Shown: piece by piece, positions 1 through 64,000 of the stretch
Position numbering within the stretch: position 1 is the first letter of the stretch
How the letters are laid out: every line of letters starts with the position of its first letter
Assembly: GCA_030432235.1 (NCBI GenBank)
Contig: JAUIHT010000005.1
Location: 372,001 to 436,000, forward strand
Direction of reading: 5' to 3'
From: Verrucomicrobiia bacterium
GTDB taxonomy: Bacteria > Verrucomicrobiota > Verrucomicrobiia > Opitutales > Cerasicoccaceae
Length of the DNA stretch: 64,000 bases
Made by a program: the position numbers and the translations under genes
The notes under the pieces: generated by a model
What the model was told of the DNA's origin: nothing
What the model saw: only the letters and a program-made list of their open reading frames with translations
The model's database searches: none

Positions 1-417
1 CAGCCATCCGCACCCCCGCTACAAGCAGCCATCCCCTACCCACCAGCGGCGCGTCAGCTTATGCGCGAGGACCTGACCGCCCAAGACGACCTCAAGGCCT
101 TGGCCGAACTGCTGGTCCTTTACCGCGCAAACCACCGCGATCACGCCAGTCGTCCGCTCGGGCTCAACCGCGAGTTCACCGCCGCCCTGATCGAGAGGAA
201 CGAATACGGACTCGCCCTGCTCCCGGCAGACCATCCGGCCATCAACGCCGATGGTGAGCTGACTGACCGCTGGGGCAGTCCCTACCAGTTCCACCCGCTC
301 TCCAGCGACCAAGTAGAAATCCGATCCGCCGGCCCCGACCGCCAACTCTACACCGGCGACGATCTGATTTACTCGCCCATGGCTCCAGAAGAGAGAGCAG
401 AACAGTTTAACCCCTGA
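1..417 (+). CDS. C-terminal part of a secreted/pseudopilin-like hypothetical protein (5' truncated)
   Basis: The reading frame is open from the first base of the window, so the true start lies upstream; an internal ATG at 61 is only one possible start. The C-terminal part holds DRWGSPYQFHPLS followed by EIRSAGPDRQLYTGDDLIY. This resembles the end of GspG-like pseudopilins and related planctomycete/verrucomicrobial exported proteins, where a D-W-G-x-P-Y strand is followed by an SAGPD-x(n)-T-x-DD calcium-loop-like segment. No pilin N-terminal helix is visible because that part is missing. The exact function is not recognised. It converges on the nuclease gene that ends at 407, overlapping it by 11 bases. 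Confidence 0.6.
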   Translation, partial: QPSAPPLQAAIPYPPAARQLMREDLTAQDDLKALAELLVLYRANHRDHASRPLGLNREFTAALIERNEYGLALLPADHPAINADGELTDRWGSPYQFHPLSSDQVEIRSAGPDRQLYTGDDLIYSPMAPEERAEQFNP

Positions 418-1027
418 GGGTGCTGTTCACCCAGACGAGGAACTCGCTTAGGTTCATGACCACGATTTCCTTATCGCGATTCTCCTCCTGAAATTTGCCC
501 GAGGCAGCCGCTTCACGCAACCACCGCACCGCGCCGGGTTTGGCTCCACCGCCGTCGACAATGATGAAAATGGTCCGCTCCGGCATCTGCTCGATGCAGT
601 TCAATAGCAGGTAGGGAAATTTCTCGTCCACGCTGCCCGAAGATTGCTGCCACTTGCATTCAATGCGAATGTCCAGATCGTAGCGCGCTGACTTCAGCAG
701 AAACTCCGAGCGGCCCGGATGCCCATAGATGGTCTTGAAAGGCGCATTGGTAAGCAGGAGCTCGTCACCATACTTTTCCGGGGCCTCCTCCCAGTCACGC
801 CAGGACACCACCTCGAAACCGCGTCCGGCTAGGACGACCTCGACGGTCTTTTCCAAAGTCGCGCCTGCCCGGCTGGCCCACTCACCCTGTTCGCCCGCCT
901 CAGCGGTAGACGGCGAGGAGTTCGGAGGCGCGCTCGCGCTGGTCTCCTTTGCAGGAGATGAAGCGGCGCACAGCAAAACGATGGCGCTTAGCCTGGCGAT
1001 AAAGCGCCCGGGTAAATGCGGTTTCAT
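407..1027 (-). CDS. PD-(D/E)XK nuclease-like protein, candidate restriction partner of Dam
   Basis: Seen: a conserved-looking core with GATLEKTVEVVLAGRGFEV (residues 55-73), then GRSEFLL (E108) and DLDIRIECKWQQ (D117/D119, E123-x-K125), followed by SVDEKFPYLLLNC. The spacing E...D...ExK fits the PD-(D/E)XK nuclease fold. The gene overlaps the end of dam by 128 bases in another frame. The first ~45 residues, which look like a weak signal peptide, are probably not real or not conserved, and no ATG lies between residue 1 and M148. A shorter version from a non-ATG codon, for example the TTG in ATLEK, is possible. Inferred: it is the endonuclease of a small type II restriction-modification pair. 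It could instead be a repair nuclease travelling with a solitary Dam. Confidence 0.6.
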   Translation of the reverse strand: MKPHLPGRFIARLSAIVLLCAASSPAKETSASAPPNSSPSTAEAGEQGEWASRAGATLEKTVEVVLAGRGFEVVSWRDWEEAPEKYGDELLLTNAPFKTIYGHPGRSEFLLKSARYDLDIRIECKWQQSSGSVDEKFPYLLLNCIEQMPERTIFIIVDGGGAKPGAVRWLREAAASGKFQEENRDKEIVVMNLSEFLVWVNSTLRG

Positions 1028-1730
1028 GGTTTGAGATTACGACAGGGATTCCATTTGCGGAAGCCTTTTGCGAGAGCCGGTTAAGGGTTTCCTGATCGGT
1101 CAGAGAAAAGCCGCCCTCGGCGTACTCAGTAAAGTTGGCCGTGGCGCTCAGGGGCACGTAAGGCGGATCGCAGTAGACCACGTCGCCTGTCGACAGGGAG
1201 GCGAAGCAGGCATCGTAGCCAGCCCACAGTAATTCGGCTTGCTGAAGCTTGTCCGCGAAGGCCCGCATCTCCTCCTCGGGAAAATAAGGCTTGGTGTAGC
1301 GGCCAAAGGGCACGTTGAAGGCACCGGAGCGATTGTAGCGGCACAGACCGTTGAAGCAGTGCCGGTTCAAATAGATGAACAGCGCCGCCTTACGGAAGAG
1401 TTCATCACCTGCCATGGGAACCTGTTTCAGGCGGTTAAAAGCAGCTCGCCTTTCCACAAAGACCGCACGCGTGTTACCACGCGGCGTGAAGAGCTGCTGT
1501 GTTTCCGCAAGCAACCGGGCAGGGTCCGTTTTGAGCGCCGTGTAGCATTGGATCAGGTCTGCGTTGGCGTCGGCCAGCAGGTAGCGATCGTAAGCAGCAT
1601 TGAGAAAGACGGCGCCAGATCCCACGAAGGGCTCCACCAGGCGATCACCCTTGGGCAGGCGTTGCAGGATTCGGTCGAGAATACGGTACTTACCGCCCGC
1701 CCATTTGAGGAAAGGTCGCATCTTAGGCAT
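900..1730 (-). CDS. dam: DNA adenine methyltransferase, D12 class (Dam)
   Basis: This enzyme transfers a methyl group from S-adenosylmethionine to adenine N6, probably at GATC. The 276-residue protein has the class order FLKWAGGK (7-14), LVEPFVGSGAVFLN (31-44, AdoMet site) and the catalytic DPPY (188-191). It ends with RRFISCKGDQRERASELLAVYR (too long to be chance in another frame) that matches the Dam C terminus. Length is normal for the family. The neighbouring nuclease gene begins inside its 3' end, so the two are probably co-transcribed. Four GATC sites lie just before the start codon, which fits GATC specificity and self-regulation by methylation. It may be a solitary regulator/repair methylase or the protective half of a restriction system. 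Confidence 0.9.
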   Translation of the reverse strand: MPKMRPFLKWAGGKYRILDRILQRLPKGDRLVEPFVGSGAVFLNAAYDRYLLADANADLIQCYTALKTDPARLLAETQQLFTPRGNTRAVFVERRAAFNRLKQVPMAGDELFRKAALFIYLNRHCFNGLCRYNRSGAFNVPFGRYTKPYFPEEEMRAFADKLQQAELLWAGYDACFASLSTGDVVYCDPPYVPLSATANFTEYAEGGFSLTDQETLNRLSQKASANGIPVVISNHETAFTRALYRQAKRHRFAVRRFISCKGDQRERASELLAVYR

Positions 1731-1732
1731 GA

Positions 1733-1791
1733 GATCAACTTGAGATCGCGATGCAAGCCTTTAATTTTCAACGCGATCAAATTTTCCGATC
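1733..1791. promoter_or_regulatory. GATC cluster in the dam control region
   Basis: GATC occurs at 1733, 1744, 1775 and 1788, four times in 59 bases immediately upstream of the dam start codon. Chance predicts about one per 256 bases. The sites could make dam transcription sensitive to methylation by its own product. Confidence 0.5.
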
Positions 1792-1860
1792 AATGGATAC
1801 GGCGCTGGATGCTGTTTTTTCTTTCGCTTTGGGGGTAAGTTCGCCAAGCTCCTGCGCTTC

Positions 1861-2400
1861 ATGTCGTTATTCTTGGCAACCCTGTTGAGCGGGCTGGTGC
1901 TTCTGGCCGCAGGCGGCGCCTACGCGCTGCGTGGTCCGGCGCTAAAGACGTGGTCCTTCCGCTGGTTGCGTTCCAAGACGGCGGCCTACGTGCTTTTCGG
2001 TCCGGCAGCGCTATGGTTCCTCTGGCACGTCGCCCACTTGGGCAAGGCCGATTTCGGCGACTACAAAAAACTGCTCTTGATCGGCTTTGGCGTCGTGGCG
2101 GTCGGTTCGTTCTTCGTCGTGCGGGACTTCCTCGCGCCACGTGGCTTGGCCGCGCTGATGCTGCTGGCCGCGCGTCCCTTGCTGGATGCGGCCTACATGC
2201 AGTTCCAGTACCCGCAGCGCCTGGTTTTGGTGGTGGCGGTGTACATCGCCATCGTGCTCGCCCTCTGGGTCGGCGCCTCACCTTTCCGCATGCGCGATTT
2301 CTACGAATGGCTTTACGCCAAGGACGGACGCGCGCGCCTGGTGGGACTGCCGGTGGCCGCTTATGGCCTGGTGCTGGTGATCGTGTCCTTCACCTATTAG
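1861..2400 (+). CDS. Integral membrane protein of unknown function
   Basis: The 179-residue protein has about five hydrophobic segments: near residues 4-24, 41-60, 68-88, 95-110 and 117-140, with a last one at 160-178. A basic loop containing RMRDFYEWLYAKDGRARL sits between the last two. There is no signal peptide, enzyme motif or cofactor motif that I recognise. It is followed after 42 bases by another small membrane protein on the same strand, so the two may form an operon. Strong third-position GC bias and a clean start support a real gene. Function unknown. Confidence 0.75.
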   Translation: MSLFLATLLSGLVLLAAGGAYALRGPALKTWSFRWLRSKTAAYVLFGPAALWFLWHVAHLGKADFGDYKKLLLIGFGVVAVGSFFVVRDFLAPRGLAALMLLAARPLLDAAYMQFQYPQRLVLVVAVYIAIVLALWVGASPFRMRDFYEWLYAKDGRARLVGLPVAAYGLVLVIVSFTY

Positions 2401-2442
2401 GCGTCTTGCCAAACGGTTAAAACTCTCTCAGCATCGCTGGTT

Positions 2443-2955
2443 ATGGAGACGGTGGATGCGCTGACTTCTTTCCAGGACTTAACCGTCGAAATAGCCGGGC
2501 AACCTTTCGGCTCCTGGCAATTCTGGACCGTCTGGGGTGCAGGGCTGGCCCTCGTGTTGCTCTTCGGCAAGGTATTCGCACGCGGCATCGGCAAAAGCGA
2601 GAAGCCGCTCATCACGGTGTTTATCGGCAATGTTCTGATCGCCATTTCCATGCTGGCCGCCGCCTGGGCGGTGCTCACCTACGCCGCACCGCATCTGGAC
2701 GATCCCTTCGTGGTAACACTGCTGGCCTCACTCGCCGCCGGCCTGGACGGCTTTTTTCTCAGCCTGCTCCTGGGACCCGTCTTTTGGGCGGAAAGCCGGG
2801 GAGCCTCCCTGCTGGCCTGCGTCTTCGCCCTGTCCATCGGCTATGCCGCCATGTATTCCACCGACAAGCTCCTCGATGCCTTTGCCCAAGGCCAGGGAAC
2901 CGTGGAAAAACAACGTGCTCCCGTGGAAGATTCTCTCGAAGAAGCGACGAAATAG
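2443..2955 (+). CDS. Integral membrane protein of unknown function
   Basis: The 170-residue protein has four or five hydrophobic helices: residues 27-47, 58-84, 90-108 and 120-138. The C-terminal tail is charged and probably cytoplasmic (QGTVEKQRAPVEDSLEEATK, which ends the protein). It is co-directional with the preceding membrane protein and with lutA downstream, 67 bases away. I recognise no family. It may accompany the preceding gene, but nothing in the sequence ties it to lactate metabolism. Confidence 0.7.
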   Translation: METVDALTSFQDLTVEIAGQPFGSWQFWTVWGAGLALVLLFGKVFARGIGKSEKPLITVFIGNVLIAISMLAAAWAVLTYAAPHLDDPFVVTLLASLAAGLDGFFLSLLLGPVFWAESRGASLLACVFALSIGYAAMYSTDKLLDAFAQGQGTVEKQRAPVEDSLEEATK

Positions 2956-3022
2956 CCCACTCTTCAGGAAGAATTTGACAGATTCCTTTCAAATCCTTTC
3001 AGTATGAAAAACTGAATTCTGT

Positions 3023-3775
3023 ATGCACTTGGAACGCGCTACCCCAGCCTCACGGGACATCCAATTAATGGCAACCTGCCTCTGCGACGCCTTCTTCGAC
3101 GATGTCGCACAAGCCACCGTAGAGGTGCTCGAACACCTCGGCTGCACCGTGGAGTTTCCCGAGGACCAGACCTGCTGCGGCCAGCCGGCATTTAACGCGG
3201 GCGACTGGAATGCCTCGCGGAAAGTCGTGCGCCACGGCCTTTCTGTTTTCAAGGGCGACAAGCCCGTCATCGTGCCCTCCGGCTCCTGCGCCGCCATGAA
3301 CTTCCATGGCGCCCTGCTGGAGTTTGAAAAGGAGCCCGACCTACCCGCCGTCCAGCAGATGGCCGGGCGCACCTGGGAGCTGGCCGATTACATCGTCAAC
3401 GGCCTCGGCGTGACCGAGTGGCCGGGGAAGTTCCCGCATCGCGTGGCACTGCATCGTAGCTGCCACCTGCGCGGCACCCCCAGCGGTGAAGCCGCCCTGA
3501 CCCTGCTCAACTCCATCGAAGGCATCGAAGTCGTGCCCTTCGGCGAGGCCGAACAATGCTGTGGCTTCGGCGGAGCCTTCTCCGTTAGCTTCCCCAACGT
3601 CTCCAAGGCCATGGGGCAGCTGAAGGTCGAGCACATCCTTGAGGTCCAACCCGAATACCTCGCGGCCCTCGACATGGGCTGCCTGCTCCACATCGGTGGC
3701 ATTATCGACAAGGAAAACAAAGGGCTGCCCCGCCTCCACCTCGCGCAGATCCTTCGCGATGCATTGAAAGGATAA
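3023..3775 (+). CDS. lutA: L-lactate utilisation protein LutA (CCG-domain Fe-S protein)
   Basis: LutA is one of three subunits of the LutABC iron-sulfur lactate oxidase complex. The 250-residue length is typical. Two CCG-type cysteine domains are visible: QTCCGQPAFNAG near residues 49-60 with SGSC at about 92-95, and HRSCHLRG near 148-155 with EQCCGFGGAFSVSF at about 180-195. Such domains bind Fe-S clusters. The ATG at 3023 is chosen because the conserved DIQLMATCLCDAFF strand needs residues upstream of the internal ATG at 3068. lutB follows after 3 bases. Confidence 0.9.
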   Translation: MHLERATPASRDIQLMATCLCDAFFDDVAQATVEVLEHLGCTVEFPEDQTCCGQPAFNAGDWNASRKVVRHGLSVFKGDKPVIVPSGSCAAMNFHGALLEFEKEPDLPAVQQMAGRTWELADYIVNGLGVTEWPGKFPHRVALHRSCHLRGTPSGEAALTLLNSIEGIEVVPFGEAEQCCGFGGAFSVSFPNVSKAMGQLKVEHILEVQPEYLAALDMGCLLHIGGIIDKENKGLPRLHLAQILRDALKG

Positions 3776-3778
3776 ATC

Positions 3779-5191
3779 ATGGTCTCCCCAAAAACATTTC
3801 AGCAAATCGACAAGACCGCACGCGATATGGAGCGCGGCGTGCACGACTCCATCCACAACGGCGCCAAGGTCACCAGCGAGAAGCGCTACGCCACGCTCTG
3901 GCACGATTACCCCGATCCGGACAAGCTCCGCGAGCTCGCCGGCAAGATCAAGCAGCACACCCTCGAGCATCTGGACGAATACCTGCCCAAGGCGGAAGCT
4001 GCTTTAAAAGGCAACGGCGCCCAGGTGCACTTCGCCTCCGATGGCGACAAGGCCAACGAGATCATCCTCAAAATCATGCAGCAGAACGGCTGCAAGAAGA
4101 TGGTCAAATCCAAGAGCATGGTCAGTGAGGAAATCCACCTCGGGCCCTATCTGGAGAAAAATGGCATGGAATGCCTCGAGACCGACCTGGGCGAGTTCAT
4201 CATCCAGATCGACGACGACCACCCATCGCATATCGTCAAACCCATCATCCACAAGAATCGGCGCGATGTGGCCAAGAGCTTCGAGCGCGAGGGCCTGGGC
4301 GACTACAACGACGACCCGGAGACCATCACCCGGCGCGCCCGGCAATTCCTGCGTCATAAGTATTTGGAAGCTGATGTCGGACTCACCGGCGGTAACTTCG
4401 TCAGCGCCGAGAGCGGACGCATCGTCCTTATCACCAACGAAGGCAACGCGCGCTTTTGCATGGCGGCGACCAAAATCCATATCGCTGTCATCGGCATCGA
4501 AAAACTGGTTCCGAGCGACCGCGACCTGGCCCTCTACCTGAATCTCATCGCGCGCTCCGGTACCGGCCAGCAACTGACTGTCTACTCCCAGTTTATCAAC
4601 GGCCCCAAGGCCCCGAACCAGCCCGACGGCCCCGAGCAGATGCACGTCATCTTCCTCGATAACCGGCGCACCGACGTGCTGGCCAGCGACTGCCGCGAGA
4701 TTTTACGCTGCATCCGCTGCGGCGCGTGCCTGAACGTCTGCCCGGTCTACCGTCAAGCCGGTGGTCACGCTTATCGTAGCGTCTACCCCGGCCCCGTCGG
4801 CGCGGTTTTGAGTCCCCTTTTGGCCGGCAGCCGCTTTCCCGAGCTGGCCGACCTGCCCAAGGCCTCCAGCCTCTGCGGCGCCTGCAACGAGGTCTGCCCG
4901 GTCAACATCCCCATCCCGGATTTGCTCCTGCGCCTGCGCGATAAAGGCAAACGCGAACACGCCAAAGCTGCCTCTGCCGGTACGCCGCCCATGGGCATGT
5001 ACGCCCTGCTGGCCAGTCAACCCCATGCCTGGCGCGGCGCCATGGTTATGGGCAAGACCGTCGACTACGCCCCACAGGCACTCATGAATATCGTCCCCGC
5101 CGCTCAGGCCTGGACCTCCGTGCGCAAGCTCCCCCCGTGGCGTGGCGGCAAGTTCCGTCACTGGATGAAGAGCCGGAATAAAGCGGGTTAA
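3779..5191 (+). CDS. lutB: L-lactate utilisation protein LutB (ferredoxin-type 4Fe-4S protein)
   Basis: The 470-residue protein has the LutB arrangement. An N-terminal LutC/YkgG-like region is followed by two 4Fe-4S motifs: CIRCGACLNVCPVY near residue 312 and CGACNEVCPVNIPIPDLL near residue 366. It acts with LutA and LutC to pass electrons from lactate oxidation. It lies 3 bases after lutA, so translation is probably coupled. No lutC follows: the next gene is convergent and shares the four-base TTAA with the lutB stop. LutC must be elsewhere or be replaced, perhaps by the LutC-like N-terminal part of LutB. Confidence 0.9.
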   Translation: MVSPKTFQQIDKTARDMERGVHDSIHNGAKVTSEKRYATLWHDYPDPDKLRELAGKIKQHTLEHLDEYLPKAEAALKGNGAQVHFASDGDKANEIILKIMQQNGCKKMVKSKSMVSEEIHLGPYLEKNGMECLETDLGEFIIQIDDDHPSHIVKPIIHKNRRDVAKSFEREGLGDYNDDPETITRRARQFLRHKYLEADVGLTGGNFVSAESGRIVLITNEGNARFCMAATKIHIAVIGIEKLVPSDRDLALYLNLIARSGTGQQLTVYSQFINGPKAPNQPDGPEQMHVIFLDNRRTDVLASDCREILRCIRCGACLNVCPVYRQAGGHAYRSVYPGPVGAVLSPLLAGSRFPELADLPKASSLCGACNEVCPVNIPIPDLLLRLRDKGKREHAKAASAGTPPMGMYALLASQPHAWRGAMVMGKTVDYAPQALMNIVPAAQAWTSVRKLPPWRGGKFRHWMKSRNKAG

Positions 5192-5913
5192 TCACCGCCG
5201 CAGCCGCCGTCACCACCGCAACCATCGCTACTGCAGCCACCACAGCCAAGAATACTGCAACAAGACCCATTGCGGCGATTCCGGGATTTCTTGAACAATC
5301 CCCATATAAAAAGCAGCACAAGGATGACAACGAGTGCGATGAGGATGTTCTCCTCGGTCAGCGCTTGCTCCCAGAACTTTTCGCAACCGGCCAGAAGCGT
5401 AGCTGCAACGGTCGTGCACGCACCCAGCACGACCACTCTTTTGGGCACGATAAATACTTTTCCCCGGTTGACTCTTTCAAAGCGATCTCTCCGCGCAAAT
5501 CGCTTCCGGACCGGTGGCCAGATATCGCGTGGCGCCGGATGGCCGAAGGCTTCCGCGTAACGTACCAGGGTTTGGCTGTATTGCTCACGGTAGCGCGAGG
5601 ACTCTGCCTCGCCGCCCGCCGTCGGGCCATGATGCAGGGGCCGCTGTAACACATCTTTGCACAGATCGTTCCAGTACGAGCGCGAATAACACAGATGCAA
5701 GTGCCAAGCCTGGTCGATCTGGTCCGACGGCGTGACAGGCTGCTCCGAAACCATAGCCAGGAATATAAACCGCAAGTACTCTGCGTAAACCCTGTCGGCA
5801 TAAGGAAGCGTCCAGCCATTTTCTCTGGCCAGCCGTTGAACGAAAGTCAGTTCCTCCGTTCCGCTACCAACACGAAAGGTCTGGATTTTATCCCACAGAG
5901 CAGCCTGGTCCAT
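5188..5913 (-). CDS. Glycine-rich-domain-like membrane protein with Cys/Gly-rich tail
   Basis: The N-terminal ~135 residues contain DQIDQAWHLHLCYSRSYWND and a later LHHGPTAGG. This pattern is typical of the GRDP-like family (plant glycine-rich-domain proteins and bacterial homologues). Two hydrophobic segments follow (about 157-173 and 186-206). The tail SCCSILGCGGCSSDGCGGDGG is very rich in Cys and Gly (only the shape matters here). The tail resembles the GCGGGCGG ends of other bacterial membrane proteins of this type and may bind metal. Function unknown. It converges with lutB, sharing four bases. Confidence 0.7.
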   Translation of the reverse strand: MDQAALWDKIQTFRVGSGTEELTFVQRLARENGWTLPYADRVYAEYLRFIFLAMVSEQPVTPSDQIDQAWHLHLCYSRSYWNDLCKDVLQRPLHHGPTAGGEAESSRYREQYSQTLVRYAEAFGHPAPRDIWPPVRKRFARRDRFERVNRGKVFIVPKRVVVLGACTTVAATLLAGCEKFWEQALTEENILIALVVILVLLFIWGLFKKSRNRRNGSCCSILGCGGCSSDGCGGDGGCGGD

Positions 5914-5946
5914 GCAGGAGCAAGGCTGACGTTTTTCATCTACAAA

Positions 5947-7197
5947 TCAACCTTGTTCCAGCAGGCGCAGGTGCTTGCCGAGGTGCTTGGTCAGGACTTC
6001 CTCGTGGAGCGCGGAGTTGGCCTGCAAGTTTTCCATGATAGCCTCCTTAAAGCTGCGTCCGGACTCCGCTTTGCCCAAGGTCAGGACGGACCCGAAGGTG
6101 ACATGCAGGAGCTGGCGTCCATTGTCCTCGTTGAGGAAGACTGTTTCGTAATCCGCCGGTGGGTTGGCGGCAAAGGCATCCACATCCGCGTCGGTCACAG
6201 AGATGTGGTAACTGGCCTTGTCGTCGGAAAAACGTCCACAGGAGTAGCAGACGATTTCCTTGAAAAGTGGCAGGTCGGTACGGCAGACCACGCGCAGGGC
6301 CTCCAGATAGCTGGTGCCGGCGGTCTTGACGTGTAACAGGTCGCCGCAGACGCGCCCGATGACCGGATAAATGGAGAACTTGTCTGAGCCGCTGTGCACA
6401 CTGATCTTGTACGGGCCCATGACCTTGGCGATAGCAACGTGGCCCTTGAGGCTTTCCTCAAATTTCGCCAGGTCGCCTTTGTAATCGATACCCTTCTCGA
6501 ACTCGCCGATGAAGCGCGGTGCCAGGCTGACCACCACCACGCCGCGACGCTTCAGCTCCAACGCGAAGAACAGGTGCTCCAGCAGGGAGGTCGGCGAGTC
6601 GGTTTCGTCGACGGAAACCTCGATCTCGTAAGGCTTACCCGCGCTGTGCTTGGCGATAAAGCCCGCCATCTTCTCGCAGTGGGCGATGGCACGGGCGTAC
6701 TTCACGGCCGCCCGGTAGAGACTTTCCTTGTCGAAGGTCAGGCTGAGGCCGTCTAGATCGTGTTCCTTGCCCAGATAGGTCGATTCCCAATCCGAGGCTA
6801 CGACATCGTCGCGCACCAGCGCCTCGACACCGCTTGCCAGCGCAGCCTCGTCCATCGTATCGGCCTCGTTGACGACGAACTCGCTTGGGTCGATGGTGAA
6901 AAAGCAGAAGCCTGCATCGGCCGTGTACTTGACGTCCGCCTCGGTCTTGAGGTGGTCGGCATCGGCGCCCCAGGGCTTATCATAGCGTGCGGCTTCGATG
7001 GCCTTTTGCGCGGCCTGCATGACCTCGTCCGGCGTGCGGTGCGTACGCGTCATCTCGCGGATGGACTGCTGCGCTATGATGCCGGCGAAGTTGCTTTTTT
7101 TCAAAGCAGCAATGTGGCCGGGACCGGCGAGGCCAAGGCGATCGCCGAAGCCGAATGATTTTTTCAGACCTAAAGTTACGGGGTTGGTTACGGGCAT
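5947..7197 (-). CDS. uxaE: D-tagaturonate epimerase
   Basis: UxaE interconverts D-tagaturonate and D-fructuronate, so galacturonate can enter the glucuronate branch. The 416-residue protein reads as this family throughout: GFGDRLGLAGPGH near the N terminus, then SVDETDSPTS, HSGSDKFSIYP and HVKTAGTSYLEALR. The start is set at 7197 (MPVTNPVTLG). An in-frame upstream ATG at 7251 would place the CCTACACGTGTAGG operator inside the gene and overlap the divergent regulator. The gene is divergent from the LacI regulator with the operator between them. It works with UxaC, the SDR reductase and KdgK downstream. Confidence 0.85.
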   Translation of the reverse strand: MPVTNPVTLGLKKSFGFGDRLGLAGPGHIAALKKSNFAGIIAQQSIREMTRTHRTPDEVMQAAQKAIEAARYDKPWGADADHLKTEADVKYTADAGFCFFTIDPSEFVVNEADTMDEAALASGVEALVRDDVVASDWESTYLGKEHDLDGLSLTFDKESLYRAAVKYARAIAHCEKMAGFIAKHSAGKPYEIEVSVDETDSPTSLLEHLFFALELKRRGVVVVSLAPRFIGEFEKGIDYKGDLAKFEESLKGHVAIAKVMGPYKISVHSGSDKFSIYPVIGRVCGDLLHVKTAGTSYLEALRVVCRTDLPLFKEIVCYSCGRFSDDKASYHISVTDADVDAFAANPPADYETVFLNEDNGRQLLHVTFGSVLTLGKAESGRSFKEAIMENLQANSALHEEVLTKHLGKHLRLLEQG

Positions 7198-7219
7198 AGT
7201 TGACAAATTGGATGAAAAC

Positions 7220-7233
7220 CCTACACGTGTAGG
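7220..7233. promoter_or_regulatory. LacI-type operator 1 between uxaE and its regulator
   Basis: CCTACACGTGTAGG is a perfect 14-base palindrome lying between the two divergent start codons (7197 and 7242). The same palindrome recurs at 8311-8330. LacI-family repressors bind even palindromes of this type, often with a central CG as here, so one site could control both uxaE and the regulator gene. Confidence 0.75.
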
Positions 7234-7241
7234 ATTCAGAC

Positions 7242-8279
7242 GTGTTGTCAAAGAAAAAACAAGCCCCCGAAGCCCGCACCACGGCTACTCTGGCCGCCAA
7301 GCTGGGTCTGTCCCGCTGGACTATCTCCCGTGTCATCAACGGTCACCCAGGCGTCAAGCCGGAGACGGTGGCGCGCGTGCGGCAGGCCATGAGCGAGCTC
7401 GGTTACGAGCCCAATGCCTTTGCCCGCGTACTGCGGGGCGGGCGCACCGGCATGGTCGGCGTCTGCTTCCAGGAGCTGGAGTCCCCCATCCTCGCGCGTA
7501 AGGCCGGGCTGCTGCAGGAGGTTTTTCGCGAAAAAGGATACCAGGCCCTGATCGAGCTGTCCAACGGCGACAGCGAACGCGAGGCCGCCGCACTACGCCA
7601 CTTCCTGGCCATGCGCGCGGAGGGCGCGGTGCTGGTCGGCTCCAGCCTGACCGACGAAAAAATCGCTACCGCCGACGCTATGCCCGTTATCTGGGTGGAC
7701 CCCGAGCAGGCCGTCAAGGGACAGAGCATCCGCCTGGATCGCGCACACTCCATGAAGCTCGTGCTCGATTATCTCTACGAGCTCGGACACCGGACCTTCG
7801 GGGTGCTCGGAATTGACCCGCACAACCCCTACGGCGCCTTTCGCTGGCCTGCGCTGCAACAGCATGCCAAGCGCCTGAGCATTCCGCCGGAAAACATTTA
7901 CTCCATCTTCAGGCCCGACTGCCGCGAGCACACCTACGACTATGGGCGCGAGCTCGCGCAACGCCTCCTCAAGGAAGTCCCCGTAACACCGACCGCCATC
8001 ATTGCGCTCAATGACCGCGTGGCCATCGGCGCGATCAATGTCCTGCTCGAAAACGGACTGCGCGTGCCCGAGGACATCTCCGTCGCCGGTTACGACAATA
8101 TCGAAGTCACCGCGCACTTTCGCCCGCCCCTCACCACCGTCGACCAGCGCGCGGAGCACCTCATGCGCCTGGCCGCCGAAGCCCTCCTGGCCCGCATCGA
8201 AGGCCGGTCTTCAACTCAAGCCAGCAAACTGGTCAAGCCACGCCTGATCGTGCGCGAATCGACCGGCAAAGCCTCCTGA
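7242..8279 (+). CDS. LacI-family transcriptional regulator of the hexuronate locus
   Basis: The 345-residue length is standard. The helix-turn-helix is at residues 13-35 (TATLAAKLGLSRWTISRVIN), followed by the hinge helix region, with a periplasmic-binding-protein-like sensor from about residue 65. Near the end, ISVAGYDNIEVTAHFRPPLT is the family's conserved strand. The start is GTG at 7242. Operators flank the gene: one just before the start (autoregulation and uxaE) and one in the gap before the next gene at 8354. The effector is probably a hexuronate intermediate, inferred from context. Confidence 0.9.
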   Translation: MLSKKKQAPEARTTATLAAKLGLSRWTISRVINGHPGVKPETVARVRQAMSELGYEPNAFARVLRGGRTGMVGVCFQELESPILARKAGLLQEVFREKGYQALIELSNGDSEREAAALRHFLAMRAEGAVLVGSSLTDEKIATADAMPVIWVDPEQAVKGQSIRLDRAHSMKLVLDYLYELGHRTFGVLGIDPHNPYGAFRWPALQQHAKRLSIPPENIYSIFRPDCREHTYDYGRELAQRLLKEVPVTPTAIIALNDRVAIGAINVLLENGLRVPEDISVAGYDNIEVTAHFRPPLTTVDQRAEHLMRLAAEALLARIEGRSSTQASKLVKPRLIVRESTGKAS

Positions 8280-8310
8280 ATTACACTTCAATCAAAATGA
8301 CTTGACGACC

Positions 8311-8330
8311 AACCCTACACGTGTAGGGTT
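8311..8330. promoter_or_regulatory. LacI-type operator 2 upstream of the dehydrogenase-kdgK-uxaC genes
   Basis: AACCCTACACGTGTAGGGTT is a perfect 20-base palindrome 24 bases before the start codon at 8354. Its core is identical to operator 1. It sits between a TTGACG hexamer (8302-8307) and the gene, so a bound repressor would cover the promoter of the operon starting at 8354. Confidence 0.8.
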
Positions 8331-8353
8331 TTGACTGTTTTTTCTTAAATCCC

Positions 8354-9334
8354 ATGCCCAAAATCCTCCTCACCACCACCTCCTATCAGGATACGCCCGG
8401 TCCCCACCATGAGCTCCTCGCGAGTCTCGGCTGCGAAGTCGTCACCAAGCGCGGCCCGCTCTCCGAAGCCGAAATGCTGGAGATCGCCGGGGACTTCGAC
8501 GCCTTTCTCTGCGGCGACGACGCCATCACGCGTGCCGTGCTGGAAAAGTCCGCCCCGAAGCTGAAAATCCTGGCCAAGTACGGCATCGGCGTCGACAAGA
8601 TCGACGTCAAAGCCGCCACCGAAATGGGCATCCCGCTCAGCTTCTGTCCCGGGGTGAATCACACCACCGTGGCCGAGCACACCTTCGCCCTCATGCTGGC
8701 GCTTTTCCGTCACTTGGTAGACGAGGTCAACTACGTCCAGGACGGCAAGTGGAAGCGTCTGACCGGCCACGAGGTCATGGGCAAAACCATCGGCATCGTG
8801 GGTCTGGGCCGCATCGGCAAGGAGGTTGCCATCCGAGCCAAAGCCTTCGGCATGAAGCTCGTCGGCTTCGACCTGTACTGGCCCGAGGAATTCGCCCAGG
8901 AATACGGCGTCGAAAAGGCCGAGAGCATTGAGGAAGTCTTCAAGGTTGCCAACGTCATCAGCCTGCACACCAACCTGACCGAGGAAACGCGTGATATGGT
9001 GTGTGCCAAATCCATTGCGACGATGCAGGATAACGTCATCATCCTGAACTGCGCCCGCGGTGAGCTGGTCAACACCGAGGACATGGCCGAAGCACTGGAG
9101 CTTGGCAAGGTCGGCGGCTACGGCGCGGATGTGCTCGATCTCGAGCCGCCGCCCGAGGATCACCTTTTGTTGAGCGCCCCACGCTGCCTTATCACGCCGC
9201 ACATCGGCAGCCGCACCTACGAGTCGGTCGAGCGCCAGGCCATGATGGCCACGCAAAACCTCGCCAACATGCTTCGTGGCGAAAAGCCGCTGGCACAAGT
9301 CAACGACGCCCCCATACCCAAGGCTCTCATATGA
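8354..9334 (+). CDS. D-isomer-specific 2-hydroxyacid dehydrogenase (phosphoglycerate dehydrogenase-like)
   Basis: The 326-residue protein has the family layout. The NAD-binding loop [10 protein letters not shown] is near residues 150-159. The substrate Arg is in [12 protein letters not shown] near 234-245, with the [12 protein letters not shown] region after it. The catalytic His is in [10 protein letters not shown] near 278-287. It is the first gene after operator 2, so it belongs to the hexuronate regulon. Similarity to SerA does not mean serine synthesis: no ACT domain is present. A sugar-acid or keto-acid substrate in uronate breakdown is more likely, inferred from position. Confidence 0.8.
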
Positions 9335-9343
9335 GAGCCTTGG
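9318..9343. terminator. Perfect 26-base palindrome spanning the stop codon
   Basis: CCAAGGCTCTCAT is followed directly by its exact reverse complement, with the TGA stop at 9332-9334 in the centre. As RNA this gives an 11-bp stem with a four-base loop. There is no T-run, so it is not a classical terminator. It may be an mRNA 3'-end stabiliser or processing hairpin. Confidence 0.45.
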
Positions 9344-9448
9344 AGCTGAAAGCCAAAAGCCGAAAGCTCAAAGCAATCCATCCTTTTTACAAAACACGAT
9401 TTCCCATTCCCCAACCCGCTTTTAGCTTTCGACTTTAAGCTTTAGACT
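9344..9448. repeat. Inverted heptad-arm element A (unit AGCNNAA)
   Basis: The left arm, 9344-9374, consists of the 7-base units AGCTGAA, AGCCAAA, AGCCGAA and AGCTCAA plus a partial unit. The right arm, 9414-9448, read on the minus strand, gives AGTCTAA, AGCTTAA, AGTCGAA, AGCTAAA and a partial unit. About 40 bases separate the arms. The right arm ends 11 bases before the next start codon. Confidence 0.65.
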
Positions 9449-9459
9449 CTTCTTTCAAA

Positions 9460-10554
9460 ATGTCCGAAACCTTCTACGTCGTTCCCGCCGAGCAGCACAA
9501 CGCCCTCGTCGAGGCCGCTTACAAACATCGTGGCTTTGACGCTGACGAGGCTGCCGCCGCGGCCAAGTTCTCCGCCCACGCCTCGCGTCACGGCATCCGT
9601 ACGCACAACGCGCTCAAGGCTCTGCACCTGGACCACCTGTTCGGCTCCTTCGCCGGCGGTTGCGTGCCCAGTGCGAAGATTGAGAAAAAGGAAAGCCGCT
9701 TCGCCGCGTCCGAGATTTGGAACGCCAACAAGAAGCTCGGCCAGGCCACGGCCTACGAGGCCATGGACACCGCCATCGCCCTTGCCGACAAGTACGGCAT
9801 CGGCCAGGTGGCGGTCGACAATGCCTTTCACTATCTGTGGGGCGGCGGCTACGTGATGGAGGCCGCGTCCAAGGGCTACATCGCCTACACCAATTGCACC
9901 GCCGCGCTGGCAGAGGTCGTGCCCTTTATGGGCAAGTTCCCCACCCTCGGCACCAATCCGCATTCTTGGGGCTTCCCCACCACCGATGCCGTCGGCTTCC
10001 CCATCGTCATCGACTGGGCCACGAGCGTCGTCGCCATGGGCCGCGTGCAGCAGCTCGCCCGCGAAGGCAAGCAGCTCCCGCCCAACGCCGCCGTGGACAA
10101 GGACGGCAACGTCACCACCGACCCGGCCAAGGTCGCCGCGCTGACCACCTTCGGCGCGCACAAAGGCTACGGACTTTCGCTCATTAACGAGCTCGTCGGT
10201 GGCTTCATCGGCGGCAGCCTCCCCACCCTGCGTTCACGCTGGGATCGCGTGCCCGAGGAAAAGCACACCCCGGCCTTCTACTTTCAGGTCATCCACCCGG
10301 ACGCCATCAACGGCGGCGCTTTTGCCATGGGCCGCAACCAGGCGCAGAACGTCAAGGCGGTCATTGAGGACGTCCTCGGCCACGGCAACGAGTCCTGCAT
10401 CCTGCCCGGCCAAATCGAAGCCAACGCCGCGAAGCAAACCGACGCCGCCGGCGGCCTGCTCTTCTCCGAAGCCGAAATCAAGGCCTTCAATGAAATCGCC
10501 GAAGAATGCGGCGCTGACTCGTGGAGTCTGGATAGCTTCAAGAAGGCTGAGTAG
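9460..10554 (+). CDS. Ldh-family NAD(P)-dependent oxidoreductase (malate/lactate dehydrogenase type 2)
   Basis: The 364-residue protein belongs to the YlbC/YiaK/Ldh family of NAD(P)H-dependent dehydrogenases, which act on malate, sulfolactate, ureidoglycolate or 2,3-diketogulonate and are not Rossmann enzymes. Seen: the HASRHGIRTHNALKALH segment near residues 45-61, with the family's His/Arg pair; FPTLGTNPHSWGFPT near 165-180; and FGAHKGYGLSLINELVGG near 231-250. The substrate cannot be assigned. Its place between the 2-hydroxyacid dehydrogenase and kdgK suggests a uronate-derived keto or hydroxy acid. Repeat elements flank it on both sides. Confidence 0.8.
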   Translation: MSETFYVVPAEQHNALVEAAYKHRGFDADEAAAAAKFSAHASRHGIRTHNALKALHLDHLFGSFAGGCVPSAKIEKKESRFAASEIWNANKKLGQATAYEAMDTAIALADKYGIGQVAVDNAFHYLWGGGYVMEAASKGYIAYTNCTAALAEVVPFMGKFPTLGTNPHSWGFPTTDAVGFPIVIDWATSVVAMGRVQQLAREGKQLPPNAAVDKDGNVTTDPAKVAALTTFGAHKGYGLSLINELVGGFIGGSLPTLRSRWDRVPEEKHTPAFYFQVIHPDAINGGAFAMGRNQAQNVKAVIEDVLGHGNESCILPGQIEANAAKQTDAAGGLLFSEAEIKAFNEIAEECGADSWSLDSFKKAE

Positions 10555-10569
10555 CTTTTTATTTTTTCA

Positions 10570-10910
10570 GAACCACTGATAACACTGATGAACACTGATG
10601 AGCTGATATAGATATGAATGAAAACTGCCCTTTATGCTCTCCGTATCTCTACAGCATTATCTCTGTTAGCTCTGTTAGCATTGATATTCCAGAACAGCCT
10701 AATGTCAGGTTTAGATTCTGTTATCCCTATAAGTGTTTTAGAGAAAATAACCCCTGAAGAGCGACAAGAGATCTGGGACAATCTTAAGCCAAATCCTGCC
10801 ATGTGGTTCATTGTAATTATGACCTGTATTAGCAACAGCATTGGTCTGTATACAGTCACAAATTTATCCAAGAATAAATAATCAGTGTCCATCAGTGTTA
10901 TCAGTGGTTC
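10570..10910. mobile_element. Element B: 30-base inverted repeats enclosing a small membrane-protein gene
   Basis: The left end, 10570-10599, and the right end, 10881-10910, are inverted repeats of 30 bases with one mismatch. Each is itself built of ~10-base units of the form AACACTGATG. The interior is a single ORF of 87 codons with lower GC than its neighbours. This is the same plan as the element around the GxxExxY gene at 12073-12550. No transposase is present, so mobility is inferred from structure only. Confidence 0.55.
10618..10881 (+). CDS. Small membrane protein carried inside element B
   Basis: The 87-residue protein has two hydrophobic segments (about 10-28 and 62-80) joined by a charged loop with KITPEERQEIWDNLKPNP. 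I recognise no family. The base composition is markedly more AT-rich than the surrounding uronate genes, and the gene fills the space between the inverted repeats at 10570-10599 and 10881-10910 almost exactly. Both points suggest it arrived with the element. The start ATG is within a few bases of the last partial repeat unit, with no clear Shine-Dalgarno sequence. Whether it is expressed is unknown. Confidence 0.55.
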   Translation: MKTALYALRISTALSLLALLALIFQNSLMSGLDSVIPISVLEKITPEERQEIWDNLKPNPAMWFIVIMTCISNSIGLYTVTNLSKNK

Positions 10911-10921
10911 AATTCCCTTCC

Positions 10922-10962
10922 TTTTTTAACCGACCAACTGAAAACCGTTTAACCGAAAACTC
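10922..10962. repeat. Single repeat arm C (AACCG-type units)
   Basis: The stretch TTTTTTAACCGACCAACTG and the following AAAACCGTTTAACCGAAAAC have a 7-8-base period. They closely resemble the right arm of element E (13387-13424). No matching left arm is visible, so this may be a remnant or solo arm. It ends about 10 bases before the kdgK start codon. Confidence 0.45.
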
Positions 10963-10971
10963 CTTCACACC

Positions 10972-12069
10972 ATGCCCATAGACATCAAACCCGCTTCTGA
11001 ATGTGCTTACGACTGCATCTCGCTTGGCGAGATCATGCTGCGACTGGACCCCGGCGAGGGCCGCGTCCACACCGCGCGCCAATTCACCGCTTGGGAGGGC
11101 GGCGGCGAGTATAACGTCACGCGTGGCCTGCGCCGCTGCTTCGGCCTGCGCACGGCAACCGTGACCGCCTTTGCGGACAACGCCGTCGGTCGCCTGGTCG
11201 AGGACTTCATCCTGCAGGGCGGCGTCGACACACAGCTCATCAAGTGGGTGCCCTACGACGGCATCGGCCGCACCGTGCGCAACGGCTTGAACTTCACCGA
11301 GCGCGGCTTCGGCATCCGCGGTGCTGTCGGCACGCCTGACCGTGGTAACACCGCGTGCGCCCACCTCAAGCCCGGCGACTTCGACTGGGAGCACATCTTC
11401 GGCAAGCTCGGCGCACGTTGGTTCCACACCGGCGGCATCTTCGCCGCCCTCGGCCAAAACACACCCGAGGTCGTCATCGAGGCCGTCAAGGCCGCCAAGA
11501 AGCACGGCACCATCGTCTCCTACGACCTCAACTACCGCCCGTCCCTGTGGGAGTCCATCGGCGGCCATGCCAAGTGCCAGGAGGTCAACCGCGAGATCGC
11601 CAAGTACGTCGACGTCATGATCGGCAATGAGGAAGACTTCACCGCCTGCCTCGGCTTCGAGGTTGAAGGCGTGGACGAAAACATTTCCGAAATCGAAATC
11701 GATTCCTTCAAGAACATGATTTCCTCTGCGGTCAAAGCCTTCCCGAACTTCAAGGCCACCGCCACCACCCTGCGCGCGGTCAAGACCGCCACGGTCAACG
11801 ACTGGTCCGCCATCGTCTGGGCCGACGGCGAGTTTTACCAGTCCCGTGAATATCCCGCATTGGAAATCATGGACCGCGTCGGCGGCGGCGACAGCTTCGC
11901 CAGCGGATTGATTTATGGTTTCCTTTCCACCGGCGATCCCGACAAGGCGGTCAACTACGGCGCCGCCCACGGCGCGCTTGCCATGACCACTCCCGGCGAC
12001 ACCTCCATGGCCTCCAAAAAGGAAGTCGAGAAAGTCATGGGCGGCGGCGGTGCCCGCGTCGTCCGCTAG
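10972..12069 (+). CDS. kdgK: 2-dehydro-3-deoxygluconokinase-like PfkB sugar kinase
   Basis: KdgK phosphorylates 2-keto-3-deoxygluconate, the product of mannonate dehydration, to KDPG for aldol cleavage. The 365-residue protein shows PfkB features. These are an N-terminal LGEIMLRLDPGEGRVHTARQ strand region, GGGEYNVTRGLRR (37-49, sugar-binding region), SYDLNYRPSLW near 183-193, and the catalytic signature DRVGGGDSFASGLIYG near 299-314 with its general-base Asp. A ~25-residue insertion around 220-255 makes it slightly longer than usual. The assignment to KDG rests on the uxaC/uxaE/SDR context. Confidence 0.8.
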   Translation: MPIDIKPASECAYDCISLGEIMLRLDPGEGRVHTARQFTAWEGGGEYNVTRGLRRCFGLRTATVTAFADNAVGRLVEDFILQGGVDTQLIKWVPYDGIGRTVRNGLNFTERGFGIRGAVGTPDRGNTACAHLKPGDFDWEHIFGKLGARWFHTGGIFAALGQNTPEVVIEAVKAAKKHGTIVSYDLNYRPSLWESIGGHAKCQEVNREIAKYVDVMIGNEEDFTACLGFEVEGVDENISEIEIDSFKNMISSAVKAFPNFKATATTLRAVKTATVNDWSAIVWADGEFYQSREYPALEIMDRVGGGDSFASGLIYGFLSTGDPDKAVNYGAAHGALAMTTPGDTSMASKKEVEKVMGGGGARVVR

Positions 12070-12072
12070 TTA

Positions 12073-12550
12073 GCCACGAAGAACACGAAGTAGGCACGAA
12101 GACCACGAAAGATGAAGCTGGATGCAGGCATAGCCTCCGACATAGAGACCTTGGCAACCAAGGTTATCGGAGCCGCTATCGAAGTGCATAAAGAAGTCGG
12201 TCCTGGTTTGCTTGAAAGTGCCTACGAAGAGTGTCTTTCTCATGAACTCACCCTGCGAAATATCGAGCATCAACGGCAAGTCCCTCTATCCATTCGGTAC
12301 AAGGGACTGCTCGTTGAAAACGCCTATCGCATAGACCTTCTGGTTAAGAACGCTCTCATCGTTGAACTCAAAGCGGTGGACGAATTACAACCCGTCCATT
12401 CTGCCCAAGTGTTAACCTACTTACAATTTCAGCAACTCCGACTAGGCTTGCTGATGAATTTCAGAACCAAAACGCTCAAAGAAGGACTCAAGCGAATCGT
12501 CTTATAGGCTTCGAGCTCTTCGTGTCTGCTTCGTGCCCTTCGTGACCCTA
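12073..12550. mobile_element. Element D: CACGAAG-repeat inverted arms enclosing a GxxExxY gene
   Basis: The left arm (12073-12110) has four CACGAAG/CACGAAA units spaced 9-11 bases apart. The right arm (12508-12550) has three CTTCGTG units and a degenerate one (CTTCGAG), which is the reverse complement. The interior holds one complete gene for a GxxExxY protein. The element sits between kdgK and the SDR gene and splits an otherwise tight operon. Confidence 0.6.
12112..12507 (+). CDS. GxxExxY protein (PD-(D/E)XK_3 superfamily)
   Basis: The 131-residue protein has the family signature GPGLLESAYEECL at 36-48 (G-x-x-E-x-x-Y). A nuclease-like core follows: RIDLLVKNALIVELKAVDEL near 79-98, where Asp and E-x-K sit as in PD-(D/E)XK enzymes. 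It then has HSAQVLTYLQ near 102-111. Length is normal. The family's biochemical role is not established. In this window it is the sole cargo of a repeat-bounded element inserted in the uronate operon, which suggests a part in the element's own spread or maintenance. That is an inference. Confidence 0.85.
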   Translation: MKLDAGIASDIETLATKVIGAAIEVHKEVGPGLLESAYEECLSHELTLRNIEHQRQVPLSIRYKGLLVENAYRIDLLVKNALIVELKAVDELQPVHSAQVLTYLQFQQLRLGLLMNFRTKTLKEGLKRIVL

Positions 12551-12557
12551 TAGAATC

Positions 12558-13337
12558 ATGTCAGAATACCTTAACGAACTCTTCTCTCTTGAAGGCAAAA
12601 CCGCGGTCGTCATCGGCGGCACGGGCGAACTCTGCGGCGCCATGGCCGAGGGCCTGGCCGGGGCCGGCGCCGAAGTCGTGCTGGTCGGGCGCAATCCCGA
12701 CAAGGCCGCCGCGCGCCTCGAGAAACTCCATCAATACCACGGCAAGAGCTACTTCGAATCCTGCGACGTCTCCTCCAAGGACGCGCTGGACGAACTTGTA
12801 CAGAAGGTCGTGGAGAAGTCCGGAAAGATCGACATCGTCATCAACGGCGCGGGGGTCAACAGCCCGACGCCCTTCCTCGAAATCAGCGAGGAGGAAATGG
12901 AGAAAATCGTCACGGTGAACTTCAAGGCGGTCTTCGCGGCCTGCCAGGTCTTCGGACGTTATCTGGTCGAGCGCGGCCAGGGCGGCAGCATCATCAACGT
13001 CGGCTCCATGAGCGGCGTCATCCCGCTCTCGCGCGTCTTCACCTATTCGGCGACCAAAGCGGCGGTGCACAATTTATCCAAGAACCTTGCCCGCGAGTGG
13101 GCCCCGCTGAACATCCGCGTCAACACCCTCGTGCCCGGCTTCTTCCCCGCAGAGCAAAACAAGAAGGTGCTAACCCCTGAGCGCGTCGGGCAAATCATGG
13201 GCCACACCCCGATGAAGCGCTTCGGCGAAGCCCAGGAACTCATCGGCGCTACACTGCTCCTCGCCTCCGACGCGGGCAGCTTCATCACCGGCACCGAAAT
13301 GCTGGTCGACGGCGGCTACGCCTGCATGACCATCTAA
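12558..13337 (+). CDS. uxuB: SDR-family D-mannonate oxidoreductase / fructuronate reductase
   Basis: A short-chain dehydrogenase of 259 residues. The cofactor loop [14 protein letters not shown] is near 18-31, [11 protein letters not shown] near 95-105, and the catalytic Ser is in NVGSMSG near 152-158. Tyr163 and Lys167 lie in [24 protein letters not shown], which ends such enzymes, is present. In Bacillus-type pathways an SDR of this kind, not the long-chain UxuB, reduces fructuronate to mannonate. The symbol is given by role, not by homology to E. coli UxuB. Neighbours kdgK and uxaC support the role. Confidence 0.75.
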
Positions 13338-13344
13338 CGATGGT

Positions 13345-13424
13345 GGTTGGTCGGTTAACCGGTATTCGGTTAACCGGTTGCTCTCTTTTTAACTGAATAC
13401 CGAAAAACCGTTTACCGAACAACC
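13345..13424. repeat. Inverted repeat-arm element E (GGTNNNC units)
   Basis: The left arm, 13345-13383, runs GGTTGGTC, GGTTAACC, GGTATTC, GGTTAACC, GGTTGCTC. The right arm, 13387-13424, read on the minus strand, gives GGTTGTTC, GGTAAAC, GGTTTTTC, GGTATTC and a partial unit. The period is 7-8 bases and there is almost no spacer. It ends 9 bases before the uxaC start codon. Confidence 0.65.
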
Positions 13425-13433
13425 CTCCCCCCC

Positions 13434-14849
13434 ATGAGCTTCATCCACGACGACTTTCTCTTGCAAAGTGAAACGGCTAAGCGCCTCTACCACGAGGTGG
13501 CGAAGGACGAGCCGATCTTCGACTACCATTGTCACCTGCCCCCGCAGGACGTGGCCAAGGACCGCCGCTTCGCTAACCTCTTCGAGATTTGGCTCGAGGG
13601 CGACCACTACAAGTGGCGCGCCATGCGCACGAATGGCGTCAGCGAAGAGCTCTGTACGGGCGATGCGGAGCCGTATGCCAAGTTTGAAGCCTGGTGCCAG
13701 ACCGTGCCGCACACACTGCGCAACCCGCTCTACCACTGGAGCCACCTGGAGTTGATGCGCTACTTCGACATCGACTACCTGATCAGCGAAAAGACCGCCC
13801 CGCAGATTTGGGAGCAGGCCAACGCCAAGCTCGCAGAAGACGACTTCTCGGCCAAGGGCATTCTGAAGAAGTTCGATGTACGCGTGGTCTGCACGACGGA
13901 CGACCCGGCGGACTCGCTGGAGTTCCACGAGCGCATCGCCAAGGACAAGAACCTCAAGACGCGCATCTACCCAACCTTCCGTCCGGACAAGGCCATGAAG
14001 CTCGACGACGTCGCGGCCTTTAACGACTACTGCGAAAAGCTCGGCGAGGTCGCCGATTTGGAAATTGGTGACAGCTTCCAGCACTTCCTCGACGCGCTCA
14101 AGAAGCGCCACGACTTCTTCCACAGCCTCGGCGGGCGTTTGTCCGACCATGGCCTGGAAACCTGCTTCGATGACTTCTGCAACGACGACACCGCCACCGC
14201 CATTTTCGAAAAGGCCCGCGAAGGCAAGCAAATCAGCGACCTCGAGCGACGCCAGTTCGCCACCTACATGATGGTGTACTTCGGCCACCTCGACGCGGAG
14301 AAAAGCTGGACCAAGCAGCTCCACCTTGGCGCCATGCGCAGCAACAACACACGTCTCTTCAAGAAGCTTGGGCCCGACACCGGCTTCGACAGCATCGGGG
14401 ATTTCTCCCAGGGCCGCGCGCTCAGCCGCTACCTCGACCGCCTCGACTCGGACAACATGCTGCCGAAGACCGTCCTCTACAACCTCAACCCCGCCGACAA
14501 CTACCTCTTCGCCACCATGATTGGCAACTTCCAGGACGGCTCCGTCGCCGGCAAGGTACAGTTCGGCAGCGGCTGGTGGTTCCTCGACCAAAAGGAGGCC
14601 ATGGAGTGGCAAATGAACGCCCTGTCCAACCTCGGGCTTTTCAGCCGCTTCGTTGGCATGCTGACGGACTCGCGCAGCTTCCTCTCCTACCCGCGCCACG
14701 AGTACTTCCGACGCATCCTGTGCAACCTCGTCGGCAACGACGTCGAGGCCGGGCTCATCCCGCCGGAGTGGGACCTCTACGCGCCCATGGTGAAGAACAT
14801 CTGCTACGGCAACGCCAAGCAGTTCTTCGGACTGGATGTCCTAGAATGA
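13434..14849 (+). CDS. uxaC: Glucuronate/galacturonate isomerase
   Basis: UxaC isomerises D-glucuronate to fructuronate and D-galacturonate to tagaturonate, the entry step of the pathway. The 471-residue length is typical. FDYHCHLPPQDVAKDR near 29-44 carries the metal-binding His pair of this amidohydrolase-like family. MRSNNTRLFKKLGPDTGFDS (301-320) and a C-terminal DSRSFLSYPRHEYFRRILC are also family-like. It is the last gene of the uronate operon. Mannonate dehydratase (UxuA) and KDPG aldolase, needed to complete the route, are not in this window. Confidence 0.92.
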   Translation: MSFIHDDFLLQSETAKRLYHEVAKDEPIFDYHCHLPPQDVAKDRRFANLFEIWLEGDHYKWRAMRTNGVSEELCTGDAEPYAKFEAWCQTVPHTLRNPLYHWSHLELMRYFDIDYLISEKTAPQIWEQANAKLAEDDFSAKGILKKFDVRVVCTTDDPADSLEFHERIAKDKNLKTRIYPTFRPDKAMKLDDVAAFNDYCEKLGEVADLEIGDSFQHFLDALKKRHDFFHSLGGRLSDHGLETCFDDFCNDDTATAIFEKAREGKQISDLERRQFATYMMVYFGHLDAEKSWTKQLHLGAMRSNNTRLFKKLGPDTGFDSIGDFSQGRALSRYLDRLDSDNMLPKTVLYNLNPADNYLFATMIGNFQDGSVAGKVQFGSGWWFLDQKEAMEWQMNALSNLGLFSRFVGMLTDSRSFLSYPRHEYFRRILCNLVGNDVEAGLIPPEWDLYAPMVKNICYGNAKQFFGLDVLE

Positions 14850-14903
14850 CCTACGGGTCACTAATAAGTTGACATCATGCAACAAATAAGTGCAACTATT
14901 TTT

Positions 14904-15506
14904 ATGTTCAGAAATGCTCTCACTATTCTTTCTCTGCTCACTCTTGGTTCGACTGCATCGTTTGCCGCAATCCTTTTGGAAATAGATATTTCCGACCCGT
15001 CAGCAGTCACTTTCACTGCGACCAGCAATAATGCTTCCTCCGATTCCAGCCTGAACGCTTCCTCAAACGGATTCACTATTGAAGGCTTCTTTCTGAGCAA
15101 TCCCACCGTCGACTACATCGATGGCAATGTAACCGGAACACTTTCGCCAGTCACTGGGACCACACAAACCTATGCCATCGCTGGGACCTTCGATTATCTG
15201 AGTGGCACGGAAACATTCGGTCCCGGAAACGATTTGAATGTCACTGCCAATGGGAACGCCGGATCCAACAGCCAGGTTTTCAGCACCAGCTCGACCGCGT
15301 TTACCGGTACGGCCGTCATGGACCTTAGCAGCTACGTGGCCAATCTGCCGCTCGCAGGAGCCAGCGGCTCCATTTACCCCGGCTATTCCCTGGGGCCTGC
15401 AGTCATCGGTGAATGGTCGGTTGTTCCCGAGCCATCCACTTACGCGCTCGGTGCCGGCATGTTAGCGCTCTGCGCCCTGGCATTGCGCCAACGTCTTCGT
15501 GCCTAA
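14904..15506 (+). CDS. PEP-CTERM sorting-domain protein
   Basis: The start at 14904 gives a clean signal peptide (MFRNALTILSLLTLGSTASFA). A Thr/Ser/Asn/Gly-rich beta-structured body follows, and the protein ends with VVPEPSTYALG, a hydrophobic helix and RQRLRA. That tripartite C terminus (VPEP motif, membrane helix, Arg cluster) marks substrates of exosortase/archaeosortase-type processing, common in Opitutae. The body is not recognised. It lies downstream of uxaC on the same strand, but its different composition suggests an independent unit. It converges on the CPXCG gene with a 4-base overlap. Confidence 0.8.
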   Translation: MFRNALTILSLLTLGSTASFAAILLEIDISDPSAVTFTATSNNASSDSSLNASSNGFTIEGFFLSNPTVDYIDGNVTGTLSPVTGTTQTYAIAGTFDYLSGTETFGPGNDLNVTANGNAGSNSQVFSTSSTAFTGTAVMDLSSYVANLPLAGASGSIYPGYSLGPAVIGEWSVVPEPSTYALGAGMLALCALALRQRLRA

Positions 15507-15691
15507 ATCGGCTCCGCCTCGGCCATGACTTCACCGTCGACCAAATCGAAGCGGATGAGCATGGGGCGGCAGCAAACCTCGCAATCGTAATCCCACTCCG
15601 TCGGCACCTCCGACGGAGCCGGCCCGGGGATGGTGAAGCTTTCAAAGCAGCTCGGGCACGTCACCGTGCAATCGGGCGAAAGGTCGGACAT
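15503..15691 (-). CDS. CPXCG motif-containing cysteine-rich protein
   Basis: The 62-residue protein has CPSCFESFTIP at 12-22 and DCEVCCRPM at 36-44. This two-knuckle zinc-ribbon arrangement, followed by an acidic tail, is the small CPXCG family. Zinc binding is expected; the cellular role is unknown. It is convergent with the PEP-CTERM gene, sharing four bases, and lies upstream of lpxC-fabZ on the same strand (11.. reading toward lower coordinates, the lpxC-fabZ gene comes first and this gene follows it by about 57 bases), so it may be the last gene of that operon. Confidence 0.75.
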   Translation of the reverse strand: MSDLSPDCTVTCPSCFESFTIPGPAPSEVPTEWDYDCEVCCRPMLIRFDLVDGEVMAEAEPI

Positions 15692-15703
15692 GCCGGATTA
15701 CAG

Positions 15704-15744
15704 AATCTCCCTCTCTCCCCTTCTCACTCTCTCCGTTTCTCCCT
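15704..15744. repeat. Single CT-rich heptad-like arm H
   Basis: Between lpxC-fabZ and the CPXCG gene, a purine/pyrimidine-biased stretch has roughly 7-base periodicity (CTCTCYC-like units: CTCCCTCTCTCCCC, CACTCTCTCC, TTTCTCCC). It resembles one arm of the inverted heptad elements seen elsewhere in the window, but no partner arm is visible. Confidence 0.3.
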
Positions 15745-15748
15745 AGCC

Positions 15749-17080
15749 CTAGGTATCGCCGGGGGCGTCGAAGATGGTAAACATCAGCTCGGCGGAGGAG
15801 ACCACCTTGCCGTCGACGGAGCAGGTGCCTTCGGCCACGCCGATCTTCATGCCGCGCGATTTGACCAGCTTGACGTTGATGATGAGCTGGTCGCCGGGGA
15901 AGACCGCCTGGCGAAACTTCACCTTGTCGCAGCTCATGAAGAAGGCGAGCTTGTCCTCACTGCTAACCTGCCGGAGCATGAGGATGCCGGCGGCCTGCGC
16001 CATGGCCTCGATTTGCAGCACGCCGGGCATGACGGGCTGCCCCGGATAGTGCCCCTGGAAATACGGCTCGTTGATGGTGACATTCTTCAGCGCGGTGAGC
16101 TCCTTCGGGTCGGGAATCTCCAGCACGCGGTCGATGAGGATAAAGGGATAGCGGTGCGGCAGGGTGTCGAGCACACGGCGGATGTCCAACGAGGTCTCGT
16201 CCGATTTGACGAAGGCCGGGCCGCGGGCCTCCTTTTTCTTGGCGCTCTCGGGCTTCGCGAGGGACTTCTGGATGGCCTTGCAGAGCTCCACGTTGAGGCG
16301 GTGGCCGGTGCGCACGGCGATGATATGCGCCTTGAGCGGCTTGCCCAGCAGCATGACGTCCCCGATGATATCGAGCACCTTGTGGCGGGCGAACTCCTCC
16401 TTGAAGCGCAGGGGCTCCTTGGACATGATTTTGTCACCCTTGATGACGATGGCGGAGTCCAGGCTGCCGCCCTGGATTTTGCCCAGCTTGAGCAGCTCCT
16501 CGATGTCCTCGTAAATCGTAAAAGTGCGGGCGGGCGCGACCTGGGCCATGTAGGTCTCCGGGTCGATATCCAGCGAGATGTGCTGGGTGTGGATGCCGCG
16601 GTCGTCCGCGCTGGTGCAGGTTATCTTAAGCCCGTCGTGGGGCAACGCGATGAGCGAGCTGCTGCCGGAGGTGACCGAGATGGGCTCCTTGACCACGATA
16701 TACTCGCGCTCGGCGTCCTGCTCTACCGGTTCGGCCTCCTGAATGAGGTTCACGTAGCGCTTGGCGGAGCCGTCCAGAATGGGGGGCTCGGAGGCGTCCA
16801 TCTCAACCACCACGTTGTCGACGCCACAGCCGTGCAGCGCGCTCAGGACGTGCTCGATGGTGTGAATCTTCGTGTGGCCATCCGTAATGGTGGTATTGCG
16901 CACGACGTCGCTGACCAAATCCGCTGTCGGTTTGACTTCGGGCTTGCCGACGATGTCTACGCGCCGGAAAACGATGCCGGTGCCGGGCTCAGCGGGTTTG
17001 AGCGTAAGGGTGACTTCCTCGCCGGTGTGGAGAGCTTTGCCTTTGATGGTGGCGTCTCGTAGGATGCTGCGTTGCTTCAT
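15749..17080 (-). CDS. lpxC-fabZ: Bifunctional UDP-3-O-acyl-GlcNAc deacetylase / 3-hydroxyacyl-ACP dehydratase
   Basis: The fusion joins the committed lipid A step (LpxC, zinc deacetylase) to FabZ of fatty acid synthesis in one 443-residue protein. LpxC features: [13 protein letters not shown] near 13-25, [18 protein letters not shown] near residues 72-89 (zinc His), and [14 protein letters not shown] with [10 protein letters not shown] near 221-255 (second zinc site). FabZ features: [13 protein letters not shown] near 310-322 (catalytic His) and [20 protein letters not shown] (catalytic Glu). The start at 17080 ([14 protein letters not shown]) is preferred to a longer in-frame ATG. Such fusions are known in Bacteroidota and Verrucomicrobiota. 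Confidence 0.93.
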
Positions 17081-17143
17081 GCTTAGGGTTAAACGGGACA
17101 CCCTAGGCCGCCCGGCGTCAAAGTAAAGGGAGAATCGGGGGAG

Positions 17144-17326
17144 AGAAATGAAAGCAGAAAGATGAAAGATGAAATGGGGCGAACTGCTATGTGATAACGA
17201 AATGGAGTGCCGATCCTGGTTGGGTTGTTTTAGCCTGAAAATTCTCTTTCTTCATTATCGCACTTAAAATTCATCTCTCATCTTTCTGCTTTCTGCTTTC
17301 ATTTCCTCTCTTGGCTTTTTGCTTTT
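17144..17326. repeat. Inverted heptad-arm element F (unit AAAGATG/AAAGCAG)
   Basis: The left arm, 17144-17178, runs AGAAATG, AAAGCAG, AAAGATG, AAAGATG, AAATGGG. The right arm on the minus strand, from 17306 back to 17272, reads GGAAATG, AAAGCAG, AAAGCAG, AAAGATG, AGAGATG, with further related units to 17326. About 90 bases of unique sequence lie between. The element occupies most of the gap between the divergent lpxC-fabZ and phosphatase genes. Confidence 0.7.
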
Positions 17327-17358
17327 CGCGGGCGGCTTTTGCCCTTTTGCTCGTGTCC

Positions 17359-18546
17359 ATGGAAGCCCAACCCGCCGCCGCTGCGCCCAAACCCTCCGAC
17401 GTCGCCAAGCAGGCGGCCATTAAAGTGCTCATGGTCGACGACCAGGCCATGGTCTGCGAGGCCGTCCGCCGCATGCTGGCAGAGGAGGAGGGCATCGAGT
17501 TCCACAGCCTGACCGATCCAACCAAGGCCATCGAAACCGCCATGGAGATCAAGCCGACGGTCATCCTGCAGGACCTCGTCATGCCGGACGTGGACGGGCT
17601 AACCCTGGTGAAGTTTTTCCGCGCCAAGCCGGAGCTAAAGGAGGTGCCGATGATCGTGCTCTCTTCCAAGGAAGAGGCCGAGACGAAGAAAAAAGCCTTC
17701 GAGCTGGGCGCCAACGACTACATGGTCAAGCTGCCCGACCCCATGGAGGTCATCGCACGTATCCGCTACCACAGCAAGGGCTACACGAATTTGCTCCAAC
17801 GCAACGCCGCCCAGGCCGCCCTCCAGGCCGAGCTGGACGAGGCCGCCCGCTACGTTCAATCGCTGTTCCCGGAAAAAATCGACGAGGCTGTGGTCAAAAC
17901 CGACTGGGTTTTTATCTCCTCCACCGATTTGGCCGGAGACTCCTTCGGCTACTACTGGCTGGATGACGACACGTTTATCATTTACCTGCTCGATGTCTGC
18001 GGGCACGGCGTCGGCGCGGCCCTGCATTCCGTTTCCGCACTGAATGTCCTGCGTTCGCGCACGTTGCCGGGCGTCGACTTCAAGGACCCCGGCGCAGTGC
18101 TGTCCGGACTCAACGACGCCTTCGACATGGACAAGCACAACCAGATGTACTTCACCATGTGGTACGGGGTCTACAGCAAGAGCACCCGCCAGCTCAAGTT
18201 CGCCTCCGGTGGCCACCCACCCGCCGTGCTCGTACGCGACGGCAGCCACCAGACCCTTGCGACGCCCGGCATGGTCATCGGCGGCATGCCCGGTGTACCC
18301 TTCCCCAGCGACGAGGTCACGCTACAGCCCAACGATCTGCTCTACGTCTTCAGCGACGGCGTCTACGAAGTTGATTACGCCGACCGCGAAGGCATGATGA
18401 CCGAAGAGGAGTTCGCCGTGCAGCTCGAAAAACCCGCCGACGCCGGCCAGACCAAGGTCGACTCCATGGTCGCATTTGTCCGCAAGGCTCAGGGCAAGGA
18501 TGCTTTTGAGGACGACTACTCGCTCATGGAAATCGCCTTTAAGTAA
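17359..18546 (+). CDS. Response-regulator receiver fused to PP2C-type (SpoIIE/RsbU) phosphatase
   Basis: The N-terminal receiver domain has MVDDQ (D27-D28), phospho-acceptor Asp72 in LQDLVMPDVDG and Lys124. A coiled-coil linker near 140-165 (AAQAALQAELDEAA) follows. The SpoIIE-like phosphatase runs from about 185, with metal-site motifs DLAGDSFGYYW, LDVCGHGVGAALHS and ASGGHPPAVL, and a final EDDYSLMEIAF. It dephosphorylates Ser/Thr on a target protein, usually an anti-anti-sigma factor. Translation is set at 17359 because upstream codons lie in repeat element F. The gene downstream encodes an RsbW-like ATPase, so the two probably form a partner-switching module. Confidence 0.85.
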   Translation: MEAQPAAAAPKPSDVAKQAAIKVLMVDDQAMVCEAVRRMLAEEEGIEFHSLTDPTKAIETAMEIKPTVILQDLVMPDVDGLTLVKFFRAKPELKEVPMIVLSSKEEAETKKKAFELGANDYMVKLPDPMEVIARIRYHSKGYTNLLQRNAAQAALQAELDEAARYVQSLFPEKIDEAVVKTDWVFISSTDLAGDSFGYYWLDDDTFIIYLLDVCGHGVGAALHSVSALNVLRSRTLPGVDFKDPGAVLSGLNDAFDMDKHNQMYFTMWYGVYSKSTRQLKFASGGHPPAVLVRDGSHQTLATPGMVIGGMPGVPFPSDEVTLQPNDLLYVFSDGVYEVDYADREGMMTEEEFAVQLEKPADAGQTKVDSMVAFVRKAQGKDAFEDDYSLMEIAFK

Positions 18547-18586
18547 GCGTAAAACCCCGCCGATACCACTTTTCTCTCCCTCTCCC

Positions 18587-19018
18587 ATGGAATTCAAATA
18601 CCACCACGATCTCAAGGAGCTGTCCAAACTGGCTGAAGACCTCGAAAACTTCGGCGAATCCCACGACATCCATCCGGGGATTATGCACTGCTTTAACCTC
18701 TGCCTCGACGAGGTCCTGACCAATATCATCTCCTACGGCTACGACGAGGGTCCCGATGAGCACGCCGCCCATTTGGAGCTGTCCCTCGACGAAGGCACTC
18801 TGACCGCCGTCATCAGTGACCAGGGCAAACCCTTCAACCCCCTTGAAGAAGCCCCCGAACCCGATCTCGAAGCCGAGCTTGAAGACCGAGAAATCGGAGG
18901 CCTGGGCATCCACTTCTGCAAGCAGATGATGGACAGTCTGGAATATAAGCGCGAGGGCAACTGGAACATCCTCAGCCTGTCCAAGTCCGCCGAGATGCCC
19001 GCCCTGCCGGAGGATTAA
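18587..19018 (+). CDS. Anti-sigma-factor-like ATP-binding protein (RsbW/HATPase_c)
   Basis: The 143-residue protein carries GHKL ATPase boxes. The N box is CFNLCLDEVLTNIISYGYD near 35-53, the G1 box ISDQGKPFNPLEEAPEPD near 77-94 and the G2-type box REIGGLGIHFCKQMMD near 102-117. It lacks a sensor or phospho-acceptor domain, as in RsbW/SpoIIAB kinases, which phosphorylate anti-anti-sigma factors and bind sigma factors. It starts 40 bases after the phosphatase gene. No STAS-domain partner or sigma factor lies nearby. It converges on the amide hydrolase gene, sharing TTAA. Confidence 0.85.
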   Translation: MEFKYHHDLKELSKLAEDLENFGESHDIHPGIMHCFNLCLDEVLTNIISYGYDEGPDEHAAHLELSLDEGTLTAVISDQGKPFNPLEEAPEPDLEAELEDREIGGLGIHFCKQMMDSLEYKREGNWNILSLSKSAEMPALPED

Positions 19019-20061
19019 TGCTTTACCTCGTCAGCCGGCTTGAACAAGTCGCTGACGTCACCGGCGAGCGTGGGCACGCGCGGGTTTAGCGCCAGCACGG
19101 GCTGGCCTTCGTCGAAGTTGAGCTTGTCCAGGTCCACCCAGATGACGTTCGGGTGCAGCACCCAGTGGAAGTAGTAAACCTTGTCCGTCAGGTCCGCGAT
19201 GGAGGTCCACCAGGTCGGGTAAACCCCGCCGCCGTAGGGAGCGCCAAAGGGCACCTCGATGTTGCCGATGATGCCGTTAATATTGCCTGCGGCGGTCTCG
19301 CTGTTGTCCGTCTTGGGCAGGTACTTCAGGTAGTAGCTGGCGCGGACAAAGCGGTCTTCCGATGACACCGTTCCGGGCAGCGGTTTGTCCCCACCGAAGC
19401 CCTCGTAGTTTTTCAAATTCTTAATCTGGTCCTGGTAAACCGGATCGTTGGTCATGACGCAATACTGCCGGCCGTGGTGAATATGCACCTTGCCATCGTA
19501 AACCTCGAAGATGGCGGAATCACCGCTGGGGTCTTCGATTGCCATGTGGGTACCGAGGATTTTGCCCTTGATGTCGACGGGAGCGATGCGGATGCCCTTC
19601 ATGCCCTCTACGGCCTCCTCCACCGTAGCGAAGTTGTCCAGGATGTAACGTACCCAGCGCAGGAAGCTGACCGACGGACGGCCGTCCGCCTCCGGATACT
19701 GGGTCGCCTCCAGGTAAAGCATGTGTGCGGTGAGGCCCTTTTCGTTCATGCCGTCACTGGCGCCGTCTGCGGTAAAGTCGTAGCCCAGCTTTTGTGCAAA
19801 GCCGATGATGCTGATGTCGAGGCTGCCGTACTTGGAAGTCCAGGTGGCCGCGTCCTCGACCTTGCCACCATTCATCTCGATGCCGCGCGGGTTGACAAAG
19901 AGCCAGTCCTCGAAGCTGAACTCCCAGTCCATCGAACGGGCGGTGGTAACGATGTCGCCATTGGTGTTCCACAAGACGCGCGAGCAGGCCTGCGATACGG
20001 GCACTGCCGCAAAGGCGAAGCATGAGGTGATAACGAGGTAGGAAAGGGTTCGGTAATGCAT
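19015..20061 (-). CDS. Secreted linear amide C-N hydrolase (choloylglycine/penicillin V acylase family)
   Basis: An Ntn-hydrolase of about 348 residues. The start at 20061 gives a signal peptide ending SQA, so cleavage would expose Cys26 (ACSRVLWNTNGDIVTTARS), the family's N-terminal nucleophile. Arg and Asp of TARSMDW and the NEKGL segment (GMNEKGLTAHML) are also conserved-type positions. Substrates in the family are bile salts, penicillin V or N-acyl homoserine lactones; which applies here cannot be told. A longer reading frame upstream to 20250 would run into the M16 gene and is unlikely. Confidence 0.85.
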   Translation of the reverse strand: MHYRTLSYLVITSCFAFAAVPVSQACSRVLWNTNGDIVTTARSMDWEFSFEDWLFVNPRGIEMNGGKVEDAATWTSKYGSLDISIIGFAQKLGYDFTADGASDGMNEKGLTAHMLYLEATQYPEADGRPSVSFLRWVRYILDNFATVEEAVEGMKGIRIAPVDIKGKILGTHMAIEDPSGDSAIFEVYDGKVHIHHGRQYCVMTNDPVYQDQIKNLKNYEGFGGDKPLPGTVSSEDRFVRASYYLKYLPKTDNSETAAGNINGIIGNIEVPFGAPYGGGVYPTWWTSIADLTDKVYYFHWVLHPNVIWVDLDKLNFDEGQPVLALNPRVPTLAGDVSDLFKPADEVKH

Positions 20062-20094
20062 GGCTCTTATATAATGGGGTTCTTCGAAATAGTA

Positions 20095-20108
20095 CCTTCT
20101 TAAGAAGG
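20095..20108. promoter_or_regulatory. Palindrome upstream of the amide hydrolase gene
   Basis: CCTTCTTAAGAAGG is a perfect 14-base palindrome, 33 bases before the start codon at 20061. A TATATAAG stretch between it and the start, read on the minus strand, could be the -10 region. It may be a repressor site; the protein is unknown. Confidence 0.35.
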
Positions 20109-20140
20109 AAAACCAAACAAATTCTAATAAGCAACGAGTT

Positions 20141-22705
20141 TTAGCAGGTTCCTTCCGGGCCGACAATATAGCCGACGGCGCGGGCGGGGTCGAAGAGTTT
20201 GCGGGCGTGAGCAACGAGGCGCTCCGGGGTGACGTCGGCGAGGCGTGCATCGTAGTCCTGCCAGGCGTTGGCGGAGTAGCCGTAAAGGACGTTCAGCGCG
20301 GCTTGCATGGCGCGTGAACCGGGGGCCTGCAGGCTTTGGCGTTTGCGCACAGACAGGCGTCGCAGGCAGTGCGCCACTTCGTCCTTTTCAAACTGCCCCG
20401 CGCAGACACGCTCAATCTCCTTCAGGATTTCATCGCGCACCTGCGAAGCCGTAGACGGCTGCGTCCCGGCGTAGAAGGTAAACATGCCACAGTCCAGCCC
20501 CGGCATGCGCCCGGAGGCGACGTAGTAGGCCAAGCCGCGCTCTTCGCGCACACGGTTGAAGAGCACCGACGACATGCCGCTGAACAGCTCGTCCAAAACC
20601 TCGCTTAAAAGGTGGTCCTCGTGGTGAACGCCTACGTCCGGATAGGCGCGCAGCACCACTGCCTGCTCGCGGTCGAGTGTTTCGGAAATCTCGTTGGCGA
20701 CGGGGCCTGCGAAAGGCGCGGGCTCGCTCCCCTGCCCTGACGGCAGCTTGGACATAATCTCCGCGCACTTGGCCGCAGTCAGAGCCTCGTCGTATTGGCC
20801 GCTAACCGCCAGCACGCACGACGGTCCGATCAACTGCGCGGCACGCGTAGCCTCGATGTCCGCCGGGGTAAGCTTCTCCAGTTGCTCAATCTCACCCAGG
20901 TAATCGACGCCGTAGGGATGCTCGCCAAAGAAATGCTTACGCAGGCGACGCCGGGCGTAGTCCAGCACCTCGTCGTTATCTTCGCGGATGGATGCGATTT
21001 GGCCGTCACGCTCAACGACGAAGGAGTTTTTATCGATGCGTGGGTGGAGTAAAGCTTGCTCCAGAATATCCAAAGCCAGCGGAAGGTCGTCCGGCAGCAC
21101 CTCGATACTGAAGCCGAAGGTGTTGTTGCCCGCAAATTCGTGGAAGGTCGCGCCGGCGGACTCCACCGCCTCAGCCACCTGTCGTGCCGTACGCTTGACC
21201 GTATCGCGGGTCAAGAGCGTGGCCAGGACACCCGTCACGCCGCGCTGTTCAGCGGGCTCGCGAATGGGGCCGCCGAGGCAGACGAAGCGCAGGTGCGCTT
21301 TGGGGAGATTGCCGCCGGGTTGCATGAGCAGGCGTGCGCCGTTGGTGAAGGTTTCCTCAGAGAAATCCGCCGCAGTCGTCTCAGTGGCCGCTTCCGCAGA
21401 GGCGGCTTCCTGCGAAGTGGCTTTTTCCAGAGAGACGGCGGTCTGGCGCTCGGGCAACAGATAGGCCTCTGCCACGCGGTTGAGCGCGGCAGGCTCGATG
21501 CGCGCCAACAGGTCCAGGTGACGCTTGGGGTAATCCAGGTCTCCCAATACGACCTCCGCCGCGCCCAGACGAGCTGCCTGGCCGCTCATGGATTTGCGGC
21601 TGTTGACCTCGCTGACCATGGCCTGGCGGACTGCCTTGGCCACCACTGCGCCGTCGAAGGCCTCGGTGCGGGCGAAGTCGAAAATCTCCTGCACGGCTGC
21701 CTCGACCTCGGCTCTCTTGCCGGTATCACAAACGTAGCTGACCCACAACAGCCCCTCCGCGCCGGGCGTCCAGCAGGAGGCGTCGATGTGGTGGACGAGC
21801 TTGCGCTCCTCGCGCAGGCTTTGCCACAGATGCGAGCTCTGCCCATGCCCGAGGACGTGCGCGAGCACCTCCAGCGCGGGCAGGTCACGGTGTCCGAGCC
21901 CGGGAATACGATAGCCGAGGATGCCACGCTCGATTTGGAAGTCCCCAAAAACGCGCTCCTGGCGCGGGGCAAGCTGACGCGGCTCAGTCTGGACCAGGGA
22001 CGTAGGACAAAAGCCGCGCGCAACACCGCTGAAATGCTTTTCCGCCAGGGCCCGGGCTTCCTCCAGCGTAAGGGCGCCACAGATGATGAGCGTGGCGTTG
22101 TTGGGCACGTAGCGCTCGCGGTAGTAAGCGCGCAGATCCTCCGCGGTAACCTTTTCAAAAAGCTCGCGCCAACCGATGACCGGATGCTGGTAGGGATGCC
22201 GCCGAAAGCAGGTACGTGCAAAGGCATGGAAAAGCTTTCGGTCGGGATCGTCTTCGCCCATGGCGATTTCCCGCAGGATGACGTCGCGCTCGGTGGCAAA
22301 ACCGTCGTCAACCAGGGAGGCATGAAAGCACATGTCCGCGAGGATATCAGCGGTCTCTTCGAGGCTCTCCTGCGGGGTGTCGATGTAATAGACCGTGCGG
22401 TCGTAAGTCGTGTAGGCGTTGATGTAGGCCCCGGCAGCATGGACCTCCCGACTGATGTCCAGCGGGCCGCGTCGCGCCGTGCCTTTGAAAAGCATGTGCT
22501 CGAGAAAGTGCGACAGCCCCGCGCCCAGCCATTGGCACTCGTGGATGCTGCCGGTCTTCACCCAAACCTGCACCGAGGCCAGCTTGGCCGAAAAATCCGG
22601 CTGATGGACGACCGTCAGGCCGTTGGGCAGGACGAAGCGGTTGGCTTTCGTCCCGGCAAGATCGTCCTTCACGGCGTTGACAGGCTCGCTTTTGGTATTT
22701 GGCAT
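20141..22705 (-). CDS. M16 family zinc metallopeptidase, two fused halves
   Basis: An 854-residue peptidase with two M16 repeats, as in fused mitochondrial-processing-peptidase/PqqL-type enzymes. The N-terminal half is active: GLSHFLEHMLFKGT gives the inverted zinc motif H-x-x-E-H near residues 64-68. The third ligand Glu lies in ERDVILREIAMGED about 75 residues later. The C-terminal half (from about 440) lacks HxxEH but retains the R/Y motif region (FNRVREERGLAYYVASG). No signal peptide is visible. The end of the gene is only 79 bases from the start of the amide hydrolase gene on the same strand. Substrate unknown. Confidence 0.88.
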   Translation of the reverse strand: MPNTKSEPVNAVKDDLAGTKANRFVLPNGLTVVHQPDFSAKLASVQVWVKTGSIHECQWLGAGLSHFLEHMLFKGTARRGPLDISREVHAAGAYINAYTTYDRTVYYIDTPQESLEETADILADMCFHASLVDDGFATERDVILREIAMGEDDPDRKLFHAFARTCFRRHPYQHPVIGWRELFEKVTAEDLRAYYRERYVPNNATLIICGALTLEEARALAEKHFSGVARGFCPTSLVQTEPRQLAPRQERVFGDFQIERGILGYRIPGLGHRDLPALEVLAHVLGHGQSSHLWQSLREERKLVHHIDASCWTPGAEGLLWVSYVCDTGKRAEVEAAVQEIFDFARTEAFDGAVVAKAVRQAMVSEVNSRKSMSGQAARLGAAEVVLGDLDYPKRHLDLLARIEPAALNRVAEAYLLPERQTAVSLEKATSQEAASAEAATETTAADFSEETFTNGARLLMQPGGNLPKAHLRFVCLGGPIREPAEQRGVTGVLATLLTRDTVKRTARQVAEAVESAGATFHEFAGNNTFGFSIEVLPDDLPLALDILEQALLHPRIDKNSFVVERDGQIASIREDNDEVLDYARRRLRKHFFGEHPYGVDYLGEIEQLEKLTPADIEATRAAQLIGPSCVLAVSGQYDEALTAAKCAEIMSKLPSGQGSEPAPFAGPVANEISETLDREQAVVLRAYPDVGVHHEDHLLSEVLDELFSGMSSVLFNRVREERGLAYYVASGRMPGLDCGMFTFYAGTQPSTASQVRDEILKEIERVCAGQFEKDEVAHCLRRLSVRKRQSLQAPGSRAMQAALNVLYGYSANAWQDYDARLADVTPERLVAHARKLFDPARAVGYIVGPEGTC

Positions 22706-22773
22706 TCCATCAGTGAGTGAAATGCCGGTGCCCTTTTCAAGGCTTGATATTGCAGGTACTGTTTAAAAATCGC

Positions 22774-23793
22774 ATGAGATCATCCTCTCCCAGCAGGCAA
22801 AAACGGCTACCCGGCATTGATGTCGTACGGCTCATCGGGGCCTTTGGGGTGATTGTCATCCATCTGTCGCCGTCCACGGTTGCGGCAGAGCGTTTCAGCC
22901 TTGGATTTCAGGTTTTTTGCGTTCCCTTTTTCGCACTCATCTCCCTGTATTTCCTCGTCCCTAAGGCCAGGGACACCACTCGTCCGGTAGGTAATGCCAT
23001 CGCATGGGATCGCATACTGGTGCCCTATCTGATTTGGAGCACGCTTTACCTGCTCATGCGCCTGGTCAAGGCACGCCTCACCGGGGAAGCCTTGACGCTG
23101 GATTGGATTTCGGTGCTGTTTGCCGGCTCGGCGGCGGTCCACCTGTATTTCCTGCCCTGGCTACTTTACTTACAGCTCATCCTGGTGGCGCTGGTCCGTA
23201 CAGGAACCGGCCTCCGCGAAGGCAAGCTCCGCTGGCAGCCGTTGGCGATTCTATTCGGGTGCCTCGCCTATCACCTTCTGATGAGGCAAATGGGGTATCG
23301 GGACATCAGCAGTAATTTTGGCCTGTCGCTCGTCTACTGTCTGCTGGCCTGGCTGCTGTTCGCGCTGGCGCAACGCCCGGCTTGGCTGCGCTTCGCCCTC
23401 CCGGCAGGTGCTCTATTATTAGTCACGGCGCAGGCATGGGAAAGCACACAGACCGCCTATACCACGCCGACTCACCTGATGTTGTTGGCCGGCTTTGCAG
23501 CGGCGCTCCTTGCACGAGGCCTGCCAGGCTGGGAGTCCGGCAGCCGTATGACAAAGCTGCTGAGCACCTATTACGGCATATACCTCATCCACTTCGGCTG
23601 GCTGGAGGTCCTTGAATTCTCCGCCGCAAAAGCCGGGGTGAACCTCGCCCCTTATTCCGTGCCTTTGACTCTGGCCGTGGCAGCCGTCGTCTTCATTGCT
23701 TCGCTGGCGTCTGTCCTGCTGATTCGAAAAAGTACCCTGCTCGCCTACTTGCTGTTGGGCGAAGGCCGCTCACCTCTGACACGAAAGAATTGA
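22774..23793 (+). CDS. Membrane acyltransferase family 3 protein
   Basis: About 339 residues with roughly ten transmembrane segments. The N-terminal KRLPGIDVVRLIGAFGVIVIHL has the acyltransferase-3 signature, with the catalytic-type His in the first helix. Such proteins O-acetylate or acylate cell-surface polysaccharides or lipids. The C-terminal YYGIYLIHFGWLEVLE is also typical of the family. The start at 22774 is preferred; a GTG at 22717 would add 19 residues of no clear value. It is divergent from the M16 peptidase gene. Substrate unknown. Confidence 0.8.
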   Translation: MRSSSPSRQKRLPGIDVVRLIGAFGVIVIHLSPSTVAAERFSLGFQVFCVPFFALISLYFLVPKARDTTRPVGNAIAWDRILVPYLIWSTLYLLMRLVKARLTGEALTLDWISVLFAGSAAVHLYFLPWLLYLQLILVALVRTGTGLREGKLRWQPLAILFGCLAYHLLMRQMGYRDISSNFGLSLVYCLLAWLLFALAQRPAWLRFALPAGALLLVTAQAWESTQTAYTTPTHLMLLAGFAAALLARGLPGWESGSRMTKLLSTYYGIYLIHFGWLEVLEFSAAKAGVNLAPYSVPLTLAVAAVVFIASLASVLLIRKSTLLAYLLLGEGRSPLTRKN

Positions 23794-23827
23794 ATCACTC
23801 GCTAATGCCGCGTCAGCCGCTCGTATC

Positions 23828-24232
23828 TCAGTTCTGTTCGCCAGCACGTTTTTGGGGTTGGAACGGTTTTTTAAAAGCCTCTTCGAAATCGTAGCCGCCG
23901 GAGAAGTCCTCGCGCTTGTCACTCTCGGTTTTGCCGAGCACACCCGCCTCGACGAGGTTGAAGACGATGTCGCCGATGTCCTCGCAACGCTTCACTCCCC
24001 AGGTGTCCAGCAGGGTGAAGGCCATGGGCCCGTATTGATCGAGCGCGAACTCACGGATGCCGCTGAGCAGCTCCGGGCCGGTCACGTGGTTGCTGGCGCG
24101 CTCGGGAGAGTCCTTAAGCTGCTTAATGGTGTGGTCCAAGCCCTGACGCACGAAAAAATACGCCCCCTTGTCAAAACGGGCGTCTTCCTTGCGAATGTCT
24201 TCGACGACCTGCGCGAAATTATTGGAGGACAT
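23828..24232 (-). CDS. Minf_1886 family (Planctomycetes/Verrucomicrobia conserved) protein
   Basis: About 134 residues with the conserved pattern NFAQVVEDIRKEDARFD, GAYFFVRQGLDHTIK, HVTGPELLSGIREFALDQYG and GVKRCEDIGDIVFNLVEAG. This is a family I know as restricted mainly to Planctomycetes and Verrucomicrobia, with no assigned function. There is no signal peptide or membrane segment, so it is cytoplasmic. The start at 24232 (MSSNNFAQ) is preferred to an ATG ten codons earlier. It supports the phylum placement of the window. Confidence 0.8.
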   Translation of the reverse strand: MSSNNFAQVVEDIRKEDARFDKGAYFFVRQGLDHTIKQLKDSPERASNHVTGPELLSGIREFALDQYGPMAFTLLDTWGVKRCEDIGDIVFNLVEAGVLGKTESDKREDFSGGYDFEEAFKKPFQPQKRAGEQN

Positions 24233-24331
24233 AAGAAGTAGTGAACCAGAATCGCCCGACAAAGAAAGAAAATTGCGCCCCGCTTTAACCGCCTGCCATT
24301 GACAGAAGACTCACAACATTTTACCCAAATA

Positions 24332-24348
24332 GATACGGTAACCGTATC
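24332..24348. promoter_or_regulatory. 17-base palindromic operator upstream of the pepsin-like gene
   Basis: GATACGGT-A-ACCGTATC is a perfect 8+1+8 inverted repeat, 46 bases before the start codon at 24395. It may bind a dimeric regulator; which one is unknown. Confidence 0.5.
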
Positions 24349-24394
24349 CACGGATATAACCGGCCAATCTTATATTCCCTCAACCAAACTTACC

Positions 24395-26005
24395 ATGCTG
24401 CGTATCAAGCACCTTACAGTAGTACTATCTATCTTCGCCGGGTTGCTCCTAGGCAATACCGCCATGGCCCTGCGGGTCATTCCCTTGGAAATCGCCAACA
24501 AGGGGGACGCCAAACGGCTCGTGATCTACGTCGGAATCAATGGAGGCCAGCCTTTCCCTTACTTGTTCGACACAGGTTCTGCCGGTTTCAACGCCTCCTA
24601 TTTTAATGGCAACTATACCGGCCCTGGAGAAAATCCCTTCGACTGGAAGTTCTCCTCCTATTATGAAGGCTTCGAACCCAAAGATTCTTATGCCGGCACC
24701 TTTTACACCGACGGCGTGGGCGACCTGATCAAGCCCTGTTATGTGGAGCAAATTGAAATCTACAACCCCTACGACCTCTCCACACCAGCGGTGATATTGA
24801 AGGCCAACGAAGTAAACCCAGACTCAGAAGGCTTCATCGTCAACCAGCTGTGGCAAATACTAGAGCCCGTACAGAACAACGAAACGCCTGACTGGACCGA
24901 CCGTGGCAAATATCAGTTCGTGTTTAAAAAGGACTTCAGGCAGAATCTTAAACAAGGCCTCGCTCCCTTTACCGACGGGCTCTACGGCACTTTCGGGGCA
25001 GGTATGTTTACCGGATATAACACCTCAAACCCAGACACCACCGTCGACTTCATCAACTCCAGCGTCCTGGGGCAGGCCACGACCAGCGGTTATGCCGTGG
25101 TGGCCAACGCAAATGCCACTGCCGCCTATGTGATCCTGGACATAAACGAACCTGTCTTTCTCGATCAATTCGATACCGTACTCGAGTGGGTCATGAACGG
25201 GAATACCCCATACGCATTCCCCAACAGCCAAGCCAACTCGGGCATAGAATACGGAGTCGGCGAGTTTACCATCATGCTATCACAGGATAATAACGACCCG
25301 GTAAGCTGGTCCGTGCCGGTGTCTATTGATACCGGTACCCCCGAATACACGCTGCATTACAGCGGAAACGCGACAGGCCAACAAAACCTGGAAAACAACT
25401 ACATCGCCGCCGACACCACCGAGACCATCAAGGCGGGGGTCGAGGCCACGGTCCATGGCACCACAGCCAATGCAGCCTCCTACCGCTACACGGTGACCTA
25501 TAATACCGCTTTTTTTACCACCGATCACACAACCGTTTCTACCGGCGAATCGGGTGACAGTACCCTCGGCGTCGGTTTTTTCCTGAACAACGCCATCACT
25601 TACAATCTGGCAAGCCGGCGAACACGCTACACCCCCGACAACATCGGCCTACCACCTTCGATCAACCCCTCGGCAGGCGTTCTGCCCAAAGCCTTACGTA
25701 ACTCGATCCCCTTCGGCAACAAGCACTTCTTGTCTCCCTGGCTGGGTATGCTCGTGAAGTTCGAGAGCGATGCATTCCTTTACACACTGAACATGGGCTG
25801 GGTCTGGCCGGATCCAGCCGGTACCGAGGCAGGCACCTGGCTTTGGTCGAACAACCTGAATAGCTGGCTCTGGGGAAGCATGGCCACGGGCCACTTCCTC
25901 TACATGGATAGCCTGTCCAAATGGATTTATGCCGTCAGCTCCCCGGGTGGAGGCAGCTTCTACCTCGCAGATGGCACGCAGGATTGGGTCTACGTATCCG
26001 ATTGA
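24395..26005 (+). CDS. Secreted pepsin-like (two-DTG) protein with Trp-rich C-terminal repeat domain
   Basis: The 536-residue protein starts with a signal peptide (to about residue 25, AMA). It has YLFDTGSAGFNASYF with D59-T-G-S and a second VSIDTGTPEYTL with D312-T-G-T. Two DTG(S/T) triads in one chain are the hallmark of the bilobal pepsin-type aspartic peptidases, rare in bacteria. The C terminus (about 465-536) has W-x-W repeats such as MGWVWPDPAG, TWLWSNNLNSWLWG and KWIYAVSSPGGG. This is a beta-hairpin module found at the end of many verrucomicrobial exported proteins. Protease activity is an inference; the spacing between triads (253) is larger than in pepsin. Confidence 0.6.
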   Translation: MLRIKHLTVVLSIFAGLLLGNTAMALRVIPLEIANKGDAKRLVIYVGINGGQPFPYLFDTGSAGFNASYFNGNYTGPGENPFDWKFSSYYEGFEPKDSYAGTFYTDGVGDLIKPCYVEQIEIYNPYDLSTPAVILKANEVNPDSEGFIVNQLWQILEPVQNNETPDWTDRGKYQFVFKKDFRQNLKQGLAPFTDGLYGTFGAGMFTGYNTSNPDTTVDFINSSVLGQATTSGYAVVANANATAAYVILDINEPVFLDQFDTVLEWVMNGNTPYAFPNSQANSGIEYGVGEFTIMLSQDNNDPVSWSVPVSIDTGTPEYTLHYSGNATGQQNLENNYIAADTTETIKAGVEATVHGTTANAASYRYTVTYNTAFFTTDHTTVSTGESGDSTLGVGFFLNNAITYNLASRRTRYTPDNIGLPPSINPSAGVLPKALRNSIPFGNKHFLSPWLGMLVKFESDAFLYTLNMGWVWPDPAGTEAGTWLWSNNLNSWLWGSMATGHFLYMDSLSKWIYAVSSPGGGSFYLADGTQDWVYVSD

Positions 26006-26081
26006 CGGGCAACTGCCACAACGACCCAACTCCGGCATTGACGCCGAACGGCGAGCGGCCCATTTTCTGCCTTTTTCCGAT

Positions 26082-26564
26082 ATGGACCGCGTCCTCCAGC
26101 TTCTCATCGAAGGCGAATACCTCTCCACCGAGCAAATGGGGCAGGTTCTTGGCATGTCCACCGAGCAAATCGTGGCCGAGCTGAAGCGTCTCAAGGATGA
26201 AGACATCCTTCTGGGCTGGATTCCTGTACTGCACCCCGAGCACGTCGACGAAGAGGCCGTGCGGGCCGTCATCGAGGTGAAGATCAGCCCGGAGCGCGAG
26301 GGTGGCTTCGACCGCATCGCCGAGCGCATCAGCAAGTTCGACCGGGTAGAGTCCTGCTACCTGATGTCGGGCGCCTACGACCTGCTGGTCATCATGCGCG
26401 CGCAAAACCTCAAGCGCGTGGCCTCGTTCGTCTTTGAAAAGCTCGCGCCCATCGAAGGCGTGACCTCCACCGCCACCCATTTCATGCTCAAAGCCTACAA
26501 GGAGCAGGGACACCTGCTCGAACACGCAGCCGCAGAAGCCGCCAAGCCCGCCGTCAGCCCGTGA
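26082..26564 (+). CDS. Lrp/AsnC-family transcriptional regulator
   Basis: The 160-residue protein has an N-terminal winged-helix region (YLSTEQMGQVLGMSTEQIVA, near 13-32). The C-terminal RAM ligand-binding domain contains VRAVIEVKISPERE, VESCYLMSGAYDLLVIMRAQ (residues 91-110) and GVTSTATHFMLKAYKEQG. Lrp proteins sense amino acids. The aminotransferase gene follows after 170 bases, and this regulator-enzyme pairing recurs in Verrucomicrobiota and others, so they probably work on the same amino acid. A terminator inside repeat element G lies between them. Confidence 0.85.
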   Translation: MDRVLQLLIEGEYLSTEQMGQVLGMSTEQIVAELKRLKDEDILLGWIPVLHPEHVDEEAVRAVIEVKISPEREGGFDRIAERISKFDRVESCYLMSGAYDLLVIMRAQNLKRVASFVFEKLAPIEGVTSTATHFMLKAYKEQGHLLEHAAAEAAKPAVSP

Positions 26565-26569
26565 GGATT

Positions 26570-26728
26570 GAACGCTGAATGCATAATGCATAACGCTGAA
26601 CTCCCCACGGGCCGCCAAAATTCACTGGCGGCTTTTTGCTTTCTAAAACACGACCAAACCCATAAACCATAAAATTCGCGAAAACCTGTTTGCCAGACTC
26701 AGCGCTCAGCATTCAGCGTTCAGCGTTT
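26570..26728. repeat. Inverted heptad-arm element G (unit GAAYGCW)
   Basis: The left arm, 26570-26604, runs GAACGCT, GAATGCA, TAATGCA, TAACGCT, GAACTCC. The right arm, 26694-26728, read on the minus strand, gives AAACGCT, GAACGCT, GAATGCT, GAGCGCT, GAGTCTG. Each unit is exactly 7 bases. The left arm starts 6 bases after the Lrp stop codon and the right arm ends 7 bases before the aminotransferase start. Confidence 0.75.
26611..26637 (+). terminator. Rho-independent terminator after the Lrp gene
   Basis: GCCGCC, a ten-base loop, GGCGGC and TTTTT. It lies between the two arms of repeat element G. Confidence 0.75.
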
Positions 26729-26734
26729 ACTCTC

Positions 26735-27913
26735 ATGTCCTCCCAAAGATTCATCGCCCGGCACGTCACCGGATTGCCCCGCTCGGGCATTCGTGACTTC
26801 TTCGCCATTGTTTCGCAGATGAAGGACGCGATCTCCCTCGGTATCGGGGAGCCGGACTTCGTCACGCCCTGGCATATCCGGGAGGCCGCCATCTACGCCC
26901 TGGAGCAGGGAAAAACCAGTTACACCGACAACAAGGGCCTCATCCAGTTGCGTCGGGAAATCGCCACCTACGTGGAAGACTTTTTTTCCGTCAGCTATAA
27001 GCCCGACACGGAGGTTCTGGTCAGCGTGGGCGTGTCGGAGGCGCTGGACATCGCCCTGCGCGCGGTGCTCAACCCCGGCGACAAGGTGCTCTACCACGAA
27101 CCCTGCTACGTGAGCTATTCGCCCAGCGTTGCCCTGGCCCACGCCGTGCCCATCGGCGTGCCCACCAAGGCCGAAGACGCCTTCGCGCTGGACCCGGACG
27201 CGCTCATCGCCGCCTGGGAGCCTGGCGTGAAAGCGCTCATCCTCAACTTCCCGACCAATCCCACCGGCGGCACCATCGACCGGCCCAAGCTCGAAAAGAT
27301 CGCCAAGTTCGCCGTCGACAAGGATCTGCTGGTGCTCTCGGACGAAATTTACGCCGAGCTGACCTACGAGGGCGAGCATGTCTCCATTGCTTCGTTGCCG
27401 GGCATGCGCGAGCGCACTATTTTCCTGCACGGTTTTTCGAAGGCCTTTGCCATGACGGGCTTCCGCGTCGGCTTCGCTTGCTCCACGCCGGAGCTCATCG
27501 AGGCCATGATGAAGGTCCACCAGTACGCCATGATGTGCGCTCCCATCCTTAGCCAGGAGGCCGCCATCGAGGCTCTGCGCAACGGCGCCGAGAGCGTCGC
27601 GAAGATGCGTGAGCAATACCACCGCCGCCGCGACTTCATTTGCCGCCGCTTCAACGAAATGGGCCTGACCTGCCACGTCCCGCGCGGCACCTTTTATTCC
27701 TTCCCGTCGATTGCCTCGACTGGCATGAAGTCCATTGATTTCTGCAAGGCGCTACTGGAAGCGGAGAAAGTCGCCATCGTGCCCGGCACAGCCTTCGGGC
27801 CGTCCGGCGAAGGCTTCGTCCGCGCCAGCTTCTCCAACAGCTACGAGCAACTCATCCGGGCGACTGACGCCATTGAGCGCTTCGTACAACAAGGCATCCC
27901 CGTGGCCAAATAG
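26735..27913 (+). CDS. PLP-dependent aminotransferase, class I/II
   Basis: The 392-residue protein is a fold-type I aminotransferase. GIGEPDFVTPWHIREAA near 37-53 is the N-terminal substrate loop. NFPTNPTGG near 171-179 contains the Asn that contacts PLP. SDEIYAEL near 206-213 has the Asp and Tyr of the cofactor site. HGFSKAFAMTGFRVGF near 233-248 carries the catalytic Lys. RASFSNSYEQL near the end has the carboxylate-binding Arg. Amino-acid specificity cannot be read. The start at 26735 is the ATG immediately after repeat element G; the Lrp regulator is upstream. Confidence 0.9.
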   Translation: MSSQRFIARHVTGLPRSGIRDFFAIVSQMKDAISLGIGEPDFVTPWHIREAAIYALEQGKTSYTDNKGLIQLRREIATYVEDFFSVSYKPDTEVLVSVGVSEALDIALRAVLNPGDKVLYHEPCYVSYSPSVALAHAVPIGVPTKAEDAFALDPDALIAAWEPGVKALILNFPTNPTGGTIDRPKLEKIAKFAVDKDLLVLSDEIYAELTYEGEHVSIASLPGMRERTIFLHGFSKAFAMTGFRVGFACSTPELIEAMMKVHQYAMMCAPILSQEAAIEALRNGAESVAKMREQYHRRRDFICRRFNEMGLTCHVPRGTFYSFPSIASTGMKSIDFCKALLEAEKVAIVPGTAFGPSGEGFVRASFSNSYEQLIRATDAIERFVQQGIPVAK

Positions 27914-27928
27914 CTGAACCCCCGAACC

Positions 27929-29257
27929 ATGAAACGCATACCCCTCACGCTATCACTCCTGCTCGTGCTGGCAGCGCGACTCTGCGCTGTCGATATCATC
28001 GACCTCGGCGAGGCGCCCGCCGAGTGGACCGCTGCCCCGAAGAACACCGCGCTGGGCCAGAAGCTCCTCAGCTACACGACCGACGGCCCTATCCCGCTCG
28101 ACCAGGGCCGCATTCTCTTTAACTCCCGCCTGCGTGTCGAGCATGCCGCGCAGCAGGGTTTACAGTCCGACCTCGCCTGGACATGGCGCACGCGCATCGG
28201 CTACGAAACACCCAAGTACTACGGCATCTACGGCGTGGGCGAGTTTGAGAACACGTGGGCGATGAACCTGAGCAACTACCAGTCCACCCCACCCCCGCTC
28301 AGTTCTCCCAACAACCGCGCGGTCATTGCCGACCCGCGCAACAATCAGCTCAACCAGCTTTTCCTCGGTTACAGTGGCTACAACAGCGCATTCAAGGGCG
28401 GGCGGCAAATCGTCAACCTGAACAACCAGCGCTTCGTCGGCGCGGTCGCCTGGCGTCAGAACGACCAGACCTACGACGCCGTCCGGGCCGAGACGGAAAT
28501 CGTCAAGGACTTCTGGATATCCTACGTCTACAACTGGCAGGTCAACCGCGTCTTCGGCGTCTATGCCCCCGTCACCGAGCAGGAGCGGTTCATCTCGCGC
28601 AACCACTTCGTCAACGTCAACTACCTCGACGCTCCCTACGGCACGGCCGGCGCTTATTTCTACTACCTCGACCTGGGTGACGGCCTGGCAGCCCGTAACG
28701 GCTCCGGTAGCAGCGCGGGTGTGTTCTACGACGGCTCCTATGAAATCGACGAGAACTGGAGCCTGCCCTTCCGCGCCGAATATGCCTTCCAGGTCAACAA
28801 CGGCGCCAGCGCCCCGGTACAAGGAAATTTCTTCGAGAACTACTGGCACATTATTCTCGGTGCCAAGTACCAGAACTACGAGCTCGACCTCGGCTTTGAG
28901 AATCTCAGTGGCAACGGTACGCGCTCCTTCCAGACGCCCCTGGGCACCCTGCACGGTTTTAACGGCTGGGCCGACCGCTTTCTCGTTACGCCGCTCACCG
29001 GACTGCGCGACTACTACCTGCGCTACAACATCGGGCTGCCCTACGAGGTCAAGCTCACCGGGGCCCTGCACTACTTTACCGCCGAGCAATCCGACAACAC
29101 CTACGGCAAGGAGATCGATATCGGTTTTTCACGCAAGTTTTCCGAGAACCTTTCCGGCATGGTGAAATTCGCTTATTACGATGGCAACGGCTCCCCCAAT
29201 GTCGGACTGGCCGCCAACACGACCAAGCTCTGGATGCAGCTCGATTTCAGCCTCTAG
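27929..29257 (+). CDS. Outer-membrane beta-barrel porin (alginate-export-like)
   Basis: The 442-residue protein starts 15 bases after the aminotransferase. A signal peptide (to about residue 21, RLCA) is followed by alternating amphipathic strands rich in Tyr, Trp and Asn. Family-like pieces are GGRQIVNLNNQRFVGAVAWRQ near 157-177, TLHGFNGWADRF near 343-354, and a last strand ending in aromatic/hydrophobic residues (LWMQLDFSL). This fits the alginate_exp/porin family of outer-membrane channels. The substrate is unknown. Confidence 0.75.
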   Translation: MKRIPLTLSLLLVLAARLCAVDIIDLGEAPAEWTAAPKNTALGQKLLSYTTDGPIPLDQGRILFNSRLRVEHAAQQGLQSDLAWTWRTRIGYETPKYYGIYGVGEFENTWAMNLSNYQSTPPPLSSPNNRAVIADPRNNQLNQLFLGYSGYNSAFKGGRQIVNLNNQRFVGAVAWRQNDQTYDAVRAETEIVKDFWISYVYNWQVNRVFGVYAPVTEQERFISRNHFVNVNYLDAPYGTAGAYFYYLDLGDGLAARNGSGSSAGVFYDGSYEIDENWSLPFRAEYAFQVNNGASAPVQGNFFENYWHIILGAKYQNYELDLGFENLSGNGTRSFQTPLGTLHGFNGWADRFLVTPLTGLRDYYLRYNIGLPYEVKLTGALHYFTAEQSDNTYGKEIDIGFSRKFSENLSGMVKFAYYDGNGSPNVGLAANTTKLWMQLDFSL

Positions 29258-29376
29258 TTCAGGCGACGCCACACGGTTTTTGGCTGTCCTCACTTGAGGA
29301 GTCAATAGGCGTAGCCCTTTTACTCGACGCACACGATTCATTCGCAACTCGTTTTCAGTCAGTTGGTTGAGACATG

Positions 29377-29396
29377 CCATGCAGCTTGCAGCATGG
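29377..29396. promoter_or_regulatory. Imperfect 20-base palindrome upstream of the PEP-CTERM gene
   Basis: CCATGCAGCTTGCAGCATGG pairs at 8 of 10 positions. A related site with the shared core GCAGCTTGCWGCAT lies at 30607-30624, upstream of the pseudopilin gene, so both may be read by one regulator. Confidence 0.35.
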
Positions 29397-29476
29397 AATT
29401 GGCATTGTCCAAAGCGTTCATGCGCGCACACTCAGGGCTGTCAATTAATACCCAAAACCAATCCCAAATCCTCATT

Positions 29477-30379
29477 ATGAAAAAACTCGTTCCAACTGTA
29501 CTCGTGTCCCGATTCACCCAAGCCACCCCTTGGCTATCCATCGCCTTGGCCGCTGGCTTGGCCTCCCTGATGACGACCCCGCGCCTGAACGCCGACACCA
29601 CGGTATTCAGTGATGACATGAACTATGCGGACAACACCGAGATTCAGGCTGCCTGGTCCAACGGCCTTGGGGCTCCATCGGAAGTGTTCACCCAGCTAAG
29701 CTTCGCCCCCACGCCGCTTAGTGCATTAACACCCACGCCGGCCAGCGGTACCGTCATGGGCCTGAACAACGGGATTCGCTACCGTTCCCTGGATTCAACC
29801 GTGACTCAGGACTGGACACTCAGCTTTCTGGTGCTGCAGAGCAGCTATCAGCGTGGTCAAGGCGTCTATCTGTTGGATTCAACTGGCTCCGAGGGCTATG
29901 GAGTCATTTTTGACGGATCAACCGTCAACTCATATAGCGGTGAGGGTTTTCTTAAGATCATGAAATTTGACAACTCGACCTACACGGATTGGGGAAGTTT
30001 CGGAATTGGCACCCAATTGGTTGTCGGTATCGAGAGCGGTCACCCGGTACTGGGTTATGCAGTAACAGCTGCCCCGGATGCGGACCAAAACAATGCCAGC
30101 TATGATACCGGCAATTGGCAAGATATGCTGGAGGTCACTCTCACTTGGGAGAGCGCTACCGGGACACTCACCGCCTACGCCGGTGGCGTCGAAAGCATAT
30201 CCACCACGGATACGGACTTCTCCAACTTTGACAGAATCTACCTGCGCGGAAACACCAAAGGCTATTTTGACAATCTACAAGTGACTGTAGTCCCAGAGTC
30301 TTCCGCTACTGGCTGGGTCCTGGGCGGCATCTGCCTCGGCTTGGCCGGTGTGGCGACCTGGAAGCGTCGCCGCAGATGA
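29477..30379 (+). CDS. PEP-CTERM-type exported protein
   Basis: About 300 residues. The start at 29477 follows a plausible leader (MKKLVPTVLVSRFTQATPW) with an unusually long signal region ending near LNADTTVF. The body looks like a beta-sandwich/LamG-like domain (FSDDMNYADNTEIQAAW at the start, YLRGNTKGYFDNLQVTVV at the end). The C terminus has VPESS, a hydrophobic helix and WKRRRR, a VPES variant of the exosortase sorting signal. The following genes encode a pseudopilin and a beta-helix protein. Function unknown. Confidence 0.7.
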   Translation: MKKLVPTVLVSRFTQATPWLSIALAAGLASLMTTPRLNADTTVFSDDMNYADNTEIQAAWSNGLGAPSEVFTQLSFAPTPLSALTPTPASGTVMGLNNGIRYRSLDSTVTQDWTLSFLVLQSSYQRGQGVYLLDSTGSEGYGVIFDGSTVNSYSGEGFLKIMKFDNSTYTDWGSFGIGTQLVVGIESGHPVLGYAVTAAPDADQNNASYDTGNWQDMLEVTLTWESATGTLTAYAGGVESISTTDTDFSNFDRIYLRGNTKGYFDNLQVTVVPESSATGWVLGGICLGLAGVATWKRRRR

Positions 30380-30389
30380 AAATTGGGTA

Positions 30390-30527
30390 TTAAGAGTACA
30401 GTCCTTCGGCATCCTTGAACGAAATCTTGGAGCCCTTGGAGGCCGCGCGCTTGCCCTTACTAGCGGCGCGCGGCTTAATCTGTTTATAGCTTGAGGGAAT
30501 GCGCCTGTGCGATGTTTGGCCTATGGC
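30390..30527 (-). pseudogene. Orphan coding-like tail, gene remnant
   Basis: On the minus strand an open stretch without a start codon reads RRIPSSYKQIKPRAASKGKR, followed by AASKGSKISFKDAEGLYS and a TAA stop. It is Lys/Ser-rich and looks like the basic C-terminal tail of a lost gene. The rest of the 30380-30798 gap holds no complete gene. It has a GC-rich hairpin (GCCGCGCGC pairing with GCGCGCGGC) inside the remnant and a palindrome at 30607-30624. The remnant reading is tentative; the stretch may simply be non-coding. Confidence 0.25.
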
Positions 30528-30606
30528 TCAAGGCACGCGAAACGATGATGTTATGGAAACTGCAGGCCGTGGCGATTTCTCGAATGCCGGGGACTATCAA
30601 CATTCG

Positions 30607-30624
30607 TGCGCAGCTTGCTGCATA
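30607..30624. promoter_or_regulatory. Palindrome with shared GCAGCTTGCWGCAT core
   Basis: TGCGCAGCTTGCTGCATA contains GCAGC-TT-GCTGC. It matches the core of the site at 29377-29396 and lies 175 bases before the pseudopilin start. Confidence 0.35.
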
Positions 30625-30798
30625 AGGAGTTATTTGTCTATGCCTGGATATGCGTCCATTTTAGCAATCAGAAACATGAGCAACCGTCTCCCCCGGCGGA
30701 TTTCCTTATCTCGATTTAGCGTTTCTGGATAGTCTTTCACCGAGCATTCATTGAGCCCCCCAATCAATATGATTTTCCCCAGCCCATTCGACAGTCGC

Positions 30799-31521
30799 AT
30801 GAAGCGTTACCCCGCCTCCGGATTTACGCTGATTGAGCTCCTCACCGTGATTGCCATCATGGGTATATTGGGAGTCATCCTGATAACGGTCGTCGGACAG
30901 GCACGCCAAATGGTGGACAAAACCGAATGCGCCAGCAACATGCGCCAACTCGGTATCGCTACCATGGCCTACGTGCAGGAGCATGATGGCAAATATCCTC
31001 TCAGTAACAGCGAAGGCTCATGGGATCTGCGACTGATACCCTACTTCGATCATCCAGGCGCAAATGCACCCACAAAGATTTTGAAATGCCCCAGCGACCC
31101 ACGTGATCTAATCCTGCCGGGCGTCAACAATTTCGCCCGCTCCTACAGCGTCAGTGCCCCCCATCAGAGCACTGACAGCGAGGGTAATGTCGTGCGGGAT
31201 AATCGCGGAATGGTTCGTGGCGACTTCTCGCGCCAAATTAGCGAACTGACGCATCCAGCGGATACTGTTTTCCTGGCCGAATGGTTTTCCGATGGCAGCG
31301 GCACCATTTTTGACGGCCAACGGCAATTCAAACCGGCCTATGCCTGGTTAAATGGCTGGTATGTGGACCAAGGTGGAGGCTGGCCCAGTCTACCGGGTAA
31401 AAAACCGTACCACGGAGAAGTCATGAATTTTTGCTTTGCCGACGGTCACGTTGAATCGATCGTGCCTTGGGAAATTGACGACTCCCCCAATCGCTGGCTG
31501 GCGGTCCGAGGTAGCGAGTAG
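30799..31521 (+). CDS. Type II secretion/prepilin-like protein with N-terminal methylation motif
   Basis: About 240 residues. MKRYPASGFTLIELLTVIAI gives the prepilin cleavage site (G^FTLIE) and the hydrophobic pilin helix. CASNMRQLGIATMAYVQEHDGKYP and a terminal NFCFADGHVESI (the H-x9-DG-type end) place it in the large DUF1559-like pseudopilin group, expanded in Planctomycetes and Verrucomicrobia. Many are exported surface proteins rather than true pilins. It precedes a secreted beta-helix protein, which may share its regulation. Confidence 0.82.
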   Translation: MKRYPASGFTLIELLTVIAIMGILGVILITVVGQARQMVDKTECASNMRQLGIATMAYVQEHDGKYPLSNSEGSWDLRLIPYFDHPGANAPTKILKCPSDPRDLILPGVNNFARSYSVSAPHQSTDSEGNVVRDNRGMVRGDFSRQISELTHPADTVFLAEWFSDGSGTIFDGQRQFKPAYAWLNGWYVDQGGGWPSLPGKKPYHGEVMNFCFADGHVESIVPWEIDDSPNRWLAVRGSE

Positions 31522-31562
31522 GACCATTGGGGCACGTTTACGGTTCCCTTCAGACACATTCC

Positions 31563-34349
31563 ATGGTGAAAATAGTTTCCATAATCCTAACCCTAACTGC
31601 ATGCACCATGGCATTGGCCGCCGACCTGCAACAGTCATCTGATTTCACCGTAGCCCCAGGACAAGCGGGCTTTTACGCCATCCACGAAAGCAGCCTCCAA
31701 ATACCAGCGGATACCACCGCCCCGGCATCTTTCGAAGTTCTGGTGTTAGGCAGCGATCCCGAGCAGGCAACCCGCACGGTCGTGTCCACCCAGCTCAAGG
31801 GTGGCGACACCTTCGAGTTCGACAACTTCCTCGGCTACCTGAACGACGGAGATCGGGTGCAGGTGCGCATCGACGGCCAACCCGCCGCTAGCAGCGCAGT
31901 CGACTATACCGTGGTGCAAGCGCCATTGTTCGAGATCAGCGCGTTGCCACAAGACGCCGGCAAAGCGGACACCCCACTGCACGGCGGCCAATGGGCACTC
32001 AAAAGTGGCCCCTGGGCGGGAGACCCAGCCATCCAGCTCGACGGTGGCAAAGTGTGCGTCTCTCTCGTCGAAGGGGCCAAAGGAGGCTCCGTACTGGCCT
32101 TTCGGGCCGCGCACACCGGTTACTATGCACTGCACGATGCCTGGATTCAGCAAACAGCAGCCGACGGCGACGCCGTAGTCGAAGCGAAGTTGTTTACCGA
32201 CCAATCAAAAGAGCCGTTGCGTACCTTCACGATCCCGGCCGGAGATAAGCGCGTCAGCCTGAATACCGAAATTGGCTATCTGCAAAAGGATGGCGTCATA
32301 GGCATCACTCTATCCAGCGAAGGCGGCCCCGCCACCGCGAATCTGGCGGTTACTATTGCGGAGTGGGCCCCGCGGCAGCCACCCCTACGCGTACAGAGGG
32401 GCGCTGACGGCTACCTGAATGTCTACGAGCCGGAGAACCAACGCCAGGCCGTAGACATCCCGTCGGAGCGTTGGGTGGAGGTCCCCGCGCAGGACGGTGA
32501 TGCCACCGAAGCCATCCGTCAGGCCCTGGCACAGGCACAAATACTACAACAGGGCGACGACTACGCCGGCGTACGCCTCGCCCCGGAAGCCACCTATACT
32601 GTGGCCAGCGATCAAGCAGGTGGCAGGCTCTTTGTCATCAAAAACGCCCAGCGCCTGATCTTCGACGGTAACGGAGCCAGCCTGCAAATGAATTCACCCG
32701 AGCTGCAACGGCAGGACATCGATCTCTTCCGCACGGAGCACTGCCAGCGCATCGCCTTTGCCGACCTGACCGTCCTCGATCAAGCCCAGCCCTACAGCGT
32801 CGGCGAGGTAGTCCAGGTCAAGGACATCGGTCGCGGCAATCAGGACGTCTATTTCAAGGTGCCCCCCGGGCAGCCACACCCCATTGAGGACATTGCCCGC
32901 AACGGAAAGACCGGTGGCTATGCCTACGATCCGGACATTCCCGGTCGCCTCGCCGAGGGCACGTGGTCGCACTACCCGGAGGCACGCAAATACCCGGAAG
33001 GGCCTCGCATCAAGCCAGCCGGTGAGCCGGGCCTGTTCACACATGCCGTCACCCGCACCAACAACTCTATCGAGGTCGGGCAGAAGTGGGCGGTGAAAAA
33101 CAAAGGCGCAGGCGTTGTTTACCTCGTCGCTCTCGCATCCGACAATATCACTCTATCCGGCATCGATGGCAAAGCCCACGGCGGTGGCGCCGTGCGCAAT
33201 TGGGACGCCTCCGTGAACGTCCTGGATTGCCGCTTCGAGCCTCAGGGTGATCATTGGCTCAGTGCCACCTCGGACGGCATCCACGGGCGCGGACGCGAAG
33301 GCGTCTGGGTCGAAGACACCACTCTGCGGGGCATCTGCGAAGACATCATGAACACCTATGGCCACAGCATGCTCGTGGTTGCGGACGACATCCCCGATGA
33401 TAATGTCGTTTCCATACGCATGGGCCAACGCGCCCGTGACGGCTCCTTTTCCCCGGCCAATCCTCCTGACAACATCGCCCTGCGAGTCGGAGACACGGTA
33501 CAGTTTTTCAATCCCAACACCGGCCTCGTACTCGGGCAGGCGGTGGTGCGAAAAATCGACGACGGGCGATACACCCTTTCCCAGCCGATAACCGGCATCA
33601 AGAACTGGGAACCAGGCGACGACAAACGCGCCACCATCGTCTACAATACGGCCCTGGCCGCACGCGCCTATGTGCGCGATTCGGCCTTTATGGACAGCAT
33701 GCGCTTCGGCATCTTTATCAAGGCGCCGCACAGCGTTGTCTTCAACAGCCACTTTGAGGGGCTGCCCGCTCCTGCGATCTTTGTCGCCAACGAGCCCGAC
33801 TGGCCGGAAGGCCCACCCACCACTCACCTCTGGTTACAGGGCAACCACTTCAAGCAAAACAATTACGATTACCAGTCGCAGAACCGTGCGTTCCTTGTGG
33901 TCGATCCGGCTGATATCAGCATCTATACCCGCCGCCTGCGCGGCGACAGCGAACCCAACGACATGAGTTCGAATATCAGCCGGGGTCAGTTCGCCAACAG
34001 CCACATGAAAATCATCGGCAATGAATTCGAAGACTGGCGGGGCATGGGTATCTCCGTACGCAATGCCCGCAACGTTCTTATCGCTGACAATGTGTTCCAC
34101 TCTCCTGTCGACGATTCGAAAATGCGCGCCACCTTAGCCAAGGATGAGGCACTCAACGACGACGGACATGGCTGCTACGCCGCTATCTTCCTCGATAGTG
34201 TCAACGGAGCGCGCATTGGCGGAAACCGGTTCTTCGGATTCTCCGAATGGGACAAGCCCATCGTCTTCGATCAGGATGTAGAAAACGTCAGCGAAGAAGG
34301 CAATATCTCCGCCCCGAGCAGTGAGACCGACCTGGCCGCGAAGGAATAA
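31563..34349 (+). CDS. Secreted parallel beta-helix protein, probable polysaccharide-active enzyme
   Basis: The 928-residue protein has a signal peptide (to about residue 19, MALA) and two N-terminal beta-sandwich-like repeats (about 20-120 and 140-260: GFYAIHESSLQIPADTTAPA and YYALHDAWIQQTAADGDA are related). A right-handed beta-helix follows from about 330. Seen in the helix: NITLSGIDGKAHGGGAV, NVLDCRFEPQGDHW, DGIHGRGREGVWVEDTTLRG, NSHFEGLPAPAIFVANEP and NVLIADNVFHSP. The layout resembles GH110-type or other beta-helix galactosidases/lyases. I cannot assign a substrate. An in-frame ATG at 31527 is upstream of a better signal-peptide start at 31563. Confidence 0.65.
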   Translation: MVKIVSIILTLTACTMALAADLQQSSDFTVAPGQAGFYAIHESSLQIPADTTAPASFEVLVLGSDPEQATRTVVSTQLKGGDTFEFDNFLGYLNDGDRVQVRIDGQPAASSAVDYTVVQAPLFEISALPQDAGKADTPLHGGQWALKSGPWAGDPAIQLDGGKVCVSLVEGAKGGSVLAFRAAHTGYYALHDAWIQQTAADGDAVVEAKLFTDQSKEPLRTFTIPAGDKRVSLNTEIGYLQKDGVIGITLSSEGGPATANLAVTIAEWAPRQPPLRVQRGADGYLNVYEPENQRQAVDIPSERWVEVPAQDGDATEAIRQALAQAQILQQGDDYAGVRLAPEATYTVASDQAGGRLFVIKNAQRLIFDGNGASLQMNSPELQRQDIDLFRTEHCQRIAFADLTVLDQAQPYSVGEVVQVKDIGRGNQDVYFKVPPGQPHPIEDIARNGKTGGYAYDPDIPGRLAEGTWSHYPEARKYPEGPRIKPAGEPGLFTHAVTRTNNSIEVGQKWAVKNKGAGVVYLVALASDNITLSGIDGKAHGGGAVRNWDASVNVLDCRFEPQGDHWLSATSDGIHGRGREGVWVEDTTLRGICEDIMNTYGHSMLVVADDIPDDNVVSIRMGQRARDGSFSPANPPDNIALRVGDTVQFFNPNTGLVLGQAVVRKIDDGRYTLSQPITGIKNWEPGDDKRATIVYNTALAARAYVRDSAFMDSMRFGIFIKAPHSVVFNSHFEGLPAPAIFVANEPDWPEGPPTTHLWLQGNHFKQNNYDYQSQNRAFLVVDPADISIYTRRLRGDSEPNDMSSNISRGQFANSHMKIIGNEFEDWRGMGISVRNARNVLIADNVFHSPVDDSKMRATLAKDEALNDDGHGCYAAIFLDSVNGARIGGNRFFGFSEWDKPIVFDQDVENVSEEGNISAPSSETDLAAKE

Positions 34350-34483
34350 GCCTACGCGACCACCATGCAAATAGGGCCAAAAGTCATTTGAGCCCTAATA
34401 TTGGCGGCTCGCTACGGATGATAGCTGCGGTATGCCCTTATTGGCACTCCATACAGCGCTTCACCCGGTTGCCTCGGTGGTGT

Positions 34484-34696
34484 TCAGACGTTGCGCTTGC
34501 TTGCCTTAAACTCAACAGCAGGCTCAGACACCTGATATTCCATCGTGAGTCGCTCCAAGTGCGTGGATATGAAATTTGAGCGATTTCGATTTTCGAAGCC
34601 TGCCATTTTGTCGATGGTTTTCACCAGGTTTTGAGGCAGGCTTATGGATATTTGTGTTTTACCGTGTGAGTGAGTTGATGTTTTTCTTCGTGCCAT
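34484..34696 (-). CDS. Ribbon-helix-helix (CopG/Arc-like) DNA-binding protein
   Basis: The 70-residue protein contains KTQISISLPQNLVKTIDKMA (13-32) followed by NRSNFISTHLERL (38-50). The alternating beta strand (QISISLP), helix, G-F-E-N-R-N-R-S turn and second helix are the ribbon-helix-helix fold. Such proteins are repressors or antitoxins. No toxin gene lies beside it. The AT-rich 165 bases upstream (34697-34860), shared with the divergent response regulator, may be its operator. Confidence 0.75.
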   Translation of the reverse strand: MARRKTSTHSHGKTQISISLPQNLVKTIDKMAGFENRNRSNFISTHLERLTMEYQVSEPAVEFKASKRNV

Positions 34697-34860
34697 AATT
34701 TTCTGTTATTGAGTTTTACAAATAATCATATCAAGTATTTTTACATTATTTATATACTCAAATATAATATAAAGTATTGATAAATCAACTCCACGCTTCA
34801 GCTTTGGTAAGATAATATCTGATGCTGCAATATTACAATAATGTGTTAGTTCAAGGTTGT

Positions 34861-35493
34861 ATGACTGTTATTGTTGAAGATCAGGCGATGTTTCGCGAGC
34901 ACATGATTTCGAGAGTAAAAGCGGTGTGTGGCTCCAGTTCGCAAGAAGAAGTCATGGCTTTTTCCAGCTATGAGGAGGCCGATGCATCCGTTGACTGGAA
35001 ACGTGTCAGCACTCTCATCGTAGATATACACCTGACCGGTCGAAGCGGACTGGAACTCAGTGAGCACTATCGGAGCGAAAACCCACGTGGCGGCTTAATG
35101 TTCATATCAGGAGATTTGCGCGAATATGTACTCTGGAAAGCCCTTTCCCTAAGCCCGCAAGGATTTCTCAACAAAGAGGAATCAGGCATCGAAGACTTTG
35201 ATCGGGCTTATTCCGTGGTAAGAGCCGGAGGTGTCTACCTATGCAAGTCCGTAAGGACTTTTGCCTCTGAACTAAGAAAAAGTGTCTTCGAGAATATTCT
35301 TTCGCCGAGGGAGATTGAGATTTTTTCGATCATTGCCAAAGGCAAGGATGACCGGGAGACCGCCCAATTGCTGTCCTTATCCGAAGCCACGGTGACCACC
35401 CATCGCCGCAATATCATGAGGAAGCTGGGCGTTCACAGTTCGACTGAGTTGCTGGTAGAAGCCAGCCGATTGGGTTTACGAGACTCTCATTAA
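34861..35493 (+). CDS. LuxR/NarL-type response regulator
   Basis: A 210-residue regulator. The N-terminal receiver has E6-D7 (VEDQAMF), the phospho-acceptor Asp55 in TLIVDIHLTGRSG and a Lys in GFLNKEES. The C-terminal LuxR HTH has ILSPREIEIFSIIAKGKDDR followed by TAQLLSLSEATVTTHRRNI. The start at 34861 is chosen from the receiver fold and an AAGG a few bases upstream; an in-frame ATG at 34822 is possible. The gene faces the hybrid kinase gene and overlaps it by the four-base TTAA, so the two are likely partners. It may control the peptide/YcaO genes beyond the kinase. Confidence 0.85.
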   Translation: MTVIVEDQAMFREHMISRVKAVCGSSSQEEVMAFSSYEEADASVDWKRVSTLIVDIHLTGRSGLELSEHYRSENPRGGLMFISGDLREYVLWKALSLSPQGFLNKEESGIEDFDRAYSVVRAGGVYLCKSVRTFASELRKSVFENILSPREIEIFSIIAKGKDDRETAQLLSLSEATVTTHRRNIMRKLGVHSSTELLVEASRLGLRDSH

Positions 35494-38400
35494 AGCCAAT
35501 GCGGCTTCCAGTTTCGGAGTTTTTCCTTCAGCTCCTCCACCAGCCGCTTCACTTGCTGGACCGACTGCTCAGTGGCGCCCCGCTGCTCGATGTAATCCGC
35601 GAGATCGCGCAAATCCTGATGATTGGTCATGCTGGCAAGGTTTAACAGCCGGTGTGCCGCCTCGGCTTCGGCATCTTCCGATGTGCGCTTGTCCTTTGTC
35701 TGCGAGGCAATCAATTGATCCAAGGCTTCGTCGAAAGACTTGATGACCTCCCTCTTGAGACTGTGCACTCGCTCGGGGTTGCGCCTGCATATGAGCGAAA
35801 GCTGCAGGAATTCTTCATCATGGATGTCATCCAAAGAATACGTGTCCCGCTTGGGGATACTGGAGATAATCGTGAATATCTCGGCCTCATCATAAGGCTT
35901 TTGGATAATGAAATTGCAGCCCTCACTCAGGCACTGCCTCTTCATCTCGTCACTCGTGTAGGCAGTAGCAGCAATGATAATGGCTTCTCGATTGAGCGAA
36001 TCCATGTGCTGTATGACGTCCGAACCGGAACCGTCCTTTAAGTGCCAATCCAAAAAGATGACGTCGAAGGGCTGCCTGGACAGCAAGTCTATCGCTTCCT
36101 TAGTACTTGCCGCCTCCGTAATCGTACTGGTGGTCTTCTCCAAAATCAGGCGGAGGTACTCGCGATTATAAGATTCGTCTTCCACGATCAGTATCTTCAA
36201 ATGAGCAACCGGCCTCTGGACCTTATCTTCCTTTTTCAGGACCGCCTTCGCAAAGGTGCCTTTAAATGTAAAGGTGCTGCCGTGATTGCTTTCGTCGGTA
36301 CTGCTCTGCTTGAGAAACAGCTGGCTATCGAGATTGTCCGCAATCTTACGGCATAGAGCCAGGCCCAGGCCACTACCCGGAGTTTCTTTGTGTATTTCGC
36401 GACGTCCAAAGAGTTCGAAAATCAACTCCTTGTCACTGTCGGTGATCCCTGGCCCGCTATCGATGCAGTCGATTTCCAGATCGATCTCACCATTCCTGGC
36501 TTCAGCCTGCAAAGCCAGGGTGACTGAACCGCTTTGCGTATACTTAATAGCATTGCTGACGAGATTGACCAAAATCTGACGCAGACGGTTCGGGTCTATT
36601 TCCACCACGCAAGGCTTATCAAAGTTCTTCGTAATCCTTACCTCCGGAGTCAGCCCCTTATCTTGGGCAGGTTTTCGGTACAATTCCATCGTCTCGTGAA
36701 CCAAAGCCTCGATATCGGCAGGCTCCCGGCGCATACGCATTTTACCGGTCTGTATCTCGCCAATTTCGAGGATATCCTCCACCAAGTTAGTCAGGACCGA
36801 TGTGCAATTTTTTAACGACGACAGTGTTCTGTTGTTTTCGCTTCCCTCAAGGCGCTCTTGCAGAATCTCGCACAGGCCGACGATGCCGTTCAGCGGATTA
36901 CGGATTTCATGGCTTACACTCGCCATGAACTCGTCCTTGGCACGGACCGCCTTGCGCAGGGCCTCTGTTTTCTCATCGACCCGGATCTGCAGCTCCACGT
37001 TCCGCTGTTTCAGCACCTGCAATTTGATTCGATAGCCAATACCCGCGACCAGGAAAATCAGGAGCGCAAAAAACAGCAATGCCCAGGATGTCAGGTACCA
37101 GGGGGGATTCACCTTGACCATAAAACCGACCGGAGGACTTGTATTGCCCTGACCGTCAATGGCTCGGATTTCGATGGTATATTCCCCATGAGGCAACGGG
37201 CTGATACTAATGGTCGAATCCTGAGTTTTCCGGCTCCAGTGATCATCCAAACCCGGAATATGATACTGGAGATAAATCTCCTGAAAAGGCTCCGGCAAGG
37301 GCCCCGACAGCTCCAGGCGAAAAGACTCTCCGTTATCCAAATGCAGAAAATCACTGGATATGGGGCCACTGGACGCACTCGTGAATATCGCATTAATAGA
37401 GGGCTTGCGCAAAGTCTCTTCGCTTTCCTCCAGAGGTTTACTCACCTTCATCAGCCCTTGGTTTCCACAAACCCAAAGTATGTCATCTTTTAAAATCACC
37501 TTATTGGTTTGTCCGACTGATTCGATGGAGGTCACTCTAATGGCCTGCATATCTCCCTCATCGTAAAAAATGATATTCCTGGGCTCGCTTTCAACCAGGA
37601 GGATTGTGCCATTGGGACTTTCCGTTACGGCGCGCTCATCCCAGTCACCATGGAGTAATTGTTTCCAGTCTTTTTTATTCCATTCCCATATACTGTTTTT
37701 CGTTTTGAGGAGCAGCTTATTGCCTAAACGCATTATTTGAATCCACGGCTCATCTTTAATGCCACGGGGCAGATCCAGTTCCCAGTAATTCGAGGTTTCG
37801 CGGTCAACAACCAAGATCCCTTCTGCAGGTCTCGCTGCATAAATATGGTTATCATATTCTACGAGCGACCGGATGCTTCCAGAGAAATCCTGGGCCAGGA
37901 TTTTGAGCTCCCACTCGTCGTCTCTGGTGTCCAGTTCAGCCAAAAATTCGTCACCTGCCAGTAGCAACTTGCCACTTTCACTGCTACGCTGAATCAAGAA
38001 AGGGTCTGAGGGGGTTGGTATAACCTGGATAGTATCTCCAGAATTAGCGTCGATACAGTGAACACTAAAGATCGCACCAACAGCCAATTCTTCCTTATTG
38101 GCAAATAGGACATTATAGGCCGGGGGCAACTCTGCGGGAAGTTTCCTAAGCTCATTATTTTCGTCCCATACGTAAATGCCGCCGAAGGTTAGTACAGCTC
38201 CATTGGGCCCTTCAATATCCGTATCCAGAATGGTGTCCTTGAATTCATTCTGGGAAGTCAGGCTACGCACTCTCGAATCAATATCAAGCAAGGCGAGCGC
38301 ATTGTTGAAGCCAATCCAAACGCCGCTACTATTGGAGCAATCCAAGTGAATAACACTGTTGCTTGGAGCTCCATTATCCTTGTTGAGGTTTTTCCATTTA

Positions 38401-39239
38401 TTTCCCTCACGAAGGTACAAACCATTGTAAAATGTTCCGATGTACCAAGAGTCGCCGATCTGACCGACAGAGGTTACGACTCCGCTTGTTAGCTTTCCAG
38501 TTAATGGGCTAGAGTGCGGCTTAAGTCCGTCTTCAGTCAGTTCCCAAAGCCCGCTCTTGGATGTAGCAAGAAGCGTCTTTCCATCCTCATATAAGACTCC
38601 AACAGCGTAGGACGGCCTGATGGGCTCATCCGTACAGAGAAGGCGGGGAGGTGAATTCTCGGTGACCTCATAAATCCCATTATTGGATTCATGGATAAGC
38701 ACTCGCTGGTTCAGGGGGTCAGACATTCCCCGCAAGTAAAAATCATTTGGAATCTCCCAGATTTCCAAGTTTGATTCCCCGTTTTCAGTGAAGGAAGCTC
38801 GTATTATCTGCTCATCTGACGTCGCGATGACCGATGTTTCCAATGGGTAAATCCCATTGATATCAACGGCTTTTTTCGTTGCTGGTGATCGTTTGGTGAA
38901 CACACCGTGCTCTAACGTCCCAATCCCACCTTGTCCTCCTACCCAAACCACAGACTCGTTCTGGGGATCCCGGCACAACCCACGTATCCAGAACATACCA
39001 GACAACCCGGTTTTATCCCAGTGGTAGCCGTTGTAGACCAGCAAATCATCACTGCCGACCAACAACCTACTATCCAACTCTAATGTTACCCATGTCGGGG
39101 CCATACTCGGGTATTCACCCGCACTGTATATCTCCATGACGGGATAACCCCAGTCCATATGGCCCGGCTTCGCACGGCAAAGGTGAATCACCATTACCTG
39201 AAACAGCAATAAGTAGAAGACTTTTGTGGACGGAGACAT
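35490..39239 (-). CDS. Hybrid two-component histidine kinase with beta-propeller sensor (HTCS-like)
   Basis: The 1249-residue protein has a signal peptide (about 1-23) and a periplasmic propeller of Reg_prop-like repeats to ~620, for example TSKSGLWELTEDGLKP and GTFYNGLYLREGNKWKNLN. A Y_Y_Y domain near 640-710 (EIYLQYHIPGLDDHW) and a membrane helix near 716-735 follow. HisKA has its His in VSHEIRNPLNGI (~775). HATPase_c has VNLVSNAIKYTQSG and GSGLGLALCRKIA. The receiver (LDWHLKDGSGSD, ~1063) and a C-terminal Hpt-like helix bundle (AAHRLLNLASMTN) complete it. This is the architecture of sensors that read extracellular sugars or other ligands. It is divergent from the peptide-YcaO genes, with only 148 bases between. 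Confidence 0.9.
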   Translation of the reverse strand: MSPSTKVFYLLLFQVMVIHLCRAKPGHMDWGYPVMEIYSAGEYPSMAPTWVTLELDSRLLVGSDDLLVYNGYHWDKTGLSGMFWIRGLCRDPQNESVVWVGGQGGIGTLEHGVFTKRSPATKKAVDINGIYPLETSVIATSDEQIIRASFTENGESNLEIWEIPNDFYLRGMSDPLNQRVLIHESNNGIYEVTENSPPRLLCTDEPIRPSYAVGVLYEDGKTLLATSKSGLWELTEDGLKPHSSPLTGKLTSGVVTSVGQIGDSWYIGTFYNGLYLREGNKWKNLNKDNGAPSNSVIHLDCSNSSGVWIGFNNALALLDIDSRVRSLTSQNEFKDTILDTDIEGPNGAVLTFGGIYVWDENNELRKLPAELPPAYNVLFANKEELAVGAIFSVHCIDANSGDTIQVIPTPSDPFLIQRSSESGKLLLAGDEFLAELDTRDDEWELKILAQDFSGSIRSLVEYDNHIYAARPAEGILVVDRETSNYWELDLPRGIKDEPWIQIMRLGNKLLLKTKNSIWEWNKKDWKQLLHGDWDERAVTESPNGTILLVESEPRNIIFYDEGDMQAIRVTSIESVGQTNKVILKDDILWVCGNQGLMKVSKPLEESEETLRKPSINAIFTSASSGPISSDFLHLDNGESFRLELSGPLPEPFQEIYLQYHIPGLDDHWSRKTQDSTISISPLPHGEYTIEIRAIDGQGNTSPPVGFMVKVNPPWYLTSWALLFFALLIFLVAGIGYRIKLQVLKQRNVELQIRVDEKTEALRKAVRAKDEFMASVSHEIRNPLNGIVGLCEILQERLEGSENNRTLSSLKNCTSVLTNLVEDILEIGEIQTGKMRMRREPADIEALVHETMELYRKPAQDKGLTPEVRITKNFDKPCVVEIDPNRLRQILVNLVSNAIKYTQSGSVTLALQAEARNGEIDLEIDCIDSGPGITDSDKELIFELFGRREIHKETPGSGLGLALCRKIADNLDSQLFLKQSSTDESNHGSTFTFKGTFAKAVLKKEDKVQRPVAHLKILIVEDESYNREYLRLILEKTTSTITEAASTKEAIDLLSRQPFDVIFLDWHLKDGSGSDVIQHMDSLNREAIIIAATAYTSDEMKRQCLSEGCNFIIQKPYDEAEIFTIISSIPKRDTYSLDDIHDEEFLQLSLICRRNPERVHSLKREVIKSFDEALDQLIASQTKDKRTSEDAEAEAAHRLLNLASMTNHQDLRDLADYIEQRGATEQSVQQVKRLVEELKEKLRNWKPHWL

Positions 39240-39314
39240 ACAGGCTACCTACCTAAATTTGGGTAAAAATACCCGTTGGTGGAAGTCTCATTTATAGCAT
39301 ACGATTAACTTTAG

Positions 39315-39345
39315 CTCAGATTCGAGAAATAGTACCCTATCTGAG
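39315..39345. promoter_or_regulatory. Inverted repeat in the control region of the peptide/YcaO genes
   Basis: CTCAGAT (39315-39321) and ATCTGAG (39339-39345) are perfect 7-base inverted half-sites 17 bases apart, 42 bases before the peptide start codon. Nearby are TTAACT repeats (39306 and 39351) and a short hairpin GGGTA-AAAA-TACCC at 39261-39274. They may be sites for the adjacent LuxR-type regulator; this is inferred. Confidence 0.4.
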
Positions 39346-39387
39346 GCAAATTAACTGAGAAGATAAACTCAATAACCCAGGATTATA

Positions 39388-39618
39388 ATGAAAAAAACAC
39401 TAATCGGACTCATTGCATCGGCGTTGTTGGCCTGTGGGGCAGCAAGAGCAGCCCAGGCTCTGGACATGACGCTAAATAAGACTCCCGGCATAGACAGCGG
39501 CGTAGCACTTGATGCCTCTGACACGTGTACCTGGCCCTGCGAAGACAGCAGCGCAGATACCTGCACTTGGCCCTGTGAAGATGCAGCAGACACCTGCACC
39601 TGGCCCTGCGAAGAATAA
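39388..39618 (+). CDS. Exported 76-residue peptide with three DTCTWPCE repeats: candidate RiPP precursor
   Basis: Seen: a signal-peptide-like N terminus (MKKTLIGLIASALLACGAAR, with LLAC as a possible lipobox and A-R-A as a possible type I site), a short linker to about residue 44, then DTCTWPCED (45-53), DTCTWPCED (57-65) and DTCTWPCEE (68-76). The octapeptide DTCTWPCE is identical in all three copies while the codons differ at silent positions, so the peptide is under selection. A good AGGA ribosome-binding site precedes the ATG. The next gene encodes a YcaO-like enzyme, whose usual targets are Cys, Ser and Thr. Inferred: a precursor with multiple cores. A Sec-type leader is unusual for such precursors. 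A simple metal-binding secreted peptide is the alternative. Confidence 0.7.
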   Translation: MKKTLIGLIASALLACGAARAAQALDMTLNKTPGIDSGVALDASDTCTWPCEDSSADTCTWPCEDAADTCTWPCEE

Positions 39619-39754
39619 CCCCCCTCCCACTCTTTCGGATTCCACAAGTTTACCACCTCCACTGTGTTAATTCTGGCAGCTCAGGAGCATCTTGCTACTT
39701 CTGGTAACTTGCCTCCGCAGCAGCCGTGTGTCAAAATACTAGCCAAAAATTGGT

Positions 39755-39778
39755 CCCGGCGGTCAACAACCCGCCGGG
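39755..39778 (+). terminator. Hairpin between peptide and YcaO genes (partial terminator/attenuator)
   Basis: CCCGGCGG, an eight-base loop and CCGCCGGG form a perfect GC-rich 8-bp stem. It is followed by GCTAACTTTTC and then the YcaO ATG 15 bases after the stem. It could reduce transcription into the enzyme gene, leaving more peptide than enzyme, as is common in RiPP loci. Confidence 0.55.
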
Positions 39779-39792
39779 GCTAACTTTTCAAG

Positions 39793-40677
39793 ATGCTGTC
39801 GATTGCCCCCATCAGTTATCGAAATATCCTGGCTCAGAACGGGGGGCCAATAGATCGGTTGACTTCCTGTAAGGTCGACTGGCAGGGCAAACCCGAGTAT
39901 CAGGTAAATGCCTTCCTAAGAGAGGAATTTCGGCGGAAAAAGCCCATGGGTACCGTCTACTCCGACGCGGACGGTACGGGCACTCACGCTACCCAACTGG
40001 TTGCCAGCCACATTGCAATTTCCGAATCCCTTGAGCGCTGGGCCTTCCGGCTATGCCGCAAGGAAAGCAAATACGGCTTTGATGTCGACCCGACATCGAA
40101 CGGCATGGCAGCGTTTCCAGGCATTTTCGCGCGCCAAAGCAGAACTTTTGCCCTGGCGGAGGCCAAGGAGCGCTTCTGTCTCATGGCCTGGTGGATGGGA
40201 CATTACCGTGCCGAGGTGATCCGCACCGGGAACGAGCACGCCGTCAGGCTTAGGGCCCCCGGAGGTGGCTATGTAGCCATCCTGACCCGCAGCGGGGTCA
40301 ATTTCCGCGCCTATGGCACCGGAGGCGGCCGAAGCTGGACGCTGGCGCTTGCTAGAGCCAGACTGGAAATGGTACGCAACCAACGTCAAGTTCAGCGCTT
40401 TTTGGAGCGCCACCCCGGCTTCGATTTCAGCCAAGTGTCTTCACTACCCTCTTTCCGTGACAAACGAGTCCTCCACTACGCCTTGGACGGCCAGGCGGAA
40501 TTTTGGGAGAAGCTAAAACACTCCGTGACCTTTGAGGGGCCAGACATGCTCCCCAAGAAGGTGTTCGATGATGAAATCAAGGGCCCCTGGAGCCGCTATG
40601 CACGGGTATGGCGAGTGTGTTACGAACCGCCGAATCCCGATCACATGAATCCGGAGAAGATGTACCTGTTCGCCTAG
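39793..40677 (+). CDS. Stand-alone YcaO-like ATP-dependent peptide-modifying enzyme
   Basis: The 294-residue protein shows three YcaO-type nucleotide-site elements in order. ExxER occurs at 78-82 (SESLERW). A second ExxER occurs at 123-127 (LAEAKERF), preceded by the TSNGMAAF loop at 101-108. E192-x-x-R195 with Q198 lies in the helix after a Gly-rich turn (YGTGGGRSW). YcaO enzymes activate a peptide backbone amide with ATP to form azolines, thioamides or amidines. The protein is shorter than usual. No E1-like/Ocin-ThiF, TfuA or dehydrogenase partner lies nearby. The first ExxER motif lacks the Ser normally four residues before it (Ile here). Its only plausible substrate in reach is the repeat peptide upstream. 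Confidence 0.72.
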   Translation: MLSIAPISYRNILAQNGGPIDRLTSCKVDWQGKPEYQVNAFLREEFRRKKPMGTVYSDADGTGTHATQLVASHIAISESLERWAFRLCRKESKYGFDVDPTSNGMAAFPGIFARQSRTFALAEAKERFCLMAWWMGHYRAEVIRTGNEHAVRLRAPGGGYVAILTRSGVNFRAYGTGGGRSWTLALARARLEMVRNQRQVQRFLERHPGFDFSQVSSLPSFRDKRVLHYALDGQAEFWEKLKHSVTFEGPDMLPKKVFDDEIKGPWSRYARVWRVCYEPPNPDHMNPEKMYLFA

Positions 40678-40689
40678 TTACCTGGGGTT

Positions 40690-43305
40690 TTAGAACTCCT
40701 TGGCAACCTCGATATAGAACTGACGACCGAGAATGCTGTACTGAGAGCGGTCGTAGATGTTAAAAATATTAGCCTGTTGAACACTGTACGGAGGCTGCTC
40801 ATTGTTAAGATTATTCACGCCAATGGCTGCTGTCCAACCCTCGTACTCATAAGCGAGTTGCAGATCAAAGGAACTCCAGGACCCTACGTAACGAGTCCCG
40901 ATGGGTTGTCTGGCCGGAGATAAATTGGTTTCCCTGGTGCTACTGATAAAATTCCAGGCCAAGGTCAAAGCCCATCCCTTGTGCTCCCCGGTAGCACTCA
41001 GGCGGGTTTTCCAGCGAGGAATACTCACCCCATTAAGAGCGTCAAACTGCCCCGCGTTTTGACTGTAGGCACCTGCTGGAGTGCTCTGCTCCTTGAACGA
41101 CGCGATGTAGGTCGCCCGACCGCCAAGCGTTATCGAGCCGGCATCCGACTCCAAGGCCCGCCAAGCCCCGTTCATGTCGATACCCTCCACCCTTCGCTTG
41201 CCAAGATTAGCATACCGGGAGCTAATAGAGGTGACGGTGCCACCCGGCCCGAAGGTTACCTGGCTGCCAGCCGGAAGCTCGTTCCCTGCGATTGCCTGAT
41301 CGACCAGGAATTGGGGGCTGGGAAGGCCGATAACATCATTTTGAAGAATTTGCCAGAAGCCGGCCCCGAAAACAAAACTGTCCGTGGGATCGGCTTCAAA
41401 GCCGACACCCCAACTGAGACTCTTTTCCGGGTCGAGCTGGCTGTAACCGCTCTCCCTCACACCAACTACGCCCTGGCCCGTGTCCAAAGGATTGCTGATA
41501 GGCTGATAATTCACCCGGTTTCCCTGATACAATTGTTGCAGCCCGGGAGCGCGATAACCAGTCTCTACATTCCCAGAGAAGGTGACGGGAACGACCTTCG
41601 GACGGGCGGCGATGCGAAAGGCCGGAGTTCCAACCCAACCAAAATCGCTGTAGTACTCGCCACGCCCGGCCAGATTCAGATTCAAAAACTCTACGGTGGA
41701 GGTATTGTTGAGCACCGGAACGCGTGCCTCACCAAACATGCCGAACACCGTCCGGTCACCATTCGTACCTGCCTGGGCGGGAGCCCCCAAGGCCAGCCCC
41801 TGAGCCTTGAGTGAATCCGGAGAGAAATCCAGATACTCGTTGCGAAGTTCAAGTCCGGCAGCGCCAATAATAGGACCCGCGTCAGTCTGAATTAATTCGT
41901 CACTAATAGACCCATTGGTACTGAGTATGCGGTAGGTCCCCTTGTCTATGGTCGTATAATCCAAGCTCGCCAGATTGGGGTTTCCTACATTCAGGCTGCT
42001 GGGCCCGAAGAGATTAATACTCCCAGGATCGGTGCTGAGAATCTGGCTCTGCAGGGCGTTTGCATTGACCAGATGAGTCGCGGTCAGCTTACTGTAATCC
42101 TGAGAAATTCCTACATTCCAATTCCAGTTCAGCGCATCCCGCTCTCCCTGCAAACCACCCTGCCAGGTAAAATTCTGTTCCGTGGTCGTCAGGACGCGAT
42201 CTCCCAGTTCCGAAAATCGCTTCTCCCACAAAACATTCTCCCCAAAGGGATTGTGTGGATTGGTCGCGGGAATGAACAAGAGCGTGGGACCGGCACCCAG
42301 GTCCACCGTTTCACGATCTGCGGCAACGGGGGCGGGAGCCTGGTTCTGCTGCGTCTCCATCCACGTAAAATAACCCGTCATATAAGCCTCCACCGTGGTG
42401 ACGCCATTCACCTTTTGCAGCGGATGGTTAACGTTGGCGTAAAAGGATGCCGTATCGGTTTCCGAAAGCGCTGACATTTCCGGGTAGTAATCGTAAGGCC
42501 GATCAAAACCGCTATAGTCAGCCATGACGTTAGGATCACCGCCGGGGTTTAGTTGAAGGAATCCTCCACTATCAGGCAAAATCAGGGGGGGATTCGCGCT
42601 GGTGGAACGAAAATCAGCAAAACCAAACCGGGTAAAGTTCGCCGTTTCCGTCAAATTACGATCTTTCGACAACACGTTATCTTCATGCTCATAGCTGGCC
42701 ATGACCGTAATACTGGTCTCGTCCACCTTACCTCCCGCGATACCTCCGATCGTGTAGGAATTCTGATTGTCCGCATAGCCGTAATAACCGTAGAGTTTTG
42801 CGCCCTCGTAGTCCCGCAAGCTTAGTATATTGATGACGCCGGCGATGGCATCGGAGCCGTAGGTGGCTGCGGCACCCTGATTTAGAATATCAATCTGGTT
42901 AACAGCTAAAAACGGCAAGGTCGCAATGTTCACCGCGTCGTTGTCGGTCTGCGCACCTGCACTGTAGGCCAAACGCTGCCCATTGAACAGGACCAGGGTC
43001 GCATTCGCGGGCAAGCCACGCAGAGCCACAAATTGCTCGGCCGCACTGGACAGGCCGCTCTGCCGCCCCTGCAAATTACCTGGACCAGTTATAGCCGGCG
43101 ACAACCGGATGATCTCTGCCAAGTTTTGGCGTCCACTCTGAAAAATGTCCTTCTCGTCGAAGGTTTGTATCTGGGTAGCGGTGAATTCAGGCTCAGCTAT
43201 ATACGAGCCGGTTTCCGCAACAAAAGGTTCCAATTCAGGCAATGCTTGCGCATGGGCAATATGCCCTATCCCTACTAGTAATAAAAAATGGATGGCGGTT
43301 TTCAT
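40690..43305 (-). CDS. TonB-dependent outer-membrane receptor
   Basis: About 871 residues. The start at 43305 (MKTAIHFLLLVGIGHIAHA) gives a signal peptide; an ATG 14 codons earlier is less likely. The plug domain (about 35-165) has QTFDEKDIFQSGRQNLAEII, VALRGLPANATLVLFNGQRL (80-100 region) and NQGAAATYGSDAIAGVINI. A 22-strand-type barrel follows, ending in RQFYIEVAKEF with the terminal Phe required for assembly. No SusD partner or STN signalling domain is present. It takes up a siderophore, metal complex, vitamin or glycan through TonB. It converges on the YcaO gene with 12 bases between, which raises the possibility that it imports the modified peptide. That link is inferred from position only. 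Confidence 0.85.
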   Translation of the reverse strand: MKTAIHFLLLVGIGHIAHAQALPELEPFVAETGSYIAEPEFTATQIQTFDEKDIFQSGRQNLAEIIRLSPAITGPGNLQGRQSGLSSAAEQFVALRGLPANATLVLFNGQRLAYSAGAQTDNDAVNIATLPFLAVNQIDILNQGAAATYGSDAIAGVINILSLRDYEGAKLYGYYGYADNQNSYTIGGIAGGKVDETSITVMASYEHEDNVLSKDRNLTETANFTRFGFADFRSTSANPPLILPDSGGFLQLNPGGDPNVMADYSGFDRPYDYYPEMSALSETDTASFYANVNHPLQKVNGVTTVEAYMTGYFTWMETQQNQAPAPVAADRETVDLGAGPTLLFIPATNPHNPFGENVLWEKRFSELGDRVLTTTEQNFTWQGGLQGERDALNWNWNVGISQDYSKLTATHLVNANALQSQILSTDPGSINLFGPSSLNVGNPNLASLDYTTIDKGTYRILSTNGSISDELIQTDAGPIIGAAGLELRNEYLDFSPDSLKAQGLALGAPAQAGTNGDRTVFGMFGEARVPVLNNTSTVEFLNLNLAGRGEYYSDFGWVGTPAFRIAARPKVVPVTFSGNVETGYRAPGLQQLYQGNRVNYQPISNPLDTGQGVVGVRESGYSQLDPEKSLSWGVGFEADPTDSFVFGAGFWQILQNDVIGLPSPQFLVDQAIAGNELPAGSQVTFGPGGTVTSISSRYANLGKRRVEGIDMNGAWRALESDAGSITLGGRATYIASFKEQSTPAGAYSQNAGQFDALNGVSIPRWKTRLSATGEHKGWALTLAWNFISSTRETNLSPARQPIGTRYVGSWSSFDLQLAYEYEGWTAAIGVNNLNNEQPPYSVQQANIFNIYDRSQYSILGRQFYIEVAKEF

Positions 43306-43874
43306 ACTCTTAGTGAAATTTATCGAGGCCAGACACCGCTTTGACAACTCATTTTCAGTAAGGCATTCGTAATGTTCGAGTTGGAAAAGTATAGTACGTA
43401 TTCTTAATTCACACAGAGATTGAATGTTTCAGTCATATACTAAATCTTTTTCCTGTCCCATTTTAAAATTCATAATATACTGAACATAATACACTTATAA
43501 CCAAAAACGAGCAAACATGAACGTTATCCCTAACCTTTGGCATGGGGGCATCCATAGGCACTGACAATCAAATGCTTATAGTTCAAATAAGATAGAGAAA
43601 CATAGCGCAACGGTAGTTCAACGAGGCTTGACCAACACCCGCTGACGGCAATTGCCTAGTAGTTTGTATGGCGTTATTAGCTTACCCAAATACCCATGGA
43701 GGCGCTCAAGCGGCCTCCCACATAATAGGTGCCGGACGCTTCGAGGCGAATGCCAAGGTCCCACATGGCTGCTCAATACCCACGAGTCGTAGAGCGCTTG
43801 AAAACACATAATGGACAAATCACGCAGAGAGTAGTGGACAAGGCTGTGTGTAGGTCCCTAATGTCGTCAGGTTT
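43306..43874. other. Intergenic region between the TonB receptor and the ABC transporter
   Basis: 569 bases with no gene I can support. ACAACTCATTTTCAGT at 43345-43360 is nearly repeated at 29350-29365, upstream of a PEP-CTERM gene. A small hairpin (GGAGGC, loop, GCCTCC) lies near 43699-43719. Short open frames near 43618-43870 show no family resemblance. The last ~150 bases presumably hold the promoter of the solute-binding protein gene. Confidence 0.4.
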
Positions 43875-45347
43875 ATGAAAAAGCTTTTCTGCATCTTGTT
43901 AGCCATCCTCCTCGCCTGGTCCCTCTCGGTCTACTTGCTGCAGCCCGAGCACCAGACGGGGAAGCCGGTTATCTACTGGGTAACCGACAACAACCCGGCC
44001 CGGGTCCTGCAGATTGAGCGTTTTCACGAATGGCTGAGAGAAAACAACTATCCGGACATTGAACTGCGGCTCGATACCTCCAATGCGGACCTCTCCAAGA
44101 AAATCATCCAGGGAGTTTCCGGAGTGGCTTCGGACATCATCGATCTCAACCCCGATACCGCAGCTTTTTTTGTAAAAATGGGGCTTCTGCACAGTCTTGA
44201 TGAGGAAGCCAGCGCAATGGACTTCGGAACAGACAAGACCTATGCCTCACTGCGCGAGAGCCTCATTGTTAATGACAAGCAGTATATTTACCCCTGTAAT
44301 GTGTCTGTTGCTTCCCTGGTAGTAAACCGTGCCAACTTTGAGCGCATTGGCATGCCCCCGCCACCGGAGCGCTGGACTATTGAAGAGTTCGAGGCTATCG
44401 GCAAAGAATACGTCAAACGTGCCAATGACGGCTTGGAGCGCCAAGTCAATTTCTTCTCTCAATCCCCTTCGCGCATACCCTTGCTGCGCAGCATGGGCGA
44501 TAGCTACTTTAACGAGACCCTGACGCGCTGCACCCTGGATGAGAGCTCCTACGCTGATGTTCTTAGTTTGCTCTACAAGTGGACCTATGAGGACCACCTT
44601 CTACCAAGCGAGGCAGACTTGGCTTCGGCTTCAACGGATTCCGGTTACGGCGGCCAATCCCTTCAGCTCCTAAACAACGGCAACTACGGCATGGCCTATA
44701 TTGGCCGTTATGCCATTATCCAGCTCAGGCAATTTGGAGAACTGGACCTGGATGTCAGCGAAGTCCCTAATGGCGGTTTCCCCAATAGCCTGATCACCAC
44801 GCGGGCAGCCGGCATTTACTCGGGGTCGAAACATCCGGAGCTGGCGGCATACTTCTTAAAGTTTCTGGCGTCTGAGGACTACAGTGAATTGATTGTGATC
44901 GATGGAGATGCCTTGCCCCCCAACCCGCATTCAACCCAAACGGAAGCCTTTCTGCGACCATCCAAGTACCGGAATGAGCATGATTTCCACGAGCCTTTTC
45001 CACGCTTCGCCGAGAGCATAGCAATTCCGCAAAGCATCAGCCCTTTTGTCTTGCCGCAGACGGTAATGCGCACTGAAAAAGACGCCTACGAGGCCTGCAT
45101 GGCAGGCCTATTAACCCCTCAGGAAGCGGCGCAGCAAACTGCGGAACGCATCAATGAAGAAATCGACCGAACATTGAAAGAGCACCCAACCCTACAGGCC
45201 GAGTATGACCGGCGCGTGAAACTCCAAGAGCAGATCGACGAACGCAAAGCGGCCGGCCAGCCGATTCCGGAAGCGTGGATATTCAATCCGTTCTACAAAG
45301 CCTACTACAAAGCAACAGGTCAGTTGGAGGGGGTGAAAGATGTCTGA
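43875..45347 (+). CDS. Extracellular solute-binding protein of a sugar ABC importer
   Basis: The 490-residue protein has a hydrophobic N terminus (about 1-24) that may stay as a membrane anchor rather than be cleaved. It then has the family-1 binding-protein pattern: ASDIIDLNPDTAAFFVKMG near 76-95, INDKQYIYPCNVS-like stretches (VNDKQYIYPCNVSVASLVVN) and GNYGMAYIGRYAI near 271-283. The C-terminal ~90 residues (after LLTPQEAAQQTAERINEEID) are a helical extension longer than usual. It overlaps the first permease gene by 8 bases. Substrate unknown, probably an oligosaccharide. Confidence 0.85.
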   Translation: MKKLFCILLAILLAWSLSVYLLQPEHQTGKPVIYWVTDNNPARVLQIERFHEWLRENNYPDIELRLDTSNADLSKKIIQGVSGVASDIIDLNPDTAAFFVKMGLLHSLDEEASAMDFGTDKTYASLRESLIVNDKQYIYPCNVSVASLVVNRANFERIGMPPPPERWTIEEFEAIGKEYVKRANDGLERQVNFFSQSPSRIPLLRSMGDSYFNETLTRCTLDESSYADVLSLLYKWTYEDHLLPSEADLASASTDSGYGGQSLQLLNNGNYGMAYIGRYAIIQLRQFGELDLDVSEVPNGGFPNSLITTRAAGIYSGSKHPELAAYFLKFLASEDYSELIVIDGDALPPNPHSTQTEAFLRPSKYRNEHDFHEPFPRFAESIAIPQSISPFVLPQTVMRTEKDAYEACMAGLLTPQEAAQQTAERINEEIDRTLKEHPTLQAEYDRRVKLQEQIDERKAAGQPIPEAWIFNPFYKAYYKATGQLEGVKDV

Positions 45348-46827
45348 TAAAGTAGAGGCACGTAAGCTCGCGCGAGGTCTGGCCTACCTGGCGCCAAACA
45401 TTCTTGGGTTCCTGGCTTTCGTGTTGTTCCCGTTGCTATTCAGCCTGTACATGGCTTTCAGCAACTGGGATCTGACGCTGCACAACATGTTCAAGGATGA
45501 GACCGTCCGCTGGGTGGGCCTGGACAACTTCATCCGGCTGTTCCGGGACGATAACTTCTGGCGGTTTTTGGGCAACACGCTCTTTTTCATGATGGGTATT
45601 CCCTTCTCCATCGCCGGAAGCCTGATTTTCGCCATCCTGCTCAACCAGGACCTGGGAGGTAAAAGCTGGCGCATGCGCAAGTTTATCCTGGCAGGTGCGG
45701 TACTGGTGACAGCCTGCCTGCTGCTGACAGCGCTCGGTATGGGTGCAACCGCCTTTACCCTCGTGCTTATCGGGTTGTTTGGGCTGATTCTGGTGGGCGG
45801 ATCTCTGGGTGGAAACACCATTTATCGCACCCTTTTCTACACGCCGCACTTCACCGCCGGCGTTGCCACTTTCATCCTGTGGAAAAAGCTGTACAGTCCA
45901 CACACCGGCCCCATCAATCAGGCACTCACCCCCGTTCTCGACGGCGTGACTTCGGCGGTGCTCTTGCTTCCCTCTTGGCTCGGTGAGGTACTTCAATGGC
46001 TCCTGTTGGTTATCGCCTCACTGTTGCTAACCTGGAGTATCCGTCGGCTCAGGCGCGTCTGGGTGGACGGCGAGGCCGGCGCGGCAACGCTGTGGAGCAG
46101 CTTCGTGGTAACGTCATTGCCCCTGGTGTGCGCGTTGTTCTGGCTGCCCGGCATTGCTGAAAAAAGCGTGGCTGGCCTGGTGCTTCTGGCCGGTCTGGGT
46201 TGGCTTGCCTTTCAGGTTAAAAGCGCGGAGCGTCTGGAGCGGCCGGTCTCCGGCAAGGGCTTTGGCAGTAACTTCATGCTGGCGGCCGGCATCATGGTAG
46301 TCAGCTTTGTTTGCATCGGCCTGGCTCTGGTGACGGACAACCTCTATGTCATGGCCGCCACCGACGGGGGCCTTGCTCCACCGGAGTGGTTGACCGACTA
46401 TCACTGGGCCAAGCCCGCGCTGATGATCATGGCGCTGTGGGCCGCTGTCGGCTCCAACAACATGATCCTCTACCTCGCCGGCATGTCCGGCATCCCCGAG
46501 GAGCTTTATGAAGCCGCCTCCATCGACGGAGCCGGGCCCTTCGCCAAGTTTTGGAATGTCACCTGGCCGCAGTTGGCGCCGGTCACCTTCTTCATCGTCG
46601 TCATGAGCGTCATCCACGGCCTGCAAGGCGGCTTTGAGATGGCCCGCACCATGACGAGGGGCGGACCCGCCGGGGCCACCACCACCCTGAGCTACTTTGT
46701 CTACACCGAAGGCTTCGAAACCGGTCGGCTAGGCTTTGCCTCCGCGGTGTCCTGGGCGCTCTTCGCCCTGGTCTTCGTGGTCACCATTATCAACACCCGT
46801 TTCGGCAGCCGCTATGTCAATGATTAG
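45340..46827 (+). CDS. Sugar ABC transporter permease (MalF/UgpA-like), long form
   Basis: The 495-residue protein is much longer than the usual ~300. After the N-terminal AYLAPNILGFLAFVLFPLLF and the first permease helices there is an additional hydrophobic block (about residues 100-330) of extra helices. The ABC coupling loop EELYEAASIDGAGPFAKFWNV near 386-406 (the EAA motif) precedes the final helices. The first gene of the permease pair overlaps the solute-binding gene and the second permease gene. No ATP-binding subunit is in the cluster, so a shared ATPase elsewhere is presumably used. Confidence 0.88.
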   Translation: MSDKVEARKLARGLAYLAPNILGFLAFVLFPLLFSLYMAFSNWDLTLHNMFKDETVRWVGLDNFIRLFRDDNFWRFLGNTLFFMMGIPFSIAGSLIFAILLNQDLGGKSWRMRKFILAGAVLVTACLLLTALGMGATAFTLVLIGLFGLILVGGSLGGNTIYRTLFYTPHFTAGVATFILWKKLYSPHTGPINQALTPVLDGVTSAVLLLPSWLGEVLQWLLLVIASLLLTWSIRRLRRVWVDGEAGAATLWSSFVVTSLPLVCALFWLPGIAEKSVAGLVLLAGLGWLAFQVKSAERLERPVSGKGFGSNFMLAAGIMVVSFVCIGLALVTDNLYVMAATDGGLAPPEWLTDYHWAKPALMIMALWAAVGSNNMILYLAGMSGIPEELYEAASIDGAGPFAKFWNVTWPQLAPVTFFIVVMSVIHGLQGGFEMARTMTRGGPAGATTTLSYFVYTEGFETGRLGFASAVSWALFALVFVVTIINTRFGSRYVND

Positions 46828-47653
46828 CCCACACGAATCACGCAGCCTGCGACGCATGGGTGTGCTCCACCTGGCCCTCGCCATCGTGGCCATGACGCTG
46901 ACCCTGCCCTTCGTCTGGATGGTGCTGACTAGCCTCAAGCCTCTGGCCGAGGTCGGCCTGGAGTCATGGCTACCCACCCAATGGCATTGGAGTAACTACA
47001 AGGAGGTTTTCGAAGTCATCCCCTTCGCCACCTTTTACCACAACAGTCTCTTTGTGGCCTGCTGGGTGACCTTTTTGCAGGTCTTTACCAGCTCGCTGGC
47101 GGCCTTCAGCTTCTCGCGACTGGATTGGCCGGGGCGCGATCGCGTCTTCCTGCTCTACCTCGGCACCATGATGCTGCCCGGGCTGGTCATGATGATCCCC
47201 AATTACCAAATCATGATCAAGCTCAACCTCGTCGACAGTTTCCCGGGCTTGATTTTGCCGGCGGCCTTCAGCGCCTTCGGCACCTTTCTAATCCGGCAGT
47301 TCATGCTCAGCATCCCCAAGTCGCTCGACGAGGCCGCCTACCTCGACGGGGCCAGTTCCTGGCAACTGTTCTGGCACGTCATCCTGCCGCTCAGCCGCCC
47401 CGGCATCGTCACACTGACTATCTTCACCTTCATGAGCAACTACAACGCCTTCTTCTGGCCCCTGGTCATGCTCAAGAGTGAATCGAAGTACACCCTGCCG
47501 ATTGGCCTACTCTTCTTCGACTCCTCACGCGGACAATCCACCCACCTGCTCATGGCCGCCGTCACCATGTCCGTCATTCCCATGATCATCGTCTTTGTCC
47601 TCCTCCAAAAACAGTTTATCCGCGGCATCGCCGCCGGTGCGGTCAAGGGGTAG
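46814..47653 (+). CDS. Sugar ABC transporter permease (MalG/UgpE-like)
   Basis: The 279-residue protein has six membrane helices and the EAA loop SLDEAAYLDGASSWQLFWHV near 167-186, the contact to the ATPase. The start at 46814 overlaps the first permease by 14 bases; an earlier in-frame codon would lie deep inside that gene. It pairs with the preceding permease and solute-binding protein to import a sugar. A convergent esterase gene follows. Confidence 0.88.
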   Translation: MSMISPHESRSLRRMGVLHLALAIVAMTLTLPFVWMVLTSLKPLAEVGLESWLPTQWHWSNYKEVFEVIPFATFYHNSLFVACWVTFLQVFTSSLAAFSFSRLDWPGRDRVFLLYLGTMMLPGLVMMIPNYQIMIKLNLVDSFPGLILPAAFSAFGTFLIRQFMLSIPKSLDEAAYLDGASSWQLFWHVILPLSRPGIVTLTIFTFMSNYNAFFWPLVMLKSESKYTLPIGLLFFDSSRGQSTHLLMAAVTMSVIPMIIVFVLLQKQFIRGIAAGAVKG

Positions 47654-47679
47654 CGGGTGATTCTTATATACCGATAAGC

Positions 47680-48540
47680 TTATGGCCTCTGCTCACCTTG
47701 CTCCAATAGCAGCCCTTGCTCCTTAAGGAATTCCTCGGTGCGGGCCATGGTTTGATCTCGGATTGGCTGCTTCATGTAAAAGCCGTGGTCACCGCCTTCG
47801 CTGGTGACGAGTACGCAAGTGTCGCCGTTGGCCTGCGCTTTTTCGGTGAAGGCGACCGGACCGGCATAAGGAACGGTTCGGTCACCCGTGCCATGAAAAA
47901 TGATCGTTGGCATCAGGCCAGGCTGTAGGCGATGTAGCGGGGAATAGGCTTCCCAGTTCTCCCTAAGTTTACCATAGCCGAAACCTTGACGAGAGGTGTC
48001 GATGACAGGATTGAACAGCACTAGCGCCGCCGGACGGTAGTCCTCTGGAGCATTGGCTCCGCCCTGGTCGTCAAAGAGGGCAAGCCCTGCTGCCAGGTGC
48101 GCGCCAGCAGATCCACCGCAGGCGATGATGCGGGCAGGGTCGATATTCAATTCCTGGGCGTGGGCGTGAAGATAGCGCATGCCGTCCTGTGCATCGGCGA
48201 CCGCATCGATGACGCCAACCGGGGGAACGGCATCCTTATCATAGAGACGGTACTCCAGGCAGGCTACAGTCAGGCCCATATCCCTCAGGGGTCTCGCGAG
48301 AAAGTAGTATGCCTGGGGGCTGCCCTTGACCCAACCGCCGCCGTGGATAAGCAGCACGCACGCGCTTGGGGCTCTGAGCTGGTCGTTGGTGGGTTCAAAG
48401 ATATGCAGGAATAGCTCTCGGCCATTCACTTCCTTATAAGGAAGGATGCGTGTCGGAGAGGTCTGAGCCTGCAGCAGGCCGCAAACACCTATCAGGCCGA
48501 ACAGCAGGAGCGGCATTATGAGAAGTCTGGAAAGGGACAT
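47680..48540 (-). CDS. Secreted alpha/beta hydrolase, BD-FAE/esterase-lipase type
   Basis: About 286 residues with a signal peptide (to roughly residue 25, GLLQA). The oxyanion motif LLIHGGGWVKGSP (HGGGW) is near 62-74 and the nucleophile Ser is in ACGGSAGAHLA near 141-151. The Asp region is FHGTGDRTVPY near 217-227, and the His is in EGGDHGFYMKQ. These features fit esterases of the acetyl-xylan/feruloyl-esterase-like group that de-acylate polysaccharides. It converges on the sugar transporter genes, so it may help to process the transporter's substrate. The start at 48540 (MSLSRLL) is preferred to 48561. Confidence 0.82.
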   Translation of the reverse strand: MSLSRLLIMPLLLFGLIGVCGLLQAQTSPTRILPYKEVNGRELFLHIFEPTNDQLRAPSACVLLIHGGGWVKGSPQAYYFLARPLRDMGLTVACLEYRLYDKDAVPPVGVIDAVADAQDGMRYLHAHAQELNIDPARIIACGGSAGAHLAAGLALFDDQGGANAPEDYRPAALVLFNPVIDTSRQGFGYGKLRENWEAYSPLHRLQPGLMPTIIFHGTGDRTVPYAGPVAFTEKAQANGDTCVLVTSEGGDHGFYMKQPIRDQTMARTEEFLKEQGLLLEQGEQRP

Positions 48541-48844
48541 TGCGTTACGATGGGGAAGCACCGGGCTTCGGGCTGTACCGGAAACACGCTCGCATGTTGT
48601 TCCGGTTGGACTTCATCCACTATAATGAGACGCTGCCGCAGTGTCTATAGCCCCTATTGATATTGCTTTCACTATCCTGACGCCAAGCCCGGCACATTGT
48701 AACTGTGATGGCCGATGAACAATTTCCCATGCGTGTGTAACGGGCTGCGATGCCCATCCTGTCAACGCTAGCAATGGCGCAAGTGTAAGTGTTGGCTTGC
48801 GATTGGCCTAAATCACTCTCATGCCTGTAGTCGAATAACGCCCT
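48541..48844. other. Intergenic region before tRNA-Arg
   Basis: 304 bases with no supported gene. It must contain the promoter of the minus-strand esterase and that of the tRNA. No repeat element or clear palindrome was found. Confidence 0.4.
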
Positions 48845-48919
48845 GTCCCTGTAGTTCAATGGATAGAACCGCGGTTTCCTAAACCGTTAATCCGAGTTCG
48901 AGTCTCGGCGGGGGCACCA
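48845..48919 (+). tRNA. tRNA-Arg (anticodon CCU)
   Basis: A 75-base cloverleaf with CCA encoded. Acceptor GTCCCTG pairs with CGGGGGC (with wobble pairs), D arm TAGTTCAATGGATAGA, anticodon loop TTCCTAA with CCT at 48878-48880, and T arm CCGAG-TTCGAGT-CTCGG. CCU reads the rare Arg codon AGG. tRNA-Arg genes are frequent integration sites, but no integrase lies beside it. Confidence 0.92.
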
Positions 48920-48937
48920 CTCTGAAGTGGCCTTTTT
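48917..48937 (+). terminator. Terminator after tRNA-Arg
   Basis: CCACT-CTGA-AGTGG followed by CC and TTTTT. The stem starts inside the CCA end of the tRNA. Confidence 0.65.
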
Positions 48938-49268
48938 AAGCTGCAAACAGCTATTCGGCCGGACTGGGAGGGCTTTATTCACGGTCTCATCGGCACCCGT
49001 GAATTTCAGATGAGCCACATTGAATCACGCTACTTGGAAAGTATCATCAGCGTGCACATTAGGTCGTCCACTATCGATGGCAGTATGAAAATAGTGATTT
49101 GTCGCTGTTTGAGCTTCGTGTTCCCTCGCAAAATTAATTTTCAAGTAGGTTTTTATCCCCAAGGTTACGCTCACCTGTAATTTCGTAAGAGATTTACTAT
49201 CAAGGAACAGTTTGGGTTTTCTCAGGTTTGAACCCTAAAAAACTATGCGACGAACGAATGCCCGATGA

Positions 49269-49333
49269 TGCAATTTAATGCAATTTTAGTTGACGGACGC
49301 CCTTTCATTGCCCATTTGTTGCATTAAATTGCA
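49269..49333. promoter_or_regulatory. Paired inverted sites upstream of the GH81 gene
   Basis: TGCAATTTAATGCAA (49269-49283) and its exact reverse complement TTGCATTAAATTGCA (49319-49333) are 35 bases apart and end 65 bases before the start codon. TTGACG lies between them (49290-49295). TGCAWWWWAATGCAA-like sites could hold a repressor that loops or covers the promoter. The rest of the 48938-49398 gap holds no supported gene. Confidence 0.55.
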
Positions 49334-49398
49334 CTATTAGTGCATTGATTTAAGCAAGTCTTAGCCCTTCACCCCGAATACTAAATCACAGCCTAACT

Positions 49399-52300
49399 AT
49401 GAATATCTACCCATATCTAAAACGGAGCCGTCTCGCTGGCCTGACCTTGGCAACAGCGGCTACCCTGTTGATTCCTCAACAGCAACTCTGTGGCCAGCAG
49501 GCCGTGTCTGTCGGCACAGGCAGCTATGCCGAGTACCCTCCGCTACACGAAGACATCGTCGGGGGCGAAGATATCGGCCTGGTGACAAACTTCCTGAACC
49601 GGGAACTCTACATCCACAGTTCCAAGGATGGAGAACCCGTCCCGACAAACGACTGGTGGACCGATCTGATTTTCAATCAGTATTCGGGAAATATGTGGGC
49701 CTACCCTCTCACCATTCAGGCTACGGCGGATGGCGTCGATGTATTCTATCCCGTCGAGTTTTCCACTTCGGGTACGAGTATGCTGACCGAATACCCCATC
49801 GGGGTTGGTGGCCAAGTGGCCATCGTGCTTGAGCCGAGCGATACCATTCTCGCCGATTTCGAGGGTGGCACCTGGCCGACGGGATGGGTGACAACGGGAA
49901 CGGCCTTTGGTAGTGCGCCTGCCGCAGGCACGGTGACGGGCCAGTCGGTGGTCACCAACTACAACGGAGCCGGCCTGGCGAATTCTTTCCATGGCGGCGA
50001 TGCCTCCACCGGCACACTGACTTCGCCAACCTTCACCGTCGATGCGCAGTACATTCATGCGCTCGTGGGTGGCGGCAACCATCCCGGTGACGCAGAAATC
50101 CGCCTGGTCGTTGGCAGCACTGTGGAGCGCTCAGCTACGGGCGTGAATTCGGAAGAGCTGTCCTGGATATCCTGGGATGTCTCCGAGTTCGACGGACAGA
50201 CTGCATATGTGGAAGTGGTCGACAATGTCACCGGCGGCTGGGGCCACATTATGGCCGACCAGATCGTGATGACCGACGACGACGACCCTGCGGCCAAGTT
50301 CAGTACTGATTTTTCACCAGTCAGCGCGGTGGCGCTTGATTGGTCGGACTGGCATGTGCAAATGCGCCTGGAGCAGAATACCAACGCCTATATGGACGTG
50401 ACGATGGGGCACGGCTTTCCCTTCGTCTGGATTGAAGCTACCGGCGTGAGTCCCCTTCTGGAGATCGATGCCAGTGCGGTGCTGCGCGATGCCGCAGGCA
50501 ACACGATCACGCTTCCCTATACCGGAGCAACCCTCTCTGTAGAAGTTCAAGGCAGGGTCTACGGCCTGCACGCGCCCGACGGCACGATTTTTGACGACTT
50601 CAACGGCGATCTCCTGGTGGAGTTGGGAAGTGGCGATTATTTGGTCGTCAGTGCTCTGCCGGACACAACCGATTTGAGTGCTTTTGACGCCTACGCTTAC
50701 GCTGTCCCGCGCGATACGGTCATGACTTGGTCCTATGCTCCGGCCAACGGCTACGTACGCACGAACTGGACGGTAACCGCCGAAGCCCTGAAGGGCACAA
50801 GCACCACCGTCTTGCAGGGCTGGATACCACATCACTACCGCGAGACGACGAACGACTTCACCTTTACCGGTGACAGCTATGTGACGCCGCGCGGCAAGCT
50901 GAAGCTGGCGGCCTCGAACACCGCACAGATCGACTTTCCCTTCACCGGGATTCTGCCGAACCTGCCACCGCCAAGCCAGTTAGGCGGCACTCATGATTAC
51001 TCGCCCGTGCGCATGGATTTTTACCTCGACCAGTATGCCTTGCGTACGGAATACGGCGGCGACACCTATTGGGGCGGCAAGAGCCTCACCCAGTTTGGCG
51101 ATTATATGACTATCGCGGCCGACCTCGGCTCCGACAATCTCGACGCCCTGAAAGCCTCGCTGACAGTCGCACTGGCGGACTGGTTCACCTACGACGGCCT
51201 CGAAACCGAGTATTACTTCGCTCGCTACGATGGCTACAAGGCCCTGGTCGGGTTTAACGAGTCCTATGGTTCGTCGCAATTTACGGACAACCATTTTCAC
51301 TACGGCTACTTCACCCGCGCCGCGGCTTTGCTGGGGCTGCAAGACCCGCAGTTCCTGACCAACTACGGCGCCATGGTCACGCTTATTGCCAAGCAATACG
51401 CCAACTGGGATCGCACCGACACGAACTTCCCTTTCATGCGCACATTTGACCTCTGGCATGGGCATTCGTACGCCGGCGGTTTGAGTGCGGGCAATGGCAA
51501 CAACCAGGAGTCGAGTTCCGAGTCGATGCAGTCCTGGTGTGGCCTCTTCCTGCTTGGTCAGGCACTGGGCAACACGGATATGAGCGCAGCAGGCGCCATG
51601 GGTTATGCCATCGAGCGTCTCGCAATCAAGGAGTACTGGCTCGACTATCATGGCAATCCGGCGGCGACCAACCCTGTGCTCGGCGACGGCGGCACGCTGC
51701 CGGTGGAGTATGGCCACGAGTTGGCAGGCATTGTCTTCGACAGCGGCCCGGCCTACGCGACGTTCTTCAGCGGCGACCCGGGCTGGATGTACGGCATCCA
51801 GTGGTTGCCCATTCAACCTGGGCTGGCCTATCTGGGTGAAGACACGGCCTTCGCCAAAGCGCAGATGAACTCCATGATCCAGGATCGTGTGCCCACCATG
51901 GGCGGCTCCGCCCGGGGCGTCATCCGCGACTACAATCTAGCCCCTGCGCAAACCGAATGGCACACTAGCGAAACGGCGGGCGCGCTGGAAAAATTCGCCG
52001 GCGCGATCAAGATAGCCTACGATCACAACCCGACTTACACTCTCGCGCAAACCAACAACCCGCTCTATGTGAACGGCGTTCTCAGCTTCACCGTAGAGCA
52101 GGACGGCGCGATCACGCTCGACCCCACAATCTGGAGCGCAGCTACGCTGGCCAACTACACTGACCTCGTGCCTCCGGCTATCGGCCAACCACTGGAAGGC
52201 TGGCCTCTGTATGATTACCTCTACGTCAATTACGACTACGACGAAGCCTATCTGGAGGATAAATGGGAATTCGAAGTGCTGAACTACCAGAGCGGCGTCG

Positions 52301-54675
52301 ATACCGAGCAGGCCAAGAAAATCATCGGCGACTGGGGCGTCGGCCTGGGCAACGTCATCCTTACCTACATGGCCTGGTATGACGCAGATCTCGTTGCCGA
52401 GCTGATGGATGAGTTTTACGACGACAATCACGCGATTGGCATCAGTAACGACACTTCCGGCCTGACCTATTATTACGCCCACGCTTTGCGCTCACTCGGG
52501 CACATGGTATACGACCGCTACGTCGATATCCCGACGAGCCAAGTCTTCTACAACCCCGACACCAGCACCTACAGCTACGCGGTTTACAACCCGAGCGATG
52601 TGGAGCAGACCGCGACGGTGTACGCAACTGCTGGCGGCGTCATTGGGACCTTCCCCGTGCCGCCGAGAAAGGTGGTGCGGCACAAGCTCGACCAAGTGCT
52701 CGATACGTTGCAGATTACCGCTTCGAATCCGGCAAAGACGATCACGCCTGGAGCCAGCGTACAGTTCAGCGTAACTGGCTACGACCAATACGGCGCGACG
52801 CATCCGCTGACCACGATCAGTTGGACCGTCAACGCGGGCGGAACGATCAGTGCGGGCGGCGGCTTGTTCGACGCTACCACCGATGCCGATCCGGTTGTTG
52901 TGACCGTTACCGCGGACGGCCTTCAGGAAACTTATACGTTCCGTGTGGGCGACGCGCCTTACCTCGCGGAAATCGAGATCGAGCCGGCTTTTGCTCGGAT
53001 CGAAACCGGTGCCCAACAGGCCTTCTCCGCAAGCGGGGTCGACCAGTATGGCGACGACTACACACTGGCCACCCTGGCTTGGAGCGTCGACGCCGGTGGC
53101 TCGATTGACGCCAATGGCGTGTTCACCTCCAATAGCACCGCAGGCGCATACTACGTGATTGCGGACAACGGCAACGCCTCGGAAACCGCCCTGTTCGTGG
53201 TACATCCGCCGCTGCAAAACATGGCGGAAGGCAAAACGACCGCGGCCTCCAGCATTATCGGCGCACCCGGTGAATCTGCCTTGGCGGTGGACGCCAGTGC
53301 CGCAACTCGCTGGGAAAGCCAGCACGGCAACGACGACGAGTGGTTCTACGTGGACCTGGGCGCAAGCTACGATATCCAGCGTGTGTTTATCGACTGGGAG
53401 GGTGCTTTCGCCAGCGAATACGAACTGCAAGTCTCCGACGATGCCACCAACTGGACCACGTTCCTCACCGTCGAGAAGGCCAACTTCGACGACGATGACC
53501 TGACCGTGTCAGCCACGGGACGCTACGTGCGTTTCCTGGGCATCACCCGTGGCACGGGCTACGGCTACTCGTTCTACGAGTTCGAGGTCTATGGGCTTGA
53601 AGGCCCGGACAGCATTGAGGGCTCGTATTTGTTCCTCAATCCGCCCGCCCTTGAAATGCTCAATGGCATGTCCACCGCCTTCGAGGCCTACGTGTTCGAC
53701 ACGGGCTGGAACGGCGGCTTGACGACGCTCATCAACTGGTCGGCTGACACCGGCTCCATCGATTCCAGCGGCGTGTACACCGCGACGGAGCCTGGCGGTC
53801 CGTTTACCGTCACGGCCACCTATACCGGCACGGTCGCCGGGGGCGGCACACTCGATGAGGATGCATCCGTCACCGTGGTCGCCAGCGCCTCCTACGTGAA
53901 CGTCGCGCCGAACGCCACAGCCACGGCCACCTCCGAGGAAAGCGTTGCCATGGATGCCGGAGCGGCAATCGACGGCGACCTTAACACGCGCTGGTCGTCA
54001 GAACAGTATGACGATGAAAGCATCACCGTTGATTTGGGTGAATCGACCTATATCGACTCGGTTATCCTGCGCTGGGAGGCAGCCTACGGTCTCGAATATA
54101 ACATCGAACTGTCCGACGACGGCGTAAACTTCACGAGCGCGGTTAGCGTAACCAACGGCGACGGCGGAGAAGACGATCTGCCCGTGGCCGCAAGCGGTCG
54201 CTACGTGCGCATGCAGGGCATTGACCGGGCAACCGGCTACGGCTATTCCCTCTGGGAGTTCGAAATCTATGCCGAGGGAGAGACCACGCCTCCGCCTCCG
54301 GTGAATCTTGCCGAAGGCCAGACGGTAGTTGCCTCCTCAGAAGATGGTATCTTCTACGCCACGAGCGCGGTGGACGGCGACGGCGGCACGCGCTGGTCGA
54401 GCGCCTTCACTGACGACGAATGGATATACGTGGACTTGGGCTCGACCCAGACCATCTCCCAGGTAGTTCTGAACTGGGAGGGGGCCTACGGTTCGCACTA
54501 CAAGATCCAGGTTTCCGCGGACGCCTCCAGCTGGACAGACCTGATCGAGGTCACTAGCGGCGATGGCGGAGAAGACGATCTGACGGTGTCAGGAAGCGGC
54601 CGCTACGTGCGCATGCTCGGCATCGATCGGGCCACAGTATGGGGCTACTCGCTCTGGGAGTTCGAGGTTTACTAA
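49399..54675 (+). CDS. Secreted GH81 endo-beta-1,3-glucanase with inserted module, Ig-like and three F5/8C domains
   Basis: The 1758-residue enzyme hydrolyses beta-1,3-glucan (laminarin, curdlan). Signal peptide to ~33; GH81 from ~50, with PTNDWWTDLIFNQYSGNMWA, DNHFHYGYF (~630) and GNNQESSSESMQSW (~699, carrying the family's catalytic Glu region). Residues ~146-297 interrupt the GH81 N-terminal sandwich with an extra module (ADFEGGTWPTGWVTTGTAFG, later GGWGHIMADQIVM) of the type seen in levanases. After ~1100: Ig-like/Big-type domains at 1100-1187, 1188-1269 and 1407-1497. F5/8C carbohydrate-binding domains lie at ~1272-1399, 1499-1625 and 1634-1758, each with a RYVR(F/M)xGI strand and an EF-E-VY ending. 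A strong terminator follows. Confidence 0.88.
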   Translation: MNIYPYLKRSRLAGLTLATAATLLIPQQQLCGQQAVSVGTGSYAEYPPLHEDIVGGEDIGLVTNFLNRELYIHSSKDGEPVPTNDWWTDLIFNQYSGNMWAYPLTIQATADGVDVFYPVEFSTSGTSMLTEYPIGVGGQVAIVLEPSDTILADFEGGTWPTGWVTTGTAFGSAPAAGTVTGQSVVTNYNGAGLANSFHGGDASTGTLTSPTFTVDAQYIHALVGGGNHPGDAEIRLVVGSTVERSATGVNSEELSWISWDVSEFDGQTAYVEVVDNVTGGWGHIMADQIVMTDDDDPAAKFSTDFSPVSAVALDWSDWHVQMRLEQNTNAYMDVTMGHGFPFVWIEATGVSPLLEIDASAVLRDAAGNTITLPYTGATLSVEVQGRVYGLHAPDGTIFDDFNGDLLVELGSGDYLVVSALPDTTDLSAFDAYAYAVPRDTVMTWSYAPANGYVRTNWTVTAEALKGTSTTVLQGWIPHHYRETTNDFTFTGDSYVTPRGKLKLAASNTAQIDFPFTGILPNLPPPSQLGGTHDYSPVRMDFYLDQYALRTEYGGDTYWGGKSLTQFGDYMTIAADLGSDNLDALKASLTVALADWFTYDGLETEYYFARYDGYKALVGFNESYGSSQFTDNHFHYGYFTRAAALLGLQDPQFLTNYGAMVTLIAKQYANWDRTDTNFPFMRTFDLWHGHSYAGGLSAGNGNNQESSSESMQSWCGLFLLGQALGNTDMSAAGAMGYAIERLAIKEYWLDYHGNPAATNPVLGDGGTLPVEYGHELAGIVFDSGPAYATFFSGDPGWMYGIQWLPIQPGLAYLGEDTAFAKAQMNSMIQDRVPTMGGSARGVIRDYNLAPAQTEWHTSETAGALEKFAGAIKIAYDHNPTYTLAQTNNPLYVNGVLSFTVEQDGAITLDPTIWSAATLANYTDLVPPAIGQPLEGWPLYDYLYVNYDYDEAYLEDKWEFEVLNYQSGVDTEQAKKIIGDWGVGLGNVILTYMAWYDADLVAELMDEFYDDNHAIGISNDTSGLTYYYAHALRSLGHMVYDRYVDIPTSQVFYNPDTSTYSYAVYNPSDVEQTATVYATAGGVIGTFPVPPRKVVRHKLDQVLDTLQITASNPAKTITPGASVQFSVTGYDQYGATHPLTTISWTVNAGGTISAGGGLFDATTDADPVVVTVTADGLQETYTFRVGDAPYLAEIEIEPAFARIETGAQQAFSASGVDQYGDDYTLATLAWSVDAGGSIDANGVFTSNSTAGAYYVIADNGNASETALFVVHPPLQNMAEGKTTAASSIIGAPGESALAVDASAATRWESQHGNDDEWFYVDLGASYDIQRVFIDWEGAFASEYELQVSDDATNWTTFLTVEKANFDDDDLTVSATGRYVRFLGITRGTGYGYSFYEFEVYGLEGPDSIEGSYLFLNPPALEMLNGMSTAFEAYVFDTGWNGGLTTLINWSADTGSIDSSGVYTATEPGGPFTVTATYTGTVAGGGTLDEDASVTVVASASYVNVAPNATATATSEESVAMDAGAAIDGDLNTRWSSEQYDDESITVDLGESTYIDSVILRWEAAYGLEYNIELSDDGVNFTSAVSVTNGDGGEDDLPVAASGRYVRMQGIDRATGYGYSLWEFEIYAEGETTPPPPVNLAEGQTVVASSEDGIFYATSAVDGDGGTRWSSAFTDDEWIYVDLGSTQTISQVVLNWEGAYGSHYKIQVSADASSWTDLIEVTSGDGGEDDLTVSGSGRYVRMLGIDRATVWGYSLWEFEVY

Positions 54676-54702
54676 GAACTACCCCAACCGTCACCACTTA
54701 CC

Positions 54703-54737
54703 ATGGGCATGCGCTTTTCGCGCATGCCCATTTTTTT
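54703..54737 (+). terminator. Rho-independent terminator of the GH81 gene
   Basis: ATGGGCATGCGC, loop TTTTC, then its exact reverse complement and a T-run: a 12-bp perfect stem. Confidence 0.88.
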
Positions 54738-54774
54738 GCCAAATATGTATGGACGTCGCCTGAAGTTCTTGTGC

Positions 54775-55491
54775 CTATCTCACGTACTGCTCATATCGAC
54801 GCATCTCAATCGGATGATTCGGATTGGGACTTTCGACCACGAAAATGTTAACCCGGCGGTTTGCTTTGCTTCCCCATACTGAGCTGTAGAAGAGCGTCCA
54901 GGTTCCGTCGATTTCGTTGGCAAACTTAACTTCGACATTTTGCTTTTCGGATACCGGCATCTTGACGCATTTAATGTCGCCAGGGCCTAGTCTAAATTGC
55001 TTCTCACCGATTTTACCCGCCAGATTGTAGCGGCTGGAATTACAAATCTGGTAGCTTCCCGCGGGGAATGTATCCAGGTTCCTTTCAATAACCGCCACTT
55101 GGTAGGATTCCTCCGTCTTACCTTTATCTTTTGTAAAGAGTAACAGAGCCCGCTTCACACCGGACGGAATGACGGCCGTAGCCACCGGGATGCGAATGCT
55201 CCCCTCCCCGTCAACCGACTCCACCTCGCGGAAAAACACGATTGGGTTTGCCCCACGATATTGCTTGGGAGCAGACAAGCCTCGGTTGTATACGTCCAGA
55301 ATTTCAACCGCGTCTCCGTTCACGTATTTCAACCCCTTGATCGGGCTATTCTCCCAACTCAAGGTAGTAAACTCCAAAGATAGCGGAACGGTATCCGCCG
55401 CATCTGCCCGCAAGACCGCCATGCCAAGCCATATCGCCAAGCATATACCTGTAGCCCTGCGGTGAATTCCTGCCATGCGTAAATGCGCCAC
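54775..55491 (-). CDS. Secreted hypothetical protein
   Basis: The 238-residue protein has a signal peptide (to about residue 31, LRADA) and an all-beta body: LSLEFTTLSWENSPIKGLKY near 36-55, GSIRIPVATAVIPSGVKRAL, and VEVKFANEIDGTWTLFYSSVW near the C terminus. I do not recognise the family. It directly follows the Verru_Chthon cassette A-like gene on the same strand (11 bases between), so the two are probably one operon and may act together at the cell surface. Confidence 0.7.
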   Translation of the reverse strand: MAHLRMAGIHRRATGICLAIWLGMAVLRADAADTVPLSLEFTTLSWENSPIKGLKYVNGDAVEILDVYNRGLSAPKQYRGANPIVFFREVESVDGEGSIRIPVATAVIPSGVKRALLLFTKDKGKTEESYQVAVIERNLDTFPAGSYQICNSSRYNLAGKIGEKQFRLGPGDIKCVKMPVSEKQNVEVKFANEIDGTWTLFYSSVWGSKANRRVNIFVVESPNPNHPIEMRRYEQYVR

Positions 55492-55502
55492 TTGTAAATC
55501 CC

Positions 55503-58500
55503 CTACACTTCGTCCTTATCCAGCCACCTGAAAGAAACCACTCTGTAGCGTCTTCCGAAATCACCCACCGGATTGGCCCGGTTCACGCTAGCGGTGGGGT
55601 CGCCCTCGACCGGCTCGGGCAGTCGTTGAACGACGGCTTCACAATACGCTTCCGCCAGAGCCTGCGTAATCGGATTGCGGTAAGAGCCGTAGGCCCGAAT
55701 CAGAAAAGTATCGGAACGCACGGTCAAAATGGGGCCTAAAGCCTGCAAAAGGTCTCCCTGCAGCAGATAGCCCGGAAACCCGGCCGCCTGAGAAGCCGTC
55801 ATGTTATTGTAGAACGCTCCACCACTCAAATCAACTGCGTCCATGCCTAGACTACTGTCCAAAGAACTGTTTATCTTTACATCCGGCGAATCCAATGCCG
55901 CTTGCAGGATACCTCGCAAACGGGTGTCCTCAGGGTCACTCGGATTGTCTTCCAGACTTCTGTTGACAAACTCGCCCAGGCTGAGAAACGGCCGACCTCG
56001 AAGCTTGATTTTGTCCACGATTTTCTCCGCTAAAGCACGGATTTGATCGGAGGATAAATGGCGATACCCCTTCCAAAACTCCCCGTAAGTCGATGATTCA
56101 CTGGAGTCATATCCTTCGCCGTAAGGGCTTCCGAAACGCGAAAAGTAAGTATCCGCCTCCACCGTACTGACGGCGCCGGTAGCCGCATCATAAATCGGCA
56201 GAGCCAAATTCTGCATGGCTCCCAAAACCGCAACCCAGGCTTCGACCGAAGTAGAATTCACATTGAAGGGACCATTCACCATCAACCAGGAGGCCAGAGC
56301 ATCGTACTCGCTTTCTCCAGTGCGAGCCTCCTCGAATAACGTGGAGTCCAGAGGCTGCGACGAGTCGCTATTGAATACGTAACGTCGATTGCGCAGTGTT
56401 TGATTCTGCAGCAGTTCATCCAACTGTACCGAGCTGAGATTCGGGTCGATCGATGAGAAGAAATAGCTATCCCAGATCTGATCATTAACCAGGTAAGGCA
56501 GATCGTAGACATCCAAGCCGGGTTCTGAAAAATTCTTCTCGATGGTCTCGCTCAAAGCAATCCTGGGGTTCGCATAGGAATTGCCGATGACGAACGCCGG
56601 TTGGTGACTATAACGGGAAAGGTTGGCGTGCTGCAGTTCTCCCAAGGACAGCAATGGTGTTCTGGGGACATTGAAAAGAATGCTGTGCTCCTGGCCTCCC
56701 GCACTCACGCTATTGCCCCACAAGCCCTCGTATCGCCCATCATCATCGCCCGCCGTCTCCGGCTCATAAGGCACGCCACCGCTGAGGAGTCCGTTATCCG
56801 AACCTGCGGTAGAGAGCGGGCTGATGGCGACCTTGCCCGACCCATTCTCGAACCCATCCCACGCGGTGTCGCCTGCAAGCGCGCGCAAATTACTGTCGAT
56901 GCCCACGCGCAATCCATCTGGCTCCGTGGTGGTTTGCGCCTGAAAGACCCAGCTGGCAAAGTAGATGGATTCATCGTAGCTGGCAGCCGGATAAGCGGGA
57001 AAGCCCGTAGCAACACCGGGCGTTTTTCCTGTCCCGGACTGCCACAGTCGGGGCATACGCTGCAAGTTCACTTCACCCACGCCAGGCACGATCTGCTTGA
57101 GCGCGATATACGCATCGTTGTTGAGCGTTACATCCAGAACCTGGATGGACTCGCTTCCATCAACGATGATGGGCGCGTCCGATCCTTCCGCGTCCTCATC
57201 CAAGCCTTCCGTCAAGGTGTGAAAGAGCACACCATCCTCCGCCAGTGTATTTTCCAAAAGCTTGTAGTAGTTATCCTTCCCCCATAGTTCCGCCACGGCC
57301 GTGGAAAAGAAAAGGGTTTCGCCAGGTTGAAAATCGGCCTCGGAGGTCGTCATGATGATAAAGTCATGGCCGGTTTGGTGGAATCCCAGCTCCTCGAAAT
57401 CGAACTCAATGGTCCGGTTGCCAAGGGTAACCCGAAAGACCGGGTTTATTTCCCAATTAATACGATAACTGGCTGACGAAAGTCTGATGTTGTACGGATT
57501 GTACAGGGCGAACGTCGGCTTGATCTCCAAACGAACCTTGTAGGGGTTGGGGAATCCAGTTCCTTCCCCTGGGCCTGCGGGGACCGTCCGTATTTTAACG
57601 TCTATCTGTATTTTCGAGAGCACCGGATTCAGGGGGCTGTTCTTATGATAAGCATCCGTCCAGTACCCGTCGATAACACCATGCTTGTAGGGAAAGTAAG
57701 TTGTCCTCAACGAGGTATTCAATGACGGCCACGGCGCCTGCAAGCCTACTTCAACATCAGACACAAGCTGCTGATAAAGTTTATAGTATGAGCGCAAAGT
57801 GCTCCAATTCGGCCCTGTCAGCTTGCCATTGTCCACGACACCATCGAGGAAGAACAAAGTCTGGTCGGGCGTGCTGGCCGAAGCGTTTCCAAACTCCCGG
57901 GTGAATGTACTATCGTCTTCGAAAGCATAGGTCAGATCCTTCTTGAGACCTCCATTTTTAACATCGGCAAGCACCCCGCTGCTCCAGGCTGTCATATCGT
58001 GAAAATAGTGCTCGCCGATCCCGTCCTCGCCAACGGCAAGCGAGACCTCGCCAAGGCCGGTAGCGCGCCCGGTTGAGGCTTGCTCTTCCAAGCCGGCCCC
58101 CGCGAATTCCTCCGCCACCAATTCAATCCCGAAATTATGCGCGATCGTCGTATGCGGATCCTCTTCGCCCGGCAGTAAGCTGCTCGCATTCGATTGGGAT
58201 GGAATATTGAACTTTGCTTTCACCCCCTCATCTGCGACCCAGAAGCCATACGTACCAGTCTGGCCGCCACCATCACCTGCAATAGAGCTGACCGGCACCT
58301 TGACTCGCTGCCCCGGATCACCGACCGCATCCTTGAGCAACCAGACCGTTTCATTCCCCGAGGCGGGGTCCGGAAGTTCGTCCGTCGGCGAAACGTAATC
58401 AGGATCACCCGGCTCCATACCCTCATTGCCACTCACCAGCCAGACCGGTGGGGATGAGCTGTCATCCGAACGCCAAACACCCGTCCAATAGGGATTTTTC

Positions 58501-58778
58501 ACACTGCTGCCTATCACATCCGCACGCGCTGTGATGCGCTGGTCCTGACCACTACTCCGCTGAATTTCCCCCAGGGCCACCTTCAGCCCCATGATGGCAT
58601 TTTGCCTGGCTTTCAATTGCTCGCCCGAAATCTGAACGACGGCAAAGTCGACACGAACCATGGCCGACAAGCCCAGCAAAAGCATAAGAATAAACGCCAT
58701 CAGGACGATGGCGATGATTAGGACGAATCCGTCATCATCCCTGCTTCGTGTAGGAGACTGTATCGGCATGGAGCCCAT
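55503..58778 (-). CDS. Verru_Chthon cassette protein A homologue (PilX/pseudopilin-like, 1091 residues)
   Basis: The N terminus DDDGFVLIIAIVLMAFILML is a pilin-like hydrophobic helix with a prepilin-type Gly-Phe, and RQNAIMGLKVALGEIQRSSG and QRITARADV follow at about residues 60-90. This pattern is known from the Verru_Chthon cassette A family of Verrucomicrobia. The remaining ~1000 residues have Tyr/Asn/Ser-rich beta stretches and an ending GRRYRVVSFRWLDKDE. The other cassette members (B, C, D) are not in the window. Probably a very large minor pseudopilin of a type II secretion-like machine. Confidence 0.75.
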   Translation of the reverse strand: MGSMPIQSPTRSRDDDGFVLIIAIVLMAFILMLLLGLSAMVRVDFAVVQISGEQLKARQNAIMGLKVALGEIQRSSGQDQRITARADVIGSSVKNPYWTGVWRSDDSSSPPVWLVSGNEGMEPGDPDYVSPTDELPDPASGNETVWLLKDAVGDPGQRVKVPVSSIAGDGGGQTGTYGFWVADEGVKAKFNIPSQSNASSLLPGEEDPHTTIAHNFGIELVAEEFAGAGLEEQASTGRATGLGEVSLAVGEDGIGEHYFHDMTAWSSGVLADVKNGGLKKDLTYAFEDDSTFTREFGNASASTPDQTLFFLDGVVDNGKLTGPNWSTLRSYYKLYQQLVSDVEVGLQAPWPSLNTSLRTTYFPYKHGVIDGYWTDAYHKNSPLNPVLSKIQIDVKIRTVPAGPGEGTGFPNPYKVRLEIKPTFALYNPYNIRLSSASYRINWEINPVFRVTLGNRTIEFDFEELGFHQTGHDFIIMTTSEADFQPGETLFFSTAVAELWGKDNYYKLLENTLAEDGVLFHTLTEGLDEDAEGSDAPIIVDGSESIQVLDVTLNNDAYIALKQIVPGVGEVNLQRMPRLWQSGTGKTPGVATGFPAYPAASYDESIYFASWVFQAQTTTEPDGLRVGIDSNLRALAGDTAWDGFENGSGKVAISPLSTAGSDNGLLSGGVPYEPETAGDDDGRYEGLWGNSVSAGGQEHSILFNVPRTPLLSLGELQHANLSRYSHQPAFVIGNSYANPRIALSETIEKNFSEPGLDVYDLPYLVNDQIWDSYFFSSIDPNLSSVQLDELLQNQTLRNRRYVFNSDSSQPLDSTLFEEARTGESEYDALASWLMVNGPFNVNSTSVEAWVAVLGAMQNLALPIYDAATGAVSTVEADTYFSRFGSPYGEGYDSSESSTYGEFWKGYRHLSSDQIRALAEKIVDKIKLRGRPFLSLGEFVNRSLEDNPSDPEDTRLRGILQAALDSPDVKINSSLDSSLGMDAVDLSGGAFYNNMTASQAAGFPGYLLQGDLLQALGPILTVRSDTFLIRAYGSYRNPITQALAEAYCEAVVQRLPEPVEGDPTASVNRANPVGDFGRRYRVVSFRWLDKDEV

Positions 58779-58863
58779 TTCCGCGAACTCAGGAGGTTAA
58801 GCCAATGGGAGGCCTATTGGCAAACTTTTCATCCGGGTCAAGCCGGGAGAAAACAAGCATAAT

Positions 58864-59664
58864 TTAGCGTCGAAAACGGCTTCGGAAATTCAAACCAAAC
58901 ACGATGAGCAACATTGAAGCAGCCATCCATAAGGAGACTTCGGAGGACTCGGGAACAGACACAACGGCGATCGAGTTCATGAAGGCACGTGTGTCGTTGC
59001 CAACCGCCCCGTTGATAGCCACAAACAAGGCATCCCCACTGGTCAGGGTCGTGCGGATGACATTGTAGTTTTCCGCCGCGATCCATGAGTTCGGCGCCGG
59101 ATCCGCATTGCTCATGCCCGCGATAGTCGCACTGCTAAAATCGAAGGACGAAGCTGCGATACCCGTATCCACCGCGAACTGAGATGCGTCGGAAGGTATG
59201 TTTGTGTTGCGGGCCGTCACGTAGATATCGTACGTGCCTGCCGACAATCCTGTGATTTGAGCGGCCACGACATTCGTTGCGTCATAAATGGCGTCTTTGG
59301 CCGCCGGCGTCTTGTTGGAATTATTCTCGTACTTGAAGATGAGGCCTCCGACCGCGGCTCCGAGAGCGTTGGAGTTGGCTGGATTGGTGTTAAAATCGAC
59401 GCTGCTAAAGTCACTGCCGATTCCGAGGTTCAGGGCGACTCCGGTCGCGGCCGAGGTATCCGCGAATCGCAAGCCGGAGGAAACATCTGCGGTTCCTAGG
59501 ATATTCCAATCGTTATCGGTAAGGCCACCAATCACATAGGAGGGGCTGTCATCCGGATTGCCATTGGCCGTTGGGCCAAAATCCAGCAGAAGGCTGGCAT
59601 CCGCCATGGCACTTGGGGCCAGGCACAGAACAATAGAGGTAAGCGCAATGATGGTTGTTTTCAT
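58864..59664 (-). CDS. PEP-CTERM sorting-domain protein
   Basis: The 266-residue protein has a signal peptide (MKTTIIALTSIVLCLAPSAM), then LLLDFGPTANGNPDDSPSYV, the beginning of a beta-sandwich body typical of exported Verrucomicrobia proteins. It ends with SVPESSEVSL, a membrane helix and a basic FRSRFRR tail, a variant PEP-CTERM signal. Internal segments such as LSAGTYDIYVTARNTN support the beta-sandwich reading. The neighbours are the Verru_Chthon A gene (same strand, downstream) and the FAD-dependent oxidoreductase (upstream on the same strand). Confidence 0.75.
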   Translation of the reverse strand: MKTTIIALTSIVLCLAPSAMADASLLLDFGPTANGNPDDSPSYVIGGLTDNDWNILGTADVSSGLRFADTSAATGVALNLGIGSDFSSVDFNTNPANSNALGAAVGGLIFKYENNSNKTPAAKDAIYDATNVVAAQITGLSAGTYDIYVTARNTNIPSDASQFAVDTGIAASSFDFSSATIAGMSNADPAPNSWIAAENYNVIRTTLTSGDALFVAINGAVGNDTRAFMNSIAVVSVPESSEVSLWMAASMLLIVFGLNFRSRFRR

Positions 59665-59802
59665 GATAGACACAAGTTGGGGTTGTTTGTTGGAGGCTGG
59701 AATTTTTATTCGTTTCCAGAAAGTGGTTCACCGTTTATGTATCGCGGACATACATCTGCCCGATGGCAAAAAGCCAAGAAACGTTCCGGTTAATATAAGG
59801 GG

Positions 59803-61344
59803 TTAAACTGGTTGGGGTTTGATTTCTCTGAAGTGTGGTATGAGTCCGGCGGAAAGCAACTCAAGCTCTAACGATTCGTAGGAAACTTCCTGGACCTGGC
59901 ACCCGTCATCCAGTGCAATAACCGCCGCGATGGTGGCTGCCTGGCTCAATCCCATGAAAACCGGCTCCATGCGAATGGAACCAAAAGCTATGTGGGAAGC
60001 CGACAGGCAAAAAGGAACCAACAGGTTTGAGCATTCACCGGCTTTGGGAACAATAGAACGATACGACACTTCATAAGGCCCAGGAACGCAGACCTGCACG
60101 TCGCCTTCGTTGACCACCCTCCCCTGGCGCACAAGCCGGCGGCAGTTATGGGAATCCATATTGTAGGCAGCCAAGCCGATGGAGTCATCGACAAACGCGT
60201 TCTTCATGCAGTGGTGCTCAGTCATCACTAAATCGGAGACCATGCGACGGGACTCACGGACATAAAGCGCGTGCGGCCAGCCACCCGTCGACCCAAACTC
60301 ATCAGCACACAAACCCCACGTGCGCATTGGCTCACGAATCGCCGCCGGGATATCCTTATCGTTGGCCAGGCACCACATAAGCCCCTGCTGATAGCTCACG
60401 TGCGCTTGAAAAATGTCTTCGCGCTCGGCGTAGCTCGCCTCCGTATAATGGTGATTGGCTCCAATATAGTCGGTTGATACCGCACCGTGGTTGTTGGTGT
60501 CAGTCTTGCCGTTTATCAGCAAATCAAATTTCTCAAAGGCTTCATTCCAACCGGTATCCAGCCAGCGCTTGAGCAAAATATACTGCTCGGAGCGATAATC
60601 CCGCGGCTTGGGAAATGCCAGCCGTATATCTTTGCGTTGCGTCAGACACATACGGAAGTTGTAGGCTTGAACGCGGTGATCGCCTTCTCCCTGCACATAG
60701 TCGGCGGCTTCCTCGATTCCCGGAAGCAGACCACTGCTCGGCACACCAGGGACAACATAGGGGTCAACCGGCGCCAGGAACTGGTGATGTTCACGAATCT
60801 GAGCGCCATTCAGCGTCTCGTCATACCGGCTATTATCCTCCCGGCCCACCGTGTAGGAGACTCCGGCGCGGGCCATCAGATCGCCCTCGTAACTAGTATC
60901 AATGAAAACGGACGCCTTCACCGTGAGGCCACTGACCGTCGTCAACGCAACCAGTCTCCCGTCGACTACCTGGGCGGCTTCGATGTAGGCGCCCGTAATG
61001 GTATCAAGCTCCACCTGCGCAAGCCACTCGTGGAATACCGACATCGCAACATGCGGCTCAAAACGCCACGCGATATCCATGCCGCACGCCTGACCTACGC
61101 GCTGGTAAAACTCCAACGACTTGCCTCCAATGGCATACTTGTTCCCGATGTCCGTCATGCCCAGGCCGCCTGTCGTCACCCCTCCAATATGCTTGCCGGG
61201 ATGGAGCAGAGCCACTCTCAGACCCCGCTCCACTCCCTCGATGGCTGCCACAATGCCTCCAGATGTGGCGCCATAGACACACAGATCGACATCCATGGTC
61301 TGTCGTGAAAAAGGAGCGGGATCGAAATACGAGGGTGCTGACAT
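59803..61344 (-). CDS. FAD-dependent oxidoreductase (FAD_oxidored/DUF-type, probable sugar-acid or polysaccharide-linked enzyme)
   Basis: The 513-residue protein has a Rossmann N terminus (VDLCVYGATSGGIVAAIEGV near residues 19-38) followed by GGVTTGGLGMTDIGNKYAIG near 54-73. This is the signature of the large FAD_oxidored group often beside glycoside hydrolases in Planctomycetes and Verrucomicrobia. VFIDTSYEGDLMARAGVSYT near 146-165 and SHIAFGSIRMEPVFMGLSQA near the C terminus are also family-like. No substrate is known for the group. The gene is divergent from an AraC regulator 114 bases away, which probably controls it. Confidence 0.8.
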   Translation of the reverse strand: MSAPSYFDPAPFSRQTMDVDLCVYGATSGGIVAAIEGVERGLRVALLHPGKHIGGVTTGGLGMTDIGNKYAIGGKSLEFYQRVGQACGMDIAWRFEPHVAMSVFHEWLAQVELDTITGAYIEAAQVVDGRLVALTTVSGLTVKASVFIDTSYEGDLMARAGVSYTVGREDNSRYDETLNGAQIREHHQFLAPVDPYVVPGVPSSGLLPGIEEAADYVQGEGDHRVQAYNFRMCLTQRKDIRLAFPKPRDYRSEQYILLKRWLDTGWNEAFEKFDLLINGKTDTNNHGAVSTDYIGANHHYTEASYAEREDIFQAHVSYQQGLMWCLANDKDIPAAIREPMRTWGLCADEFGSTGGWPHALYVRESRRMVSDLVMTEHHCMKNAFVDDSIGLAAYNMDSHNCRRLVRQGRVVNEGDVQVCVPGPYEVSYRSIVPKAGECSNLLVPFCLSASHIAFGSIRMEPVFMGLSQAATIAAVIALDDGCQVQEVSYESLELELLSAGLIPHFREIKPQPV

Positions 61345-61458
61345 CTCTGGGGTTATTTGATAGGTAGTTGAACTACTAAAAATCCTATCCTCAGCCGCAA
61401 TCTGTTCAAAAAAATTGGGTTGCCGCTGTTTCTTATTTTATTATCTAAATCTATCATC

Positions 61459-62346
61459 ATGATCGTTGCTCCTGACGGCATAAAATTAAGCATACACGAC
61501 TGGTCGACTCTCCACACGGAACTGCTGTGGGCCTACCGGGGTGTCCTCAACGTGGGGAACCATGACCTACAGGTCGACCACAGCTACGGCTATTGGCTCT
61601 GGTATATCGAGAAAGGGCAGGTTCGCTTGGAGACCCATGGAAAAACTCTCAGCGCGCAAAAGGGGCAGTGGATATTCTGCCCTGTCGGCTCCACCAAACA
61701 GAAGTTCACTGAAGACGCAGAAATCCTCTCCATACACTTTCTTGCCCAGTGGCCCACAGGAGAAAATCTCTTTTCTGAAAAGGATGGCTTTGTCTTCGAC
61801 GCGAAGAGCCACCCTACTCTCAATAACTGCACGAAAGAACTCCAGGCCACCGTTGAAGAAAGCTTTCCCGGAATTCGCGTAGTGCTCTTCGAGCAGGACA
61901 CCGACCTGGAAGTCTTCCTCAAGCTCCAAAATCTTCTTTTTATTCTGCTTCTGGAAATCGTACGGCTCTTTAAAAAGCATGGCCTCGGCCTAACCTATGC
62001 CAGCTCGTCCGACCCGCGTATCGGGCGGGCCCTTCAATGCCTGAACGAAGCAGCCCTCGGCGAGCCGTTTCCCCTGCAGAGACTCTTGCAGCGGACGGGC
62101 CTTAGCCGGGTTCATCTGGACCGACTTCTGTGCAATAGCATCGGCATTTCATCCAAGGAATACTGGGAGCGCTTACGCGAAGGAGAAGCTTGCCGCAGGC
62201 TTGAGAGTTCAAAGCAACCGTCTAAAGAAATATGTTATTACCTCGGGTTTAAACAACCATCGCACTTCGCCACCTGGTTTAAACGGCGCAAGGGAATCAC
62301 CCCCGCCAAATACCGGCTTCAAACGAGTAAGCGGCTCATTGGATAA
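61459..62346 (+). CDS. AraC-family transcriptional regulator
   Basis: About 295 residues with an N-terminal cupin-like sensor (GNHDLQVDHSYGYWLWYIEKG near 31-51). The C-terminal double HTH has RLLQRTGLSRVHLDRLLCNS (~210-229), then KEICYYLGFKQPSHFATWFK near the end and a final ITPAKYR. It is divergent from the FAD-dependent oxidoreductase and next to the SGNH hydrolase (convergent, 8 bases). It likely activates one or both in response to a sugar. The ATG at 61459 is chosen over one 39 bases earlier because the MIVAPDGIKL start is preceded by AT-rich promoter-like sequence. Confidence 0.85.
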   Translation: MIVAPDGIKLSIHDWSTLHTELLWAYRGVLNVGNHDLQVDHSYGYWLWYIEKGQVRLETHGKTLSAQKGQWIFCPVGSTKQKFTEDAEILSIHFLAQWPTGENLFSEKDGFVFDAKSHPTLNNCTKELQATVEESFPGIRVVLFEQDTDLEVFLKLQNLLFILLLEIVRLFKKHGLGLTYASSSDPRIGRALQCLNEAALGEPFPLQRLLQRTGLSRVHLDRLLCNSIGISSKEYWERLREGEACRRLESSKQPSKEICYYLGFKQPSHFATWFKRRKGITPAKYRLQTSKRLIG

Positions 62347-62354
62347 CATAACCA

Positions 62355-63050
62355 TCAAAGTCCGAGTGCGCTCAAGAGCGCCGGGGTCATCACTTTCGAG
62401 CACCCTTCCGCCGTGGGGTGTATGGTATCGGGCACATAGCTGAGAAACCGCGCTTCATCTTTATCCTGGAGCTCCTTCCAAAGCGGATAGAGATCGATAA
62501 GCATCAAATCACGCTCTAGGGCAACCTCGCGGTACATCTCGTAATACGGCTCTATATCTTGACGGTGCGACGAATGGCCCTCCGGGTATTGGTTGCCCGG
62601 AGTCATCGTCATCAGTATGATTTCGCAATCCGGATTCGCCTGGAGGATCCGCTCAATCATGGTCTCCAGATTCTTCCGAGCCATCGCTACGGAGCAGTAA
62701 AAGCGCGCAACACAATCGTTGATCGCGAATTCAATAAAGACCGTATCGGGCTCCTTCTGAATAACGCGCCCATCCAGATTCTCCACCCCCCACTGGGACC
62801 ACATGCCCGAGCCGCCACTGTTGATGACCTCCACCTGACCGGGGTAGCTCGCCCGCAACGTATTTTCCAGATGCCCGACCCATGCCCCTCGCTCCGTCAA
62901 GCTGGTTCCATAGGCAACGACAACCTGTTTGTTACCGGAATCAAGATTCTGGACAAGCTGGCTTTGCGATGCGCCCTGCAAATACATGCACGAAGCCACC
63001 ATAGCGATGGCCAAATTCAGTGAAGGTAAAATTCGCTTCGAGTTTCTCAT
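62355..63050 (-). CDS. Secreted SGNH/GDSL hydrolase
   Basis: The 231-residue protein has a signal peptide (to about residue 27, LQGAS) and the four SGNH blocks. Block I is VVAYGTSLTERGAWV (Ser in GTS), block II VINSGGSGMWS, and block III IEFAINDCV (the Asn). Block V is PDTIHPTAEG (Asp and His). Such enzymes remove acetyl or other ester groups from polysaccharides such as pectin or xylan. It converges on the AraC gene. With the FAD enzyme and AraC regulator it may form a small polysaccharide-processing locus. Confidence 0.85.
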   Translation of the reverse strand: MRNSKRILPSLNLAIAMVASCMYLQGASQSQLVQNLDSGNKQVVVAYGTSLTERGAWVGHLENTLRASYPGQVEVINSGGSGMWSQWGVENLDGRVIQKEPDTVFIEFAINDCVARFYCSVAMARKNLETMIERILQANPDCEIILMTMTPGNQYPEGHSSHRQDIEPYYEMYREVALERDLMLIDLYPLWKELQDKDEARFLSYVPDTIHPTAEGCSKVMTPALLSALGL

Positions 63051-63321
63051 GAATCCGACTGGGAATATGGCAATAATCTCTAGTACGTAACGCTGCCCTC
63101 ATACAATCAGGTTCGATTTCTACAATCCATGATTTTACTATCTGATTTCATCGCCGCTCTCCCCTCCACATCGAATCCCATAGGCCAGGGCGGCAAAATC
63201 TGATAATAAAAAATCAAATAGAGAAAGCCCAATAGATTTGCTGATTGCCTTGTACGGACTTCATCGTGGGCAAATACCAATAACCCCGTTTAACCGTTAG
63301 CTTTTTCCGCAACCAAACTCT

Positions 63322-64000
63322 ATGCATACTTTCAAATCCCTTCTACTTGCCCTGGTTAGCTCTTTTTGTGTCTGCCCTTTGATTAGTGCCTCGATGACTC
63401 TGCAAGGCGTTACCATAGCGGACGATGGTCAGCTAAAAGTAGATTCGGTTAGCTTCAAGGTTCAGCATTTCAACGAGAGCTGGAACATCCGGCCACAAGT
63501 CGCGAGCTACCTCAACACGATCAACCTCGAGGTAATAACGGACAGCAGCTTCCTCCTGGAAGCTATGTTTCAAACCCATGCCCCAGTGCCCTATCACTTC
63601 ATTGAGCAAGTCACGGCGCAGCCAAACGGCTACCTCAATTTATCCTACTCGCTTGGCAGTGATAATCAGGAGGCCTCGAAAGGCATTTTCCTCTCCGCTA
63701 CGCTGCCGGCCTATGATTTTGCCGGCAAGAAGCTTACCTTGGACGGCCAAACCCTGACCCTGCCCAAGGAGTTCACCAAAGTAGCTCTCGCAGCAAAAAA
63801 GGTCAAAAGCCTGCGTATTCCCCTGAATGGTAAATACATCCTGCTGGAAGGAGATTTCGAGATATTCCTGCAAGACAACCGCTCTTTTCAGCATGAAGAG
63901 TTCGACTTGAGAGTCTTGTTCAAAACGACGAATCAATACGCCGATGCGAGCCTTAGCCTCGAGATGGCCGTCAGGGAAATCGCCAGTACCCCCATCGATC
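63322..64000 (+). CDS. Exported protein, N-terminal part (truncated by the window end)
   Basis: The frame runs from ATG at 63322 to the last base without a stop, 226 codons. MHTFKSLLLALVSSFCVCPL is a signal peptide, with cleavage likely near residue 24. A beta-rich body follows, with segments such as TLQGVTIADDGQLKVDS and LTLPKEFTKVALAAK. I do not recognise the fold. In Opitutae this type of N-terminal beta-sandwich often precedes a larger exported glycan-active enzyme, which the missing part could show. The preceding 271 bases (63051-63321) hold no supported gene. Confidence 0.65.
   Translation, partial: MHTFKSLLLALVSSFCVCPLISASMTLQGVTIADDGQLKVDSVSFKVQHFNESWNIRPQVASYLNTINLEVITDSSFLLEAMFQTHAPVPYHFIEQVTAQPNGYLNLSYSLGSDNQEASKGIFLSATLPAYDFAGKKLTLDGQTLTLPKEFTKVALAAKKVKSLRIPLNGKYILLEGDFEIFLQDNRSFQHEEFDLRVLFKTTNQYADASLSLEMAVREIASTPID

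Follow-up and report, generated by a model that had tools for sequence, protein, structure and literature searches.

A short gene in a Verrucomicrobiia genome (GenBank contig JAUIHT010000005.1) encodes a peptide that ends in three copies of the octapeptide DTCTWPCE, and the gene downstream of it encodes a YcaO-like enzyme. Does this pair make a RiPP and, if so, what is the product for? We addressed both questions in the 64,000-nucleotide stretch of DNA that carries the pair, hereafter the window, and in related loci of other genomes.

A repeat-core precursor and its stand-alone enzyme

The precursor gene (39388..39618, plus strand) encodes 76 amino acids. Its ORF call and an alignment with 92 other precursors divide the peptide into a leader of about residues 1-26 and a C-terminal region with three cores, at 39520..39543, 39556..39579 and 39589..39612 on the same strand. 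The first-pass annotation had described a 76-residue peptide with three identical DTCTWPCE repeats followed by a 294-residue enzyme, and both ORFs were confirmed. Cores 2 and 3 differ from the other cores by silent codon changes only; among the three copies compared there are 10 pairwise synonymous differences (pS 0.77) and the peptide is identical. Six other multi-core loci have pS of 0.68-0.95 and pN of 0-0.048, the low pN arising partly by construction because core copies were chosen by peptide match. Such heavy silent divergence under an unchanged peptide argues for selection on the core peptide, as had been proposed from the codons of the window.

Two further features of the window pair proved local. 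A GC-rich hairpin lies between the two genes (39755..39778; z-score -3.1) and is terminator-like on the minus strand only in a consensus scan. The hairpin noted earlier is thus real in the window, but we rejected it as a family feature: precursor and enzyme are 174 nt apart in the window, whereas the median over 73 related loci is 21 nt. The window peptide also comes close to TIGR04114 (19.8 against a cut-off of 20 bits), which we judged a chance effect of the Cys repeats. Eight other precursors lack this match; searched against NCBIfam at E 0.1, seven gave no match and one an unrelated weak match.

The enzyme (39793..40677, plus strand; 294 amino acids) was characterized by Pfam, alignment, an AlphaFold model and structure matches. 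PF02624 matches 17 of 17 aligned family members at E up to 1 (best 9e-10), the weakly matching L017 and L018 having been excluded from the alignment. With the AlphaFold model (mean pLDDT 87.7), VIA ranks YcaO proteins in the first 13 places (Z 16.6 to 9.4; next row Z 5.9), with McbD at the top (6gos_D, Z 16.6, 3.8 A over 250 residues), and Foldseek returned 13 matches at E up to 0.001, of which 11 are YcaO proteins and 2 are dsRNA-binding-domain chains. Invariant residues in the 17 rows include G18, P19, E78, E81, E126, E192 and W273, and E123 is kept in at least 90% of rows. The family thus has conserved glutamates (E78, E81, E123, E126 and E192) that we take to be ATP/Mg-site residues. An hhalign comparison with E. 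coli YcaO pairs the second ExxER motif in a weak match (probability 9.6, E 0.0033). By its modelled fold the enzyme belongs to the YcaO superfamily, with the caveat that the window protein alone scores 22.1 bits against PF02624, below the Pfam cut-off of 25.7; the earlier label of YcaO-like stands with that reservation.

The description of the enzyme as a lone YcaO was borne out as regards a second YcaO and TfuA. In the window genome (95.9% complete) no other YcaO matches at E up to 1 and no TfuA (PF07812) rises above cut-off (best E 0.42); no E1-like or ocin-ThiF partner was recognised among the larger annotated neighbour clusters. A PDB sequence search gave no match with the enzyme profile and one unrelated weak match with the single enzyme, and a plasmid collection gave no match. 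The missing TfuA leaves room for thioamide chemistry, since E. coli YcaO thioamidates without TfuA, according to the excerpted text of PMC13063428.

The matches to the enzyme fell in a narrow set of lineages. A single-protein search matched 18 of 384 class genomes, two of them weakly (~4e-4), and the alignment profile matched 16 of 369 class genomes and 14 of 387 phylum genomes, all within the window's own order. Of 102 relatives found in a contig search, 80 were taken as contig loci, and 79 of these 80 bear Verrucomicrobiota names, mostly Opitutales (understood broadly, as in GTDB), Opitutia, Opitutaceae or genera assigned to these; the title of the remaining one, L026, gives no taxon. Together with the window and ten further genomes (L002, L004, L006, L007, L008, L010, L012, L014, L015, L016) they make up the 91 loci examined, and every taxon-named locus among them is from Verrucomicrobiota.

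Precursor and enzyme travel together across these loci. A leader profile built from 12 seed peptides located a precursor directly before the enzyme in 73 of the 80 contig loci, five of the 73 being seeds that recur in the collection; 72 lie within 1.2 kb of the enzyme, and the L079 precursor overlaps the enzyme start. Five more (L027, L071, L090, L094 and L098) were recognised by eye. In total, 78 of the 79 contig loci that could be tested have a leader-bearing precursor immediately before the enzyme; no precursor was found upstream of the L089 enzyme, and L052, with 10 nt of upstream DNA, was left out as untestable. The window and the ten further genomes each have a candidate precursor, the one in L015 by eye only.

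Across 93 precursors the leader reads about M-K/N-...-G-L-x-S-S-L-L-L-x-x-G-L/F-x-R-A-A-E-R-L-D-P, followed by a variable stretch. Its best-kept positions are G (89/93, the highest apart from the start Met), A (84/92) and D (80/92). The cores are hypervariable, often end in PC and occur in one to five copies, so that the copy number varies among homologous loci as a repeat-core system would lead one to expect. Examples are five copies of SAFSELPCQF (L093), four of AFCDTVCNF (L004), three of AFTETVCNF (L045) and of SLGCAQLPCYHRDF (L085), and two of ACTAACH (L088) and of AWEQPPGVPP (L094); L054 has a single core, with CTMPC. A conserved leader and a variable core beside a modifying enzyme, in nearly every testable locus, are what defines a RiPP locus; the original proposal is well supported, and precursor and YcaO very likely form a real RiPP pair in which the enzyme would modify the core peptide.

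Core composition bears on the chemistry. A post-leader Cys is present in 83 of 93 precursors and missing from six of 89 loci. Pro precedes the last Cys in 49 of the 83 (Pro background 0.10), Cys stands four residues before it in 33 of 83, and PC occurs in 55 of 93. Compared across FCDTVC, FTETVC and FSELPC, the second Cys never changes, and the position of the first is taken by Cys, Thr or Ser; in Cerasicoccus-type peptides PCEV and PTEV alternate, Thr replacing Cys in some cores. This exchange of Cys, Thr and Ser would fit azoline chemistry better than obligatory metal binding. The spacing C-x3-C had been suggested as a metal site, but as a common theme it is not supported, with CxxxC in 34 of 93 precursors and some loci having no post-leader Cys at all.

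How the peptide might leave the cytoplasm was considered from the leaders. In 77 of 93, mean hydropathy reaches 1.6 or more over a stretch of 13 residues, and a permissive rule finds an AxA-like site in 83 of 93; leaders under 1.6 belong chiefly to the Cerasicoccus, Coraliomargarita and Lacunisphaera types. For most loci, the window included, but not for all, a Sec-like leader is a plausible reading. The earlier suggestion of a Sec-type or lipoprotein-type leader survives in its first half only; a lipoprotein leader was rejected because the lipobox-like column holds Cys in only 8 of 93 precursors.

Kinase, regulator and palindrome beside the pair

Divergent from the precursor runs a gene for a hybrid sensor kinase (35490..39239, minus strand; 1249 amino acids), with a sensor of about 700 amino acids of the propeller/Y_Y_Y type, one strong TM stretch (712-743), HisKA, HATPase and REC domains and a weak Hpt match (Pfam, E 0.033). 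Tail to tail with it lies a LuxR/NarL-type response regulator (34822..35493, plus strand; 223 amino acids) with Response_reg and GerE domains. When ORFs of at least 90 amino acids were clustered around 80 loci, the kinase cluster was present in 73 (median 1242 amino acids), mostly on the opposite strand and just upstream. Of the 77 loci that extend at least 600 nt upstream, 72 have a kinase of that cluster next to the pair in divergent orientation; the exceptions are L021, L026, L040, L078 and L083. Where at least 5.2 kb is available (58 loci), 50 have the regulator behind the kinase; three of the other eight, L071, L073 and L096, have one downstream of the enzyme.

Besides these two genes, no neighbour cluster of such ORFs occurs in more than 20 of the 80 loci. 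Cluster 3 reaches 20, and 15 of its 20 members run antisense to the regulator and look like spurious frames. Annotated by single representatives, an ABC-transporter-like gene is found in 12 loci, mostly 7-10 kb away, and smaller clusters comprise a small kinase (9 loci), a gene with no Pfam match (8), MlaD (5) and Cons_hypoth95 (5). Among the clustered ORFs we recognised no self-protection gene beside the pair and found no immunity or dedicated export gene recurring next to it. Next to the enzyme of the window lies a TonB-dependent receptor gene, and Cerasicoccus arenae L071 has one at the same place; we rejected it as a partner, its cluster occurring in 4 of 80 loci and, among these, directly beside the enzyme only in L071.

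A model of the 720-residue sensor part (pLDDT 83.4) has as its top 15 PDB chains in Foldseek, from five entries, the sensor domains of Bacteroides BT4663, BT3049 and BT4673 (best match E 2e-26, TM 0.71). The entry of the nearest fold, BT4663, names heparin and heparan sulphate sensing in its title. Judged by this fold and the TM stretch, the sensor would be periplasmic.

The kinases linked to the pair form a group of their own. A tree of 125 kinase cores puts 44 kinases, 19 of them from the window genome, on one side of a branch with SH-aLRT 84; on the other side are the 78 module kinases together with three from pair-less genomes. Removing the eight longest rows leaves 79 kinases on the module side and 38 on the other (SH-aLRT 89). 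Split module kinases, five in all, each span two frames and were assigned by place, and the kinase downstream in L063 is not a module kinase in these labels. The 19 other window-genome kinases (E up to 1e-20) match query residues 703-1149 only, that is, the kinase part.

Some genomes have the receiving side without the pair. A sensor profile matches 30 of 369 class genomes, 15 of which lack the enzyme; the module kinases of G141 and G160 fall under its threshold (1.9e-9 and 1.6e-9). Five of the 15 enzyme-less genomes were examined (L134-L138). Three of their kinases fall inside the module clade, nested among module kinases on branches of 98-99, and those of L137 and L138 fall outside. The three genomes thus have a module-clade kinase and a regulator without precursor and enzyme. 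The branches force three separate changes, which are most simply read as losses of the pair. In L134 and L135 the order is a T2SSF-type gene (by Pfam in L134), tRNA-Gly, kinase and regulator; L146 has the same order together with enzyme and precursor. In L136 the regulator after the kinase sits at the place of the pair in L091 and L073.

Between the kinase and precursor starts lies the palindrome TACC-N8-GGTA (TACCTAAATTTGGGTA; 39250..39265), a candidate response-regulator site. It is 122 nt before the precursor and is the sole exact match in the window (0.28 expected). Its N8 spacing equals what we take to be the 7-2-7 arrangement of NarL sites. Among 77 pre-precursor regions of 250 nt each, the exact form occurs in 24 (shuffles at most 2), against 0 or 1 region for TACC and GGTA at each other gap from 0 to 16; many palindrome-bearing loci are related, and the shuffles take no account of kinship. 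With a single mismatch allowed, gap 8 gives 28, the other gaps 15 at most and the shuffles 14 at most. The relaxed form YACC-N8-GGTR is in 34 of 77 regions (shuffle mean 0.97, maximum 5) and missing from 43. Among the 28 gap-8 sites, the distance from the end of the site to the precursor start is 47-49 nt in 13 and 70-71 nt in 9.

Genome-wide, the loose pattern shows no enrichment: it has 52 places in the window genome, and the control has 133. A tighter pattern, partly circular because it was written after those matches, has 6 forward places against 0 for the control. Five are outside the module: three are 84-194 nt upstream of genes with signal-like N-termini (one DUF1573), one is about 10 nt before a short ORF, and one is between convergent genes. 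We regard these five as candidate targets of the regulator, whose action on the palindrome itself we consider likely. We are highly confident that precursor, YcaO, kinase and regulator are one functional module.

What the peptide may be for

The predicted product of the module is probably a chemical signal. The precursor combines a conserved leader with hypervariable cores, single or in several copies; most of these have a Cys, often preceded by Pro. The YcaO would use ATP to activate the backbone amide at a core Cys (Thr in some species), with an azoline as the most likely outcome; the Thr found in some Cerasicoccus cores is what azoline chemistry would allow. Leader and linkers would be cut off, freeing the core to the periplasm or the outside, and export through a Sec-like leader is possible in most loci. 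The freed core could then bind the kinase propeller sensor and start a phosphorelay to the LuxR/NarL-type regulator. The regulator would bind TACC-N8-GGTA and raise expression of precursor and enzyme, closing a positive loop, and perhaps drive a few other genes as well.

We give even chances to the idea that the modified peptide is the ligand of the module kinase, and rate likewise, neither for nor against, the idea that a YcaO-modified peptide signal is read by its own phosphorelay. The fullest version is a tentative one that we hold slightly more doubtful than that: a Gram-negative family of YcaO pheromones with lineage-specific cores, propeller phosphorelays and positive feedback, in which some genomes have become listeners only after losing the pair. 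Reading the peptide as a signal is favoured by the kinase group tied to the pair and by the likely regulator site before the precursor. Further points in its favour are the lack of any recognised self-protection or export gene immediately next to the pair among the clustered ORFs, and the receiver's occurrence without the pair, as expected of a receiver that still serves a purpose.

Several results pull the other way. The nearest sensor fold is titled for heparin and heparan sulphate, so the ligand may not be the peptide. More than half of the pre-precursor regions lack even the relaxed palindrome, the loose form shows no genome enrichment, and 15 enzyme-less class genomes have sensor relatives. 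Co-variation of core and sensor is not robust. A first partial Mantel test gave r 0.275 (p 0.001, n 60); five further analyses (n 51-57) gave r 0.03-0.12, with p 0.04-0.33 under free permutation and 0.001-0.015 under within-group permutation, and core-enzyme r in the further analyses was 0.12-0.21. Two near-duplicates had been removed from these sets, and loci without a full kinase or a post-leader Cys were left out of parts. The loci without a post-leader Cys, the weakly hydrophobic leaders and the distant ABC-transporter-like gene also sit poorly with the scheme as a whole.

The main rival is a regulated effector: the kinase would sense a glycan, stress or a competitor, and the modified peptide would be the output, for example defensive or scavenging. 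The heparin-type sensor fold suits this reading, as do carbohydrate-related genes in the window, such as one for a GH81-domain protein, and a palindrome before the precursor is also what a regulator target would have. The three genomes that keep a module-clade kinase and regulator without the pair point instead to roles beyond switching the peptide on, and the clustered ORFs include no recognised self-protection gene beside it; we think this account possible, though clearly less probable than a signal read by the module's own phosphorelay. An autoinduced antimicrobial of the nisin/NisRK kind, with the modified peptide as both antibiotic and inducer, would explain a candidate modified peptide, kinase and regulator in one locus, and the hypervariable cores too. 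It is improbable given that no immunity or dedicated export gene recurs by the pair, the ABC-type gene being far off and in few loci, and that the post-leader parts are negatively charged in 59, neutral in 23 and positive in 11 of 93 precursors.

Slightly more improbable again is a metal-binding peptide, chalkophore-like or a periplasmic buffer, in which Cys pairs would act with azoline or thioamide and the kinase would sense metal status. Precursors with CxxxC, or with CxxC (15 of 93), and the receptor gene beside the enzyme in the window and in Cerasicoccus arenae would agree with it, but many cores have one Cys or none, and the receptor is rare elsewhere. That the enzyme acts on another target, the peptide being merely linked, has a precedent in E. 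coli YcaO, which modifies ribosomal protein uL16 without a nearby short-peptide gene, as far as the excerpted text of PMC13063428 goes. We hold this very unlikely: precursor and enzyme co-occur almost throughout with a median gap of 21 nt, they are jointly absent from three genomes, and the leader is conserved while the core varies. A peptide signal made by the pair and read by the adjoining kinase remains our preferred reading.

Relation to known systems

In ComQXPA and agr, precursor, modifying enzyme, membrane kinase and regulator are encoded in one locus, and the same peptide-autoinducer gene set is found here. The module differs in that a YcaO replaces ComQ or AgrB, the hosts are Gram-negative, the hybrid kinase has a propeller sensor, the layout is divergent and the signal role is predicted. 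Nisin, a modified peptide that autoinduces through NisRK, likewise couples a modified peptide (here a candidate) to a dedicated two-component system; unlike nisin, the module has no adjoining transporter, immunity or protease genes that we could find, and its enzyme and precursor are different. The Bacteroides BT4663, BT3049 and BT4673 hybrid sensors share the modelled sensor-domain fold of the module kinase, which likewise joins propeller/Y_Y_Y sensor, kinase and receiver in a single chain. A BT4663-type hybrid two-component system has a DNA-binding domain fused at its C terminus, whereas the module kinase ends in a receiver and weak Hpt, works with a separate NarL-type regulator and is linked to a peptide-YcaO pair.

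Among RiPPs, streptamidine is made with a stand-alone YcaO and comes from a survey of Actinobacteria whose excerpted text also names bottromycin (PMC8442711). Both resemble the module, on that text, in having a short precursor beside a YcaO unfused to another domain; the actinobacterial systems differ in precursor family, cores and taxa, whereas the recurrent partners of the module are a sensor kinase and a regulator. DAG-RiPPs of MNIO (DUF692) enzymes may also have a secretion-type signal at the precursor N-terminus (PMC12636315, in excerpt), but the module has a YcaO in place of an MNIO and no conserved lipobox. Other sources, likewise to the extent of their excerpted text, use Opitutus terrae as a training genome (PMC7794033) and describe Bacteroidales YcaO clusters (PMC10352776), soil clusters in which the YcaO case is a CPR genome (PMC7298704) and deadwood thioamitides (PMC11613949). 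No equivalent module appeared among the matches listed for literature on YcaO and RiPPs, Verrucomicrobiota, or kinases and quorum sensing, a literature in which subscription journals are thinly covered, and this looks like a previously undescribed modified-peptide system.

The 93 precursor sequences can go straight into co-expression, and the two genes of the pair make a compact system for learning what a lone YcaO does; the palindrome-bearing promoter is a natural reporter, and receiver-only genomes are a natural comparison. If the signal reading is true, YcaO chemistry, known from antibiotics and from ribosome and enzyme tailoring, would be joined to cell-cell signalling in Opitutales, hosts that are common and little-studied bacteria of water and soil.

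Regulatory genes and sites apart from the pair

At three loci in relatives (L134, L135 and L136), both the precursor and the YcaO-fold enzyme are absent, and the LuxR/NarL-type regulator occurs together with a kinase that groups with the module kinases in the tree. A tRNA-Gly adjoins the pair-less site in L134 and L135; the pair itself is adjoined by tRNA-Gly in L036, L039, L047, L086 and L146.

The palindrome upstream of the window precursor (TACC-N8-GGTA, 39250-39265), a candidate site for the regulator, has five further near-copies in the same genome, G000 (L151-L155; C3:179106, C11:48498, C42:450006, C7:172825 and C7:335753). Three of these five lie upstream of genes encoding proteins with signal-like N-termini, DUF1573 among them.

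Neighbouring genes

A TonB-dependent receptor gene on the minus strand lies beside the enzyme in the window (40690-43347) and in the same place in Cerasicoccus arenae (L071:10912-13644, minus strand); neighbour clustering places this receptor cluster at 4 of 80 loci. Downstream of the enzyme, nine of the 80 loci (L024, L028, L029, L034, L037, L038, L049, L051 and L095) have an additional small plus-strand kinase-like gene with frames of about 263-339 aa, for which HATPase_c was confirmed in L095. The surroundings within the window are carbohydrate-active, with a 940-aa beta-helix protein (31527-34349, plus strand) and a 1758-aa protein (49399-54675, plus strand) in which F5/8-type C domains occur together with a GH81 C-terminal domain.

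Unusual precursors

L094 and L015 have a different leader and unusual cores with GGGIIIK or DGDIIIR. Two leader-bearing precursors are present at each of L021, L022, L023 and L030; cysteine is absent from one of the two in L022 and L023, and from both in L030. These four double-precursor loci are possibly two-peptide systems.
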